Positions 1 to 44,853 of a DNA stretch of 44,853 nt are shown here, piece after piece. The stretch covers positions 1 to 44,853 of the forward strand of contig CAMHNQ010000022.1 in the NCBI GenBank assembly GCA_946186495.1, read 5' to 3'. Position 1 is the first letter of the stretch. Each line of letters starts with the position of its first letter. Under the pieces are notes generated by a model. It was not told the DNA's origin. It was given only the letters and a program-made list of their open reading frames with translations, and made no database searches. The position numbers were made by a program, and so were the translations under genes. Origin of the DNA: an uncultured Bacteroidales bacterium. GTDB taxonomy: Bacteria; Bacteroidota; Bacteroidia; Bacteroidales; WCHB1-69.

Positions 1-53
1 GAAACATTCTTTACACGCTTGTTTTTCTTCTTTTTCTAACATGCGAAACTTGA

Positions 54-81
54 ATTAGTGATTAGTGATTAGTGAATAGTG
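54..81. repeat. Heptamer tandem repeat, four units
   Basis: Three perfect copies of ATTAGTG (54-60, 61-67, 68-74) are followed by AATAGTG (75-81). The array lies just past the stop codon of prfH. Positions 1-93 hold nothing else that I can identify. It is one of several 7-base-period arrays in the window. Confidence 0.9.
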
Positions 82-93
82 AGCAGAGCCTCT

Positions 94-729
94 TCACAAA
101 TCCCCTTTGAACTTCTGAACAGGATTCCCCCGTTCGAGCGTGTTGTGGTTCATCCAGACGTCGCGCTCGCGCTGGGCTCGCGCGGCCTCGTGGTCGGCGG
201 CGAGGCGCATCAGCAGCCGCTCTTTCGCCAACTGCTTGTTGCGCAGCTGCGACCGTTCGTCGGAGGCCGTCACGCTGAGGCCGGTGGGCAGGTAGGTGGC
301 CCGCACCGCCGTCTCCACCTTGTTGACGTTCTGCCCGCCCGGGCCGGAAGCGCGATGTGTCTCATACACGATCTGCCGCTCATCGACCTGCTGCGCCTGC
401 AGCGGGGCGAAGAAGTGGACCCCCACGAACCAGTTCTTGCGGCGGTGCCACGGACGGAAGGGGTTCTTCTGCGCCACCCACAGCACCGAGCCTTCCCACG
501 CGGAGGCGAGCGCGGATAACGCCGTCTCGTCGCCCTCCGCCGACAGCGTGGCCGAGAACATGCATCCGTCGCTCAGTCCGGGCTCGTAGTCAATCAGTCT
601 GCACAAAATGTTCTGTTCGGCGGCCTGCTGCGTCAGTTTCTGCATCACCAAGACCACCACGCGGCAGCATTCCTCAGGGCCGCGACCCGATGTTATCTGA
701 ATATAAGTCTTTTCCATTTTTTTATTCAT
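94..729 (-). CDS. prfH: Peptide chain release factor-like protein PrfH
   Basis: A 211-residue class I release-factor homologue that keeps the catalytic domain but lacks the codon-recognition domain. The peptidyl-tRNA hydrolysis motif GGQ is at residues 131-133 within GPGGQNVNKVE, and the basic C-terminal tail typical of ribosome-rescue factors follows. The family is known to act on ribosomes damaged in the decoding centre and is usually encoded beside an RtcB RNA ligase, exactly as here. The first codon overlaps the end of rtcB by 8 bases. A second Met at residue 5 (position 717) would leave a 4-base gap instead and fits the family start (MEKTYIQIT) at least as well. The two genes are clearly co-transcribed, rtcB first. 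Length is normal for the family. Identification is confident; the exact start is not. Confidence 0.93.
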   Translation of the reverse strand: MNKKMEKTYIQITSGRGPEECCRVVVLVMQKLTQQAAEQNILCRLIDYEPGLSDGCMFSATLSAEGDETALSALASAWEGSVLWVAQKNPFRPWHRRKNWFVGVHFFAPLQAQQVDERQIVYETHRASGPGGQNVNKVETAVRATYLPTGLSVTASDERSQLRNKQLAKERLLMRLAADHEAARAQRERDVWMNHNTLERGNPVQKFKGDL

Positions 730-2119
730 TGTTCATTCTTACTATTTTGGGATGTATTCTCCCCACCACTTTGATTAACTGTTTTGAGGCGGCCAGCACC
801 TCGTCGATGGATTTGTAGGCGTCGGGGGCCTCCTCGGTGGAGCCGCCCAGTAGCGTGACCCCCCGTTGCGCCAATTGCCGGTTGAGGGCGTGGCGGCTGA
901 AGCTGTTCCGCGCGTTCTGCCGCGACATGGCCCTTCCCGCCCCGTGACTGGCCGAGCAGAGGGCTTCCTCGCAGCCGAGGCCGGTCACCAATAGTCCGGT
1001 GTCGGTCATGTTGGCGGGGATGATGCCCAATTCGCCCGTGTGCGCCGGGGTGGCCCCTTTGCGGTGCACGATCACTTCCGAACCGTCGGACAGTGTCTCC
1101 CGCCACGCGAAGTTGTGGTGGTTGCTCACGTTGGCCAACGGTTGCAGCCGCATCCCTTGCGCCACGTTGCGGTGTATCAGTTCGTGGCAGATTGCCGAGT
1201 ACTCGCCGGCAATTTCCATACAGAGCCAGTACATCTCGCCCTCTTCGCTGTCGAGGTCGAGCCATGCGAACGGTCCGGCCTCGCGGGGCAGCTGGCACTG
1301 CGCCTTGGCGATGGCCGTGAAGTGCTCGGCGATGGCCGCCCCGAGACCCCGGCTGCCGGAGTGCGACAGAATGGCTGTGTAGCTTCCGGCGGAGAGCTTC
1401 AGCGGGTTGCCGTCGCAAATGTGCACCTCGCAGATATCGACGAAGTGGTTGCTGCCGCCGCTGGTGCCCAACTGCCGGATGGCCTTGTCCCTCAGCTTCT
1501 TGAGCACCGGGATCGTGCGCCACTCTTCGCGGTCGAAGAGCGGGTGGTACTGCTTAAACGGCAGCACGCCATCCATCCCGAAGGCGGTGTTGTCCCACAG
1601 CGCTTTTTCGATTCGGCTGCGGTGGTCGCGGATGTGGTCGCCGGGTGCGTTGAGGAGGGTGAGCGACATGCGGCAGCCGATGTCGAGGCCCACGGCGTAG
1701 GGGAGCACGGCGTTGCGGGTGGCCAGCACGCCGCCCACGGGGAGTCCGTAGCCCGCGTGCGCGTCGGGCATCAGTGCACCCGCCACGGTGACGGGCAGCC
1801 GCATGACCGTGTCCATCTGCCGGAAGGCCAGCGGGTCGATGAGGTCGCGTCCGAACACGGAGTAGGGGAGGGGATTCTCCCTCAGTTCGTGATAGTGCAC
1901 GGTCGTCTCTTCCGGCGACAGCAGTTCCGCCAGCGTCCGCCAGCGCGGGTTCTGGTGTTGTTTGTATTGTTCGGGGTGCGCAATGAAGTCCTGCAGCAGC
2001 GACAAGATCTGTTCGGAAGAGAGGTGTTTGCCCTCCTGTTTCACAAACTCCAACATCCGGCTGCGGAGCACATTTTCGGTGACCCCCATTTTGGTCAGTT
2101 CTTTCTTTAAATTGCCCAT
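722..2119 (-). CDS. rtcB: RNA-splicing ligase RtcB (PrfH-associated)
   Basis: A 465-residue GTP- and Mn2+-dependent ligase that joins 2',3'-cyclic phosphate (or 3'-phosphate) RNA ends to 5'-OH ends. Family landmarks are visible in order: PDAHAG near residue 119, DIGCRM with metal-ligand Cys149, NHFVDI with His225, SHSGSRGLG with His253, NHHNFAWRE near 333, and SHGAGRAMSR with His392, which corresponds to the guanylylated histidine. The usual DIGCGM reads DIGCRM here. It forms a two-gene operon with prfH, and the pairing suggests that its substrate is cleaved ribosomal RNA rather than tRNA introns. That last step is inference from family context. The start at 2119 follows about 330 bases of leader from the likely promoter at 2453-2460. 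Confidence 0.95.
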   Translation of the reverse strand: MGNLKKELTKMGVTENVLRSRMLEFVKQEGKHLSSEQILSLLQDFIAHPEQYKQHQNPRWRTLAELLSPEETTVHYHELRENPLPYSVFGRDLIDPLAFRQMDTVMRLPVTVAGALMPDAHAGYGLPVGGVLATRNAVLPYAVGLDIGCRMSLTLLNAPGDHIRDHRSRIEKALWDNTAFGMDGVLPFKQYHPLFDREEWRTIPVLKKLRDKAIRQLGTSGGSNHFVDICEVHICDGNPLKLSAGSYTAILSHSGSRGLGAAIAEHFTAIAKAQCQLPREAGPFAWLDLDSEEGEMYWLCMEIAGEYSAICHELIHRNVAQGMRLQPLANVSNHHNFAWRETLSDGSEVIVHRKGATPAHTGELGIIPANMTDTGLLVTGLGCEEALCSASHGAGRAMSRQNARNSFSRHALNRQLAQRGVTLLGGSTEEAPDAYKSIDEVLAASKQLIKVVGRIHPKIVRMNNE

Positions 2120-2133
2120 TTTTTCTTGTTTTT

Positions 2134-2175
2134 GGCTGTTGGCTGTTGGCTGTTAGCTGTTAGCTGTTAGCTGTT
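2134..2175. repeat. Heptamer tandem repeat, six units
   Basis: Three copies of GGCTGTT (2134-2154) run directly into three copies of AGCTGTT (2155-2175). The period is exactly 7, although the unit is unrelated to the array at 54-81. Confidence 0.95.
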
Positions 2176-2452
2176 CACTGGCGAGGAACGAATGACTTTG
2201 TTCAGAACTATGACTATGACTAATAACTATAACTATGACATTGAGCCATTGACCAGCCTAAAATTTGACACGGAAATGCCATTCCGCATCGGTTAATAAA
2301 AATAAAACGTGAAAACGGCGGACACGTTCAATGTTCGCCACAATGTCTGAAACAGTTTGATACAGACATTGTTTATTATCGGATGTTATTGTTCTTTATT
2401 TGCATCGTTGCGCTCCTTTCTTTTTAAAATCAGGGGTTCAACTTTCGGGCGG

Positions 2453-2460
2453 CAAAGATA
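2453..2460 (-). promoter_or_regulatory. Candidate -7 element upstream of rtcB
   Basis: Minus-strand TATCTTTG followed by CCGCCC, preceded by an A7 tract. It matches the Bacteroidota TAnnTTTG consensus. The next minus-strand gene is rtcB, about 330 bases downstream. No clear -33 TTG is seen. Confidence 0.5.
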
Positions 2461-2492
2461 GGATTTTTTTGTGGGGTATCTGATGAAGAAAT

Positions 2493-2525
2493 AAAAAAAC
2501 CTCCTCATGTTCAAAAATGAGGAGG
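2493..2525 (-). terminator. Rho-independent terminator of tRNA-Met
   Basis: Perfect 9-base stem CCTCCTCAT / ATGAGGAGG (2500-2508 with 2517-2525). On the minus strand it is followed by seven U. It ends the tRNA-Met transcript 14 bases after the tRNA. Confidence 0.92.
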
Positions 2526-2538
2526 CTTCATGAAGCGG

Positions 2539-2612
2539 TGGTCCCACAAGGGCTCGAACCTTGGACCCTCTGATTATGAGTCAGATGCTCTAACCAACTG
2601 AGCTATGGGACC
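2539..2612 (-). tRNA. tRNA-Met (anticodon CAT)
   Basis: A minus-strand cloverleaf with acceptor GGTCCCA pairing with TGGGACC, D-arm AGCTCAGTTGGTTAGAGC, anticodon loop CTCATAA and T-arm GGTTCGAGCC. The anticodon is CAT. The normal A1-type elongator layout, with no initiator-type stem, suggests elongator Met; a lysidine-modified Ile2 tRNA cannot be fully excluded by eye. The 3' CCA is not completely encoded (ACC then G). It is monocistronic, with its own promoter and terminator. Confidence 0.93.
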
Positions 2613-2642
2613 CGACAGTCGTGCTGCCAAAATTTCAGTCGG

Positions 2643-2650
2643 CAAAGATA
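2643..2650 (-). promoter_or_regulatory. tRNA-Met promoter (-7 element)
   Basis: Minus-strand TATCTTTG with a following GCC, preceded by an A9 tract and ATATC. It lies 30 bases upstream of the tRNA 5' end, a suitable spacing for a short leader. Confidence 0.65.
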
Positions 2651-2753
2651 CATTTTTTTTTGATATGGCGATTGGTGAATGTGAATGGGGAGAAGAGGAT
2701 AGGGAAAGGTTTGGTTTTGGTAAGATTCCGCGTCATGAATCGCGAAGAAAGTG

Positions 2754-2761
2754 TATTTTTG
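2754..2761 (+). promoter_or_regulatory. ygiQ promoter (-7 element)
   Basis: TATTTTTG followed by CCGC, 18 bases before the ATG at 2780. It argues against any longer N-terminus, because the transcript would begin near 2768. Confidence 0.6.
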
Positions 2762-2779
2762 CCGCATAATTATTTCGCG

Positions 2780-4594
2780 ATGGCTGCAGACAAGCATTTT
2801 CTGCCGATAACCAAGAAAGAGCTCGACTATTTAGGTTGGGATTACGTGGATGTCATCCTCGTGAACGGGGATGCCTACGTGGACCATCCCTCGTTCGGGG
2901 CAGCGGTCATCGGGCGGGTGCTCGAGCGCGAGGGGTTGCGAGTGGCCATTTTGCCGCAGCCCAACTGGCAGGACGACCTCCGCGACTTCAAGAAATTGGG
3001 GACTCCGCGCCTTTTCTTCGGGGTCACTTCGGGCAACATGGATTCGATGGTCAACCATTACACTGCTAACAAACGTCTTCGCAGTGACGATGCCTACACG
3101 GCCGGCGGAAAATCGGGTTTCCGCCCCGACTATGCCGCAACCGTCTATTCGCGCATACTCCGGCAGCTCTTCCCCGACACGCCCATCGTGCTCGGTGGTG
3201 TGGAGGCCTCCATGCGACGGCTCTCCCACTACGACTATTGGAGCGACTCTCTCAAACCCTCCATACTTGTTGAAAGTCAGGCGGATGTGCTCGTCTATGG
3301 CATGGGTGAACGCCCTATTGTGCAGCTCGCCCGGCTGATGCGCCATCCCGACTGGCGCGAACACCTGCACGAGTGTGCACAAATCGCCTTTATAGATAAT
3401 GCTGTCGAAAAATACAGGTCCGAGAACCCAATTTTGTTGCATGATTATGCGGAGGAGCTAAAGGACAAGCGGAAGTACGGCGAGAATTTCGTGGCGATGG
3501 AAAAAGAGTCGAATAAACGTGTCCAACGTCCATTGATTCAGCCATATACGGACAAGTTTGTCGTAGTCCGCCCTCCTTTCCCAGTGGCCACGGAAGCCGA
3601 GATGGACAGTTTCGCGCTGTTCGACCGCATGATGAACGCACCGCATCCCAAATACCTGAAGCGAGGCGACATTCCCGCTTTCGAGATGATTAAGAACTCC
3701 ATCACCATCCACCGGGGCTGTTTTGGAGGATGCAGTTTTTGCGCCATTGCCGCCCACCAGGGCAAGGCCATCGCCTCACGCTCTGTGGATTCGGTGATGC
3801 GGGAAGTGGAGGATCTGGTGAGGCGCCCATACTTCAAGGGACATATCAGCGACCTTGGCGGTCCGTCGGCCAATATGTACAAAATGCAGGGCGAAGACCT
3901 GTCGAAATGCGAGAAATGTGCCCGTCCCTCCTGCCTCGTCCCGAAAAAATGCCCGAATTTGGTGGCAGACCACCACGAGGTCACGGCGCTGTACCGGCGG
4001 GTGATGGAAACGCCCGGGGTGAAGCACATCACCATTGGCAGTGGTATTCGCTACGACATGCTGCTGACGGACAGCGAGAAAGAACGTGCGATGCTTGGAT
4101 TAGGGGAATACCTCCGTCAAGTGGTGCGGCATCATGTGTCGGGGCGACTTAAAGTGGCTCCGGAACATACTGACGATGAGGTGCTTGCACTCATGCGAAA
4201 ACCGTCTTTCGACCATTTCCTTGAATTTCTGAAAGATTTTAATGCTGAGAACAGGCAGTGTGGAAAAAATCAGCAGTTGATTCCCTATTTGATTGCTTCG
4301 CATCCTGGATGCACTGTTGAGAAGATGAGCAGATTGTGCGACATCGCCCACCAGTACCATCTGATGACCGACCAAGTGCAGGACTTTACGCCTACGCCCA
4401 TGACATACGCCACGGCGATGTATTTTCTTGGTTATGACCCATATACAGGTAAAAAGGTGCATGTTGCCAAAAGCAAACAGGAACGGCAGGACCAGCATCT
4501 GTTCTTCTTCGCGGACCTTCCTGAGAATCGGAAAAGGGTCAGACAGCTGCGCGACAGTCTCAGGGCAAATAAAAACAGACCAAGGTCCAACTGA
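2780..4594 (+). CDS. ygiQ: YgiQ family radical SAM protein
   Basis: A 604-residue member of the UPF0313/YgiQ family: an N-terminal cobalamin-binding-like region, a radical SAM core and a C-terminal extension. The [4Fe-4S] ligands are visible in HRGCFGGCSFC as Cys314, Cys318 and Cys321 (CxxxCxxC spacing). A further Cys cluster (CEKCARPSC) lies near residues 377-385. The family is widespread, but its substrate is unknown. The reading frame is open further upstream to 2621, but the start at 2780 is chosen because MAADKHFLP matches the family N-terminus and a promoter element lies just before it. The gene stands alone on the plus strand. No terminator is obvious after the stop. Confidence 0.93.
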   Translation: MAADKHFLPITKKELDYLGWDYVDVILVNGDAYVDHPSFGAAVIGRVLEREGLRVAILPQPNWQDDLRDFKKLGTPRLFFGVTSGNMDSMVNHYTANKRLRSDDAYTAGGKSGFRPDYAATVYSRILRQLFPDTPIVLGGVEASMRRLSHYDYWSDSLKPSILVESQADVLVYGMGERPIVQLARLMRHPDWREHLHECAQIAFIDNAVEKYRSENPILLHDYAEELKDKRKYGENFVAMEKESNKRVQRPLIQPYTDKFVVVRPPFPVATEAEMDSFALFDRMMNAPHPKYLKRGDIPAFEMIKNSITIHRGCFGGCSFCAIAAHQGKAIASRSVDSVMREVEDLVRRPYFKGHISDLGGPSANMYKMQGEDLSKCEKCARPSCLVPKKCPNLVADHHEVTALYRRVMETPGVKHITIGSGIRYDMLLTDSEKERAMLGLGEYLRQVVRHHVSGRLKVAPEHTDDEVLALMRKPSFDHFLEFLKDFNAENRQCGKNQQLIPYLIASHPGCTVEKMSRLCDIAHQYHLMTDQVQDFTPTPMTYATAMYFLGYDPYTGKKVHVAKSKQERQDQHLFFFADLPENRKRVRQLRDSLRANKNRPRSN

Positions 4595-5249
4595 ACCTGC
4601 AACCGTATTGCAAACAGGATGGTTGTAGTTTGTTACTGACTCGGAAGCGAAAAGGAAACTGCATATTTGTCCAGAAAATAAAAGTTGCAGTCGGGGAAGA
4701 GTGACAACAGTAAAAGTGCGATGGTCAATGCTGTTGTCGTTGTTATGTGTACAATAATGAACGTGGCTACCGTCCTGAGCATGGAATATGAGAGAAACTC
4801 CCGGAAATCGTGTTTGCGGCGGTGTTGCCGCAGTCCTGTGCATCGGCTTGCTGCGCGGCGCGTAACCCCAGTTTTCGGTGGCGGTCGTGGTGATGCTTTT
4901 TCCTTGACAGGGGGACTTTTTCGAGAAATTTGCGGAGGAAAAAGCCGTGTACCATTGCGTGTTTGATGGATGTCCGTTCCGCTATGCCCATTTCAGTAGT
5001 CGGATCTGCCCTCGGACGATCAGCCTGGCGATTGCGCTCCCGAAGGTGGCACTTACAGATTGGTTGATAAAGAAGGAGGCAGTGTGTGTGATGAGGGAAG
5101 TGCGAAGTGCCTGTAATTGTGTAAGGGTGGGTGATAGAGGGGGCGTCTCTTTGCATTAGCGTTCGTTTTTTTTGATCAGAAGGCAATTACAGGGTTGTGG
5201 TTTTGGTAATATGTTGTTTTATGGGTGTTTACTTTTTGGAGGTCTCCCT
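4595..5249. other. Gene-poor stretch, possible relic coding
   Basis: About 650 bases with no gene that I recognise. On the minus strand there are two protein-like fragments in different frames. One is a 49-codon ORF at 4633-4782 (Met-Leu-Arg start, one hydrophobic segment with TIALLLLSLF). The other, around 4985-5095, includes FFINQSVSATFGSAIARLIV. They could be remains of a decayed membrane-protein gene, or chance. No promoter or terminator is convincing. Confidence 0.35.
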
Positions 5250-5278
5250 TTTTCAGTATATGGAAGTTGACTGTTTAC
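5250..5278 (+). repeat. IS terminal inverted repeat (left)
   Basis: Pairs with 6346-6374 at 24 of 29 positions. The conserved blocks are TTTTCAGTAT and GGAAGTTGAC. Confidence 0.85.
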
Positions 5279-5387
5279 CCCTTTCTTACTGGTTAAATAT
5301 GTTTAATTTATATTTAAATAGTGATAATTGTTTTGCTATTTTTTGGAACCGGTCTTATATGCACTTCCACTCATCGTGGCATCCTTG

Positions 5388-6230
5388 TCATGGACTTACC
5401 ACGTAATACGGAATCACCTGCTCGATGCGTCTCATCACCCACTCGAACCGTTGCGTGTTGTTGCATCGGCAGGTCTTTCTTCGGAACAGTGCCTCGTAGG
5501 TATAGCGGTGGAACATTACGGCGGACACGAAATGGTAGATGCCAGTCACCATGCGCTTCACTTGGAGCCATAGCCCGTTTGCAATTCCTTGTTTTATAAG
5601 CACTTTTGTTTTAGAGTCTCGCCGCATACCATGTGGTTCCTCTATGTGGTATTTCTCTAATTCGCTTTCCGCCAGCGTCTGGTAGCAAATGTAGTCGTCT
5701 GTGAATATCCGGCTGCCGGGCTGCACAAAGGGGAGAATTTTGGGATGCAGTTTCAGCGGCTCCGTTAGCTGGCGGACGATGAGAGGCCTGCCGGATCCGT
5801 TGTTCACATCAACTTTTTCCGCGTGTATGGTGTCAGGAAAATCATCTTCCTCATCGCGTAGCAGGATTCTGATTTTGTGCAGGATGTGCCAGGCGGTGCT
5901 TTGCGACACCTCTATCTCCTTAGCGAGCTGCGTGGATGATATTCCTTGTTTATTGTTGATAATCAGGTAAATGGCTTGGAACCATTGGATTAATTTGATC
6001 TTGGTGTTTTGAAAAATCGTCCCGACGAATACGGAGAATGTGCTTTTGCAGTCCTTGCAGGCGTAACGTCCGTCTTTTCGGTGATAAATGGTGGTGCATC
6101 CACAGTAGGGGCAGACGGGTTTGCCGTGCCATCGTTGCTCAGCGATGAAGTCAATGCACTTCTGGTCGTTGGAGAAGTGCTTGGTCAGGGCTTGGAGGGT
6201 CCTGAACTTGGACAAGGGGGTGTTTTTCAT
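5388..6230 (-). CDS. Degenerate IS1595-family transposase
   Basis: A 280-residue protein in an intact frame. The N-terminal half is a good IS1595-type match: a CPYCG...CKDC zinc ribbon followed by the helical segment containing GTIFQNTKI and GISSTQLAKEIEVSQSTAW. The catalytic half looks damaged. Where the family has a VEvDET-type motif, this protein has AEKVDVNNG, and tens of residues that normally follow are missing. FTDDYICYQTL keeps the second Asp. The last catalytic Glu region reads IANGLW where TNtIEgfW is expected, while GIYHFVSAVMFHRYTYEALFR is preserved. The start at 6230 (MKNTPLSKF) is used because a promoter element at 6269-6276 lies inside the longer frame, which extends to 6299. 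Probably inactive; a non-autonomous or decayed copy. Confidence 0.8.
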   Translation of the reverse strand: MKNTPLSKFRTLQALTKHFSNDQKCIDFIAEQRWHGKPVCPYCGCTTIYHRKDGRYACKDCKSTFSVFVGTIFQNTKIKLIQWFQAIYLIINNKQGISSTQLAKEIEVSQSTAWHILHKIRILLRDEEDDFPDTIHAEKVDVNNGSGRPLIVRQLTEPLKLHPKILPFVQPGSRIFTDDYICYQTLAESELEKYHIEEPHGMRRDSKTKVLIKQGIANGLWLQVKRMVTGIYHFVSAVMFHRYTYEALFRRKTCRCNNTQRFEWVMRRIEQVIPYYVVSP

Positions 6231-6268
6231 TTTCAAAGTTTTTGTTTGAACGAATATTTTGTCGCCTG

Positions 6269-6299
6269 CAAAGATAAAATAAAAAAGTGTAAAAGCCAA
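6269..6299 (-). promoter_or_regulatory. Transposase promoter (-33 TTG / -7 element)
   Basis: Minus-strand TATCTTTG at 6269-6276, with TTG at 6297-6299 and a 20-base spacer. This is a good match to the Bacteroidota consensus. It lies within the element, 38 bases upstream of the chosen start. Confidence 0.6.
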
Positions 6300-6345
6300 C
6301 GGGTTGAAGAAAATATTTTACGTGCTAATAATCAGTATGTTATAA

Positions 6346-6374
6346 GTTTACTGTCAACTTCCGAATACTGAAAA
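6346..6374 (-). repeat. IS terminal inverted repeat (right)
   Basis: Complement of the left end at 5250-5278 with five mismatches. Confidence 0.85.
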
Positions 6375-6717
6375 CGCTCCCCTGAACCCCTCTGTTTTTG
6401 CAGAATTGCTTTTGTGTGGTGCGCAATATTCATATTCGTTACCTTTGTTTTTAATGGCTTAAATGCTTCTCCGATGTCTGGGATTTGAGCCTGTCGTCTC
6501 ATTCGAGACCCCGTAATGTACGCTCGTGCGGGATGTTGCTGCTGATGGAGCTGCGTCCTTTGACGCTGCCAGGCGCGTAGGGGGCTGTGTTTTCTCTCCC
6601 ATCCTGACTTCAGCAAACTTTCAGACGCGAGTGTGTTATGCGCATAGAGACTGCGCCACGGCTGAACCAACACTCCAGAGGGGAGCAAAAGTTTGGTTGG
6701 GAAACTTAAAAACATGC
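6375..6717 (+). other. Non-coding stretch with possible structured RNA
   Basis: No protein-like frame on either strand. TACCTTTG at 6440-6447 fits a -7 element on the plus strand. Downstream there are perfect small hairpins: GTCTC/GAGAC around ATTC (6496-6509) and GCGTC/GACGC around CTTT (6553-6566). A possible closing pairing runs between GCTTCTCC near 6469 and GGGGAGC near 6681. This could be a small RNA; I cannot assign a family. Confidence 0.3.
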
Positions 6718-6748
6718 TTGGAGGATTACATAAAATTTTGTATTTTTG
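6718..6748 (+). promoter_or_regulatory. iorA promoter
   Basis: TTG at 6718-6720, a 20-base spacer, then TATTTTTG (6741-6748) followed by C. Good fit to the -33/-7 pattern. The start codon is at 6808. Confidence 0.7.
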
Positions 6749-6807
6749 CGGTTTTGAAAGGATAGAACTTAAATTATTATCATACAATCAATAAAGTAAT
6801 TTAGATT

Positions 6808-8418
6808 ATGTCAAAAGCATTGTTTTTAGGCGACGAGGCGGTGGCACAGGCCGCGTTGGACGCCGGATTATCCGGAGTGTATGCGTATCCGGGCACTCCG
6901 TCAACAGAGATTACCGAATTCATCCAGAATTCCAAGCAGGGCAAGGCCGGCGAGGTGCATAGCATCTGGGCTGGCAATGAGAAGACCGCCATGGAGTCGG
7001 CCATCGGCATGTCCTACGCGGGCAAGCGCGCGATGGTCTGTATGAAGCACGTCGGCCTGAACGTGGCCGCCGACCCGTTCATGAACTCCTCCATCACCGG
7101 AGCCAACGGCGGTTTGGTGGTCGTGGTGGCCGACGACCCGTCGATGCACTCCTCGCAGGACGAGCAGGACTCCCGCTACTACGCCAAGTTCGCGCTCATC
7201 CCGTGCTTCGAGCCCTCCAACCAGCAGGAGGCCTACGACATCACCTACTACGCCTTCGAGATGTCGGAGAAGTTCCGCACCCCGGTGCTCATCCGTCTCA
7301 CCACGCGCCTGTCGCACTCCCGTTCCGGCGTGGAACGCAAGACCGAGCGCCCGCAGAACCCGCTCAAGCCCGAGACCGACCCGAAGCAGTTCATCCTGCT
7401 GCCCGCCAACGCCCGCAAGCACTACCGCAAGCTGCTCGACAAGCAGGCTGACTTCGAGAACGACTCGCTGAACTCCCCGTTCAACCAGTACATCGACGGC
7501 GCCGACAAGAGCATGGGCATCATCGCCTCCGGCATCGCCTTCAACTACCTGATGGAGAACTTCGAGGGCGGCAAATGCCCGTACCCCGTGCTGAAGATTT
7601 CCCAATACCCGCTGCCCACGAAGCTCATCGCCAAGATGGTTGACGAGTGCGGCAAGGTGCTCATCGCCGAGGAGGGCTATCCCTTCATCGAGGAGCAGGT
7701 CCGCGGCGTGCTGAACCGCACCGGCAACATCATGGGCCGTCTGAGCGGCGAGCTGCCTCGCGACGGCGAGCTCAACCCGAACCTCGTGGCCAAGGCCCTC
7801 GGCCTGCCCGACACCTACGGCGCACCCGTCCCGGAACTGGTCGTCCCGCGTCCGCCCGCATTGTGCGTCGGCTGCCCGCACATCGACTCCTACACCGCCC
7901 TCAACAAGGCGATGGAGAAATACGGCAAGGGCAAGGTCTTTTCCGACATCGGCTGCTACACCCTCGGCGCACTGCCTCCCTACAATGCCATCTACACCAC
8001 CGTTGACATGGGCGCCTCCATCACCATGGCCAAGGGCGCTGCCGACGCCGGCATGAGCCCCTGCGTGGCGGTCATCGGCGACTCCACGTTCACCCACAGC
8101 GGCATGACTTCCCTGCTCGACTGCATCTACGAGAACACCCCCGTCACCGTGCTGATCCTCGACAACAGCACCACCGGCATGACCGGCGGCCAGGATTCCC
8201 ACGCCCTCGGCGTGCTCGGCGAAATCTGCAAGGGCCTCGGGGTCAAGGAAGACCACATCCACCGCATCAACCCGCTCAAGGGCCATCTCGAAGAGAATGT
8301 CGCAATAATCGAAAAAGAACTTGAGTATCAAGGTGTTTCGGTTATTATTCCGACCCGTGAATGTATCCAAACCCTCAGCCGCCGTATGAAAAAACAACAG
8401 GCCGCGAAAAAGAATTAG
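6808..8418 (+). CDS. iorA: Indolepyruvate ferredoxin oxidoreductase, alpha subunit
   Basis: A 536-residue thiamine-diphosphate enzyme subunit that, together with IorB, oxidatively decarboxylates aryl-pyruvates (indolepyruvate, phenylpyruvate) to acyl-CoA using ferredoxin. The N-terminal pyrimidine-binding region begins GDEAVAQAALDAGLSGVYAY. CVGCPH contains Cys353 and Cys356. The diphosphate-binding motif GDSTFTHSG starts at residue 424 and continues to NSTTGMTGGQ. It is shorter than archaeal IorA because the C-terminal 4Fe-4S ferredoxin domain is absent: the protein ends in a basic tail soon after the TPP domain. Electrons must therefore leave by another route, which is inference. Codons are strongly C-ended, as in a highly expressed gene. 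It is first in a run with iorB and mreCD. The stop codon lies within a heptamer repeat. Confidence 0.95.
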   Translation: MSKALFLGDEAVAQAALDAGLSGVYAYPGTPSTEITEFIQNSKQGKAGEVHSIWAGNEKTAMESAIGMSYAGKRAMVCMKHVGLNVAADPFMNSSITGANGGLVVVVADDPSMHSSQDEQDSRYYAKFALIPCFEPSNQQEAYDITYYAFEMSEKFRTPVLIRLTTRLSHSRSGVERKTERPQNPLKPETDPKQFILLPANARKHYRKLLDKQADFENDSLNSPFNQYIDGADKSMGIIASGIAFNYLMENFEGGKCPYPVLKISQYPLPTKLIAKMVDECGKVLIAEEGYPFIEEQVRGVLNRTGNIMGRLSGELPRDGELNPNLVAKALGLPDTYGAPVPELVVPRPPALCVGCPHIDSYTALNKAMEKYGKGKVFSDIGCYTLGALPPYNAIYTTVDMGASITMAKGAADAGMSPCVAVIGDSTFTHSGMTSLLDCIYENTPVTVLILDNSTTGMTGGQDSHALGVLGEICKGLGVKEDHIHRINPLKGHLEENVAIIEKELEYQGVSVIIPTRECIQTLSRRMKKQQAAKKN

Positions 8419-8440
8419 GAATTTGTAATTTGTAATTAGA
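8413..8440. repeat. Heptamer tandem repeat overlapping the iorA stop
   Basis: Four 7-base units: AATTAGG, AATTTGT, AATTTGT, AATTAGA. The first contains the last sense codon and the TAG stop of iorA. Confidence 0.8.
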
Positions 8441-8453
8441 AAATAAATTGTAG

Positions 8454-8472
8454 GGGCGTATCGCATACGCCC
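8454..8472. repeat. Short palindrome between iorA and iorB
   Basis: Perfect 8-base arms GGGCGTAT and ATACGCCC around CGC, flanked by GTAG and GCC. It resembles the palindromes at 13463-13496 and 44480-44499. It could form a hairpin in the iorA-iorB transcript. Confidence 0.85.
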
Positions 8473-8495
8473 GCCAACAAAAACAAAAAAGAAAT

Positions 8496-9074
8496 ATGAA
8501 AATCGATATAATTTTAGCAGGTGTAGGCGGTCAGGGTATCCTTTCCATCGCCACGATCGTAGGTGCGGCCGCCATCAAAAGAGGAATGTACATGAAACAG
8601 GCCGAGGTGCACGGCATGAGCCAGCGCGGCGGCGATGTGCAGTCCCATTTCCGTCTTTCCGACACGCCCATCGCATCCGACCTGATTCCGCTGGGCAAGG
8701 CCGACATGATCATCTCCGTGGAGCCGATGGAGTCGTTGCGTTATCTGCCGTGGCTGAAGAAGGACGGCTGGCTGATCACCAACGACCAGCCTTTCGTGAA
8801 CATCCCGAACTATCCGGACTTCGACGCCCTGAAGGCCGAGCTGGGCAAGATCCAGAACTGTGTGGCCATCAACGCCGACCAGATTGCCAAGGACCTGGGC
8901 TCTGCCCGTTCCTCCAACATGGTGATTCTCGGTGCCGCCTCCCCGTATCTGCAGCTGCCGTTCGAGGAAATCGAGAACGCCGTTCGCGAGAACTTCGCCC
9001 GCAAGGGTGACGAGGTCGTGAACGTCAACCTCGCCTGCCTCAAGGCTGGCCGCGAACTCGCTGAAAAGAAGTAA
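8496..9074 (+). CDS. iorB: Indolepyruvate ferredoxin oxidoreductase, beta subunit
   Basis: A 192-residue gamma-domain-type subunit that completes the IorAB complex. The N-terminal GVGGQGILSIATIVG and the following EVHGMSQRGGDVQSHFR are the family hallmarks. It begins 77 bases after iorA, with a heptamer array and a palindrome in the gap, and is almost certainly co-transcribed. The length is normal. It is followed after only 15 bases by mreC without a visible terminator, so cell-shape genes may be read from the same promoter. Confidence 0.95.
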   Translation: MKIDIILAGVGGQGILSIATIVGAAAIKRGMYMKQAEVHGMSQRGGDVQSHFRLSDTPIASDLIPLGKADMIISVEPMESLRYLPWLKKDGWLITNDQPFVNIPNYPDFDALKAELGKIQNCVAINADQIAKDLGSARSSNMVILGAASPYLQLPFEEIENAVRENFARKGDEVVNVNLACLKAGRELAEKK

Positions 9075-9089
9075 GACTTCCTATGCCTT

Positions 9090-9938
9090 ATGAATAATCT
9101 CGTAGAATTTTTCAAGAAGGCATTTCATATCATCGTACTCGCCGTTCTTCTGATTCTGAGCATCGTGATGCTTGGCAAATCGTTGGCATTCAATGACTAC
9201 CGGCTTTCAAGAGCTGTGCAGAGCATCGTGGGCCCGATTCAGAAGAGCGGCATGGGTATGGTGCATCGGTTCCGTTTGGGACCCGAGAACGAGTCCCTCG
9301 TGAAGCAGAACATCGAACTGATGCGTGAACAAGACAATATGTTCATGGTGAAGGACGACACGCTTCTTACCGTAATGAGCGAGACGGACTCCTTGCACCG
9401 CACCTCCGTGCGCCTCTATGACTATACTTACGCACATGTGATTTTCAAGACCGTGGACAAGGCGTTTAACTACATGATTGTGGACAAAGGGCTGAAGGAC
9501 GGCATCCAGCGTGATATGGCGGTGCTCTCGCCAGAGGGCGTGGCCGGGGTCGTGACTGACGTCTCCTCGAATTTCGCCACCGTGCGTCCCATCCTGCATC
9601 CCGAGAGCCGCATCAGTGCGCTGGTGACCCCAGCCAACCAGAACGGAACAGTCATCTGGGAAGGCAGCGACCCCGATGTCGCTTATTTGGAAGCCATTCC
9701 CCAGCACTCTGAAATCAACATCGGCGACTCCGTCTTTACCAACGGATTCTCCAACATTTTCCCCAAGGGACTCTTCATCGGTACGGTCAAGGAGGTGCAG
9801 GTCGGCAACAACGCCAGCTTCCTGACCATCAAAGTGAAACTGGCCACCAAATACACCGATGTCTATACAGTTTATCTGGTAGAGAACCTCTTTAAACCTG
9901 AAATTGATTCCTTGAAAGCGAATTTTAAAGATGAATAA
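9090..9938 (+). CDS. mreC: Rod shape-determining protein MreC
   Basis: A 282-residue elongasome scaffold. A single N-terminal membrane segment (about residues 13-32, IVLAVLLILSIVML) is followed by a predicted coiled stretch rich in E/Q (about 65-85) and the paired beta-barrel region containing DKGLKDGIQRDMAV and GVAGVVTDVSSNFATVRPI. It links MreB filaments to the peptidoglycan machinery in the periplasm. It overlaps mreD by 8 bases. Unusually, mreB is not directly upstream; iorB is. Confidence 0.93.
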   Translation: MNNLVEFFKKAFHIIVLAVLLILSIVMLGKSLAFNDYRLSRAVQSIVGPIQKSGMGMVHRFRLGPENESLVKQNIELMREQDNMFMVKDDTLLTVMSETDSLHRTSVRLYDYTYAHVIFKTVDKAFNYMIVDKGLKDGIQRDMAVLSPEGVAGVVTDVSSNFATVRPILHPESRISALVTPANQNGTVIWEGSDPDVAYLEAIPQHSEINIGDSVFTNGFSNIFPKGLFIGTVKEVQVGNNASFLTIKVKLATKYTDVYTVYLVENLFKPEIDSLKANFKDE

Positions 9939-10455
9939 TGTTATAGCCAACATATTGCGGTTTTTGATTCTGCTGGTCGTGCAAGTTTCCGTATGCCAGC
10001 ATGTTTGCCTCTTTGGCTATATGTCGCCAGCCTTGTTCCTGCTGGCCCTGTTCCTGCTGCCGCTGGAATTGCCCCTGTCACTTCAGTACCTCATCGGTTT
10101 CGCCACCGGATTCGTGGTTGATGCGTTCGCCCACACCCTCGGAGTCTCGGCCTTCGCCTGCACGCTGATGATGTTCGCGAGACCCTATGTGGTCCACTCT
10201 CTGAACGGCAGCAACAACAACAAATTCGAAAATATCGACCGGCCTGTGCCTGGGGTCAAGGATTTCGGGTGGATTTTCCTTTATACCCTGACTCTCACTT
10301 CTTTGTATGAAATTGTGTCCGTGATGCTCGAAACCATGACTTTCCGGAATTTCATGCATACCCTGCTCGTCATCATCGGCAACACGGTTATCACTGTTTT
10401 TGTGATCCTCTGCATAGAATACATTTTCCATCCTCGCGTGAAGAATGAGTCGTAA
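9931..10455 (+). CDS. mreD: Rod shape-determining protein MreD
   Basis: A 174-residue integral membrane protein with several hydrophobic segments (roughly residues 5-25, 29-60, 65-85, 105-130, 140-165). Its position directly after mreC, with an 8-base overlap, identifies it; sequence conservation in MreD is low. The stop overlaps the start of the following Omp85 gene by 11 bases, implying coupled translation. In most Bacteroidales a PBP2 gene would come next, but not here. Confidence 0.85.
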   Translation: MNNVIANILRFLILLVVQVSVCQHVCLFGYMSPALFLLALFLLPLELPLSLQYLIGFATGFVVDAFAHTLGVSAFACTLMMFARPYVVHSLNGSNNNKFENIDRPVPGVKDFGWIFLYTLTLTSLYEIVSVMLETMTFRNFMHTLLVIIGNTVITVFVILCIEYIFHPRVKNES

Positions 10456-12850
10456 GCTTAGGACTTTCATCTTTCTGATATTCAGTAGTTTGTTGCTGTT
10501 TTCCTGTAACTCGGTCAAACATCTTTCGGAGGGACAGGTCATGCTGGTGCGCAACAATGTGACAGTGGAGGATGCCAAAAGCCCCGATTTCGACAATCTG
10601 AAGTCCTATGTGCGGCCGGTGACCAACAAAAAGTTCATGGACCTGTTCCGGGTCAAAACCGTCCTCTACGCCTGGGGGCTGCCGACTTACGACAAGAAAG
10701 GGCGGCTGCATGACAGCAAGGCGAAGAAGCTTTTGCGGGAGAAGCTTGGGGAACCGCCGGTGCTATTGGACAGTGCCGCCATCGTCACGTCTGTGGATCA
10801 ACTGAAAATTGTGATGCGGCAGCTCGGCTATTTCGATGCGGAGGTGGACTACACGGTGGCCAAGAACGGCCGCAAAGGGAACGCGGCCAAAAAAGCGAAG
10901 GTCGACTATTTTGTCACCGCGCACAGCCCTTACACCATCAGTCAAATCAACTATGACATCCCGGTTATGGAGTATAAGCGGATTGTGGTGCTTAATCATA
11001 GCCAGACTCTCCTCCAGGTCGGGATGCAATATAACGAATCGCTGATTAACAATGAGTTGACCCGAATCATAAACTTGATACGCGATGAGGGTTATTATTA
11101 TGTGGAAAAGTCGGTCATCCGATGCGAGGCGGAGTTTGATCCGCCCGACAGTTTTGGAAATGATCCTAAATCGTTGAAACTCACCATAATGATACGGATA
11201 CCCCAGAACGAATATTCCTCCAGATACTTATACAAGTATTATTTCAATGACATATACGTCGACCCGAACACCCAAAGCGTGCTGCCGGAGGGAGTTACAT
11301 TGGACACCACCTATTTCCATTGGCGTTCGAAGATGCAGTATGCGAACCTCTACTTCATCAACGAGGTGGTGGACGGGGTGAAGTCCAAGCCTCCGTTCTA
11401 TTACGGTACGCTGGCGAGTGCCATCTACAGCCGCACCGGCCAGCCCTACTCCCAGATCGCGCGGAGCAGCAGCAGCCGGGCGCTGAACAGCCTCGACAAT
11501 TTCGACTATGTCAACATTATCTACCGGGAAAACGACCAGATGCTTGACACGCTCTCCAAAACGGGTTATATAGACGTGATTTACAAGATGATACGGAAAA
11601 AGCAACATAGTGCGGGAGGCCAGCTGGAATTGCGTAACGACAAGTCTTCCCTCTCCCTGTCATATACCAATAGGAACCTTTTCCGGGGTGCGGAACATCT
11701 GACGATCAACCTTTCGGGCGGTTACTTCTACTATTCTCTCAATAACCTTTTCCAAGGGAACAAGGCAGTTAGCTATCCGGAGTTCGGCATTTCGGCTACC
11801 CTCGACTTCCCGAACAAGCTGTTCCTCTTCAACCGCCATGCCAGCATCAACACCATGTCGCGGAGCACTTCCGTGAGCTTCGGAGTCAACTATTCGGGGT
11901 TGTACCGTCGCCTGATGTACAATTCCGCCCTGACCTACCGCTGGGCTCCTTCCAGCTATACCCTGCACACTGTGAGCCCGATTGATGTGAGTACCATCAA
12001 CAACAGCGACAAACGCTATTCCCGCCTGTTGAACTACGACACATACCCCGAATCGTATCAGAAAAGGTTTGGCAAGTTCTTCCTTCTTTCTGCCAAATAT
12101 TCCTTTAATTATTTGGTCCCTAAGTTTATAGAATCCAGGAAGCACAACATGCACCTCACGGTCAATGCTGAATCCTCCGGTTTGCTCGTGAAGGGGTTGA
12201 ATGCGCTTTTCTCCCCAGAAGATCGATGGACGCTGGGAAAGAACCAGTTGGACAGCACAGGATATGACTATTCGACTTTTGAAAAGCTGGACGTGACCTG
12301 GAATTACACCTACACCATCAACAAGGACAATTCCGTCGCGATGCGTTCGAATGTCGGTTTCATGATTCCGTTGGACAAGTGGTCGAACATTCCCTATGAG
12401 AAGGGGTTCTACGTGGGGACGAGCAACAGTATGCGCGGCTGGGGATACCGCGGTTTGGGTCCGGGAAGTTACGAACGCAAGGGCGATACACTCTATACCG
12501 GTGACATCAAGATTGAGATGAACCTGGAATACAGGGGGACGCTGTACCGTTCTTTCAAGTATGGCCTCTTTTTGGATGTCGGGAACATCTGGTTGGCACG
12601 CAAAAACCAGGATATGCCCGGGGCGGAATTCTCGTTCAAGCGTTTCTACAGGGAACTTGCCGCCGATGTAGGGGTCGGCATCCGGCTGGATTTGAATTTT
12701 TTCGTGATTCGGGTGGATTACGCGTTGCCTGTCTATGACCCGAACCGTAGCGAGGAACAGGGCAAGGTCATCAACAAGGAATGGTTTCGGTCTCCCCATC
12801 CCATGCGTCTGCTTGACGGGCTGAAAGTGGCGATAGGTTATGCGTTTTAG
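10445..12850 (+). CDS. tamL: TamL-like outer-membrane Omp85 lipoprotein
   Basis: An 801-residue BamA/TamA homologue with a lipoprotein signal peptide: hydrophobic stretch then LLFSC, Cys21 being the lipidated residue. The N-terminal third is POTRA-like; the C-terminal half (from about residue 380) is a beta-barrel that ends in aromatic Phe, as outer-membrane proteins do. The conserved loop-6 motif (VRGF in the family) appears as MRGWGYRGLG near residue 660. Lipid-anchored Omp85 proteins of this kind are known in Bacteroidota as TamL, the partner of TamB. No tamB is in the window. It overlaps mreD by 11 bases, and tail-to-tail it overlaps maf by 3 bases. A generic BamA-like name would also be acceptable. 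Confidence 0.85.
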   Translation: MSRKLRTFIFLIFSSLLLFSCNSVKHLSEGQVMLVRNNVTVEDAKSPDFDNLKSYVRPVTNKKFMDLFRVKTVLYAWGLPTYDKKGRLHDSKAKKLLREKLGEPPVLLDSAAIVTSVDQLKIVMRQLGYFDAEVDYTVAKNGRKGNAAKKAKVDYFVTAHSPYTISQINYDIPVMEYKRIVVLNHSQTLLQVGMQYNESLINNELTRIINLIRDEGYYYVEKSVIRCEAEFDPPDSFGNDPKSLKLTIMIRIPQNEYSSRYLYKYYFNDIYVDPNTQSVLPEGVTLDTTYFHWRSKMQYANLYFINEVVDGVKSKPPFYYGTLASAIYSRTGQPYSQIARSSSSRALNSLDNFDYVNIIYRENDQMLDTLSKTGYIDVIYKMIRKKQHSAGGQLELRNDKSSLSLSYTNRNLFRGAEHLTINLSGGYFYYSLNNLFQGNKAVSYPEFGISATLDFPNKLFLFNRHASINTMSRSTSVSFGVNYSGLYRRLMYNSALTYRWAPSSYTLHTVSPIDVSTINNSDKRYSRLLNYDTYPESYQKRFGKFFLLSAKYSFNYLVPKFIESRKHNMHLTVNAESSGLLVKGLNALFSPEDRWTLGKNQLDSTGYDYSTFEKLDVTWNYTYTINKDNSVAMRSNVGFMIPLDKWSNIPYEKGFYVGTSNSMRGWGYRGLGPGSYERKGDTLYTGDIKIEMNLEYRGTLYRSFKYGLFLDVGNIWLARKNQDMPGAEFSFKRFYRELAADVGVGIRLDLNFFVIRVDYALPVYDPNRSEEQGKVINKEWFRSPHPMRLLDGLKVAIGYAF

Positions 12851-13446
12851 CCGCCGATGAAAGTGATTTGTTCCAGCATCTGCCAGAGGAGGCGGGTGGG
12901 AAGTCCCATCACATTGTAAAAAGAGCCGTGGATTTCGCGGATGCCGACATAACCGATCCATTCCTGGACCCCGTAGGAACCGGCCTTGTCAAAGGGCTTG
13001 TACCTATTAATGTAATATTGTATCATGTCGTCGGTCAGCATTTCAAACACGACATCGGTGGCGCGGTAGTCGGTGAGCGATGTCGCGGGCGTGGCCACGG
13101 TAAGTCCGCTGTAGACCGTGTGGGTGTGGCAGGAGAGGGCATTCAGCATTCGAGCCGCCTCTTCTGCGTCTTTCGGTTTCCCGATTACTTTCCCGTCCAC
13201 CACCACGATGGTGTCGCAGGCGATGAAGATTGTCTTCGGGTCGTACTGCGCCATGTCGATGGAAGAGAGTTTCAAACGTGAGAGATGCATGACGATTTCC
13301 TCGGGTGTCCACGACGGGTCGTAAGTCTCTTCCACATCCGTCTTCATCACTTCGAAATCCACACCCATGCCCGCCAGCAGCTCCCGTCGTCTCGGAGATT
13401 GCGAAACGAGGTAGATTCTGTGTCTTTGTAATTCGGTTAATAGCAT
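12847..13446 (-). CDS. maf: Maf-like nucleotide pyrophosphatase
   Basis: A 199-residue Maf/HAM1-fold house-cleaning NTP pyrophosphatase acting on non-canonical nucleotides such as dTTP/UTP or modified forms. Motifs are LVSQSPRRRELL at the N-terminus, CDTIVVVDGKVIGKP in the middle and DKAGSYGVQ in the C-terminal third, with FYNVMGLP near the end. The stop overlaps that of tamL on the other strand. It sits 74 bases downstream of the GH57 gene on the same strand, with a long palindrome in between, so it may be the last gene of the glycogen operon. Confidence 0.93.
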   Translation of the reverse strand: MLLTELQRHRIYLVSQSPRRRELLAGMGVDFEVMKTDVEETYDPSWTPEEIVMHLSRLKLSSIDMAQYDPKTIFIACDTIVVVDGKVIGKPKDAEEAARMLNALSCHTHTVYSGLTVATPATSLTDYRATDVVFEMLTDDMIQYYINRYKPFDKAGSYGVQEWIGYVGIREIHGSFYNVMGLPTRLLWQMLEQITFIGG

Positions 13447-13462
13447 CGTTTCTGATTAAGAC

Positions 13463-13496
13463 GTAGTAGAGACGCGAACGCTTGCATCTCTACTAC
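13463..13496. repeat. Long imperfect palindrome
   Basis: 34 bases. Outer arms GTAGTAGAGA and TCTCTACTAC pair perfectly; the core (CGCGAACGCTTGCA) pairs partly. It lies between the GH57 gene and maf, with the same GAGACGCG-type core seen in palindromes elsewhere in the window. Confidence 0.9.
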
Positions 13497-13520
13497 AATA
13501 TTCATTGTCTGATAGTGTCA

Positions 13521-14708
13521 TTAACTTTCGAGCTGGATTTTCACGTCGTTCAACACGTTCATGTAGTTGATGAAGGCTTGGTAGGGGGAGGAATAGACCT
13601 CGAAGTTGCGCTTGACGAAGCGGTGGCCGAACCATCTTGAGCTCATGAAGTTGAAATGGTCGGCGGCTTGCAGGCGCAGCCAGCTGAGCTTGGCTTCCGG
13701 GTTTTCGGACTTCTGGTAGAGAGGCTCGAGTTTGAACAGCTGGTTAAAGGCTTCCTGCTGGAGTTCGTTGCCGATCCATTCGTTGGTGTCTTTCTCCTCT
13801 CCGGAGCAGGAGATGGGCCAGGGAGCGTGCATGGTGGCGGGGCTGAGGTCCAAGTCCAGAACCTCTTTCGGGGAGATGAAGGAGTAGCTTTCGTGGTTTA
13901 GCAAGTTGTTCACCAAGGCCTTGAAGAAATCGAAGATGCCCGTTTCGGCGGTGTAATGCTCGCCGATGGTCTCATAGTCCCAGAATAGGTTGATGAGCGG
14001 GGTGTCGCTTTCGGTGTTGATGTTGTTGAGGAAGCGCATGTACTTGTCAGCGGTCAGCGGGTACTGGTCCCAGCCCTGGTCGGCGAAGCGCAGGGTGATG
14101 TCGTCACAGAGCTGGTAAGAGCGGAGCAGGAGCCGTACATCAGTCTGGTAGGGGTTGCAGTAGAGGTAGGTGGGGCTTTTCCAGCCGAGGATGTGGCGTG
14201 CGCCTTCGGTGAGGATGACGCGGTAGCCGGCATTGCCGAGCCATTCGCCGATATCGTCGGAGTAGATGATCTCGGTGTTGCAGAAAGAGATGGGTTTCAC
14301 GCCGAAGGTCTCCATCAGGAGCTCTTCCTGAAGGCGTACCTGTTCGAGAAACGCACTTTCGCCGTGGAGCGATGCCAGGCTGTGGGTGTAGGTGCTGCCG
14401 GTGATTTCCACGCAGCCGGTTGCAACAAGCTCCCTGAAACTGTCGATGACTTCAGGACAGTAGTTCTTGAACAGCATGATGGAACTCCCCGAGATGCTGA
14501 AGCTGCAGCGGAACTTGTCGGGGTTCTGCCGGATAATGTCCAAAAGCATCCTGTTGGCGGGCAGATAGCAACGTTCCGCCAGCCGTTTTGTCAAATACTG
14601 GTTCTGGTAGTCATCGAAGTAGTGATGGTCCTGGTTGATGTCGAAAAAGCGGTACGTACGAAGACGGTACGGCTGACTAATCTGAAAATGGAAACATATC
14701 TTATTCAT
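13521..14708 (-). CDS. GH57 family glycoside hydrolase
   Basis: A 395-residue alpha-amylase-like GH57 protein. Region 1 is seen as HFQISQPYRLR at residues 7-17. The nucleophile region is FCNTEIIYSDD (Glu near 154), and the acid region is LFWDYETIGEHY (Asp near 247). The length fits the compact Bacteroidota GH57 proteins encoded with a glycosyltransferase and a debranching enzyme. It has no signal peptide, so it acts in the cytoplasm, probably on glycogen or maltodextrin. Its start overlaps the end of the upstream glycosyltransferase by 8 bases. Exact specificity (amylase versus 4-alpha-glucanotransferase or branching) cannot be told from sequence alone. Confidence 0.9.
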   Translation of the reverse strand: MNKICFHFQISQPYRLRTYRFFDINQDHHYFDDYQNQYLTKRLAERCYLPANRMLLDIIRQNPDKFRCSFSISGSSIMLFKNYCPEVIDSFRELVATGCVEITGSTYTHSLASLHGESAFLEQVRLQEELLMETFGVKPISFCNTEIIYSDDIGEWLGNAGYRVILTEGARHILGWKSPTYLYCNPYQTDVRLLLRSYQLCDDITLRFADQGWDQYPLTADKYMRFLNNINTESDTPLINLFWDYETIGEHYTAETGIFDFFKALVNNLLNHESYSFISPKEVLDLDLSPATMHAPWPISCSGEEKDTNEWIGNELQQEAFNQLFKLEPLYQKSENPEAKLSWLRLQAADHFNFMSSRWFGHRFVKRNFEVYSSPYQAFINYMNVLNDVKIQLES

Positions 14709-15990
14709 ACTGAAGCGTTTTTTCGTAAATTTTGACTAATTTCCGGGCCACGTGTTCCCATTTGAGGTTGTTGACCTCGGCGGCACCCTCTTCGGCGAAC
14801 AGTTTGGATAGGGCGGGGTAATGGAGCAGGCCGTAGATGGCGTCTGCGGTGGCGTCAATGTCCCAGAAATCGACTTTGATGGCATGGGTGAGCACTTCGG
14901 AGACCCCCGACTGTTTGGAGATGACGACGGGCACCTTGGCTCGCATGGCCTCCAACGGGGAGATGCCGAAGGGTTCCGAGATGGAGGGCATCACATAGAC
15001 GTCGCTCATGCCGAACATCTTGTTGATGTCGTCGCCCCGCAGGAAGCCGGTGAAGTGGAACCGGTCGGAGATGCCCAACTCGGCTACCCGTTGGATGATG
15101 TGGGGCATCATGTCGCCGTCGCCGGCCAGCACGAAGCGCACGTTCGGGTCTTTGTCTAACACCCGCTTGGCGGTCTCCACGAAATAGTCGGGGCCTTTCT
15201 GGAAGGTGACGCGTCCGAGGAAAGTGACGATTTTCTCGGAGACGAACTTCCGGCGCTCCACAACTTTGTCGTTGGGCTCGACGGCGTTGTGGAGGGTGAA
15301 GACCTTTTCGGCGGGGATGCCGTATTTGTTGATGACGATGTTGCGGGTGAGGTCGCTGACGGCGCACACGGCGTCGGCGGCCATCATTCCTTCCTTTTCC
15401 ATGCCATAGACGATGTCGTTGTAGTTTTCGCCGCTACGGTCGAACTCGGTGGCGTGGATGTGCACCACGAGGGGCTTCCCGGAGATGCGCTTGGCCTCGA
15501 TGCCGGCACGGTAGGTCAGCCAGTCGTGTGCGTGGATGAGGTCAAAATCCTCGTTCTTGGCGATCTCGGCAGCGATGACGGCATAATGGTTCACCTCTTC
15601 CATCAGGTTGGGGCCGTATTTGCCGGAGAAGACATACTTGCGCTTCTCTCCCGTATCGTCCTTCGTGAAAACCCCGCTCTCAATCTGGTTTACGACGTTG
15701 TAATAGTCGTCCAACCCCACGTAGGGCACAAGCTTGCTGTTCACCTGGATGTAGGAGGTCTGTCCGGAACGGAGGAAAAAGTCGGAGGAGTGGGGGTCGA
15801 TTTCCACGCCACTGCCGTTCACTATCTTGACATACGACTCGTCCTCGTCGCCCGAAGCGTTGGGCATGACGAAAGTCACGTCCACGCCGTTGAGTGCGAG
15901 TCCCTTGGTAAGGCCGTAGCAGGCAGTGCCTAATCCGCCGGAGATATGGGGAGGGAACTCCCAACCGAACATTAATACTTTGATAGCCAT
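14701..15990 (-). CDS. GT4-type glycosyltransferase (glycogen synthase-like)
   Basis: A 429-residue GT-B glycosyltransferase. The N-terminal donor/acceptor loop is FGWEFPPHISGGLGTACYG, and the C-terminal domain has FLGRVTFQKGPDYF and the E-x7-E motif in EPFGISPLE. It lies between a debranching enzyme (19 bases upstream) and a GH57 enzyme (overlapping), which indicates alpha-glucan synthesis, probably glycogen chain elongation. It is not the classical GT5 GlgA and lacks the KTGG signature. The operon order debranching enzyme, glycosyltransferase, GH57 is a conserved Bacteroidota arrangement. Confidence 0.88.
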   Translation of the reverse strand: MAIKVLMFGWEFPPHISGGLGTACYGLTKGLALNGVDVTFVMPNASGDEDESYVKIVNGSGVEIDPHSSDFFLRSGQTSYIQVNSKLVPYVGLDDYYNVVNQIESGVFTKDDTGEKRKYVFSGKYGPNLMEEVNHYAVIAAEIAKNEDFDLIHAHDWLTYRAGIEAKRISGKPLVVHIHATEFDRSGENYNDIVYGMEKEGMMAADAVCAVSDLTRNIVINKYGIPAEKVFTLHNAVEPNDKVVERRKFVSEKIVTFLGRVTFQKGPDYFVETAKRVLDKDPNVRFVLAGDGDMMPHIIQRVAELGISDRFHFTGFLRGDDINKMFGMSDVYVMPSISEPFGISPLEAMRAKVPVVISKQSGVSEVLTHAIKVDFWDIDATADAIYGLLHYPALSKLFAEEGAAEVNNLKWEHVARKLVKIYEKTLQYE

Positions 15991-16009
15991 AACCTTGTTT
16001 GCTAATCGT

Positions 16010-17953
16010 CTATTTTTTTACTTGTTCAATTTTCCATTTCATGTAGAGCAGTGCGGCGACGCTCCAGGCCTGCGAGATGCAGCCGTTGGGCTTGTATGGC
16101 GGGTCGCCGTTGGTGATTTCGGCGATGGTTGAGATGCCGTAGGAGGTCATGCAGCCGTCGAAGTGGTAGAGAATCTTGTGGAGTACTTCCGGGGCACTCT
16201 CCGGGTGCACCATCATCAGGCAGTCGGTGAACGGGAAGAGCAGCCACGGCCAGACGGTGCCCTGGTGGTAGGCGGCGTCGCGCTGCGCTTGTGTGCCCGC
16301 GTAATGCCCTTTGTATTCGGGGTCTTTGGGCGACAGGGTGCGGATGCCCTTCTCCACGAGCAGCTCTTCGGTGACGCGCTTCAGCACTAACTGCCGGATT
16401 TTCTCGCTGATGGGGGCGAAAGGCAGGGATGCCGCAATCAGCATGTTGGGTCGCACTTGGAAGTTCTTGTAGTCGCCGTTGACGTAGTCGGCCAGATAAC
16501 CCATCTCTTTTGACCAGAAGGTCTCTTTGAAGACGGTGGGGAAACTCATGGCCAAGGGCTCCCAGTCGATGAGGAAGTCCTGGTCGTTGTTGACCCTTGC
16601 GAGGTCGAGGCCGAACTTGACGGCATTGTACCAGAGGGCGTTAATTTCCACCTGACAGCCGGTGCGCGGGGTCACAGGGCGTCCGTCAACAACGGCGTCC
16701 ATCCAGGTGAGCGCGAGCCCGTCGCCGCCGGCGTGGATAAGCCCGTTGTCGAGCATGCGGATGTTGTTCATCGTGCCGTCTCGGTAGGCGCATAGGATTT
16801 TCTTGATGATGTCGCCGTACTTCGCCCAGACTTTCTTCGGCTTGTTGAGGTAATCACAATAGATTTGGAGACTGCGGATGCACCATAGCGGGGCGTCTAC
16901 GGAGTTGTAGGCGGCCGACTCGCCGGAGCCGATGTTGGGGAACAGCCCGTCCTTGAGGTCGGCAATCATCGTGTCGGTGATTTCCTCGAACAGGTCGAAC
17001 TTGCCGAGTGGCAAGGTGAGGCCGGGCAGCGCGATGAAGGTGTCGCGGCCCCAGCGTCCGAACCAGGGATAGCCCGCAATGACGTCGGTGCGGCCGTTAC
17101 GCTTCACGATGAACTGCTCCGCAGCGTTCTGCAGGCAGCTGACGAAGTTGTAGCGGGGCGTCCGCCGTTGCGCCTCCGCCGCGTACAGCTCGGCAATCCT
17201 CCCCGGTTCGACTGGCTCCGTGCCGATGCAGAGGTATAGCTCCCGTCCAGTCACTTTCACCGTGAACGTGCCCGGCCGCCACAAGTCCTCGTGCCCGTCG
17301 TATCCGCGCTTCAGCTCTTCCTCATATTCTATGTTGTAGAACCAGTCTGGATGGTGCTCGTAGTGTACCGCTTCCGAAAACTGGAAACAGACCGGCGTGT
17401 AGCGGTCGTACATGCAGAAGCTCGCCCCGTTCGCTATCGTCTCGTAGCCGGTGCGGCACTCCCCGTTCGCGTGCGTCAACTGGTGGATGCTGCGGAAAGC
17501 CAGCATTGGCTCCACCTGCAGCGCCACCTCCTCCACTTCGTCCAAAAAAGTGTACTTGATGAACAGACGGTCTGCGTCGTGCTGGAAGAGCATGGACTTC
17601 TGGAAGTTGAACTTCCCTACGCGGTAGTCGTACACAGGCACGCTGTCGGCCGAGAAACGCTGCAAGTACTTGTTGCCCTTCGGGTCGATGACCCCGCCCT
17701 TGTATTGGCGGATGCCAAGGTGGAAGTCCATGTCGTTCACCACGATGTTCTCGTTGAGACAGGACACCAACACGTGCCGCTCCCCGTCAAGGCGGTCCTG
17801 CGGCACGATGAAGAGCCCGTGGTATTTGCGCGTGTTGAGCCCGCACAACGTGGTGGTGGCGAAAGCCCCGCTTCGGCTGCAACGCAGGATCTCACGCTCT
17901 TTCGCGTAATTGATGTTCACCAGTTTTTCCTTGTCAAAAGCGATATAACTCAT
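16010..17953 (-). CDS. Glycogen debranching enzyme (amylo-alpha-1,6-glucosidase)
   Basis: A 647-residue GH133-type debranching enzyme. The N-terminal domain has CSRSGAFATTTLCGLNTRKY, characteristic of archaeal/bacterial GDE N-domains. The C-terminal (alpha/alpha)6 catalytic domain contains WFGRWGRDTFIALPGL (Asp near residue 310) and TVWPWLLFPFTD near the end. There is no signal peptide, so it is cytoplasmic. It removes alpha-1,6 branches from glycogen for the downstream glycosyltransferase and GH57 enzymes. It is the first gene of the operon, with a promoter element about 90 bases upstream (18043-18050). Confidence 0.93.
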   Translation of the reverse strand: MSYIAFDKEKLVNINYAKEREILRCSRSGAFATTTLCGLNTRKYHGLFIVPQDRLDGERHVLVSCLNENIVVNDMDFHLGIRQYKGGVIDPKGNKYLQRFSADSVPVYDYRVGKFNFQKSMLFQHDADRLFIKYTFLDEVEEVALQVEPMLAFRSIHQLTHANGECRTGYETIANGASFCMYDRYTPVCFQFSEAVHYEHHPDWFYNIEYEEELKRGYDGHEDLWRPGTFTVKVTGRELYLCIGTEPVEPGRIAELYAAEAQRRTPRYNFVSCLQNAAEQFIVKRNGRTDVIAGYPWFGRWGRDTFIALPGLTLPLGKFDLFEEITDTMIADLKDGLFPNIGSGESAAYNSVDAPLWCIRSLQIYCDYLNKPKKVWAKYGDIIKKILCAYRDGTMNNIRMLDNGLIHAGGDGLALTWMDAVVDGRPVTPRTGCQVEINALWYNAVKFGLDLARVNNDQDFLIDWEPLAMSFPTVFKETFWSKEMGYLADYVNGDYKNFQVRPNMLIAASLPFAPISEKIRQLVLKRVTEELLVEKGIRTLSPKDPEYKGHYAGTQAQRDAAYHQGTVWPWLLFPFTDCLMMVHPESAPEVLHKILYHFDGCMTSYGISTIAEITNGDPPYKPNGCISQAWSVAALLYMKWKIEQVKK

Positions 17954-18042
17954 CTTCTATACTCCTTTTACGTTTGTACTGCCCTTGACCGGGTCGATGC
18001 TTTTCGTCTCATTGGACCAAGGACACCTTATAAAATATCCTG

Positions 18043-18050
18043 CAAAGATA
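18043..18050 (-). promoter_or_regulatory. Promoter of the glycogen operon (-7 element)
   Basis: Minus-strand TATCTTTG followed by CAGG, with an A7 tract just upstream. It lies 90 bases before the debranching enzyme start and is divergent from the rluA promoter. Confidence 0.6.
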
Positions 18051-18120
18051 TATTTTTTTGAAAATACGTTCCGCAATTAGTTTTCATTTTTTTTTAACCG
18101 TGAAACTGAAAAAGCATATG

Positions 18121-18151
18121 TTTGTGTGTATCCGTATTTTATGTACTTTTG
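18121..18151 (+). promoter_or_regulatory. Promoter of the RluA-family gene
   Basis: TTTG (18121-18124), a 19-base spacer, then TACTTTTG (18144-18151) followed by C. This is the best full match to the Bacteroidota -33/-7 consensus in the window. The leader is about 20 bases. Confidence 0.75.
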
Positions 18152-18176
18152 CCCCCTTTTGTAGGAATCCCTTAAG

Positions 18177-19796
18177 ATGACTTTGACGCACCCTCTGCTT
18201 TATGATGGCCCCCTGCCTGAAACGATGAACAACCCGTTCGACTACATGCCGCATCCCGTGTGCGAGGCTGCAGTGCGTGACATTCTCCCCCGTGTTCAGG
18301 AACTGATGCGCAACAGCCCGGAAGGCAAGATGTTTGGCGTGCTTGTGGTGGGGAAACGTGTTGAAAATAAAATGGATACAAATGCCTATGCCCGTCGTCG
18401 GCCGCTATATTACCTCGCCGCTTTCTCCGGACAGTTGGACGGGCGGTATCAGCAGCCGGGTTTCGTACCCCCTGTCTTCGATTTCCTCGACCCCAAAGGC
18501 TATTTCAAGAGGAAAGAGACGGAAATTACAGCCATCAACCATGAAATCAGCCGTTTACAAGCCGATAAGGATTATCTCCTGTCAATCCGGAACCTTCAGC
18601 GATGCATCGGGGACGCGGATCATGAAATCGAAAAGGCAAAAGCCAATATGCAGGAAGCCAAGCAGAAACGCGATTTCGTGCGTGCAAAAGGCATGATTTC
18701 CAGTGAGATGGAAGCCGCTTTCGTGCGGGAGAGCCAGTTCCTGAAGGCGGAGCTGAAACGGGTGAAACGAAGTTGGGCAGAACGTCTTGCCGAAGCCCAG
18801 GCAGCGGTGGATGAATACACTATCCAGTTGGAAACCCTTGGCAATCAGCGGAAAATGAAGTCGGAAGCACTTCAGCAATGGCTTTTCGGGCATTTTGAAA
18901 TGGTGAACTATAGAGGGGAAAAGCGTGATCTGTTGCAGATTTTCCAAGATACCGTGCAACAGCGCCCCCCGGCGGGTACTGGCGACTGTTGCGAGCCGAA
19001 ACTGTTGCAATACGCTTACACACACGGACTTGAACCTGTTCAAATGGCAATGTTCTGGTGGGGGCCGTCACCCGATGGGGAAATCCGTCGCCATCTCCAT
19101 TATTATCCTGCGTGCTCCGGGAAGTGTAAGCCGGTGCTCTCGTACATGCTGCCGCCGGAGGTGATTGCCGAATTCCCTGGGTGCGCTTTCTCCGGCCAGT
19201 TGGAGATTGTCTATGAGGATGCCGATTTGTGGGTGGTGGACAAGCCGTCCGGGATGTTGAGTGTGCCGGGGAAGTCGCCTCGCGAATCCGTCATCTCCAT
19301 TCTGAAGGCCCGTTGCACGGACGGCGATGAACCCCTTGTGGTCCACCGTTTGGACATGGACACCTCCGGGCTGTTGTTGGTGGCAAAGAACAAGTCCGCT
19401 CAACGGCAATTGCATAAACAGTTTGTTAATAGGGAGATACGCAAGACCTATGTGGCTGTTTTGGACGGTGACCCACTGTCGGTAGGGGATGAGGGCCGTA
19501 TAGAACTGCCGCTCGCTCCAGACTTGATGCACCGTCCGTTCCAAAAGGTGGACAAAAAGCAAGGGAGACCGTCAGTGACACTTTATCGTGTTGTGGGCGA
19601 GCATGTTGTGGAGCTGTATCCGTTAACAGGCCGCACACACCAACTGCGCGTGCACTGTGCACACGCTGACGGGCTGAACCGTTCCATCAAGGGAGACAAT
19701 CTTTACGGCCGCCGCGCCGACCGTCTCTATCTGCACGCCTCCCGCATCGAGTTCATGCATCCGGGGACGGGGGAGAGGATGGTATTCTCCAGGTGA
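18177..19796 (+). CDS. RluA-family pseudouridine synthase with N-terminal extension
   Basis: A 539-residue protein. The C-terminal ~210 residues are an RluA-type pseudouridine synthase, with catalytic Asp393 in HRLDMDTSGLLLVAKN and TGRTHQLRVH near residue 485. The N-terminal ~320 residues are an extension: a globular part with GFVPPVFDF, a charged coiled-coil-like segment (about 120-230), and a Cys-containing part with KLLQYAYTHGLEP and FWWGPSPDGE. Long RluA-like proteins of this layout occur across Bacteroidota; the RNA target is unknown. It has a strong promoter of its own. Its 3' end overlaps the convergent LuxC-like gene by 44 bases. Confidence 0.9.
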   Translation: MTLTHPLLYDGPLPETMNNPFDYMPHPVCEAAVRDILPRVQELMRNSPEGKMFGVLVVGKRVENKMDTNAYARRRPLYYLAAFSGQLDGRYQQPGFVPPVFDFLDPKGYFKRKETEITAINHEISRLQADKDYLLSIRNLQRCIGDADHEIEKAKANMQEAKQKRDFVRAKGMISSEMEAAFVRESQFLKAELKRVKRSWAERLAEAQAAVDEYTIQLETLGNQRKMKSEALQQWLFGHFEMVNYRGEKRDLLQIFQDTVQQRPPAGTGDCCEPKLLQYAYTHGLEPVQMAMFWWGPSPDGEIRRHLHYYPACSGKCKPVLSYMLPPEVIAEFPGCAFSGQLEIVYEDADLWVVDKPSGMLSVPGKSPRESVISILKARCTDGDEPLVVHRLDMDTSGLLLVAKNKSAQRQLHKQFVNREIRKTYVAVLDGDPLSVGDEGRIELPLAPDLMHRPFQKVDKKQGRPSVTLYRVVGEHVVELYPLTGRTHQLRVHCAHADGLNRSIKGDNLYGRRADRLYLHASRIEFMHPGTGERMVFSR

Positions 19797-20805
19797 AGTC
19801 CAGGATGTCGATGCCGTCAGGGTAGTCGGTGAGGGTGGGGGTCTGTGCATGGCCGAAAGGTTCGGCGTTGTCGATGTGCGGGTTCTTGCTGACGGTGCAC
19901 TGCAGCAGTTCACGGTCTTCGGCCAGCTGTTGGTTCACGGAGGCGATGTCGTTGTAGTATTCGTAGTGCAGCATCCCGATGGGGGAGGCGTAAGAGGGGT
20001 TCTCCACCAGCAGGAAAGTGCCGGCGTCGAGGTATGTGATTTTGTTCATCAGGTGGATGGCCTTTTGGTATTCGAGGTTGTTGTTGAACTGGTGGTGGAG
20101 GGCGATAGGCTGGCTTGTCTGGGTCAAGATCTGCAAAAACGGGTCGAAATCATAGTTTTCCGGAACGAAGAGTTTGGACACGGAGCGACATCCGAGTCCG
20201 AAATAGAGATAGATGTCGTTTGCGAGTGCGCGGAGTTCCGATTCGGTTTCAGAGCCGTCGAGTATGGCCACACTGTTTCGGTTTTTGCGCAGGATGTGGG
20301 GGTATTTGCCGAAATAGTATTCGAAATAGCGGGCGGAGTTGTTGCTGCCTGTGGCGATGACCGCGTCAAAGTCGGCGATTCTTTCGACGAAGGAGATGCG
20401 TTGGGCGAATTGCGGCTCAATGCGCTCGAGTTCCTGCGCGAGCGCGGGCAGCAGGAGCTTGTCCTGCGAGGAGAGCTTGCCCTGGTAGTCGTTGCCGCCC
20501 ACAAGGATGCAGAAGAAGTCGTGGAAGGCGGCCAATGGGATGTTGCCTGCCGAGATGACGGCGATGCGCCTGCGGGGGGCTTTGTTGGGTGCAATATCCT
20601 GATACCGTGCGTAGTAGGCTTCCAATGCGCCGGCGGAGAGCATCTGTCCGATAGCGAAGAGGGCGTGGCGGCAGTGCTCTGGCGTGAACCAGCTGTTCTC
20701 GCGGTACTGTCGCGAGATGGTTTCGGCGAATGTCTCCTCCACCCATTGCGGATTGCGCAACAGATCTCCTAATTGCTTGAATGCTTGTATGTTGGTTAAG
20801 AACAT
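19753..20805 (-). CDS. LuxC-like acyl-CoA reductase
   Basis: A 350-residue member of the LuxC/acyl-CoA reductase family, distantly related to aldehyde dehydrogenases. It reduces fatty acyl-CoA (or acylated enzyme) to aldehyde with NADPH. Visible features are a nucleotide-binding-like segment with ISAGNIPLAAFHD (about 84-96), VIATGSNNSARYFEYYFG (about 149-166) and FGLGCRSVSKLFVP, with a likely active-site Cys206. No LuxD or LuxE partner is in the window. It starts 33 bases after the malic enzyme on the same strand, so the two are probably co-transcribed. The substrate in Bacteroidota is not established. Confidence 0.82.
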   Translation of the reverse strand: MFLTNIQAFKQLGDLLRNPQWVEETFAETISRQYRENSWFTPEHCRHALFAIGQMLSAGALEAYYARYQDIAPNKAPRRRIAVISAGNIPLAAFHDFFCILVGGNDYQGKLSSQDKLLLPALAQELERIEPQFAQRISFVERIADFDAVIATGSNNSARYFEYYFGKYPHILRKNRNSVAILDGSETESELRALANDIYLYFGLGCRSVSKLFVPENYDFDPFLQILTQTSQPIALHHQFNNNLEYQKAIHLMNKITYLDAGTFLLVENPSYASPIGMLHYEYYNDIASVNQQLAEDRELLQCTVSKNPHIDNAEPFGHAQTPTLTDYPDGIDILDFTWRIPSSPPSPDA

Positions 20806-20838
20806 GTGCGTAAATGGCTGATGTCCGTCTAAGGGTTG

Positions 20839-22293
20839 TTATAGTGGATTAGCGACGGAACGGACGGCCTCTTCCAGGATGCGTTTCACCTCGGTTTCGG
20901 GGAATTGTTCGATGATATGTTGGTTGACAAGCAGGTCCATGATGCGGTGGGTCTCGTCGATGTCCTTTTTAGCCAGCTGATAGACGGTTTCGCGGTCTAA
21001 GGGGGTGCGGGCGACGCCCGAGTTGACGGCGCATTCTGCGACGGCGGCGGCAACGGTGGGGAAGAGGTCGGTGTCCATCATGGTGGGCATGATGTGGTCG
21101 GGGTGGATGCCCTGGCGTTCGGCGAAGTCGGCGATGGCATGTGCGGCGCAGACGGCCATTTCATCGGTGATCTTGCGGGCGGAGACGAGCAGGGTGCCCT
21201 TGAGGATGGAGGGGAAGCAGACGGAGTTGTTGACCTGGTTGGGGAAGTCGCCCCGGCCGGTGGCCACGATGTAGGCGCCGGCCTCCTTGGCGGCGTGCGG
21301 GTAGATTTCGGGCACGGGGTTGGCGCAGGCGAATACAATGGATTTTTCCGCCATCAGGGAAATCCATTCCGGCAGGATGGTGTCGGGGCCTGGTTTCGAG
21401 AGTGCCACTAAGACGTCGGCGTTTCTGAAAGCTTCCTCTTGTGTTTCAATGCATTGCGGGTTTGTGGTTTGGCAAAGTTGCCATTGCGGGTAGTAGCGCG
21501 GGTCGTCACGGTATTTCTCGCGGTTTTTGTGGAGCGCCCCCTTGCTGTCGAAGAGGATGATGTTTTCCGGACGTGCGCCGTCGCTGATCATCAGGCGTGC
21601 GATGCTGCAGTTGGCGGCTCCGGAGCCGTAGAGTACAATCTTCACGTTGTCGAGGCGTTTCCCCGCCAGCTTCAGGGCGTTCAGCACACCGGCAAGGGTT
21701 ACGCAGGCCGTGCCCTGCGCGTCGTCGTGCCATACAGGGATGTCGCATTCCTCACGCAACACGTCAAGGACGCGGAAACAGTTCGGCTGGGAGATGTCCT
21801 CCAGGTTGATGGCGCCGAAGCTGGGCTGCACCATCTTCACGAACTCGATGATTCTGTCGGGCTGATGCTCCCCATGCGCGTCGCGGCTGTCGATGCAGAG
21901 TGCGGTGGCGTCGATACCTCCTAAGTATTTCATCAGCAAAGCCTTGCCTTCCATCACCCCCAACCCGCCTGGAGGGGTGCAGTCCCCGTCACCCAACACG
22001 CGAGTGGAGTCGCTCACCACCGCCACTGTGTTGGCGCGGTTGCTCAGCCGGAACGAACGGTCGTTGTCGTCCCGGATGGTGGTGGAGATCGCGGATACCC
22101 CCGGGGTGTACCACGCGTTGAACCAGTTCAGGCTCTCGATGGGCACCTTCGGCAGCGTGATCATCTTGCCGCGATAGTATTCGTGCGCAAAAAGCGAAAG
22201 TTTCTTGTAAAACAGGGTCTTTGTCTTCTCTTTCTGCCCTTCCGTGAACTTTTCGGGGAAATATTGGTCCAGATGGTCTATCATATTACTCAT
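20839..22293 (-). CDS. Malic enzyme (malate dehydrogenase, decarboxylating)
   Basis: A 484-residue short-form malic enzyme that converts malate to pyruvate and CO2 with reduction of NAD(P). Visible features are DDAQGTACVTLAGVLNAL with metal-binding Asp residues, the Rossmann motif YGSGAANCSIARL, the VALSKPG segment and FACANPVPEI. It lacks the phosphotransacetylase-like C-terminal domain of long MaeB proteins. The frame is open to 22380, but the start at 22293 (MSNMIDHLDQYFP) is chosen because the promoter element at 22317-22324 lies within the longer frame. It may supply NADPH for the LuxC-like reductase encoded just downstream, which is inference. Confidence 0.93.
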   Translation of the reverse strand: MSNMIDHLDQYFPEKFTEGQKEKTKTLFYKKLSLFAHEYYRGKMITLPKVPIESLNWFNAWYTPGVSAISTTIRDDNDRSFRLSNRANTVAVVSDSTRVLGDGDCTPPGGLGVMEGKALLMKYLGGIDATALCIDSRDAHGEHQPDRIIEFVKMVQPSFGAINLEDISQPNCFRVLDVLREECDIPVWHDDAQGTACVTLAGVLNALKLAGKRLDNVKIVLYGSGAANCSIARLMISDGARPENIILFDSKGALHKNREKYRDDPRYYPQWQLCQTTNPQCIETQEEAFRNADVLVALSKPGPDTILPEWISLMAEKSIVFACANPVPEIYPHAAKEAGAYIVATGRGDFPNQVNNSVCFPSILKGTLLVSARKITDEMAVCAAHAIADFAERQGIHPDHIMPTMMDTDLFPTVAAAVAECAVNSGVARTPLDRETVYQLAKKDIDETHRIMDLLVNQHIIEQFPETEVKRILEEAVRSVANPL

Positions 22294-22316
22294 AATGCTA
22301 ACTTGTTTTTGAGCTG

Positions 22317-22324
22317 CAAAAGTA
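22317..22324 (-). promoter_or_regulatory. Malic enzyme promoter (-7 element)
   Basis: Minus-strand TACTTTTG followed by CAGC, 24 bases before the chosen ATG. It is back to back with the tlpA-type gene promoter at 22367-22374. Confidence 0.6.
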
Positions 22325-22366
22325 CGAACTTTTTCCGTAAGCTGACCCGAGTTTCTCAAACTTTTG

Positions 22367-22374
22367 TATTTTTG
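22367..22374 (+). promoter_or_regulatory. Promoter of the TlpA-type gene (-7 element)
   Basis: TATTTTTG followed by CGCC, 22 bases before the ATG at 22396. It rules out the longer reading of this frame from 22183. Confidence 0.6.
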
Positions 22375-22395
22375 CGCCATATTTTTTTTGACATT

Positions 22396-24078
22396 ATGAA
22401 GAAGTATTGTTTGTTATTGTCGGTCTTGAGCTTGATTGTGAATCTGTTAATCGCTCAGGCCCCCTCTAAATTGCAAGTCAAATTGCTGAACAACCATTTC
22501 CAGCAAGTGAAACTGACTGGCGCGTATGGGAATGCCATCCAAACGTATGCCTCTGCCGACATCATCGGGGACAAGTTCAACATGACGGTCTCCTTGCCGA
22601 ACGACATCTACCGCCTCGACTTCGCCAACGGCTCCTCCATGCTGGTGGTCATTACCCCCGGAGAAACCGTGGAGATGACCCTCGATGCGGAGAACCTGCA
22701 GCAGATTGTCTCCGTGACCGGATCGGAAACCATGGGCTATGTACAGAAGATGTCCAAATTGGCCACAAGCCGCAAAGAGTCTGTGGATAGCATCAACCAG
22801 GAACTCCAGAAAGACCGGGACAAGGTCTATTGGAGCGAGTTCGCGCAGAAATTCAATCTCTACCGCCAGACCAACGACGATGTGGACGGCTACCTGTTGA
22901 ATGCCTACGACAACATGGATACGCTGTGCCGGGCCCTGGCCGCCTCCGTCGCCAACGGCAAGGTGAAGGGCAATATGGTGGAGCAGTGCGCGGATGTCGC
23001 CAACAGAATGATGAAGAAGGTGCAAATCAACTATAACCCGTTCGAGAACTATCAGGACAACGTGAGCCGTTACTATGACTTTTCCGGTAAGCGAGTGGAG
23101 GGCGAGAATGAGTTTTACCGTGTATTCGACCAGTACCAGTCTGACTTGACGAAAAGGCATCAGATTGCGCAGAATTCCCTCGGCAAAGTGATGCCCAAGG
23201 TGAAGGAGCTGCTGGCGGAGCGCGACGACATGGCCTACAACAATCTGTGGGACAAGAAGGGCAACCAGGCAAAGTGGGTCGCCCGCGTGGTGACGGAACT
23301 CTATCCGCTCCTCCCCGACGTGGTGAAGCAGAAGGAGGCTTATGGGCAACAGATGCGGAACGACAAGCAAGCAACCGACTACCTGGTCGCCCAATCGCAG
23401 GCGAACGTGAGCGAGGTTGTGGCCAAGTACCAGAAGGCCTACAATGAGATAGACGCCTATATCACTTCACGGCTCAGGGACGAAATTAAAAGCCATAAGG
23501 ACAACATAGCGGTGCTGATGTTCCTCGACATGTTCCCGCGCGAGCAGAACGCGGTGCTGCATGCCGAGGTGATTACGGCGTTGCACGACAAGTTCCCGGA
23601 CCATGCGATTGTCAAGGACCGTTGGAACTACATGAACTCCCCCGCCTCGAAAGTGGCCGTCGGGGCCATCGCGCCGGAGTTGGAGTTCCCCGACCCCGAC
23701 GGCAAGATGCGCAAGCTCTCCGACCTTCGCGGCAAGGTTGTCCTGGTCGACTTCTGGGCCTCCTGGTGCGGCCCCTGCCGCCGCGAAAACCCCAACGTGA
23801 CCCGTATCTACAACCTGTATCACGACAAGGGCTTCGAGATCTTCAGTGTCTCCCTCGACCGTGATGCCGCCTCATGGAAACGCGCAATCGAGGCCGACAA
23901 GCTGGTGTGGCCCAACCATGTCAGCGACCTCAAGCAGTGGCAGTCGAAGGCGGCGGCCATCTATGGCGTGAGCTCGATTCCGTCCACTTTCCTGCTTGAC
24001 AAGGAGGGGCGCATCGTGCAGCGCAATCTTCGCGGAGCTGACCTTGAACGCGCCGTCAAACAGCTGGTGGAGCAATAG
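22396..24078 (+). CDS. TlpA-type thioredoxin-fold protein, exported
   Basis: A 560-residue protein. A Sec signal peptide (MKKYCLLLSVLSLIVNLLIAQ) is followed by a DUF4369-like N-terminal beta domain, a long helical middle region (about 170-420) and a C-terminal TlpA/ResA-type thioredoxin domain with FWASWCGPCRREN (Cys458 and Cys461), the cis-Pro segment GVSSIPSTFLL and a terminal helix. Such proteins are common in Bacteroidota and act as periplasmic or outer-membrane-facing disulfide reductases; the specific partner is unknown. The gene is monocistronic, with a promoter just upstream and a strong terminator 26 bases after the stop. Confidence 0.92.
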   Translation: MKKYCLLLSVLSLIVNLLIAQAPSKLQVKLLNNHFQQVKLTGAYGNAIQTYASADIIGDKFNMTVSLPNDIYRLDFANGSSMLVVITPGETVEMTLDAENLQQIVSVTGSETMGYVQKMSKLATSRKESVDSINQELQKDRDKVYWSEFAQKFNLYRQTNDDVDGYLLNAYDNMDTLCRALAASVANGKVKGNMVEQCADVANRMMKKVQINYNPFENYQDNVSRYYDFSGKRVEGENEFYRVFDQYQSDLTKRHQIAQNSLGKVMPKVKELLAERDDMAYNNLWDKKGNQAKWVARVVTELYPLLPDVVKQKEAYGQQMRNDKQATDYLVAQSQANVSEVVAKYQKAYNEIDAYITSRLRDEIKSHKDNIAVLMFLDMFPREQNAVLHAEVITALHDKFPDHAIVKDRWNYMNSPASKVAVGAIAPELEFPDPDGKMRKLSDLRGKVVLVDFWASWCGPCRRENPNVTRIYNLYHDKGFEIFSVSLDRDAASWKRAIEADKLVWPNHVSDLKQWQSKAAAIYGVSSIPSTFLLDKEGRIVQRNLRGADLERAVKQLVEQ

Positions 24079-24104
24079 AGGTCTCAGTACAGACCAATCG
24101 GTAC

Positions 24105-24129
24105 AAGGTGGCTTCGGCCACCTTTTTTT
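24105..24129 (+). terminator. Rho-independent terminator of the TlpA-type gene
   Basis: AAGGTGGC, TTCG tetraloop, GCCACCTT, then a run of T on the plus strand. Confidence 0.93.
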
Positions 24130-24149
24130 GAAAACATTCCCATGTACAC

Positions 24150-24180
24150 AAAAAAAAGCGGCGAGAATTTTTCTCGCCGC
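24150..24180 (-). terminator. Terminator of the tRNA operon
   Basis: Perfect stem GCGGCGAGAA / TTCTCGCCGC (24158-24167 with 24171-24180). On the minus strand it is followed by eight U. The plus-strand side also has TTTT, so it may work in both directions. Confidence 0.92.
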
Positions 24181-24224
24181 TTTTCCAATCAATCATCTAA
24201 ATGTTATGAAAAAAATAAGTATGG

Positions 24225-24297
24225 AGCGGAAAACGGGACTCGAACCCGCCACCTACAGCTTGGAAGGCTGTCGCTCTACCGGATGAGCTACTTCCGC
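24225..24297 (-). tRNA. tRNA-Gly (anticodon TCC)
   Basis: Acceptor GCGGAAG pairs with TTTCCGC. D-loop CATCCGGTA, anticodon loop CTTCCAA (TCC) and T-arm GGGTTCGAGTCCC are present. CCA is encoded at 24222-24224. Last of the three-tRNA operon. Confidence 0.95.
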
Positions 24298-24312
24298 AAA
24301 AAACAAAACAAG

Positions 24313-24394
24313 TGGGAGAGGAAGGATTCGAACCTCCGAAGGCTTAGCCAGCAGATTTACAGTCTGTCCCATTTGACCGCTCTGGAACTCTCCC
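24313..24394 (-). tRNA. tRNA-Tyr (anticodon GTA)
   Basis: A class II tRNA with a long variable arm. Acceptor GGGAGAG pairs with CTCTCCC, the anticodon loop contains GTA, and the T-arm is GAGGTTCGAATCCTTC. CCA is not encoded. Middle of the three-tRNA operon. Confidence 0.95.
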
Positions 24395-24420
24395 ATCGTT
24401 GTTTATCGTTTATGCCTTGG

Positions 24421-24493
24421 AGCCGATAGTCGGACTTGAACCAACGACCGGCTGATTACAAATCAGCTGCTCTACCAACTGAGCTATATCGGC
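24421..24493 (-). tRNA. tRNA-Thr (anticodon TGT)
   Basis: Acceptor GCCGATA pairs with TATCGGC. D-arm AGCTCAGTTGGTAGAGC, anticodon loop TTTGTAA (TGT) and T-arm TTGGTTCAAGTCCGA are present. CCA is encoded at 24418-24420. First tRNA of the operon. Confidence 0.95.
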
Positions 24494-24529
24494 ATATTTT
24501 CAATGAACGTCCCGTTGTTTTTGCGGTGG

Positions 24530-24537
24530 CAAAGATA
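24530..24537 (-). promoter_or_regulatory. tRNA Thr-Tyr-Gly operon promoter (-7 element)
   Basis: Minus-strand TATCTTTG followed by CCACC, preceded by an A7 tract and ATATC. It lies 37 bases upstream of tRNA-Thr. It is near-identical in layout to the tRNA-Met promoter. Confidence 0.68.
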
Positions 24538-24770
24538 GTATTTTTTTGATATGGGCGCATGATTTTTTTGAAAAAAAATCTTATTGAATTCAAATCGTTG
24601 TCAGACAATATGATAGAATATCAAAAAAGTTGCTTTTGGGGGTCTGATGTGCCACGTGAGTCTCTGTGAGAAGGTTGTTGCCTTCTCTTTTTTGGAAGAT
24701 TTTGGAGAAGAAAGTGAAAAAAACGACGTATAGGGAGTGGCGGCCGCGAGGGTCGGGAGAGGTGCTCGGC

Positions 24771-25712
24771 TCAGTGTTTTTTCATGAATTTCGTGGCCAA
24801 TTGGTAACACTTGTCGAATTTCAGTTTGTCCAGCTGATACACGTACAGGTACTTGAAATAGAAAGCGTGGGGTTCTTCGTCCAGGATATGGAGCTCGAAC
24901 GGGCAGGAGCCCAGTTTTTGAAGCCGTTCGGCCATGACTTGCGAGCCGTAGACATAAGGCAGCCGGGACAAGGAGAAGGCGTATCCGGAATCGGCGGGCA
25001 GGATTTTGTCTTTGCCTCCGTGGATGAAGCATACGGGCGTGGTTTCGTCGGGGTCGATCATTTCGGGGTCGAAGATGCAGCCCCATAGGAGCACCGCGCC
25101 TGCAACGCTGAAGGTCCGCGCCATGGTTTCGGCATCGCCCTGCGAGTGGAGCGGCGGCAACACGGGAGGCTCGAGAGTCATTTTCGGCCGCTCGTCCTCG
25201 TCCATGTAGAGGGCATGGATGATGGCCACGGCACCCGCCGACTGTCCGAGAAGGTAGATCCGGTTCGTGTCGATGCCATATTTTCCACTGTTGGCCTTGA
25301 AGAAGCGGACGGCCGCGCTCACGTCCTGTGCCGCCATATAGCCGGCACGAACGAGTCCCTTGTAGGAGGACTTTGTCGCAGGCATCAGCCTGTAGTCGAT
25401 GCTGGCGGCGGCATAGCCGTCCTTGGCAAGCCTGTTGCACCACGCCGCCATGTCCTCATAGCTGCGGGATCCCAGCACGAAACCGCCTCCGAAAACCGTG
25501 ATGACCAGCGGCCGCAGGGTGTCGCCGCGGCCCTCAGGTTCGTAAAAGTCAAAGCAGAGTTTCTCCATCTTGTCCTGGCCGGGAAACTGCGCCGTGCAAT
25601 AAGTAATCCCTTTCCGGACGGTCACCTGAGAGGTCTGGGCCTGGCTCCCGATCATCATAACCATCGCCAATAACCACAGCCACAGACGTTTATTCTTTGT
25701 ATATATTTCCAT
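24771..25712 (-). CDS. Secreted alpha/beta-hydrolase (carboxylesterase)
   Basis: A 313-residue esterase/lipase-like protein. A signal peptide (LWLWLLAMVMMIGSQAQ) precedes a hydrolase fold with the oxyanion segment ITVFGGGFVLGSR (about 90-102), the nucleophile elbow LLGQSAGA, a late Asp region GGKDKILPADSGY and a His in EEPHAFY. The arrangement resembles the BD-FAE/feruloyl-esterase type family. It has no T9SS tail, unlike its paralogue at 28308-29582, with which it shares long conserved blocks such as DVSAAVRFFKANS. It lies 113 bases downstream of the TonB receptor, past that gene's terminator. Substrate unknown; ester-linked plant glycans are a guess. Confidence 0.87.
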   Translation of the reverse strand: MEIYTKNKRLWLWLLAMVMMIGSQAQTSQVTVRKGITYCTAQFPGQDKMEKLCFDFYEPEGRGDTLRPLVITVFGGGFVLGSRSYEDMAAWCNRLAKDGYAAASIDYRLMPATKSSYKGLVRAGYMAAQDVSAAVRFFKANSGKYGIDTNRIYLLGQSAGAVAIIHALYMDEDERPKMTLEPPVLPPLHSQGDAETMARTFSVAGAVLLWGCIFDPEMIDPDETTPVCFIHGGKDKILPADSGYAFSLSRLPYVYGSQVMAERLQKLGSCPFELHILDEEPHAFYFKYLYVYQLDKLKFDKCYQLATKFMKKH

Positions 25713-25770
25713 ATCGCCAAAATTCGACCGTTAGTAACGTAGAGAACGACTATTTTATTTTTCATGACAT

Positions 25771-25800
25771 AAAAAAAAGAGTACCCTCATTGGATACTCT
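25771..25800 (-). terminator. Terminator of the TonB receptor gene
   Basis: AGAGTACC / GG-A-TACTCT hairpin (25778-25800) with one bulge, followed on the minus strand by eight U. Confidence 0.8.
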
Positions 25801-25825
25801 TCTTAAAATGAAATACGTCGAATAA

Positions 25826-28093
25826 TCAAAACTTCACCCTCACGCCGCCGAGGAAGTTGATGCCGGCCTGCGGGAAATAGTAGGGGTCATAGGAGATTGC
25901 GCCGCCGTAGTAACCCGTGTACATCGCCGCATTGGTCTCGTACTTGGTGTTGAAGAGGTTGTTGACGTTCAGGAACAGCTCCAGGTCCTTCAGCACCTTG
26001 AAGTGGAACGTGTAGGAGAGGCGCAGGTTGGTGTAGGTGTAAGGTTTCAGGATGTAGGTCTCGTCGCCGGAATTGTCGAGGTACTGCTTGCTGACGAATT
26101 TGGTGAGAAGGCTGATGTTGAAGTCCTTCAGCGGGGTGAAGGTGAAGTCGTTGCCTAACACCACATTCGGGGAATAGGCCAACGGAGTGTTGCCGAGTTC
26201 CTTAGCCACATAGCCGCCGTTCTCCCAATCCTCGATGTAGTGCGTGTAGTCGATGACACGGTTCATGCTGAAGTTGCCGTTGATGTGCCATGTGAAGAAG
26301 CGCACGGGACGGTAGGCGAAGGCGAGCTCTATGCCGGCGCGGTAGCTTTTGTCCACGTTCACCATGAGCGGGTCGCCGGTCTGGTCGAGTTCGCCGGAGC
26401 GCACCAGCTGGTTCTTGTAGTACATGCCGTACAGCGTGGTGTTGAAGTAGAACTTGTCAGCATAGTTCGTGTAGCTGAATTCCAAATCGTAGAGGGTCTC
26501 CGGCACCGGCTTGCGGTCGTCGGGGGCGCCCACGAGGTCGTTGCGGGTGGGCTCGCGGTTGGCCGTGGCGAAGGAGAGGTCGAAGCTGTGTTTCAGCTTG
26601 TCGCCCTGCAGGAAGTAGTGCAGCGTGATTTTCGGGTTCAGGAAGGTCCAGTCGTATTTCTGCGGAATCGGGGTCAGCTCGTCGTTGACGCCGGCAATTT
26701 CGTAGTTCACCCAGCGGTATTGCAGTTCGCCGGTCACACTGAAGTTCTTGTACCAATAGCGCAGGTTACCGAAAATCTTGGTCTGCAGCTTATTGCCGGT
26801 GCCGCGATACCATTCGTACATGGGCGGGCATTCCACCACGCGGTCGGGCTGCACCCACACAATGTCGCCGTAGTGCTTGCCGTTGTAGTTGTTGAAGTCC
26901 ATGCCGGCCACCCAGCGCAAGCCCTGCTCCTGGTGGTTCTTGAACACCTGGCTGCCGACAGTCTGCGCCAAAACGCCATAATAGTAGTTGTCCAAGTATT
27001 TCTGGGTGACGAGGTCGGTGCGGTTGAATTCCTCGTGAAGCGGCGTCAGCCCGTATTTGTTGATTTTCTTGTCGTCCTTATACTGCTCATAGTAGCCGTA
27101 GCCCCGGGTGAGATAAGGCATCACCTGCAAGGAGTGGTGCTGCAGGCCGTTGTTGCGCACCCAGTCTTTGACATACTCCAGCTGATAGAAGGTCTGGGTG
27201 TAATGATCATAGGAGTTCTCGTAGTAATGGCGCACGCCGTTCGCGTCGTAGTACTCGCCGCAGGAGTTGTAGGTGCGGTTGGTGGCAAGACTGTCGTAGG
27301 GCACGCCGTTCCAGGCCAACCCTGAGTTTTCCTTGCCGAAGAGCAGGTGGAAGCGCAACTTGCCGTTGTCCTTGTTTTTCTTGAAGTTGTAGAGACTGAG
27401 TTCGGCCGTGAGAAATCCCGAGTTGAGGCGCACGTCGGAGTGGTCGATGAAACCGTCGCTGCGGATGTCGGAGAAGGAGGCGAGCATGGAGAAACGCTTG
27501 CCGATGAGGCCGGTTCCGGCACTCACCATGTTGTGGAAAGTGTTGAAAGAACCGTATGCGGTCCGGGCTTCCGCGAAAGGCTTGGTGGGAATCTTACGGG
27601 TCACGAAATCGACACGGGCACCGTAGGAGGTGCTGCCGTCGGAGGTGTTGGCGCCGCTCTGCAGACTCACATTCTCGATGTAAGCGCCCATGTCAGGCAG
27701 GTTCACTAACCAAGACCCCTGCGACTCGGCATTGTTGATGGTGACACCATTCAGGGTGGTGTTGATACGGGTCTGGTCGATGCCGCGGATGAACAACCCC
27801 GTGGAGCCCAGGCCCATGCCCGATTCGGAGGTCACCACCACCGAGGGCATCAGCTCTAACAGGTTGTTGACACTCCCGTTGCCCTGCTGGGCGCGGATCT
27901 GCGGCAACGACATGGTGGTCACGTTCGCCGCCTTCTGCACTGTGGGCTTGGTGAACTCGATGGTCACCTCCTGCACCGTGCCCTGCTGCAGCGTGTCCGG
28001 CTGTTGCGCGTACAATGCGGTTACAAAAAACAACATCAGGAAAGACAAAACCGCATTCCTAATTCCTAATTCATAATCCCTAATTTTAAACAT
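25826..28093 (-). CDS. TonB-dependent outer-membrane receptor, thiamine-type regulation
   Basis: A 755-residue TonB-dependent receptor. A signal peptide (hydrophobic SFLMLFFVTALYAQ) is followed by a plug domain (about 50-160, with LLELMPSVVVTSESGMGLGS and FIRGIDQTRINTTLNGV) and a 22-strand-type barrel that ends in the usual terminal aromatic residue (VRVKF). The gene follows a TPP riboswitch, which in Bacteroidota marks receptors that import thiamine or its precursors (the OMP-thi type). No inner-membrane thiamine transporter (PnuT) or thiamine kinase is adjacent. The first dozen codons overlap a heptamer repeat array, giving an N-region with acidic residues (RDYELGIRN) that is unusual for a signal peptide; a start further in could be used. 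Confidence 0.92.
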   Translation of the reverse strand: MFKIRDYELGIRNAVLSFLMLFFVTALYAQQPDTLQQGTVQEVTIEFTKPTVQKAANVTTMSLPQIRAQQGNGSVNNLLELMPSVVVTSESGMGLGSTGLFIRGIDQTRINTTLNGVTINNAESQGSWLVNLPDMGAYIENVSLQSGANTSDGSTSYGARVDFVTRKIPTKPFAEARTAYGSFNTFHNMVSAGTGLIGKRFSMLASFSDIRSDGFIDHSDVRLNSGFLTAELSLYNFKKNKDNGKLRFHLLFGKENSGLAWNGVPYDSLATNRTYNSCGEYYDANGVRHYYENSYDHYTQTFYQLEYVKDWVRNNGLQHHSLQVMPYLTRGYGYYEQYKDDKKINKYGLTPLHEEFNRTDLVTQKYLDNYYYGVLAQTVGSQVFKNHQEQGLRWVAGMDFNNYNGKHYGDIVWVQPDRVVECPPMYEWYRGTGNKLQTKIFGNLRYWYKNFSVTGELQYRWVNYEIAGVNDELTPIPQKYDWTFLNPKITLHYFLQGDKLKHSFDLSFATANREPTRNDLVGAPDDRKPVPETLYDLEFSYTNYADKFYFNTTLYGMYYKNQLVRSGELDQTGDPLMVNVDKSYRAGIELAFAYRPVRFFTWHINGNFSMNRVIDYTHYIEDWENGGYVAKELGNTPLAYSPNVVLGNDFTFTPLKDFNISLLTKFVSKQYLDNSGDETYILKPYTYTNLRLSYTFHFKVLKDLELFLNVNNLFNTKYETNAAMYTGYYGGAISYDPYYFPQAGINFLGGVRVKF
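28054..28088. repeat. Heptamer repeat covering the TonB receptor start
   Basis: Five 7-base units on the plus strand: CATTCCT, AATTCCT, AATTCAT, AATCCCT, AATTTTA. On the coding strand the units read as AATTAGG-like and encode part of the signal peptide N-region. Confidence 0.75.
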
Positions 28094-28155
28094 AACTCTA
28101 ACAGTTTGGTTATTAATAAATTAAACACACTGAAAGAGGGATAAGAGAACGTTGT

Positions 28156-28226
28156 GAAACTCCCTACGGCGGCATTATCCGCATCAGGTTCAACGGGTCT
28201 GATCTCAGCCTTCCGGCACCCCTTTC
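28156..28226 (-). promoter_or_regulatory. TPP riboswitch (THI element)
   Basis: The minus strand shows the conserved THI-box blocks in order: GAAAGGGGTGCC, GGCTGAGATCAGACCC, GAACCTGATGCGGATAATGCC, then GCCGTAGGGAGTTTC. It begins about 10 bases after the promoter element at 28237-28244 and ends 62 bases before the receptor start. On binding thiamine diphosphate it would turn the receptor off. Confidence 0.96.
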
Positions 28227-28236
28227 AAAACGGCGG

Positions 28237-28244
28237 CAAAGATA
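28237..28244 (-). promoter_or_regulatory. Promoter of the riboswitch-TonB receptor transcript
   Basis: Minus-strand TATCTTTG followed by CCGCC, with an A6 tract upstream. It is correctly placed just before the riboswitch. Confidence 0.7.
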
Positions 28245-28307
28245 CAATTTTTTCGGGACACTGGAAATTAAGGGAAAAATTTAAGATGGTCCGGGCCGCT
28301 TTAGTCA

Positions 28308-29582
28308 TTAGCGGCCGACGGTCACCTTGCGGACGATGGAGCGTCCGTCCGTGTCGGTCACGGTCAGGAAATAGATTCCCTGCGGGATTCCCTCGACGCT
28401 GATCACGGCCGTTTCCCCTGCCGTCACCGATGTCTGCACCACACGCCCAAACAGGTCGTGCAGGACTACGCGGGCGATTCCAGCCCCGGGGAGTTCCACC
28501 CGGAGATGGTCGTGTGCGGGGGTGGGATAGACGGTAATACGTGGATCCTCCCGTACTGGAACGGCTGTGGGTGAGGATGTCATGCGTTGGTACAGGAAGG
28601 CCTTTGTTATGTTGAAGCAGGCATTGAACTTGCTCTCCACCAATGTGTTGATTCCTGATATGTAGAAACAGTGGCCTTCGCCTTCGAACGGATGCAGCTC
28701 ATAATCCTGGATGCCGAGGGTGTCGAGATGGTGTGCGATGCTGTGCGAGCCGTACATGAAAGGCATCATGATGGAGGTGATGGAGGAGAAACAGTATCCG
28801 GAGTCGTAATGGACGATGTTGTCGTTGGTGCCGTGAATCATGCATAGCGGGACGTAATCCTCCGGGTCGATGATATGGAGGTCTATGACCCCACCCCAGT
28901 GCAGGATGGCGGCGTTAACTTTCGGGGAATAGGGGAAGTGGCTGGGGGATCCTGACTGGTGAAGCGGCCCGAGGTTTGGGGACTCGAACGTCTCGGGCGG
29001 CCGCTCGTCTTCTGTCAGGAACATCTCATGCAGGATGGCGATGGAGCCTGCGGAGTTGCCGAGGAGGAAGATGCGGGAGGTGTCGATACCGTAGATGGAG
29101 CTGTTGGCCTTGAAGAAGCGTACGGCGGCACTGACATCCTGCGAGGCCATGTAGGCTTCGCGGATGAAGGCTTTCCGGCTCAGGGAGAACAGGGGCAGGA
29201 GGCGGTAGTCGATGGCGGCGGCGGTGTAGCCATGGTGTGCCAGCCGTTCGCAGTAGGCCACCATGTCGGAGGCATCGCGGCTGCCGGACACGAAGCCGCC
29301 GCCGAACACGGTGATGACTAACGGGCGGGCGGCGAGGGAGTCCCCGGCAGGTTCGTAAAAGTCGAGGAAGAGGCTCGACGGAGAGGTGGCCCCCGTCGCT
29401 GTGGCGCTGCTGAAGGCAATCCCGTGTGTGGTTTCTATCGACTGGAACACGGGACTGAGATACCGGCCGCCGTCAGGGCTTTGGGCTTTCCCGGATTGCG
29501 GGGCACAGGAACAGCATACAAGCGAAACGATGGTGCATAAGTGCTGCCAGAACAATCCTTTTTTGTGCCGTTTCTTTTCCAT
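28308..29582 (-). CDS. Secreted alpha/beta-hydrolase with T9SS sorting domain
   Basis: A 424-residue protein. A signal peptide, possibly lipoprotein-like (LVCCSCAPQSGKAQ), precedes an esterase domain that parallels the protein encoded at 24771-25712: ITVFGGGFVSGSRD, nucleophile elbow LLGNSAGSIAI, HGTNDNIVHYDSGY and EGEGHCFYI. The last ~75 residues are a type IX secretion C-terminal domain, starting ITVYPTPAHDHLRVE and continuing with LHDLFGRVV, GIPQGIYFLTV and a basic end (RKVTVGR). It is therefore likely exported to the cell surface. The start at 29582 (MEKKRHKKGL) is preferred over 29609 because the promoter element overlaps the latter. It lies 33 bases beyond the rnc stop. Substrate unknown. 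Confidence 0.88.
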   Translation of the reverse strand: MEKKRHKKGLFWQHLCTIVSLVCCSCAPQSGKAQSPDGGRYLSPVFQSIETTHGIAFSSATATGATSPSSLFLDFYEPAGDSLAARPLVITVFGGGFVSGSRDASDMVAYCERLAHHGYTAAAIDYRLLPLFSLSRKAFIREAYMASQDVSAAVRFFKANSSIYGIDTSRIFLLGNSAGSIAILHEMFLTEDERPPETFESPNLGPLHQSGSPSHFPYSPKVNAAILHWGGVIDLHIIDPEDYVPLCMIHGTNDNIVHYDSGYCFSSITSIMMPFMYGSHSIAHHLDTLGIQDYELHPFEGEGHCFYISGINTLVESKFNACFNITKAFLYQRMTSSPTAVPVREDPRITVYPTPAHDHLRVELPGAGIARVVLHDLFGRVVQTSVTAGETAVISVEGIPQGIYFLTVTDTDGRSIVRKVTVGR

Positions 29583-29606
29583 CTTGTTGTCCGATTTCTT
29601 GCGCGG

Positions 29607-29614
29607 CAAATATA
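29607..29614 (-). promoter_or_regulatory. Candidate promoter of the T9SS esterase (-7 element)
   Basis: Minus-strand TATATTTG followed by CCGCG, 25 bases before the chosen start and immediately after the rnc stop codon. Confidence 0.5.
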
Positions 29615-29615
29615 C

Positions 29616-30371
29616 TCAATTTCCAAAAGCAAGCGGTCGTTGTTCGTGATTTTGCTGGGAACAGGGTTGTTCGTCATTGTTTTTGGCATCGGAAGCCAGT
29701 GACGCGAGGGCGATCTCGGCCGCCCGCTGGTCGGCGTTCTTCACGGAGTTGCTGAGGGCTTCGGAGAGCGGTACCCCGTCCATTTCAATGACAGTGCGGA
29801 AAAGCTCTTGATGGGAGTTTGGTGCCGTCTGATGGGTGAAGGCCACCTTGTGGTGGTGTTGTTGCGCCCAGATCAGGAGACGGCTTTTGAAGTCCGTGTC
29901 TTCTTGGAAGATGTTGTCGATGTCCAAGTGGACCAGAAAAATGTTGTTGAGGAGGATGCGAGCCGTCCGTCTGTAGCCTTGGTCGCGGTAGATGGCGCCC
30001 ACCACGGCTTCGAAGGTGTTGCCGGGAATGTTTTTGGAGTTGATGTGCCCGGCGGTCTCCACCATGTCGTGGAGGCCGAGCTTGATGGCGAGGTCGCCCA
30101 GGCGCTTACGGTTCACCAGTTTGGAGCGCATCTGTGTGAGCACTCCCTCCGTTTCGGTGGGGTACTTGCGGCAGAGGAAGTCCGCGATGACGGTTCCCAG
30201 CACCGCGTCGCCCAAGAATTCCAGGCGCTCGTTGTTCTCGCGGTGGCCTAAAGCCGAGAGGCTGCTGACCGAGCGGTGCATCAAGGCCGTGCGGAAGAGA
30301 TTGACGTGGCGGATGCGAAAACCGAAAATGTTTTTGAAATACGTCCGTATCTGCTTGTCGGTCAATACCAT
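29616..30371 (-). CDS. rnc: Ribonuclease III
   Basis: A 251-residue double-strand-specific RNase for rRNA and mRNA processing. The signature NERLEFLGDAVLG is near residue 47, the second catalytic region NTFEAVVGAIYRDQG is near 138, and a C-terminal dsRNA-binding domain follows (about 170-235). It starts 2 bases after the fabF stop, so it is translationally coupled. The acpP-fabF-rnc order is the standard Bacteroidota arrangement. Confidence 0.96.
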   Translation of the reverse strand: MVLTDKQIRTYFKNIFGFRIRHVNLFRTALMHRSVSSLSALGHRENNERLEFLGDAVLGTVIADFLCRKYPTETEGVLTQMRSKLVNRKRLGDLAIKLGLHDMVETAGHINSKNIPGNTFEAVVGAIYRDQGYRRTARILLNNIFLVHLDIDNIFQEDTDFKSRLLIWAQQHHHKVAFTHQTAPNSHQELFRTVIEMDGVPLSEALSNSVKNADQRAAEIALASLASDAKNNDEQPCSQQNHEQRPLAFGN

Positions 30372-30373
30372 AT

Positions 30374-31627
30374 CTATTCTTGGTATCTTTTGTAAAGCAA
30401 GGAGACGTTATGCCCTCCGAATCCGAAAGAATTGGAGACGACCACGTCCACTTTACGGGAGATGGCTTCCCCGGGGATGAAGTTCCAGTTGGAGGGGATT
30501 TGTGCGTCGAGGTGGTCGAGGTTGATGGTGGGATGGACCAGGTTGTCGCGCATGGAGCAGAGGATGGCGACGCTTTCGACGGCGGGGCTGGCGCCGAGGA
30601 GGTGGCCGGTCATGGATTTGGTGGAGTTGATGGCCATTTTGGCGGCGTGGTCGCCGAAGACTTTCTCGATGGCGTGGCATTCGGAGATGTCACCCAGAGG
30701 GGTTGAGGTGCCGTGCGTGTTGATGTAGTCGACATCCTGGGGTTTGAGTTGGGCGCTACGCAGCACGCTGATCATCGCCTGTTGTGCCGCCCGTCCGTCG
30801 GGGTCAGGGGCTACGATGTTGAAGGTGTCCGCCGACATGCCCACGCCGAGGACTTCGGCGTAGATGTGGGCGTTGCGCGCGAGTGCATGGTCAAGGCTTT
30901 CGAGGATGAGCGTGGCAGCTCCCTCGCCCATCACGAAGCCGTCGCGGTCCTTGTCGAAAGGACGGCTGGCGTGCGCGGGGTCGTCGTTGCGGGTGGAGAG
31001 GGCGCGCATGGCGTTGAAGCCGCCCACGGCCAGCTCGATGATGGCCGACTCCGTGCCGCCGGTGACCATGATGTCCGCCTTGTCGATGGCGATGGCATAG
31101 CTGGCGTCAGCGATTGCGTTGGCCGACGATGCGCATGCGGAGGTGGTGACGTAGTTGGGGCCGGTAAAGCCGTGGCGCAGGGCGATGCTCCCCGACACCG
31201 TGTTGGCCAGCACCCGAAGCAGGTGGTAAGGGCTGAAGCGAGGCGTCCGGTCCTGCAGCATGAACTGCTGCACGGCCTCCTCGGAGGAAGTCAGCCCCCC
31301 GATGCCGGTGCCGAACACGACTCCTACCCGGTTCCGGTCAACCTTCTCCATGTCCAGTCTCGTGTCGGCCAATGCCTCGTCGGTGCTGATCAGGGCGTAC
31401 TGTGCGCTGCGGTCCAGCTTCGAGAGCTCCTTGGTGGTGAAATGCTCTGTCGGAACGTAGCCCTTGAGCTCGCACGCGAACTTGGTCTTGAATTTCTCCG
31501 TGTCAAAATATGTAATATGGCTGGCACCGGATTTCCCTTTAAGAAGGTTTTCCCAGTACTCAGCCACATTATTTCCTATCGGCGTCAAGGCGCCAATGCC
31601 GGTTACAACAACGCGTTTGAGGATCAT
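30374..31627 (-). CDS. fabF: 3-oxoacyl-[acyl-carrier-protein] synthase II
   Basis: A 417-residue condensing enzyme of type II fatty acid synthesis, extending acyl-ACP with malonyl-ACP. The catalytic Cys is in VTTSACASSANAI, with histidines in NTHGTSTPLGD and STKSMTGHLLGA. The C-terminal NSFGFGGHN glycine-rich motif is present. The ATG at 31627 is chosen over a GTG one codon upstream. It follows acpP by 27 bases. Confidence 0.97.
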   Translation of the reverse strand: MILKRVVVTGIGALTPIGNNVAEYWENLLKGKSGASHITYFDTEKFKTKFACELKGYVPTEHFTTKELSKLDRSAQYALISTDEALADTRLDMEKVDRNRVGVVFGTGIGGLTSSEEAVQQFMLQDRTPRFSPYHLLRVLANTVSGSIALRHGFTGPNYVTTSACASSANAIADASYAIAIDKADIMVTGGTESAIIELAVGGFNAMRALSTRNDDPAHASRPFDKDRDGFVMGEGAATLILESLDHALARNAHIYAEVLGVGMSADTFNIVAPDPDGRAAQQAMISVLRSAQLKPQDVDYINTHGTSTPLGDISECHAIEKVFGDHAAKMAINSTKSMTGHLLGASPAVESVAILCSMRDNLVHPTINLDHLDAQIPSNWNFIPGEAISRKVDVVVSNSFGFGGHNVSLLYKRYQE

Positions 31628-31654
31628 CACAAACGATTCTTGTAATCGATGATA

Positions 31655-31897
31655 TTATTTGGATGCCATGAGGTTTTCAATGTAGGCGACAGCATCACCC
31701 ACGGTGGTGATTTTTTCAGTGTCCTCTTCAGGAAATTTAATGCCGAAAGCATTTTCAAATTCCATAATCAGCTCGACGGTGTCCAATGAGTCGGCTCCCA
31801 AATCGTTGGTGAAACTCTTATCGGGGGTAACATCAGCCACATCGACACTCAATTTGTCCGCAATAATGGACTGTACTTTTTGTAAAATTTCTGACAT
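31655..31897 (-). CDS. acpP: Acyl carrier protein
   Basis: An 80-residue acidic carrier protein. The phosphopantetheine attachment site is Ser37 in [12 protein letters not shown]. The frame is open upstream, but the start at 31897 gives the canonical [13 protein letters not shown]-terminus, and a promoter element lies 25 bases before it. First gene of the acpP-fabF-rnc operon; it delivers acyl chains to FabF. Confidence 0.97.
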
Positions 31898-31921
31898 AGC
31901 ACTTGATTTTAAAATAGGCGG

Positions 31922-31929
31922 CAAAGATA
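31922..31929 (-). promoter_or_regulatory. acpP-fabF-rnc promoter (-7 element)
   Basis: Minus-strand TATCTTTG followed by CCGCC, preceded by an A8 tract and ATATC. It has the same extended layout as the tRNA promoters. Confidence 0.68.
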
Positions 31930-32000
31930 CATTTTTTTTGATATGGATGAGAAAAAAAAATACCTCGTCCAAGGGACAGGTTCTTCGGGAGTGTTGCCAC

Positions 32001-32030
32001 AAAAAAGAGCCGCCATGGCATGGCGGCTCT
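32001..32030 (-). terminator. Terminator of the giant surface protein gene
   Basis: An 11-base perfect stem AGAGCCGCCAT / ATGGCGGCTCT (32006-32016 with 32020-32030), followed on the minus strand by six U, 20 bases after the stop codon at 32050. Confidence 0.93.
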
Positions 32031-32049
32031 TCCGTGGGATTGGTCAGCT

Positions 32050-35000
32050 TTATTCGCAGTCTTTCACGCACCTTACGCTGAAAGCGCTCTGTCGGGACTC
32101 CATGTTGGGGAGAACCTTGCAGCAGAAGTACTGGAGGCTGAAGGCGTTTCCGTAGGTGTCGCCGTGGAACCATGCGTCGGCGTGCAGGGCCTCGAAGCGT
32201 CCGCTGGCGCCGTTGAAATAGCCGGCGGGCAGTGCGTTGAAGCCTGAGGCGTTGGTGCCGGTGTTGTCCACCCAGTCGCTGTCCGAGCTCAGGGCCTCTG
32301 TGGTGTTGGTCATCAGGACGTTGATTTCCCTGACGGTGGGCAGATGCCATCCTGTTGGGCAGATGCCCCTCACATAGCCGTTGACGCGCTGCGGGTCGTC
32401 GGTGCCGCCAGCCGCGTCATGCCACGTGTAGAGGTAGCCGTATTTCTGGACATTGGCCTCCCCGTCGGGGGAGGTCGCGGTGCTGTAGGCCATGGCGCCT
32501 GCCGTTCGCGTGCGCAGGTTCTCGGTCATCCAGCAGTAGCCGTCAATCTTGGCGACAGGGTAGGTGTTGCCGTCAAGGTCGGTGACGGAGGGCGGACACG
32601 GCAGGCCGGTGCATTCGCTGAACTGGTCGCGCTCCACGATGATGGCGCACTGCTCGTCGTCGCCGTAGGTGGACAACGTGTTCTTGATGAACAGCCCCTC
32701 GAAAGGCTGACCGGTGTTGATGTCGTCGTAATAGGTGACGGTGTAGTGCGGGACGGCTTCCTCCATGACGGAGTAGGTGATGTAGCCGCCGCGCGGGGTG
32801 GTGGCCGGAAGGTTCATGAAAGTGTATCTCCAGCCGCTGTCCGCCGTGATGGCGGTCGTGGCCACGGTGTCGGTTCCGTTGGCGATGAGGTGGACGGTGA
32901 TCTGTGCCGGACGGGTGGAGAGGGCGTTTCTGTAGTCGTCCCAGGCCTTTTCCACTGGGATGTTGACCCGCGCGATACGGCCGTTCCGGAAGATGGGGGC
33001 TCCGCCGTTGCTGTGGCGCTGCGCGTGTACCGTGGCCTCCAGCCGCAGGGTGTCTCCAGCCGGGGTGAGGTAGTAGTCGCTGTTCTCCCCTTCGCCGCCG
33101 GTGACGCGCAGGACGATCTTGTCGCCCTCCACCACCATGCGGACGCTGACCTTGCGGTAGTGTACCACGCCGTCGTAGAGCTCATCGACCATGGTTCCGT
33201 CTTCGCGCGTGTAAGTCCAGGTCCAGGTGGCCGTGCCGTCGTCGTTGAAGACTGCCCCTTCAGGGATGATTTCCCGCACTTCGTACTCGAAGTGGATTCC
33301 GGCACTCAGCTCCTCGTCGGTGAAACCGCTCGCACGCAGTGTCAGGTAGTCGAACGTGAGGCCGTCCGTGGGGTCTTCGTCGTCGTAGAAGCGTACGGCG
33401 TTACCCTCGTTGACGACAGTGACCACGCGGTCGGCTCCCGAGCCGACAGAATGCTTGGGCATCGGGGCACGGTAGGCATTGGCGCCCACGGGTTTCAGCT
33501 CGAAACGGTAGTCGCCGGTGTGCAGGGTGTCCCTCATGCCGACGATGGTGAGCTGCTTGTCGGCCACAATGCGGAAAACCGTGACGGAATCGTTGTAGCG
33601 GTTGGTGAAGAGCGGCACCTCCACAGCGTCGCCGCGCGTGTCCACGTTGTCCACGATGTGGAGGGCGTAATATTTGACGTCCGTGACCTGGAGGGCGTTG
33701 TTGTTGTCTTCCGCCACCGTGATGTCCACCACGTAGCGCTCGGGGGCGTAAGTGACGCCGGTGATACGTTCCAAGCCCGACTCGGTGGCGGTGAGTTCGC
33801 GGATGCGATAGGTGAAGGTCTTCACGCTGTCGCCGGCCATATCGTCCATGGTGAAGGTGATGGGCGCGAAGCCGCCCTGTCGCACGCTGTCGGAGATGAA
33901 CGTGCTGTCCATGGTGATGGTCAGCGGTGCGTAGACGATGCCGTTGAGGACCTTGCGGGCGGCAGGCATGGGCTGGGTCGAGCGCTCGGGGACGAGGGCC
34001 ATGACGAAAGTGTCCGTGGGAAGCCACGGGCGCCCGATCAGCTTCTTCTGAACGAGCGGCAGGTTGACAGTGGTGACCTCCTCCACGTGGCGGTTGGTGA
34101 TACGCACCACATAGTCGAAGTCGCTGTCATCGGACATGACAGCCCCCTGCGGGTAACTCATTTCGTAGCCCGCCGGGACGTCTAACTCTTTCACGGCGTA
34201 GCGGTAGTTCGTTCCGTTCGCGGCCTTGGGCTGCTTCGTCCACACGACAGTGTCCCGGTCGGTGGTGCCGAGGGTCAGCGGACTGCCGATGGGTGTCCAG
34301 TGGATGCTGCCGGCAGCCGAGGTCGTGGCCGGGTCGAACTGGACGTTGTTGTCCCCGGCGGCACGGTAGAGTTGCACGCTGACCTCGCGGCGCAAATGCT
34401 CCGTGTTGTCGTTGTCTTCCCAGGTCTTGATGGCGTAGAGGTCGATGGAGTCCGGGATGTGGCGGTTGTGGACCACCAGCTCGCAGGATGTGCCGCCGTA
34501 TGAGCAGTCGTCATGGACCCCGGTGTTGTCATATTTATATATGGGACTCTCGTACAGGGAGTAGATGATTTCCTCCCCGTAAGAGTATTTCGGCCATCGG
34601 CCTAACGTCTGCCGCCAGTTCTCGGCAGCGGTCACCGTCGCGTGGGCGATGTCCCTGTATTCGGGATATACCTCAATGAGGGTTACATGGACGGCACTGG
34701 GCCGCAGACCGTCGTTGTCGAGCATGTCGTTCCACACTTTCCTGACCGTGAAGTCGATGGAGTCCGGCACGTGCGTGTTGGTGATGACATACCCTTCGTC
34801 CATGGAGCCGGTGACGGTGGTCTCATAGTGGTCCACCGGATCTTCCATGACCGTGTAAGAGATGGGGGTGCCGTTGCGATAGACGGGCAGTCCCGTGAAC
34901 ACGTGGGAGAAGTCGTTCCATTCGTCCAAAGTGACAAACTCCTCGAAAGCGCCGTCCGCGACCAGCCATACCGTGACTTCGTAGGGACGGAGGCCGTCGA

Positions 35001-38000
35001 AGTTGTCGGTGTCGTCCCATACTTTGGTGACGGGGATGCTGGTGAGTTCCGGCACATGCTTGTTGGTCACCGTGTAGCCCGCGACGCTTTGCGTGTAGTG
35101 GTCCGGGGTCTGCGGTTCGGAAAGGGTGTAGCGGATGACGTTGCGGGCTTCGTCATAGACCGGCAAGTCTTTGAAGACAGAGTCCCAGCGGTCGCCCTCG
35201 CCGGTGATTACCATGTCGTAGGTCTGCGAGTAGGGCAGGGCCGTGGTGCCCGTGAGGCGCAGGGTGACGCTCTGCGGACGGTAGCCGTCTTGGTTCTGTA
35301 CGTCTTCCCAGATTTTGGCGACCGGAATATCCGTGTAGGCCTGGTCGATGGTGTTGATGAAATTGTGGAGTTCTTGGACAGTCGAATATCCCTCTACAGG
35401 TCGCTCGACAATGTTGTAGGCGAAGACGTGGCCGTCGGCGTGGACGATGGTGTCACCATCGGTGATGACATCAAAGAGAGGCAGGTTCAGGAAGAAGTAT
35501 GAGGTGTTGCCGTGGGAGAGGGTCACACTGTCGATGTCCTCGCCGTCACGCTGCAGCACGATGGTGATGTCGGGGTGCTGCGTGCCGGCGGAGTCCACCC
35601 AGGTCTTGCGGCCGGTGAGGCTTGTGTAGCTCTGCGCGATGGTGTTGGTGACGGTGTCGGAAGTGGCGTTCACCTCCTTGGTGTAGCCTCTCACCGGACG
35701 TTCGTCAATGGTGTAGGTGAACGGCCGTAGGTCATCGGTGCCGACCGTCACCTTGCCGTTCTTGTAAACGTCGTAGTAGGGCAGTCCGGTGAAAGTGTGC
35801 GTGAGCTGTCCGTGCTGCAGGACCACGCTGTCGTACTTCACCCCGTCGCGGAGCAGCAGGATGGTGATGTCGGGGTGCGTGGCATCGGCCGGACTAATCC
35901 AGCGCTTGTGGACGGTAATGCTGGTGTCTTTCTTCAAGAGATTGCTGTCCAAGGTGTTGTGTACAGTGACATGGTACATGTCAGTGCGGCTGATGTTGTT
36001 GGTGTAGTTTTCCACGGCGTTCTCCGTGATGGTGTAGGTGATGTATCGGATAGAGTGGTATTCATCGTCCACTCTCGCGCGCGGCAGCCCGGTGAAGGAG
36101 TGGGTCCACTGGTTGTCCTCGTTCAGCAGCGCGGAGTCGATGTCAACGCCGTCGGCCCAGAGCTTGACCATGACGGATTCTGGGCGCAGGGCGAGATTGT
36201 CGTTATAATCGACCCACTGCTTGCTGGCGGTGACGGTGGTGTCCTTGACGACACGGTTGAGGAACAGAGGCACGTTGTTCTGGTGGTGTATGCTGGCGAG
36301 ATAGCCTTGGCGGTCCAAGAAAACGGTATCACCGTTGGCCTTGAGGTAGAACTCGGAGTGGATGGGGTCCTCGTCGAAAGTCAGGTGGAGGGTGTCGTCC
36401 TCCCCGATGCCCGTCAGCCTGACGTTGAACTGGCGGAAATGGACGATGCCGTCGTAGTAGGTGGCCTTGCCGTCGCCTGCCATCTTGTAGAGGCCGTTGT
36501 CTAAGTTCACCGCGCCGGCGGGGATCACCTCCTCCATCCGGTATTCGAAGGAGACGCCTTCGAGTAGTACGGAGTCCGTGAAATGGTTGCGCAGGGCGGC
36601 ATGGTCGAAGAGGAGGCCGTCTTCGGCGCTCCGGAAGAACTCGACATCGTTGCCTGTGTTACGGGCGTAACGGTAGCGGCCGGCACCGGTGCCAAGGGTG
36701 TTCGACGGCATGGGTGCGATGGCAGCGTTCTTGCCCACGGGCGAGAGCTTGAATGTGAACTCGTTGTCGTGCAGGACCTCGTTGTCGGTGCTGTACAGAA
36801 ACTTCCTGGCTATGGGCTTGAAGAGGATGGTGTTCGGGTTGTAGGTGTTGACCACCCTCGGGGTGTCCACGAGGTGCGAGACGATCTCGTACCCCTCCTG
36901 AGTGTGGTAGGAATAGACCACCTGTGCCACCAAGGAGTCGTGGGCGCCCTCCATGACCGTGATGTCGACAATGAACGGACTCAGCGAGTAGGACACGTTC
37001 GGAAGCCGGTCCCCGTCGCGCATCTCCGCCGGCGAAAGCTCCCGGATGTGATAGGTGAAGGTCTGTCGGTCGCTGCCTTGCAGGTTGAGGTCCTCCATGC
37101 GGAACGTGATGGGAGCGAAAGTGCCCAACCTCGAGGAGTCCGACAGGGCAGGACTGTAGTTGCTGACGAGGATGTGGTAGGGCAGTTCGTCGTTGTCGTA
37201 ATAGCCCTCGTCTTCCGGCATTGGGTAGCTCCTTATGATGGGTTCCAACGCGAAGAAGAACTGGTCTTCGGGGAACCACTGGCGGCCCCGCAGGATCTTG
37301 ATGGCGTTGATGCTGACATTCACGGGTATCAAGTGCTCATTGGTGACGGTGTCCACATAGCCGTTGGCCTCGTTGAGCAGGCCGCCATGGGCATAGGATA
37401 CCCTGTATCCTTCTGGAACGGGGGTCTCTTTCACCGAGTATTCGATTAACTGGCCGCCGTTGTGGTATTTCGGAAGCCTTCTCCAAACCGCCGTCGCGTA
37501 GTCGGTCGTGGTGTAGATGGAGCGTGTGGAGATGACCTCCGTGCTGAGGTTGTTGCGGAGCTCGAAGGTTACGGTAGTGCGTATCAACTGGGCATTGTTG
37601 TTGTCTTTCCAGTGTTTATAGACGGTCAGCTCGACGGTCTCCGGCTCGTGTGTGTTGGTGACGGTGTAGCCCGAGACATTTTGGCTGTAGTGTTCCGGTG
37701 TCTCCGGTTCGGAGAGGGTGTAGCGGATGACGTTGCGGGCGTCGTCATAGACCGGCAGGTCCTTGAAGACAGAGTCCCACTGGTCGCCTACGCCGGTGAT
37801 TACCATCTCGTAGGTCCGAGAGTAGGGCAGGGAAGTGGTGCCGGTGAGGCGCAGGGTGACACTTTGCGGACGGTAGCCGTCCTGGTCGTGGGCGTCGTCC
37901 CAGACCTTGGTGACCGGAATGTCGATGTAGGCCTGGTCGATGGTGTTGGTGAAGTTGTAGCCGTTCTGCTCGGTGCTGTATCCTGCTACCGGCCGTTCAA

Positions 38001-41000
38001 GGACGGAATAGGCGAAAACATGACCGTCGCCGCTGACGATGGTGTCGCCGGTGGCGGTGAGGACGTCATAGACGGGCAGTTGGCGGAAGTGGAAAAGAAC
38101 GGTGCCGTGCGGCAGGGTCACGCTGTCGATGGCTTCGCCGTCGCGGATCAGCACGATGGAGATGTCAGGGTGCTGTGTGCCGGCGGAGTCCACCCAGCTC
38201 TTCCGGCCGGGAATGCTCGTGTACTCCTGCATGATGGTGTTGGTGATGGTGTCGAAGGTGGCGTTCACCGCCGTGGTGTAGCCGCTGACCGGCCGCTCGG
38301 CGGTGGTGTAGGCGAACGGCCGGAGGTTCTCCGTGCCGACCACCACCTTCCCGCTCTCGTCATAGACGTCGTAGTAGGGCAGTCCGGTAAAGGTGTGCGT
38401 GGTTTCGCCGTGGTGCAACACCACGCTGTCGTATTTCTCGCCGTCGCGGAGCAGCAGGACGGTGATGTCGGGATGCGTGGTGCCGGGCGGGCTGACCCAA
38501 CGCTTGTGTACCACGATGCTGGTGTCTTTCTTCAAGAGATTGCTGTCCAAGGTGTTGGTGACGGTGTAGTGGTATGGGGCGGACTCGTTGATGTCGGTGA
38601 CATAGTCGGTGACGGCGTTCTCGGTCACGGTATAGCGGATGGTGTCCGCGCCGAGTTGGCTGTTGACCTTGGCGAAGGGCAGTCCGGTGAAGGTGTGGGT
38701 CCAGCTGTTGTCTTCCCTCAGCAACACGGAGTCCTTGGCCACGCCATCGGCCCAGAGTTTGACCTTGACGGCGGTCGGGCGCAGGGCGAGGCCGTCGTTG
38801 TAGTCCTTCCACTCCTTGGTGACGGTGACGGCGGTGTCGGCGATGCGGAGATTGCGGAAGAGCGGTACCCTGCCGCGATGGCGCAGCAGGCCGGCTTCGG
38901 AGTCACGGTCCACATAGACCGGGCTCCCGTCCGCGCCGGGGTAGAATTCGGGGAAGAGATGGGCGTTGTTGGTGTCTAATACGATGATATGGCGACCGTC
39001 TGTGGTGTCCATGCGGACGACCAGCTCGCGGTAGTGCACCACGGCATCGTAGTAGGTGTTGATGCCCTCCCGCTTTAGGCTCTTGGTGCCGTCGTCGTGG
39101 TTGATGACGCCTCCGGGGATGACTTCCCGCAGCTGGTAGTGGAAACTGACCCCGTTGATGAGTTGGTTGTCGGTGAATCCGGAGCTGCGGAGGTTGTTGT
39201 GGTTGAAAACAATGGAACCGAAATTGACGTGATGCCCCACGTTCCGGACGGTGTCGGCGCGGTAGATCCCCTCGCCGGAGGTGTTGGACGGCATGGGCGC
39301 GACGGCCGCGTTGGCCCCAACGGGACGCAACTCGAACAGGAACTCGCCGTCTTGTATCGGAGGTGTGCTGACGTGCACGAGGCTCTTTTCCGCAATCGGG
39401 GAGTAGAGGAACTCGGACTCGCTGTAGCGGTTGACGAAGACCGGCGCCGTGACGAGGCTGTCGCGGTCGGGCTTGCCATAGATGCTGATGTCGGCGTGCA
39501 GGGAGTCGTTCGCACCCTGGCTGACGGTGATGTCGATGGTGAAGGTCGACGCATCATAGAAGATGCCGGGGATTCGTTTTTCCCGCCGCTCCTCTTCGGG
39601 ACTCTCTTCGTGGAGGTAGTAGGTGAAGGTCTTGGAGGTGGCGCCGCCGAGGTCATCCAGTGTGAAGGTGATGGGCGGGAAGGCGGTGCCCCGGGTGTCG
39701 GGGGCGACCGTGTCGCTGTTGTTGCGGATGACGATGTCCTTGACGATGAGGTCATCGGACAGGGAGGAGGCATCCTCCGGCATCGGGAAAGTCTCGTCCT
39801 CCGCTTCCAATTCGATGTAGAAGAGGTCTTCGTTGAACCAGTCGCGGCCCACGATCTGCTTCCGCACGTCCAAGGTGACGGTCACGGGGGAGTAGTGCTT
39901 GTTGGTGACGGTGTAGCCCGTCGCCGCGTCGCCAGCGTAGCTCACGGTGTAGTCTGCCGGGACCGAGACTTCCCGGACCGTGTAGACGATGTCGGTGCCG
40001 TTGCGCCGTTGCGGGAGATTCTCCCAGGTGTAGCTCCAGCTGTTGTCCCCGTTCAGGGTGATGGTGTCGCCGCGGGCCGCGCCGTCGGCATAGAGCAGCA
40101 CCTGCGCGGCGTCAGGGCGCAGGCCGTCACGGTTCTCCGCGTCGTCCCACACCTTGGAGACGGACACGCTGGTCTCGAAAGGCGTGTGGGTGTTGGTGAC
40201 GGAAAAGCCGCCAAGACCGTCAATGTCAATTACGTTGGACCGGTATTCGGGGATTTCATCTTCCACAACCGTGTAGATGATTTTATTGCCACTGGGATTG
40301 CGTGCGGGAACATTGTTCCAATTGCCAGACCAATTGTTGCCTTCGTTTAGCGTCAGCGAAGGAACAAGGTCTCCGTCCATGTCAACTGCTGGATTCCCGT
40401 CTGCGTGCAGGTGGACGGTGACGGATGCCGGGCGGATGCCGTCCCGGTTGTTGTCGTCAACCCAAGATTTCGTGACGTTCATGACATCCAGTGCGATCCG
40501 GATCCACTGCGCATAGAGGTCGTTTTGTCCAAACCCGACTGCGACAATTTCTCCTGGGTAGAATCTTTCGCCGCTTCCGTCTTCTTCCGTTGTCCAGTAC
40601 AGGAACTCCCAGCTCTTGTCATTCGGCGAAAAGGCGAGCTTTTCGTCTTTCTCGCTATGGATTGTGTGATCGTAGTTGATGATCAGATTATCAATTTTTA
40701 CATCTCTGTCTTCCGTTCCGTCCGGGTAGCGGCTGTGGTAGGTGACATCTGTTATTCGATTCCCCATCGTATATTCATACTGCGCGATGAGCGTGAGGAT
40801 GCTGTCTTCCGTTCCATCCGACAGGTCGGCCTCTTCACTGTAGTTGATGACGTCACCGGAGCCGTAATAGACCTTGCTGCCGTCTTCGTCTGTCTCTTTC
40901 GCCATCGTGCCGCCGATCGCCCAGCCGGTGAAGACCCATCCTTCTTCCGGTACCGCGATGTACTTCACGGGAGCTTTGGCGCTCGGCGCGTACTTCTGCG

Positions 41001-44000
41001 GATCCGTCACTTCCGTTCCGCCATTTATCGTCCCGTGATCTCCCGCGCGGTATACCACATTGAATCCGCCGACGGGCGCCCACTGCGCTTCGAGGTAGAG
41101 ATGCTGTGTCACCGGCGTATTGAAGCTGAAGGAATCGTACAGCGTTGTATCTGCTGCCTTTGCTCCGTCCGCCGTTCCCTCAAAGGCCTTCCAGCCTGTC
41201 AGCACAAAGCCTTCTCTGCTGGCGTAGGTACGAGTCTCCTCCGCTTCTGCCGGATTCTCCACGGCATCGCCGTACGTGATACCCTCTTGCGTTGTCTTAA
41301 GGGTTTCAGCCTCTCCGGCAGGATTGTACATCCAGTCAACGGTCACCGTATAGGTGTCGCTTTCCCATTCCTTATAGAAGACAAGGTTCCGTGCGGGCAT
41401 CGTTTCCGGGAAGGAGCCGTCCTCTTCCAGATCACCCTTCCAGCCGTCCTTTGCGCGATAGACCACGCCGTTTACATCCCTTATGGTTGTCAACTGCTCC
41501 TTTTTCAGTTCCTCACTATTCGCGATCCAGGTTGTAATGTCGTCAAGCTCCTGCCCGTAATAGACGTGAGTGCAGTCACCCGGTATTAGATCTTCCGCCC
41601 GGTCCTCGTCACGGATTTCCCGTCCGTTCACCCAGCCCGGTCTTTCGGTCTGGCGGAACGTAATGGTATAGGTGACCGGCATAAAGTGCAGGACGATGGG
41701 TACGTCACAAGGCGCACCTGCACTATTTCCGTTCACCCATTTGAACCTATATTCCGTATTATCCGCCAGCGGTCCGCTGCCATATCTGTAATCTGTCGAA
41801 GGCACCGGCGCATATTTTTCATAGCCCGTCACCGCCACCAATTTGTAGCTGTCCCCCCCTTTCCCGATTGTGAACGAATGCGGATGATCGAGGTTGTAGG
41901 TGATAGCCGTTTCTTCTGTTGTATAATCTTCAGCCGTCGGCACGTTATCCAGGATGTCCTGCCAGGTGAAGGCACTTGTGTAATAGCGTCTTACAATCGG
42001 ATACGATTTCTGCCCGCCCTTGCAAAAGACTCTGCAGGTGATCGTTCCGCCGTCACCGATATTACTGTTTGGCTTCACCGGATACGTCATATTGGTGCTG
42101 TTGAACACCGCCTGTCCGGTGCCAAACTCATCTTTATTAAAATACCACGGTGCAGTGCCCAGAAACGCATCAAACATGTCTCCCTGACTGTCGGAAAAGT
42201 TGTGCGTGCGCTTGCCCAGGTGCTGTCCGTATTTGATCGGCAGCGTCGGCAGCGTAACATCTCCGTAGCCGTCGGGCGCAAGCGTCTTACCGTTTGCGTT
42301 CAGCGTCTGGCTGCCATTAATATCTGTGATCATGTAGTTTATGCCATTATTGTAAAACGCGAACTTCAGATTGTAGGTATCGCGGCTGTAGTAGACGCGC
42401 ACCACCGTGGAGCCGTCGGGGTTGACGGTTGCGGTGTAACTGTTGTCCGTCACATCATCAACGTCGTATTCTGCCACCGCGCCCTTGCTGTCCGTGATCT
42501 CATACGTACGACGGTTGTCGGAAAGCTCTAATTCAACGCCGGACGGATTCTTTTCATAGTCATACGTCCTGTTCAGATGGAAGTAGCCGGGATCATCCTT
42601 TTTCTGGTATTTATTGCCGGGATACTTTGCAAGGATCTGATCCATCGGGATCCGGCCGTCCGCCTCTGCCGTAAAGCTATCGTCCACCGCATACCGGGTA
42701 TAGCCGGTATCATTTGAGTTTTCCAGATAGACCTCGACCGTGATCTGAACGTTCTGCGGGATCCACTTTGCGTAGAGGGTGAACTCCTCCGGATCTGTCG
42801 ATGTCAATTCCGTATCGAAATCATATTTGTCACCTTCCGAAAATGCTTCGTCAAGGTTTTCCTTGCTGCCATCATAAGCGGTATACCAGCCGTCGAATTT
42901 GTAGCCGTTGTAGACACTTCCTTCCTCGAAGATGGCGGGGCTTTCCACCTTTTCGCCGTCCAGTACCTTCTGGTCGGGAATGGTATAGTCCTCAAAGTTC
43001 TCGTTGACCTTATCGAAGTGCACCGTGTGCGCCGCCGCAAACGTCGGCACCAGCTCGATGTCTGCGCCGCTTACGCTGATCTTATTCTCTTCGGTCACCT
43101 GCGGGCCGTTTTCGTCAACGTTCTTCCAGCCGGTCATCTTCTGTCCGGCGGGCACGGCAAGACCATCTGCTGTCGCATTCTCTGGCGTGGGAATTTCCAC
43201 CTCCCCGTTCTCTGCCACTATTACATCATAGACGAGGCTTCCTTCCGCATCCCCATAGAGCGTGATCGTGTACTGCGTGTCAAATTTCGCCATAACTTTG
43301 ATGATCCTGTCCTCAGTTGCAGCTCCCGTAGCCGTTTCAGTGGCGGGGTCGATGGTGACCACGCCGCTTTCCACCTTTTCATCCGTCATGTTTCCGGCCT
43401 CATCCATTATGTACCATCCGGCAAACACATGTTTGGCATCGCCTGCAGGATTTACCGGTACCGTGAGAGTGTCGCCGTCACGAACAATCAGTTCATCGAC
43501 TTTAACCTCTTCCACGTAAAAAGTATAGAAGTGCCGCACATACTTCTCCACGTCCTCGTCGTTGTAGGTCTGTCCCACGATGCCATACACCGTGAAGTGG
43601 TTGGTGTTGAAGATGGAGGCTTGGGAGGCCGCGCTGGCGATGAGGGTGGCGTTGCCCTCGTCGTCGATGGTCACCGAGTGGTGGCTGTCGCCCGCGATCT
43701 CGCGCTTGGCGGTCAGCTGCACGAAGACCTCCCCTTGCGGCTGCACCTCCTCGCCCTCGTGCCAGAAGGTGATGTCGGCCGCCAATGCGTCGGTGGCCTC
43801 GCCGCCGCTGCCGTTCACCGCCGCCAAGGCGTAGTCCGAGGCCACCGGTTCCACGCGCATCTCCGTGCCGTAGGGGAACACCCCCGCGTCGGCCGCCGCG
43901 AAGACCTTCAGCTCGTCAGTCTCGCCCTCGAAACGTGCCTTCGGACAGTCTATAGCCTCCGCAGCCGCCATTTCGGGCTCGCCAACCGCTTCCGCCATCT

Positions 44001-44343
44001 CCGCGCCTTCGGCGGCAGGTTCATGGGTCTCCCCCTCGTTGCTGGCCAGCAGCCGCTCCTGGCTGCCGTTAAGGCTAAAGTTCACGGAGGGGGTCGGCTG
44101 GGCGGCTGTCTGCCGCATCACCGCCTCCAGGTATTGCTGGAAACGGATTGCCCCGTTCATGGCATAGCAACGGCTGTAGGTCGCGCGTGCCAGCTTTGCC
44201 TTCGGCGTTGAACCGCAGAACCAGCTGCACTCGATCGGCTGCTTTGCTAATTTGGGCAGTTTCAGCTTGATGCGTTCCTTCTGGAGCGGAAGTCCTGAGA
44301 AAAACAGCAATGTCATCAATACGATGGCGTAAATCTTCTTCAT
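32050..44343 (-). CDS. Giant surface protein: InlB, Cna_B and pilin-type domains plus FISUMP
   Basis: A 4097-residue uninterrupted protein. Approximate order: Sec signal peptide (1-20, no lipobox); a unique Cys-containing segment and an Ala/Glu-rich stretch; a domain ending [12 protein letters not shown] (130-260); InlB-type beta-repeats with W-G/A-W-containing units such as [20 protein letters not shown] (280-1285); two Cna_B domains; a pair of FctA/Spy0128-like pilin domains (1485-1832); five Cna_B; a second pilin pair (2340-2692); seven Cna_B; a third pilin pair (3420-3788); one Cna_B; and a C-terminal FISUMP domain (3898-4097, with [30 protein letters not shown]). Cna_B units show Lys in VTKxW, Glu in YTVxE and Asn in VTNT, the residues that form isopeptide bonds in this fold. 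It has no LPXTG and no T9SS tail. Probably a very long adhesive stalk on the cell surface; the ligand is unknown. Confidence 0.88.
34760..39890 (-). repeat. Internal tandem duplication in the giant gene, about 2.6 kb
   Basis: The block of one pilin pair followed by Cna_B domains occurs twice in tandem (about 37330-39890 and 34760-37325). A 42-base stretch is identical at 35918-35959 and 38516-38557, an offset of 2598 bases. Another pair (35131 and 37723) is offset by 2592 bases. The copies match domain by domain, for example KKDTSI and VIRYTLSEP segments. A third, more diverged pilin pair lies at 32980-34085. Confidence 0.85.
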
Positions 44344-44420
44344 TATGTGGATACTTATGTTTGCTATATGCTTGTAATCAAAAAGTTAAGTTGTTAAATA
44401 CATCCTAACTTAAAAAGATG

Positions 44421-44428
44421 CAAAAATA
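44421..44428 (-). promoter_or_regulatory. Candidate promoter of the giant gene (-7 element)
   Basis: Minus-strand TATTTTTG followed by C, with an A10 tract just upstream and a TTG at 44446-44448 at a 17-base spacing, slightly short. It lies 78 bases before the start codon. Confidence 0.55.
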
Positions 44429-44479
44429 TGATTTTTTTTTTAATACAACCCTGTTTTTCTCAAAAAAAAAACGACGTAT

Positions 44480-44499
44480 GGACGCGATGAATCGCGTCC
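44480..44499. repeat. Perfect short palindrome
   Basis: GGACGCGAT, two bases (GA), ATCGCGTCC. It shares the GACGCG core with the palindrome at 13463-13496. Confidence 0.92.
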
Positions 44500-44508
44500 G
44501 CCACAGCC

Positions 44509-44541
44509 TATAGATTGCTTATAGATTGCTTATAGATTGCT
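44509..44541. repeat. 11-base tandem repeat, three units
   Basis: Three perfect copies of TATAGATTGCT at 44509, 44520 and 44531. It lies upstream of the giant gene's promoter. Confidence 0.95.
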
Positions 44542-44550
44542 TACAGGCTT

Positions 44551-44593
44551 ACTATAGATATACTCTTGAGTAAGGGTAGAGTATATCTATAGT
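44551..44593. repeat. 15-base perfect inverted repeat
   Basis: ACTATAGATATACTC (44551-44565) and its exact complement GAGTATATCTATAGT (44579-44593) surround a 13-base loop. It has no U-tract on either side, so it is not an ordinary terminator. It may be an operator or an RNA structure in the 3' region of the upstream gene. Confidence 0.9.
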
Positions 44594-44667
44594 AAGGGTG
44601 AAGGCAGGGTGAAAGCAAGGAGAAGGCTTGTTTGGGCGATGCAGAAGCCGTTGTCTGGGGGGGGGTG

Positions 44668-44695
44668 AAAAAAAAAGACCCCCTTTCGGAGGTCT
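44668..44695 (-). terminator. Terminator of the upstream FISUMP gene
   Basis: AGACC-CCC / GGAGGTCT hairpin with loop TTTC (44676-44695), followed on the minus strand by a run of nine U. It lies 42 bases after the stop codon at 44738. Confidence 0.88.
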
Positions 44696-44737
44696 CTTTC
44701 CAAACACAAAACTCAAACCCTTCAAAGGATGTCGGGT

Positions 44738-44853
44738 TTATTCGCAGTCCTTGACGCACCTGACGCTGTAGGCGTTGCCGACGCCCTCGTGTTCGGGCAT
44801 GACGGTGCAGCAGTAGTATCGGATGCTGAAGGCGGTCTCCTCGGAGTCGCCGT
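44738..44853 (-). CDS. FISUMP-domain protein, C-terminal fragment
   Basis: Only the last 37 residues are in the window; the gene runs off the right edge. The fragment contains TAFSIRYYCC and ends in [10 protein letters not shown], matching the C-terminus of the giant protein (AFSLQYFCC ... [10 protein letters not shown]) almost residue for residue. It is therefore the end of a second FISUMP protein encoded immediately upstream on the same strand. Whether it too carries Cna_B or InlB repeats cannot be seen. Confidence 0.85.
   Translation of the reverse strand, partial: GDSEETAFSIRYYCCTVMPEHEGVGNAYSVRCVKDCE

Follow-up and report, generated by a model that had tools for sequence, protein, structure and literature searches.

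Introduction

Among the stalk domains recognised in fibrillar adhesins is Cna_B, and in the fibrillar adhesins of Firmicutes the N-terminus is described as the adhesive end (PMC8286594). The S. aureus CNA B region and the Cna_B adhesins of Gram-positive bacteria carry such domains in tandem with a Lys/Glu/Asn triad, and the Spy0128/FctA pilins (PF12892, TIGR03786) consist of CnaB-like domains with triads of their own. In Bacteroidota, an isopeptide bond is found in the surface protein Mfa5 of Porphyromonas gingivalis, which has been ascribed to Gram-positive transfer and is said to have kept ancestral features while gaining a T9SS tail. Mfa5 forms the tip of a type-V fimbria and has one CnaA-like bond and a vWF domain, with no giant Cna_B/FctA stalk in the cited part of that report (PMC7835359). 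A global survey, whose models did not exceed 1280 residues, further describes CLIPPER/DUF11 and other Gram-negative isopeptide proteins as long surface proteins with tandem isopeptide domains, often with a Por_secre_tail or CHU_C domain; CLIPPER is a domain family separate from Cna_B/FctA, and the term 'Fib_succ' is absent from the survey's main text (PMC12617251).

Two further protein families are relevant here. Legionella Lcl has a trimeric collagen-like stalk, a C-terminal C-type-lectin-like domain (DUF1566/Lcl_C) that binds glycosaminoglycans, and an N-terminus that attaches to the cell (PMC11162425). FISUMP (TIGR02145) was reported in Fibrobacter as a putative cellulose-binding protein that might be an analogue of cohesin, with no isopeptide stalk mentioned in the cited part of that work (PMC4704652). 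Fib_succ_major is also among the listed DGR targets, and Bacteroides-phage targets of that kind have been assigned a C-type lectin fold (PMC4159848, PMC8143477).

We here describe a giant protein that joins a Gram-positive-type stalk to a FISUMP domain, encoded in a 44,853-nucleotide stretch of DNA from an uncultured Bacteroidales bacterium (contig CAMHNQ010000022.1, hereafter the window).

Results

The gene occupies positions 32050–44343 on the minus strand, as do all features of the giant given below, and encodes 4097 amino acids in a single unbroken frame; the earlier sequence-only reading gave no strand. From the N- to the C-terminus, the protein consists of an N-terminal domain, five InlB-type repeats, a stalk of 15 Cna_B domains and three pairs of FctA/Spy0128-like domains (Fa-Fb), and FISUMP. 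That reading had proposed the Cna_B, FctA-pair and FISUMP content, with a domain search in Pfam and for TIGR02145 as a check. In this search all three gave significant matches, and together with models built from the giant itself, which resolve the three Fa-Fb pairs and 15 Cna_B domains, they bear out the proposal. The InlB-type repeats named in the same reading held up in part, five being recovered by an iterated model, while Pfam support was marginal and one repeat is weak. Upstream of the giant, a second gene is cut by the contig edge, with only its end (44738–44851, minus strand) on the contig; it terminates in SVRCVKDCE, as the giant does.

Residues 1–21 (44281–44343) form a signal-peptide-like hydrophobic stretch, read directly by eye, and no lipobox was seen by eye in this N-terminal stretch. 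A conserved domain at residues 125–262 (43558–43971), common to contig C97 and the relatives G312 and G299a, had no relatives in the PDB or in plasmids. InlB-type repeats 1 (residues 269–357; 43273–43539), 3 (996–1091; 41071–41358) and 5 (1196–1282; 40498–40758) come from the iterated model, as does the weak repeat 4 (1094–1192; 40768–41064), with E 7.5e-4 in the iterated search. Repeat 2 (437–530; 42754–43035) is the sole one above the Pfam cut-off, with the N-terminal part scanned alone; the InlB-type score was 27.2 against a cut-off of 27 in that scan and 22.7, below the cut-off, for the whole protein.

Cna_B (PF05738) matched the giant in 15 stretches with 730.5 bits and E 1.9e-225, above the curated Pfam cut-off, and all 15 Cna_B places of the gene also exceeded the cut-off in a six-frame search. 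Domains 1–2 lie at residues 1287–1482 (39898–40485; K1292/E1361/N1384 and K1397/E1458/N1481), domains 3–7 at 1835–2336 (37336–38841) and 8–14 at 2700–3418 (34090–36246), with all triads complete, and domain 15 at 3791–3889 (32677–32973; K3799/E3861/N3888). Among solved structures, the nearest relative is the S. aureus CNA B region (1d2p, E 2.4e-59). The triad of 1D2O is given as Lys633/Glu694/Asn717 (PMC12617251, Table 1), and K1397/E1458/N1481, counted by hand along the 1d2p and 1d2o alignments, fall on these residues, the Asn pairing in the 1d2p alignment and lying one place off in that with 1d2o.

FctA (PF12892) reached 122.8 bits against a cut-off of 22.1 (E 1.7e-35; four stretches at E up to 1), and with 36.5 bits the streptococcal pilin isopeptide domain TIGR03786 exceeded its NCBIfam cut-off of 31.85. 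Just two FctA places of the giant exceeded the cut-off individually in the six-frame search, and the remaining FctA-like domains were assigned through the Fa-Fb pair alignment. Pair 1 spans residues 1492–1836 (38836–39870; K1495/E1579/N1638 and K1653/E1740/N1831), pair 2 residues 2336–2700 (36244–37338; K2349/E2435/N2499 and K2514/E2605/N2696) and pair 3 residues 3427–3792 (32968–34065; K3433/E3516/N3581 and K3596/E3691/N3787).

The Lys/Glu/Asn triad is complete in 15/15 Cna_B and 6/6 FctA-like domains, from which 21 isopeptide bonds are predicted in the giant. When its 15 Cna_B domains are aligned, exactly one K, one E and one N column are invariant, and these are the triad. Lysine makes up 72 of the 2603 stalk residues, yet it is present at 21/21 bond positions, which is beyond chance. 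Conservation extends to the homologues, whose Cna_B domains (n=92) have K in 92 and E in 90, with D in the other two; the aligned pieces show the full K-E-N in 80 and K-D-N in two, while ten ended before the last strand, which follows with Asn in each by eye. Both triads are likewise intact in all 14 Fa-Fb pairs from four genomes, 13 of them in one alignment (A1) and the fifth pair of G330, which lies outside it, checked separately.

The stalk follows a grammar in which Fa-Fb is succeeded by Cna_B (14/14 pairs) and the last unit is Fa-Fb-Cna-FISUMP, as found in all four proteins with a known end (window, G330, G312 and G299b, the last cut inside FISUMP). It grows by block duplication, which in the giant relates residues 1495–2309 to 2349–3170 at 53.7% identity. 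The window protein and its relatives have one to five Fa-Fb pairs per chain, and a single frame can hold as many as 36 Cna_B domains and five Fa-Fb pairs.

Among sampled genomes of the order, Cna_B and FctA each occurred in 1/295, the window's own genome in both cases, in samples in which the window's genus was represented by four genomes and the three other carriers were absent. Stalk relatives were found in 4/104 genomes of the family, all in one genus, using an Fa-Fb scan with five pairs that would miss distant relatives and was chosen because the 13-pair profile was too divergent. Three of the stalk carriers correspond to MAGs that bear the labels yak abomasum, reindeer and RUG. By tblastn, 83 plasmid records match the stalk; the ten named genera are all Gram-positive, with four left unnamed. 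From this distribution we infer that the stalk was gained by lateral transfer from a Gram-positive source into one genus. The giant gene has a GC content of 0.59 and a GC3 of 0.79, inside the range of neighbouring genes, so that a recent transfer was rejected and only an old one is compatible, the stalk presumably having adapted since to the base composition of its host. A phage origin was also rejected, since a pattern scan of viral contigs gave no Fa-Fb relatives.

The cysteine-rich C-terminal FISUMP domain covers about residues 3906–4097 (32053–32628), with matches to Fib_succ_major in Pfam (residues 3932–4094, E 3.7e-20) and to TIGR02145 in NCBIfam (E 1.3e-25). FISUMP is common in the order (90/119 sampled genomes), also occurs in phage or viral contigs, and ends three other giants in the window's genome, with frames of 4336, 6070 and 7911 residues. 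We additionally compared 40 FISUMP proteins from 39 genomes (G069 twice), chosen from the best-scoring rows of a longer list, in which the domain lies at most 10 residues from the protein end in 34/38, the other two having an open 3' end. Many lipoprotein-like frames end in FISUMP: a crude rule flagged a lipobox in 14 of the 40, although two of its calls look wrong (L087, L114) and inspection by eye showed at least five that it had missed (L082, L086, L092, L099, L113). Among six modules compared between relatives, FISUMP is the most conserved (61.5–71.4%, against 47.7–64.9% for the N-terminal domain).

FISUMP may be distantly related to the C-type-lectin-like Lcl_C, with a lectin nature as a candidate only: 7/14 FISUMP domains match Lcl_C at E up to 1 (best 1.6e-5), the window domain reaches E 0.014 and 16.1 bits, under the cut-off of 34.9, and hhalign against four Lcl_C-like stretches, one of them Pfam-supported, gave a probability of 29.6% and E 5.7e-4 over 23 columns. 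No FISUMP relatives were found in the PDB. Diversification of the window FISUMP by a DGR was rejected, as the sole reverse-transcriptase match in its own genome is partial (24 bits against a cut-off of 29.6). At a viral FISUMP locus (L122), none of four scanned ORFs was a reverse transcriptase and the direct repeats fall outside the FISUMP frame.

Discussion

We propose that the giant is, on balance, probably a single-chain, isopeptide-hardened fibrillar adhesin with an old Gram-positive-derived stalk and a FISUMP tip; it has the long stalk of repeated stalk domains that a fibrillar adhesin would show. The protein would enter the periplasm via its N-terminal signal sequence, and in each of the 15 Cna_B and six FctA-like domains a Glu-aided Lys-Asn isopeptide bond would weld the first strand to the last. 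The stalk would thus be a rod resistant to stretching and proteolysis, carrying FISUMP as a ligand-binding tip whose ligand is probably a polysaccharide. In the lipoprotein-like frames that end in FISUMP, the C-terminus would be the free end, which we count in favour of such a tip. In this arrangement the giant resembles Lcl, with its long stalk, C-terminal C-type-lectin-like domain and N-terminal attachment, the latter two being only proposed for the giant, but differs from the trimeric collagen-like stalk of Lcl.

The sequence-only reading had seen here an isopeptide stalk on a Gram-negative cell doing without sortase, and the domains of Gram-positive type, the full triads, the Bacteroidota-type contig and the lack of a sortase match agree with this in part, the bonds, the surface position and the role in place of a pilus being predicted. 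Its description as an undescribed system was too strong, since isopeptide surface proteins of Bacteroidota (Mfa5; the global survey) are already published (PMC7835359, PMC12617251) and Cna_B stalks are known (PMC8286594); the giant is therefore not a new kind. Like Mfa5, it would be an isopeptide-bonded surface protein of Bacteroidota; in contrast to many surveyed proteins, it has neither Por_secre_tail nor CHU_C. As the survey was limited to 1280 residues, a 4097-residue protein lies outside it. We found this combination of domains nowhere in the literature searched, and no precedent for FISUMP together with isopeptide domains in open-access papers.

A possible, if clearly less favoured, account is that FISUMP is a C-terminal sorting or attachment part in the place of LPXTG, that export proceeds by the T9SS or another route, and that the N-terminal domain and the InlB-type repeats do the binding. 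It draws on the absence from the giant of an LPXTG-like motif in a pattern search and of a type-A or type-B T9SS tail at E up to 1 in Pfam and NCBIfam, added to the missing lipobox, in a genome with SprA (2398.7 bits) and 74 type-A tail matches, 73 above the cut-off. Moreover, 22/27 FISUMP domains end within 7 residues of the stop codon and, by coordinates, 0/24 FISUMP frames carry a type-A tail. FISUMP's top conservation also suits a sorting or anchoring part and speaks against the tip, as does the N-terminal position of the adhesive end in fibrillar adhesins of Firmicutes (PMC8286594). Unlike the giant, which is Gram-negative and without LPXTG, a Lactococcus relative, the one Gram-positive example whose end was read, is anchored by LPNTG about 30 residues past its final Cna_B; Mfa5, with features of a Gram-positive ancestor and a gained T9SS tail, is a precedent (PMC7835359). 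However, FISUMP is present in 3/7 SprA-less genomes (four domains in G008, one in G059, seven in G106), and L085 and L098, two proteins with an internal FISUMP and the only ones of the 40 sampled whose ends were searched for T9SS tails, have a type-A and a type-B tail of their own, respectively. We therefore lowered the reading of FISUMP as an obligate T9SS signal, and its occurrence at the end of lipoprotein-like frames and in phage or viral contigs also argues against sorting. Extending this account, one genus, so far in ruminant-labelled assemblies, would have rebuilt a Gram-positive pilin/MSCRAMM stalk into giant welded rods, with FISUMP replacing LPXTG as C-terminal display module and these and other FISUMP-ended giants reaching the surface by an undescribed route, which we regard as speculative and rather unlikely.

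It is improbable that the giant builds, or is part of, a true multi-subunit pilus in which Fa-Fb provides polymer contacts beyond its stalk role. The Fa-Fb pairs are pilin-like by TIGR03786 and by the match of a whole pair to the solved pilin 3gle (E 0.088), but, unlike in Spy0128/FctA pilins, they are embedded in one chain, the giant's own genome (92% complete) has no match to sortase PF04203, for which 3/14 control genomes were positive, no LPXTG-like motif is present, and length varies within one chain (3639 residues in G312, 5706 in G330, 4097 in the window). Contamination of a mixed bin by a Gram-positive gene, or an assembly artefact, is hardly credible, for although the assembly is a draft of 130 contigs and the breaks of contigs C97 and C81 lie in one and the same repeat, the giant's contig also encodes Omp85 and MreC proteins, a TonB plug domain and a T9SS-tailed esterase, its GC and GC3 fit the neighbours, FISUMP and the stalk share one reading frame, and relatives occur in three other assemblies.

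With the giant read as a fibrillar adhesin, FISUMP, whose function is putative, is now seen on a structure in which either a binding tip or an anchor would be expected. This raises a question of export: a rod over 4000 residues long, welded and possibly unable to stretch, would have to cross the outer membrane, either by export ahead of folding or through a pore that admits folded rods. The locus suggests that the mechanics of Gram-positive adhesins, Cna_B and pilin-type domains with 21 predicted bonds in one chain, can apparently move to and persist in a Gram-negative lineage that yielded no sortase match.

Results

The giant gene (32050–44343, minus strand) is a single open frame of 4097 codons, in which Pfam recognizes 15 Cna_B stretches (E 1.9e-225), 4 FctA stretches (E 1.7e-35) and, at the C-terminus, Fib_succ_major (FISUMP; E 3.7e-20), while TIGR02145 and TIGR03786 (streptococcal pilin isopeptide domain) both score above the NCBIfam cut-off. 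Models made from the protein itself place three pairs of FctA/Spy0128-like domains (Fa–Fb) among the 15 Cna_B domains. The N-terminal third contains a conserved domain at residues 125–262 and five InlB-type repeats found by an iterated model, just one of them supported by Pfam, and that barely. The domain content described in the sequence-only reading is correct, and the case for it is stronger than stated there.

In the alignment of the 15 window Cna_B domains, K, E and N are each invariant in exactly one column, constituting the isopeptide triad, and each of the three Fa–Fb pairs carries two triads. All six triad residues are intact in 14 of 14 Fa–Fb pairs, taken from the window (3), the paralogues on contigs C97 and C81 of the same assembly (1 each) and the congeneric genomes G312 (1), G299 (3) and G330 (5). 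Among 92 Cna_B domains of homologues the lysine is present in 92 and the glutamate in 90, with aspartate in the other 2; 80 of the aligned pieces show full K-E-N, 2 show K-D-N and 10 ended ahead of the last strand, where by eye the Asn of such a strand comes next in all ten. Only 72 of the 2603 stalk residues are lysine, yet it occupies all 21 bond positions, so that its placement is not due to composition. Among solved structures, the nearest relative is 1d2p, from the B region of S. aureus CNA (E 2.4e-59). Counting along the alignments, K1397, E1458 and N1481 correspond to Lys633, Glu694 and Asn717 of 1D2O, with N1481 in register in the 1d2p alignment and one place off in that to 1d2o; PMC12617251 lists these three residues for 1D2O. 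From the complete triads, 21 isopeptide bonds are predicted for the giant.

The stalk follows a grammar, with Fa, then Fb, then Cna_B in 14/14 pairs and a terminal order Fa-Fb-Cna-FISUMP in all four proteins whose end is known (window, G330, G312 and G299b, the last stopping inside FISUMP). Its length varies through addition of units: frames measure 3639 residues in G312, 4097 in the window and 5706 in G330, the latter with 36 Cna_B domains and five Fa–Fb pairs. Within the window stalk, residues 1495–2309 and 2349–3170 form a block duplication of 53.7% identity, visible in the DNA as a period of ~2.6 kb. The stalk may be near 100 nm long, as estimated from usual domain sizes. It is presumably stiff, since Spy0128 domains were inextensible in AFM work cited in PMC12617251. 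The G330 homologue consists of two frames (C2, 12876–29993 and 29997–32588) with one in-frame stop between them, which may reflect a pseudogene, a sequencing error or two genes. The two further Cna_B/FctA giants of the window's assembly, on C97 (L011) and C81 (L012), are both cut at one shared repeat (ending VTNVHTPDSVDLVLLK), so the assembly breaks there. The C81 protein differs at its N-terminus, which by eye is like the Lcl_C-like stretches of neighbouring proteins.

Among neighbouring features, a TPP riboswitch (28143–28233, minus strand, 66 bits) lies just upstream of the TonB-plug gene 25826–28093, which suggests thiamine uptake. The stretches 24771–25712 and 28308–29609 (both minus strand) encode esterases of the BD-FAE type, of which one carries a T9SS tail, and a protein resembling these by eye adjoins the G312 giant. 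Upstream of the giant gene, TATTTTTG (44421–44428, minus strand) resembles the Bacteroidota -7 element; short AT-rich tandem repeats of periods 11 and 22 (44508–44599) lie between the two FISUMP-type genes.

Discussion

No sortase was matched in the assembled genome, and the giant itself has no LPXTG-like motif, no type-A or type-B T9SS tail by Pfam or NCBIfam and, by eye, no lipobox. The genome encodes SprA and yields 74 type-A tail matches, 73 of them above cut-off. In a Lactococcus relative LPNTG ends the protein ~30 residues past the last Cna_B, whereas the window protein has FISUMP there.

We consider FISUMP about twice as likely to be a binding tip as a sorting signal. A sorting role would suit its C-terminal position (22 of 27 FISUMP domains in this genome end at most 7 residues before the stop, and three of the remaining five are upstream copies in frames themselves ending in FISUMP) as well as the lack of type-A tails, by coordinates, in all 24 FISUMP frames. 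However, FISUMP occurs in 3 of 7 genomes without SprA, two internal-FISUMP proteins scanned at their ends (of 40 sampled) bear their own type-A or type-B tail, and lipoprotein-like frames, which their N-terminus would hold, often end in FISUMP (14/40 by a crude rule). The high conservation of FISUMP (61.5–71.4% between species, the highest of six modules compared) would be explained by either role. In favour of the binding tip, 7 of the 14 FISUMP domains compared hit Lcl_C at an E of 1 or less, the best at 1.6e-5. This putative link is distant: the giant's own domain gives E 0.014, profiles of FISUMP and Lcl_C-like stretches align by hhalign with a probability of 29.6% and E 5.7e-4 across 23 columns, and FISUMP had no PDB match. 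The adhesin Lcl has a stalk and, at its C-terminus, a C-type-lectin-like domain that binds glycosaminoglycans (PMC11162425). DGR targets include Fib_succ_major (PMC4159848), and for such targets in Bacteroides phages a C-type lectin fold has been assigned (PMC8143477). In Fibrobacter, FISUMP is reported to be a putative cellulose-binding protein or a possible analogue of cohesins (PMC4704652).

Several further proteins carry these domains. Other giant frames of the genome end in FISUMP (7911 residues on C5, 6070 and 4336 on C20, at least 1836 on C64), with different stalks where looked at, the 6070-residue one containing InlB-type repeats, MBG and a HYR_4C domain. A viral contig (L122, 4608–5534) codes for a 308-residue protein with FISUMP at its end. 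The gene adjoining the C81 giant (L012, 4397–7000, minus strand) has an Lcl_C domain at its end (E 5.9e-10), and a profile of four Lcl_C-like stretches of this kind matches the solved hypothetical protein 4eps (E 1.9e-7).

Cna_B and FctA each occurred in 1 of the 295 genomes sampled across the order, in both cases the organism's own. These six-frame searches by family began with a loose first pass and covered just four genomes of its genus; some loss of sensitivity is real, with 3 FctA places recovered there versus 4 when the genome was searched alone. The stalk query matches 4 of 104 family genomes including this one, all of one genus. Scanning 84,980 named species genomes by pattern gave four loci, spread over three Bacteroidales bacterium records: RGIG9320 (yak abomasum), Reindeer_1_mag_206 (reindeer) and Tb.RUG.140. 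By tblastn, 83 plasmid records match the stalk, at ~30–34% identity among the 15 listed; their ten named genera, mostly enterococci and lactobacilli, are all Gram-positive, with four more genera unnamed. GC and GC3 of the giant gene fall inside the range of its neighbours. The simplest reading of these comparisons would be an old transfer of the stalk from a Gram-positive source. Contamination is rejected, as genes for an Omp85 protein, MreC, a T9SS-tailed esterase and a protein with a TonB plug domain share the contig, and the domains of Gram-positive type are fused within one frame to FISUMP, which 90 of the 119 genomes sampled from the order contain.

The proposal of a single-chain, isopeptide-hardened stalk doing the job of a sortase pilus holds in part: the single chain, the complete triads and the missing sortase are well supported by sequence, while the pilus-like job and the label of an undescribed system are not. 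Isopeptide bonds of Bacteroidota are already in print: P. gingivalis Mfa5 contains one, for which horizontal transfer is argued (PMC7835359), and a global survey reports a significant number in Bacteroidota, with T9SS tails among co-occurring domains (PMC12617251). Since its models have at most 1280 residues, a protein of the giant's size lies outside that survey. FISUMP combined with isopeptide domains, or such proteins in rumen Bacteroidales, was not found in searches of open-access literature. We therefore place the giant within the known kind of Bacteroidota isopeptide proteins, as a variant combining these domains with FISUMP.
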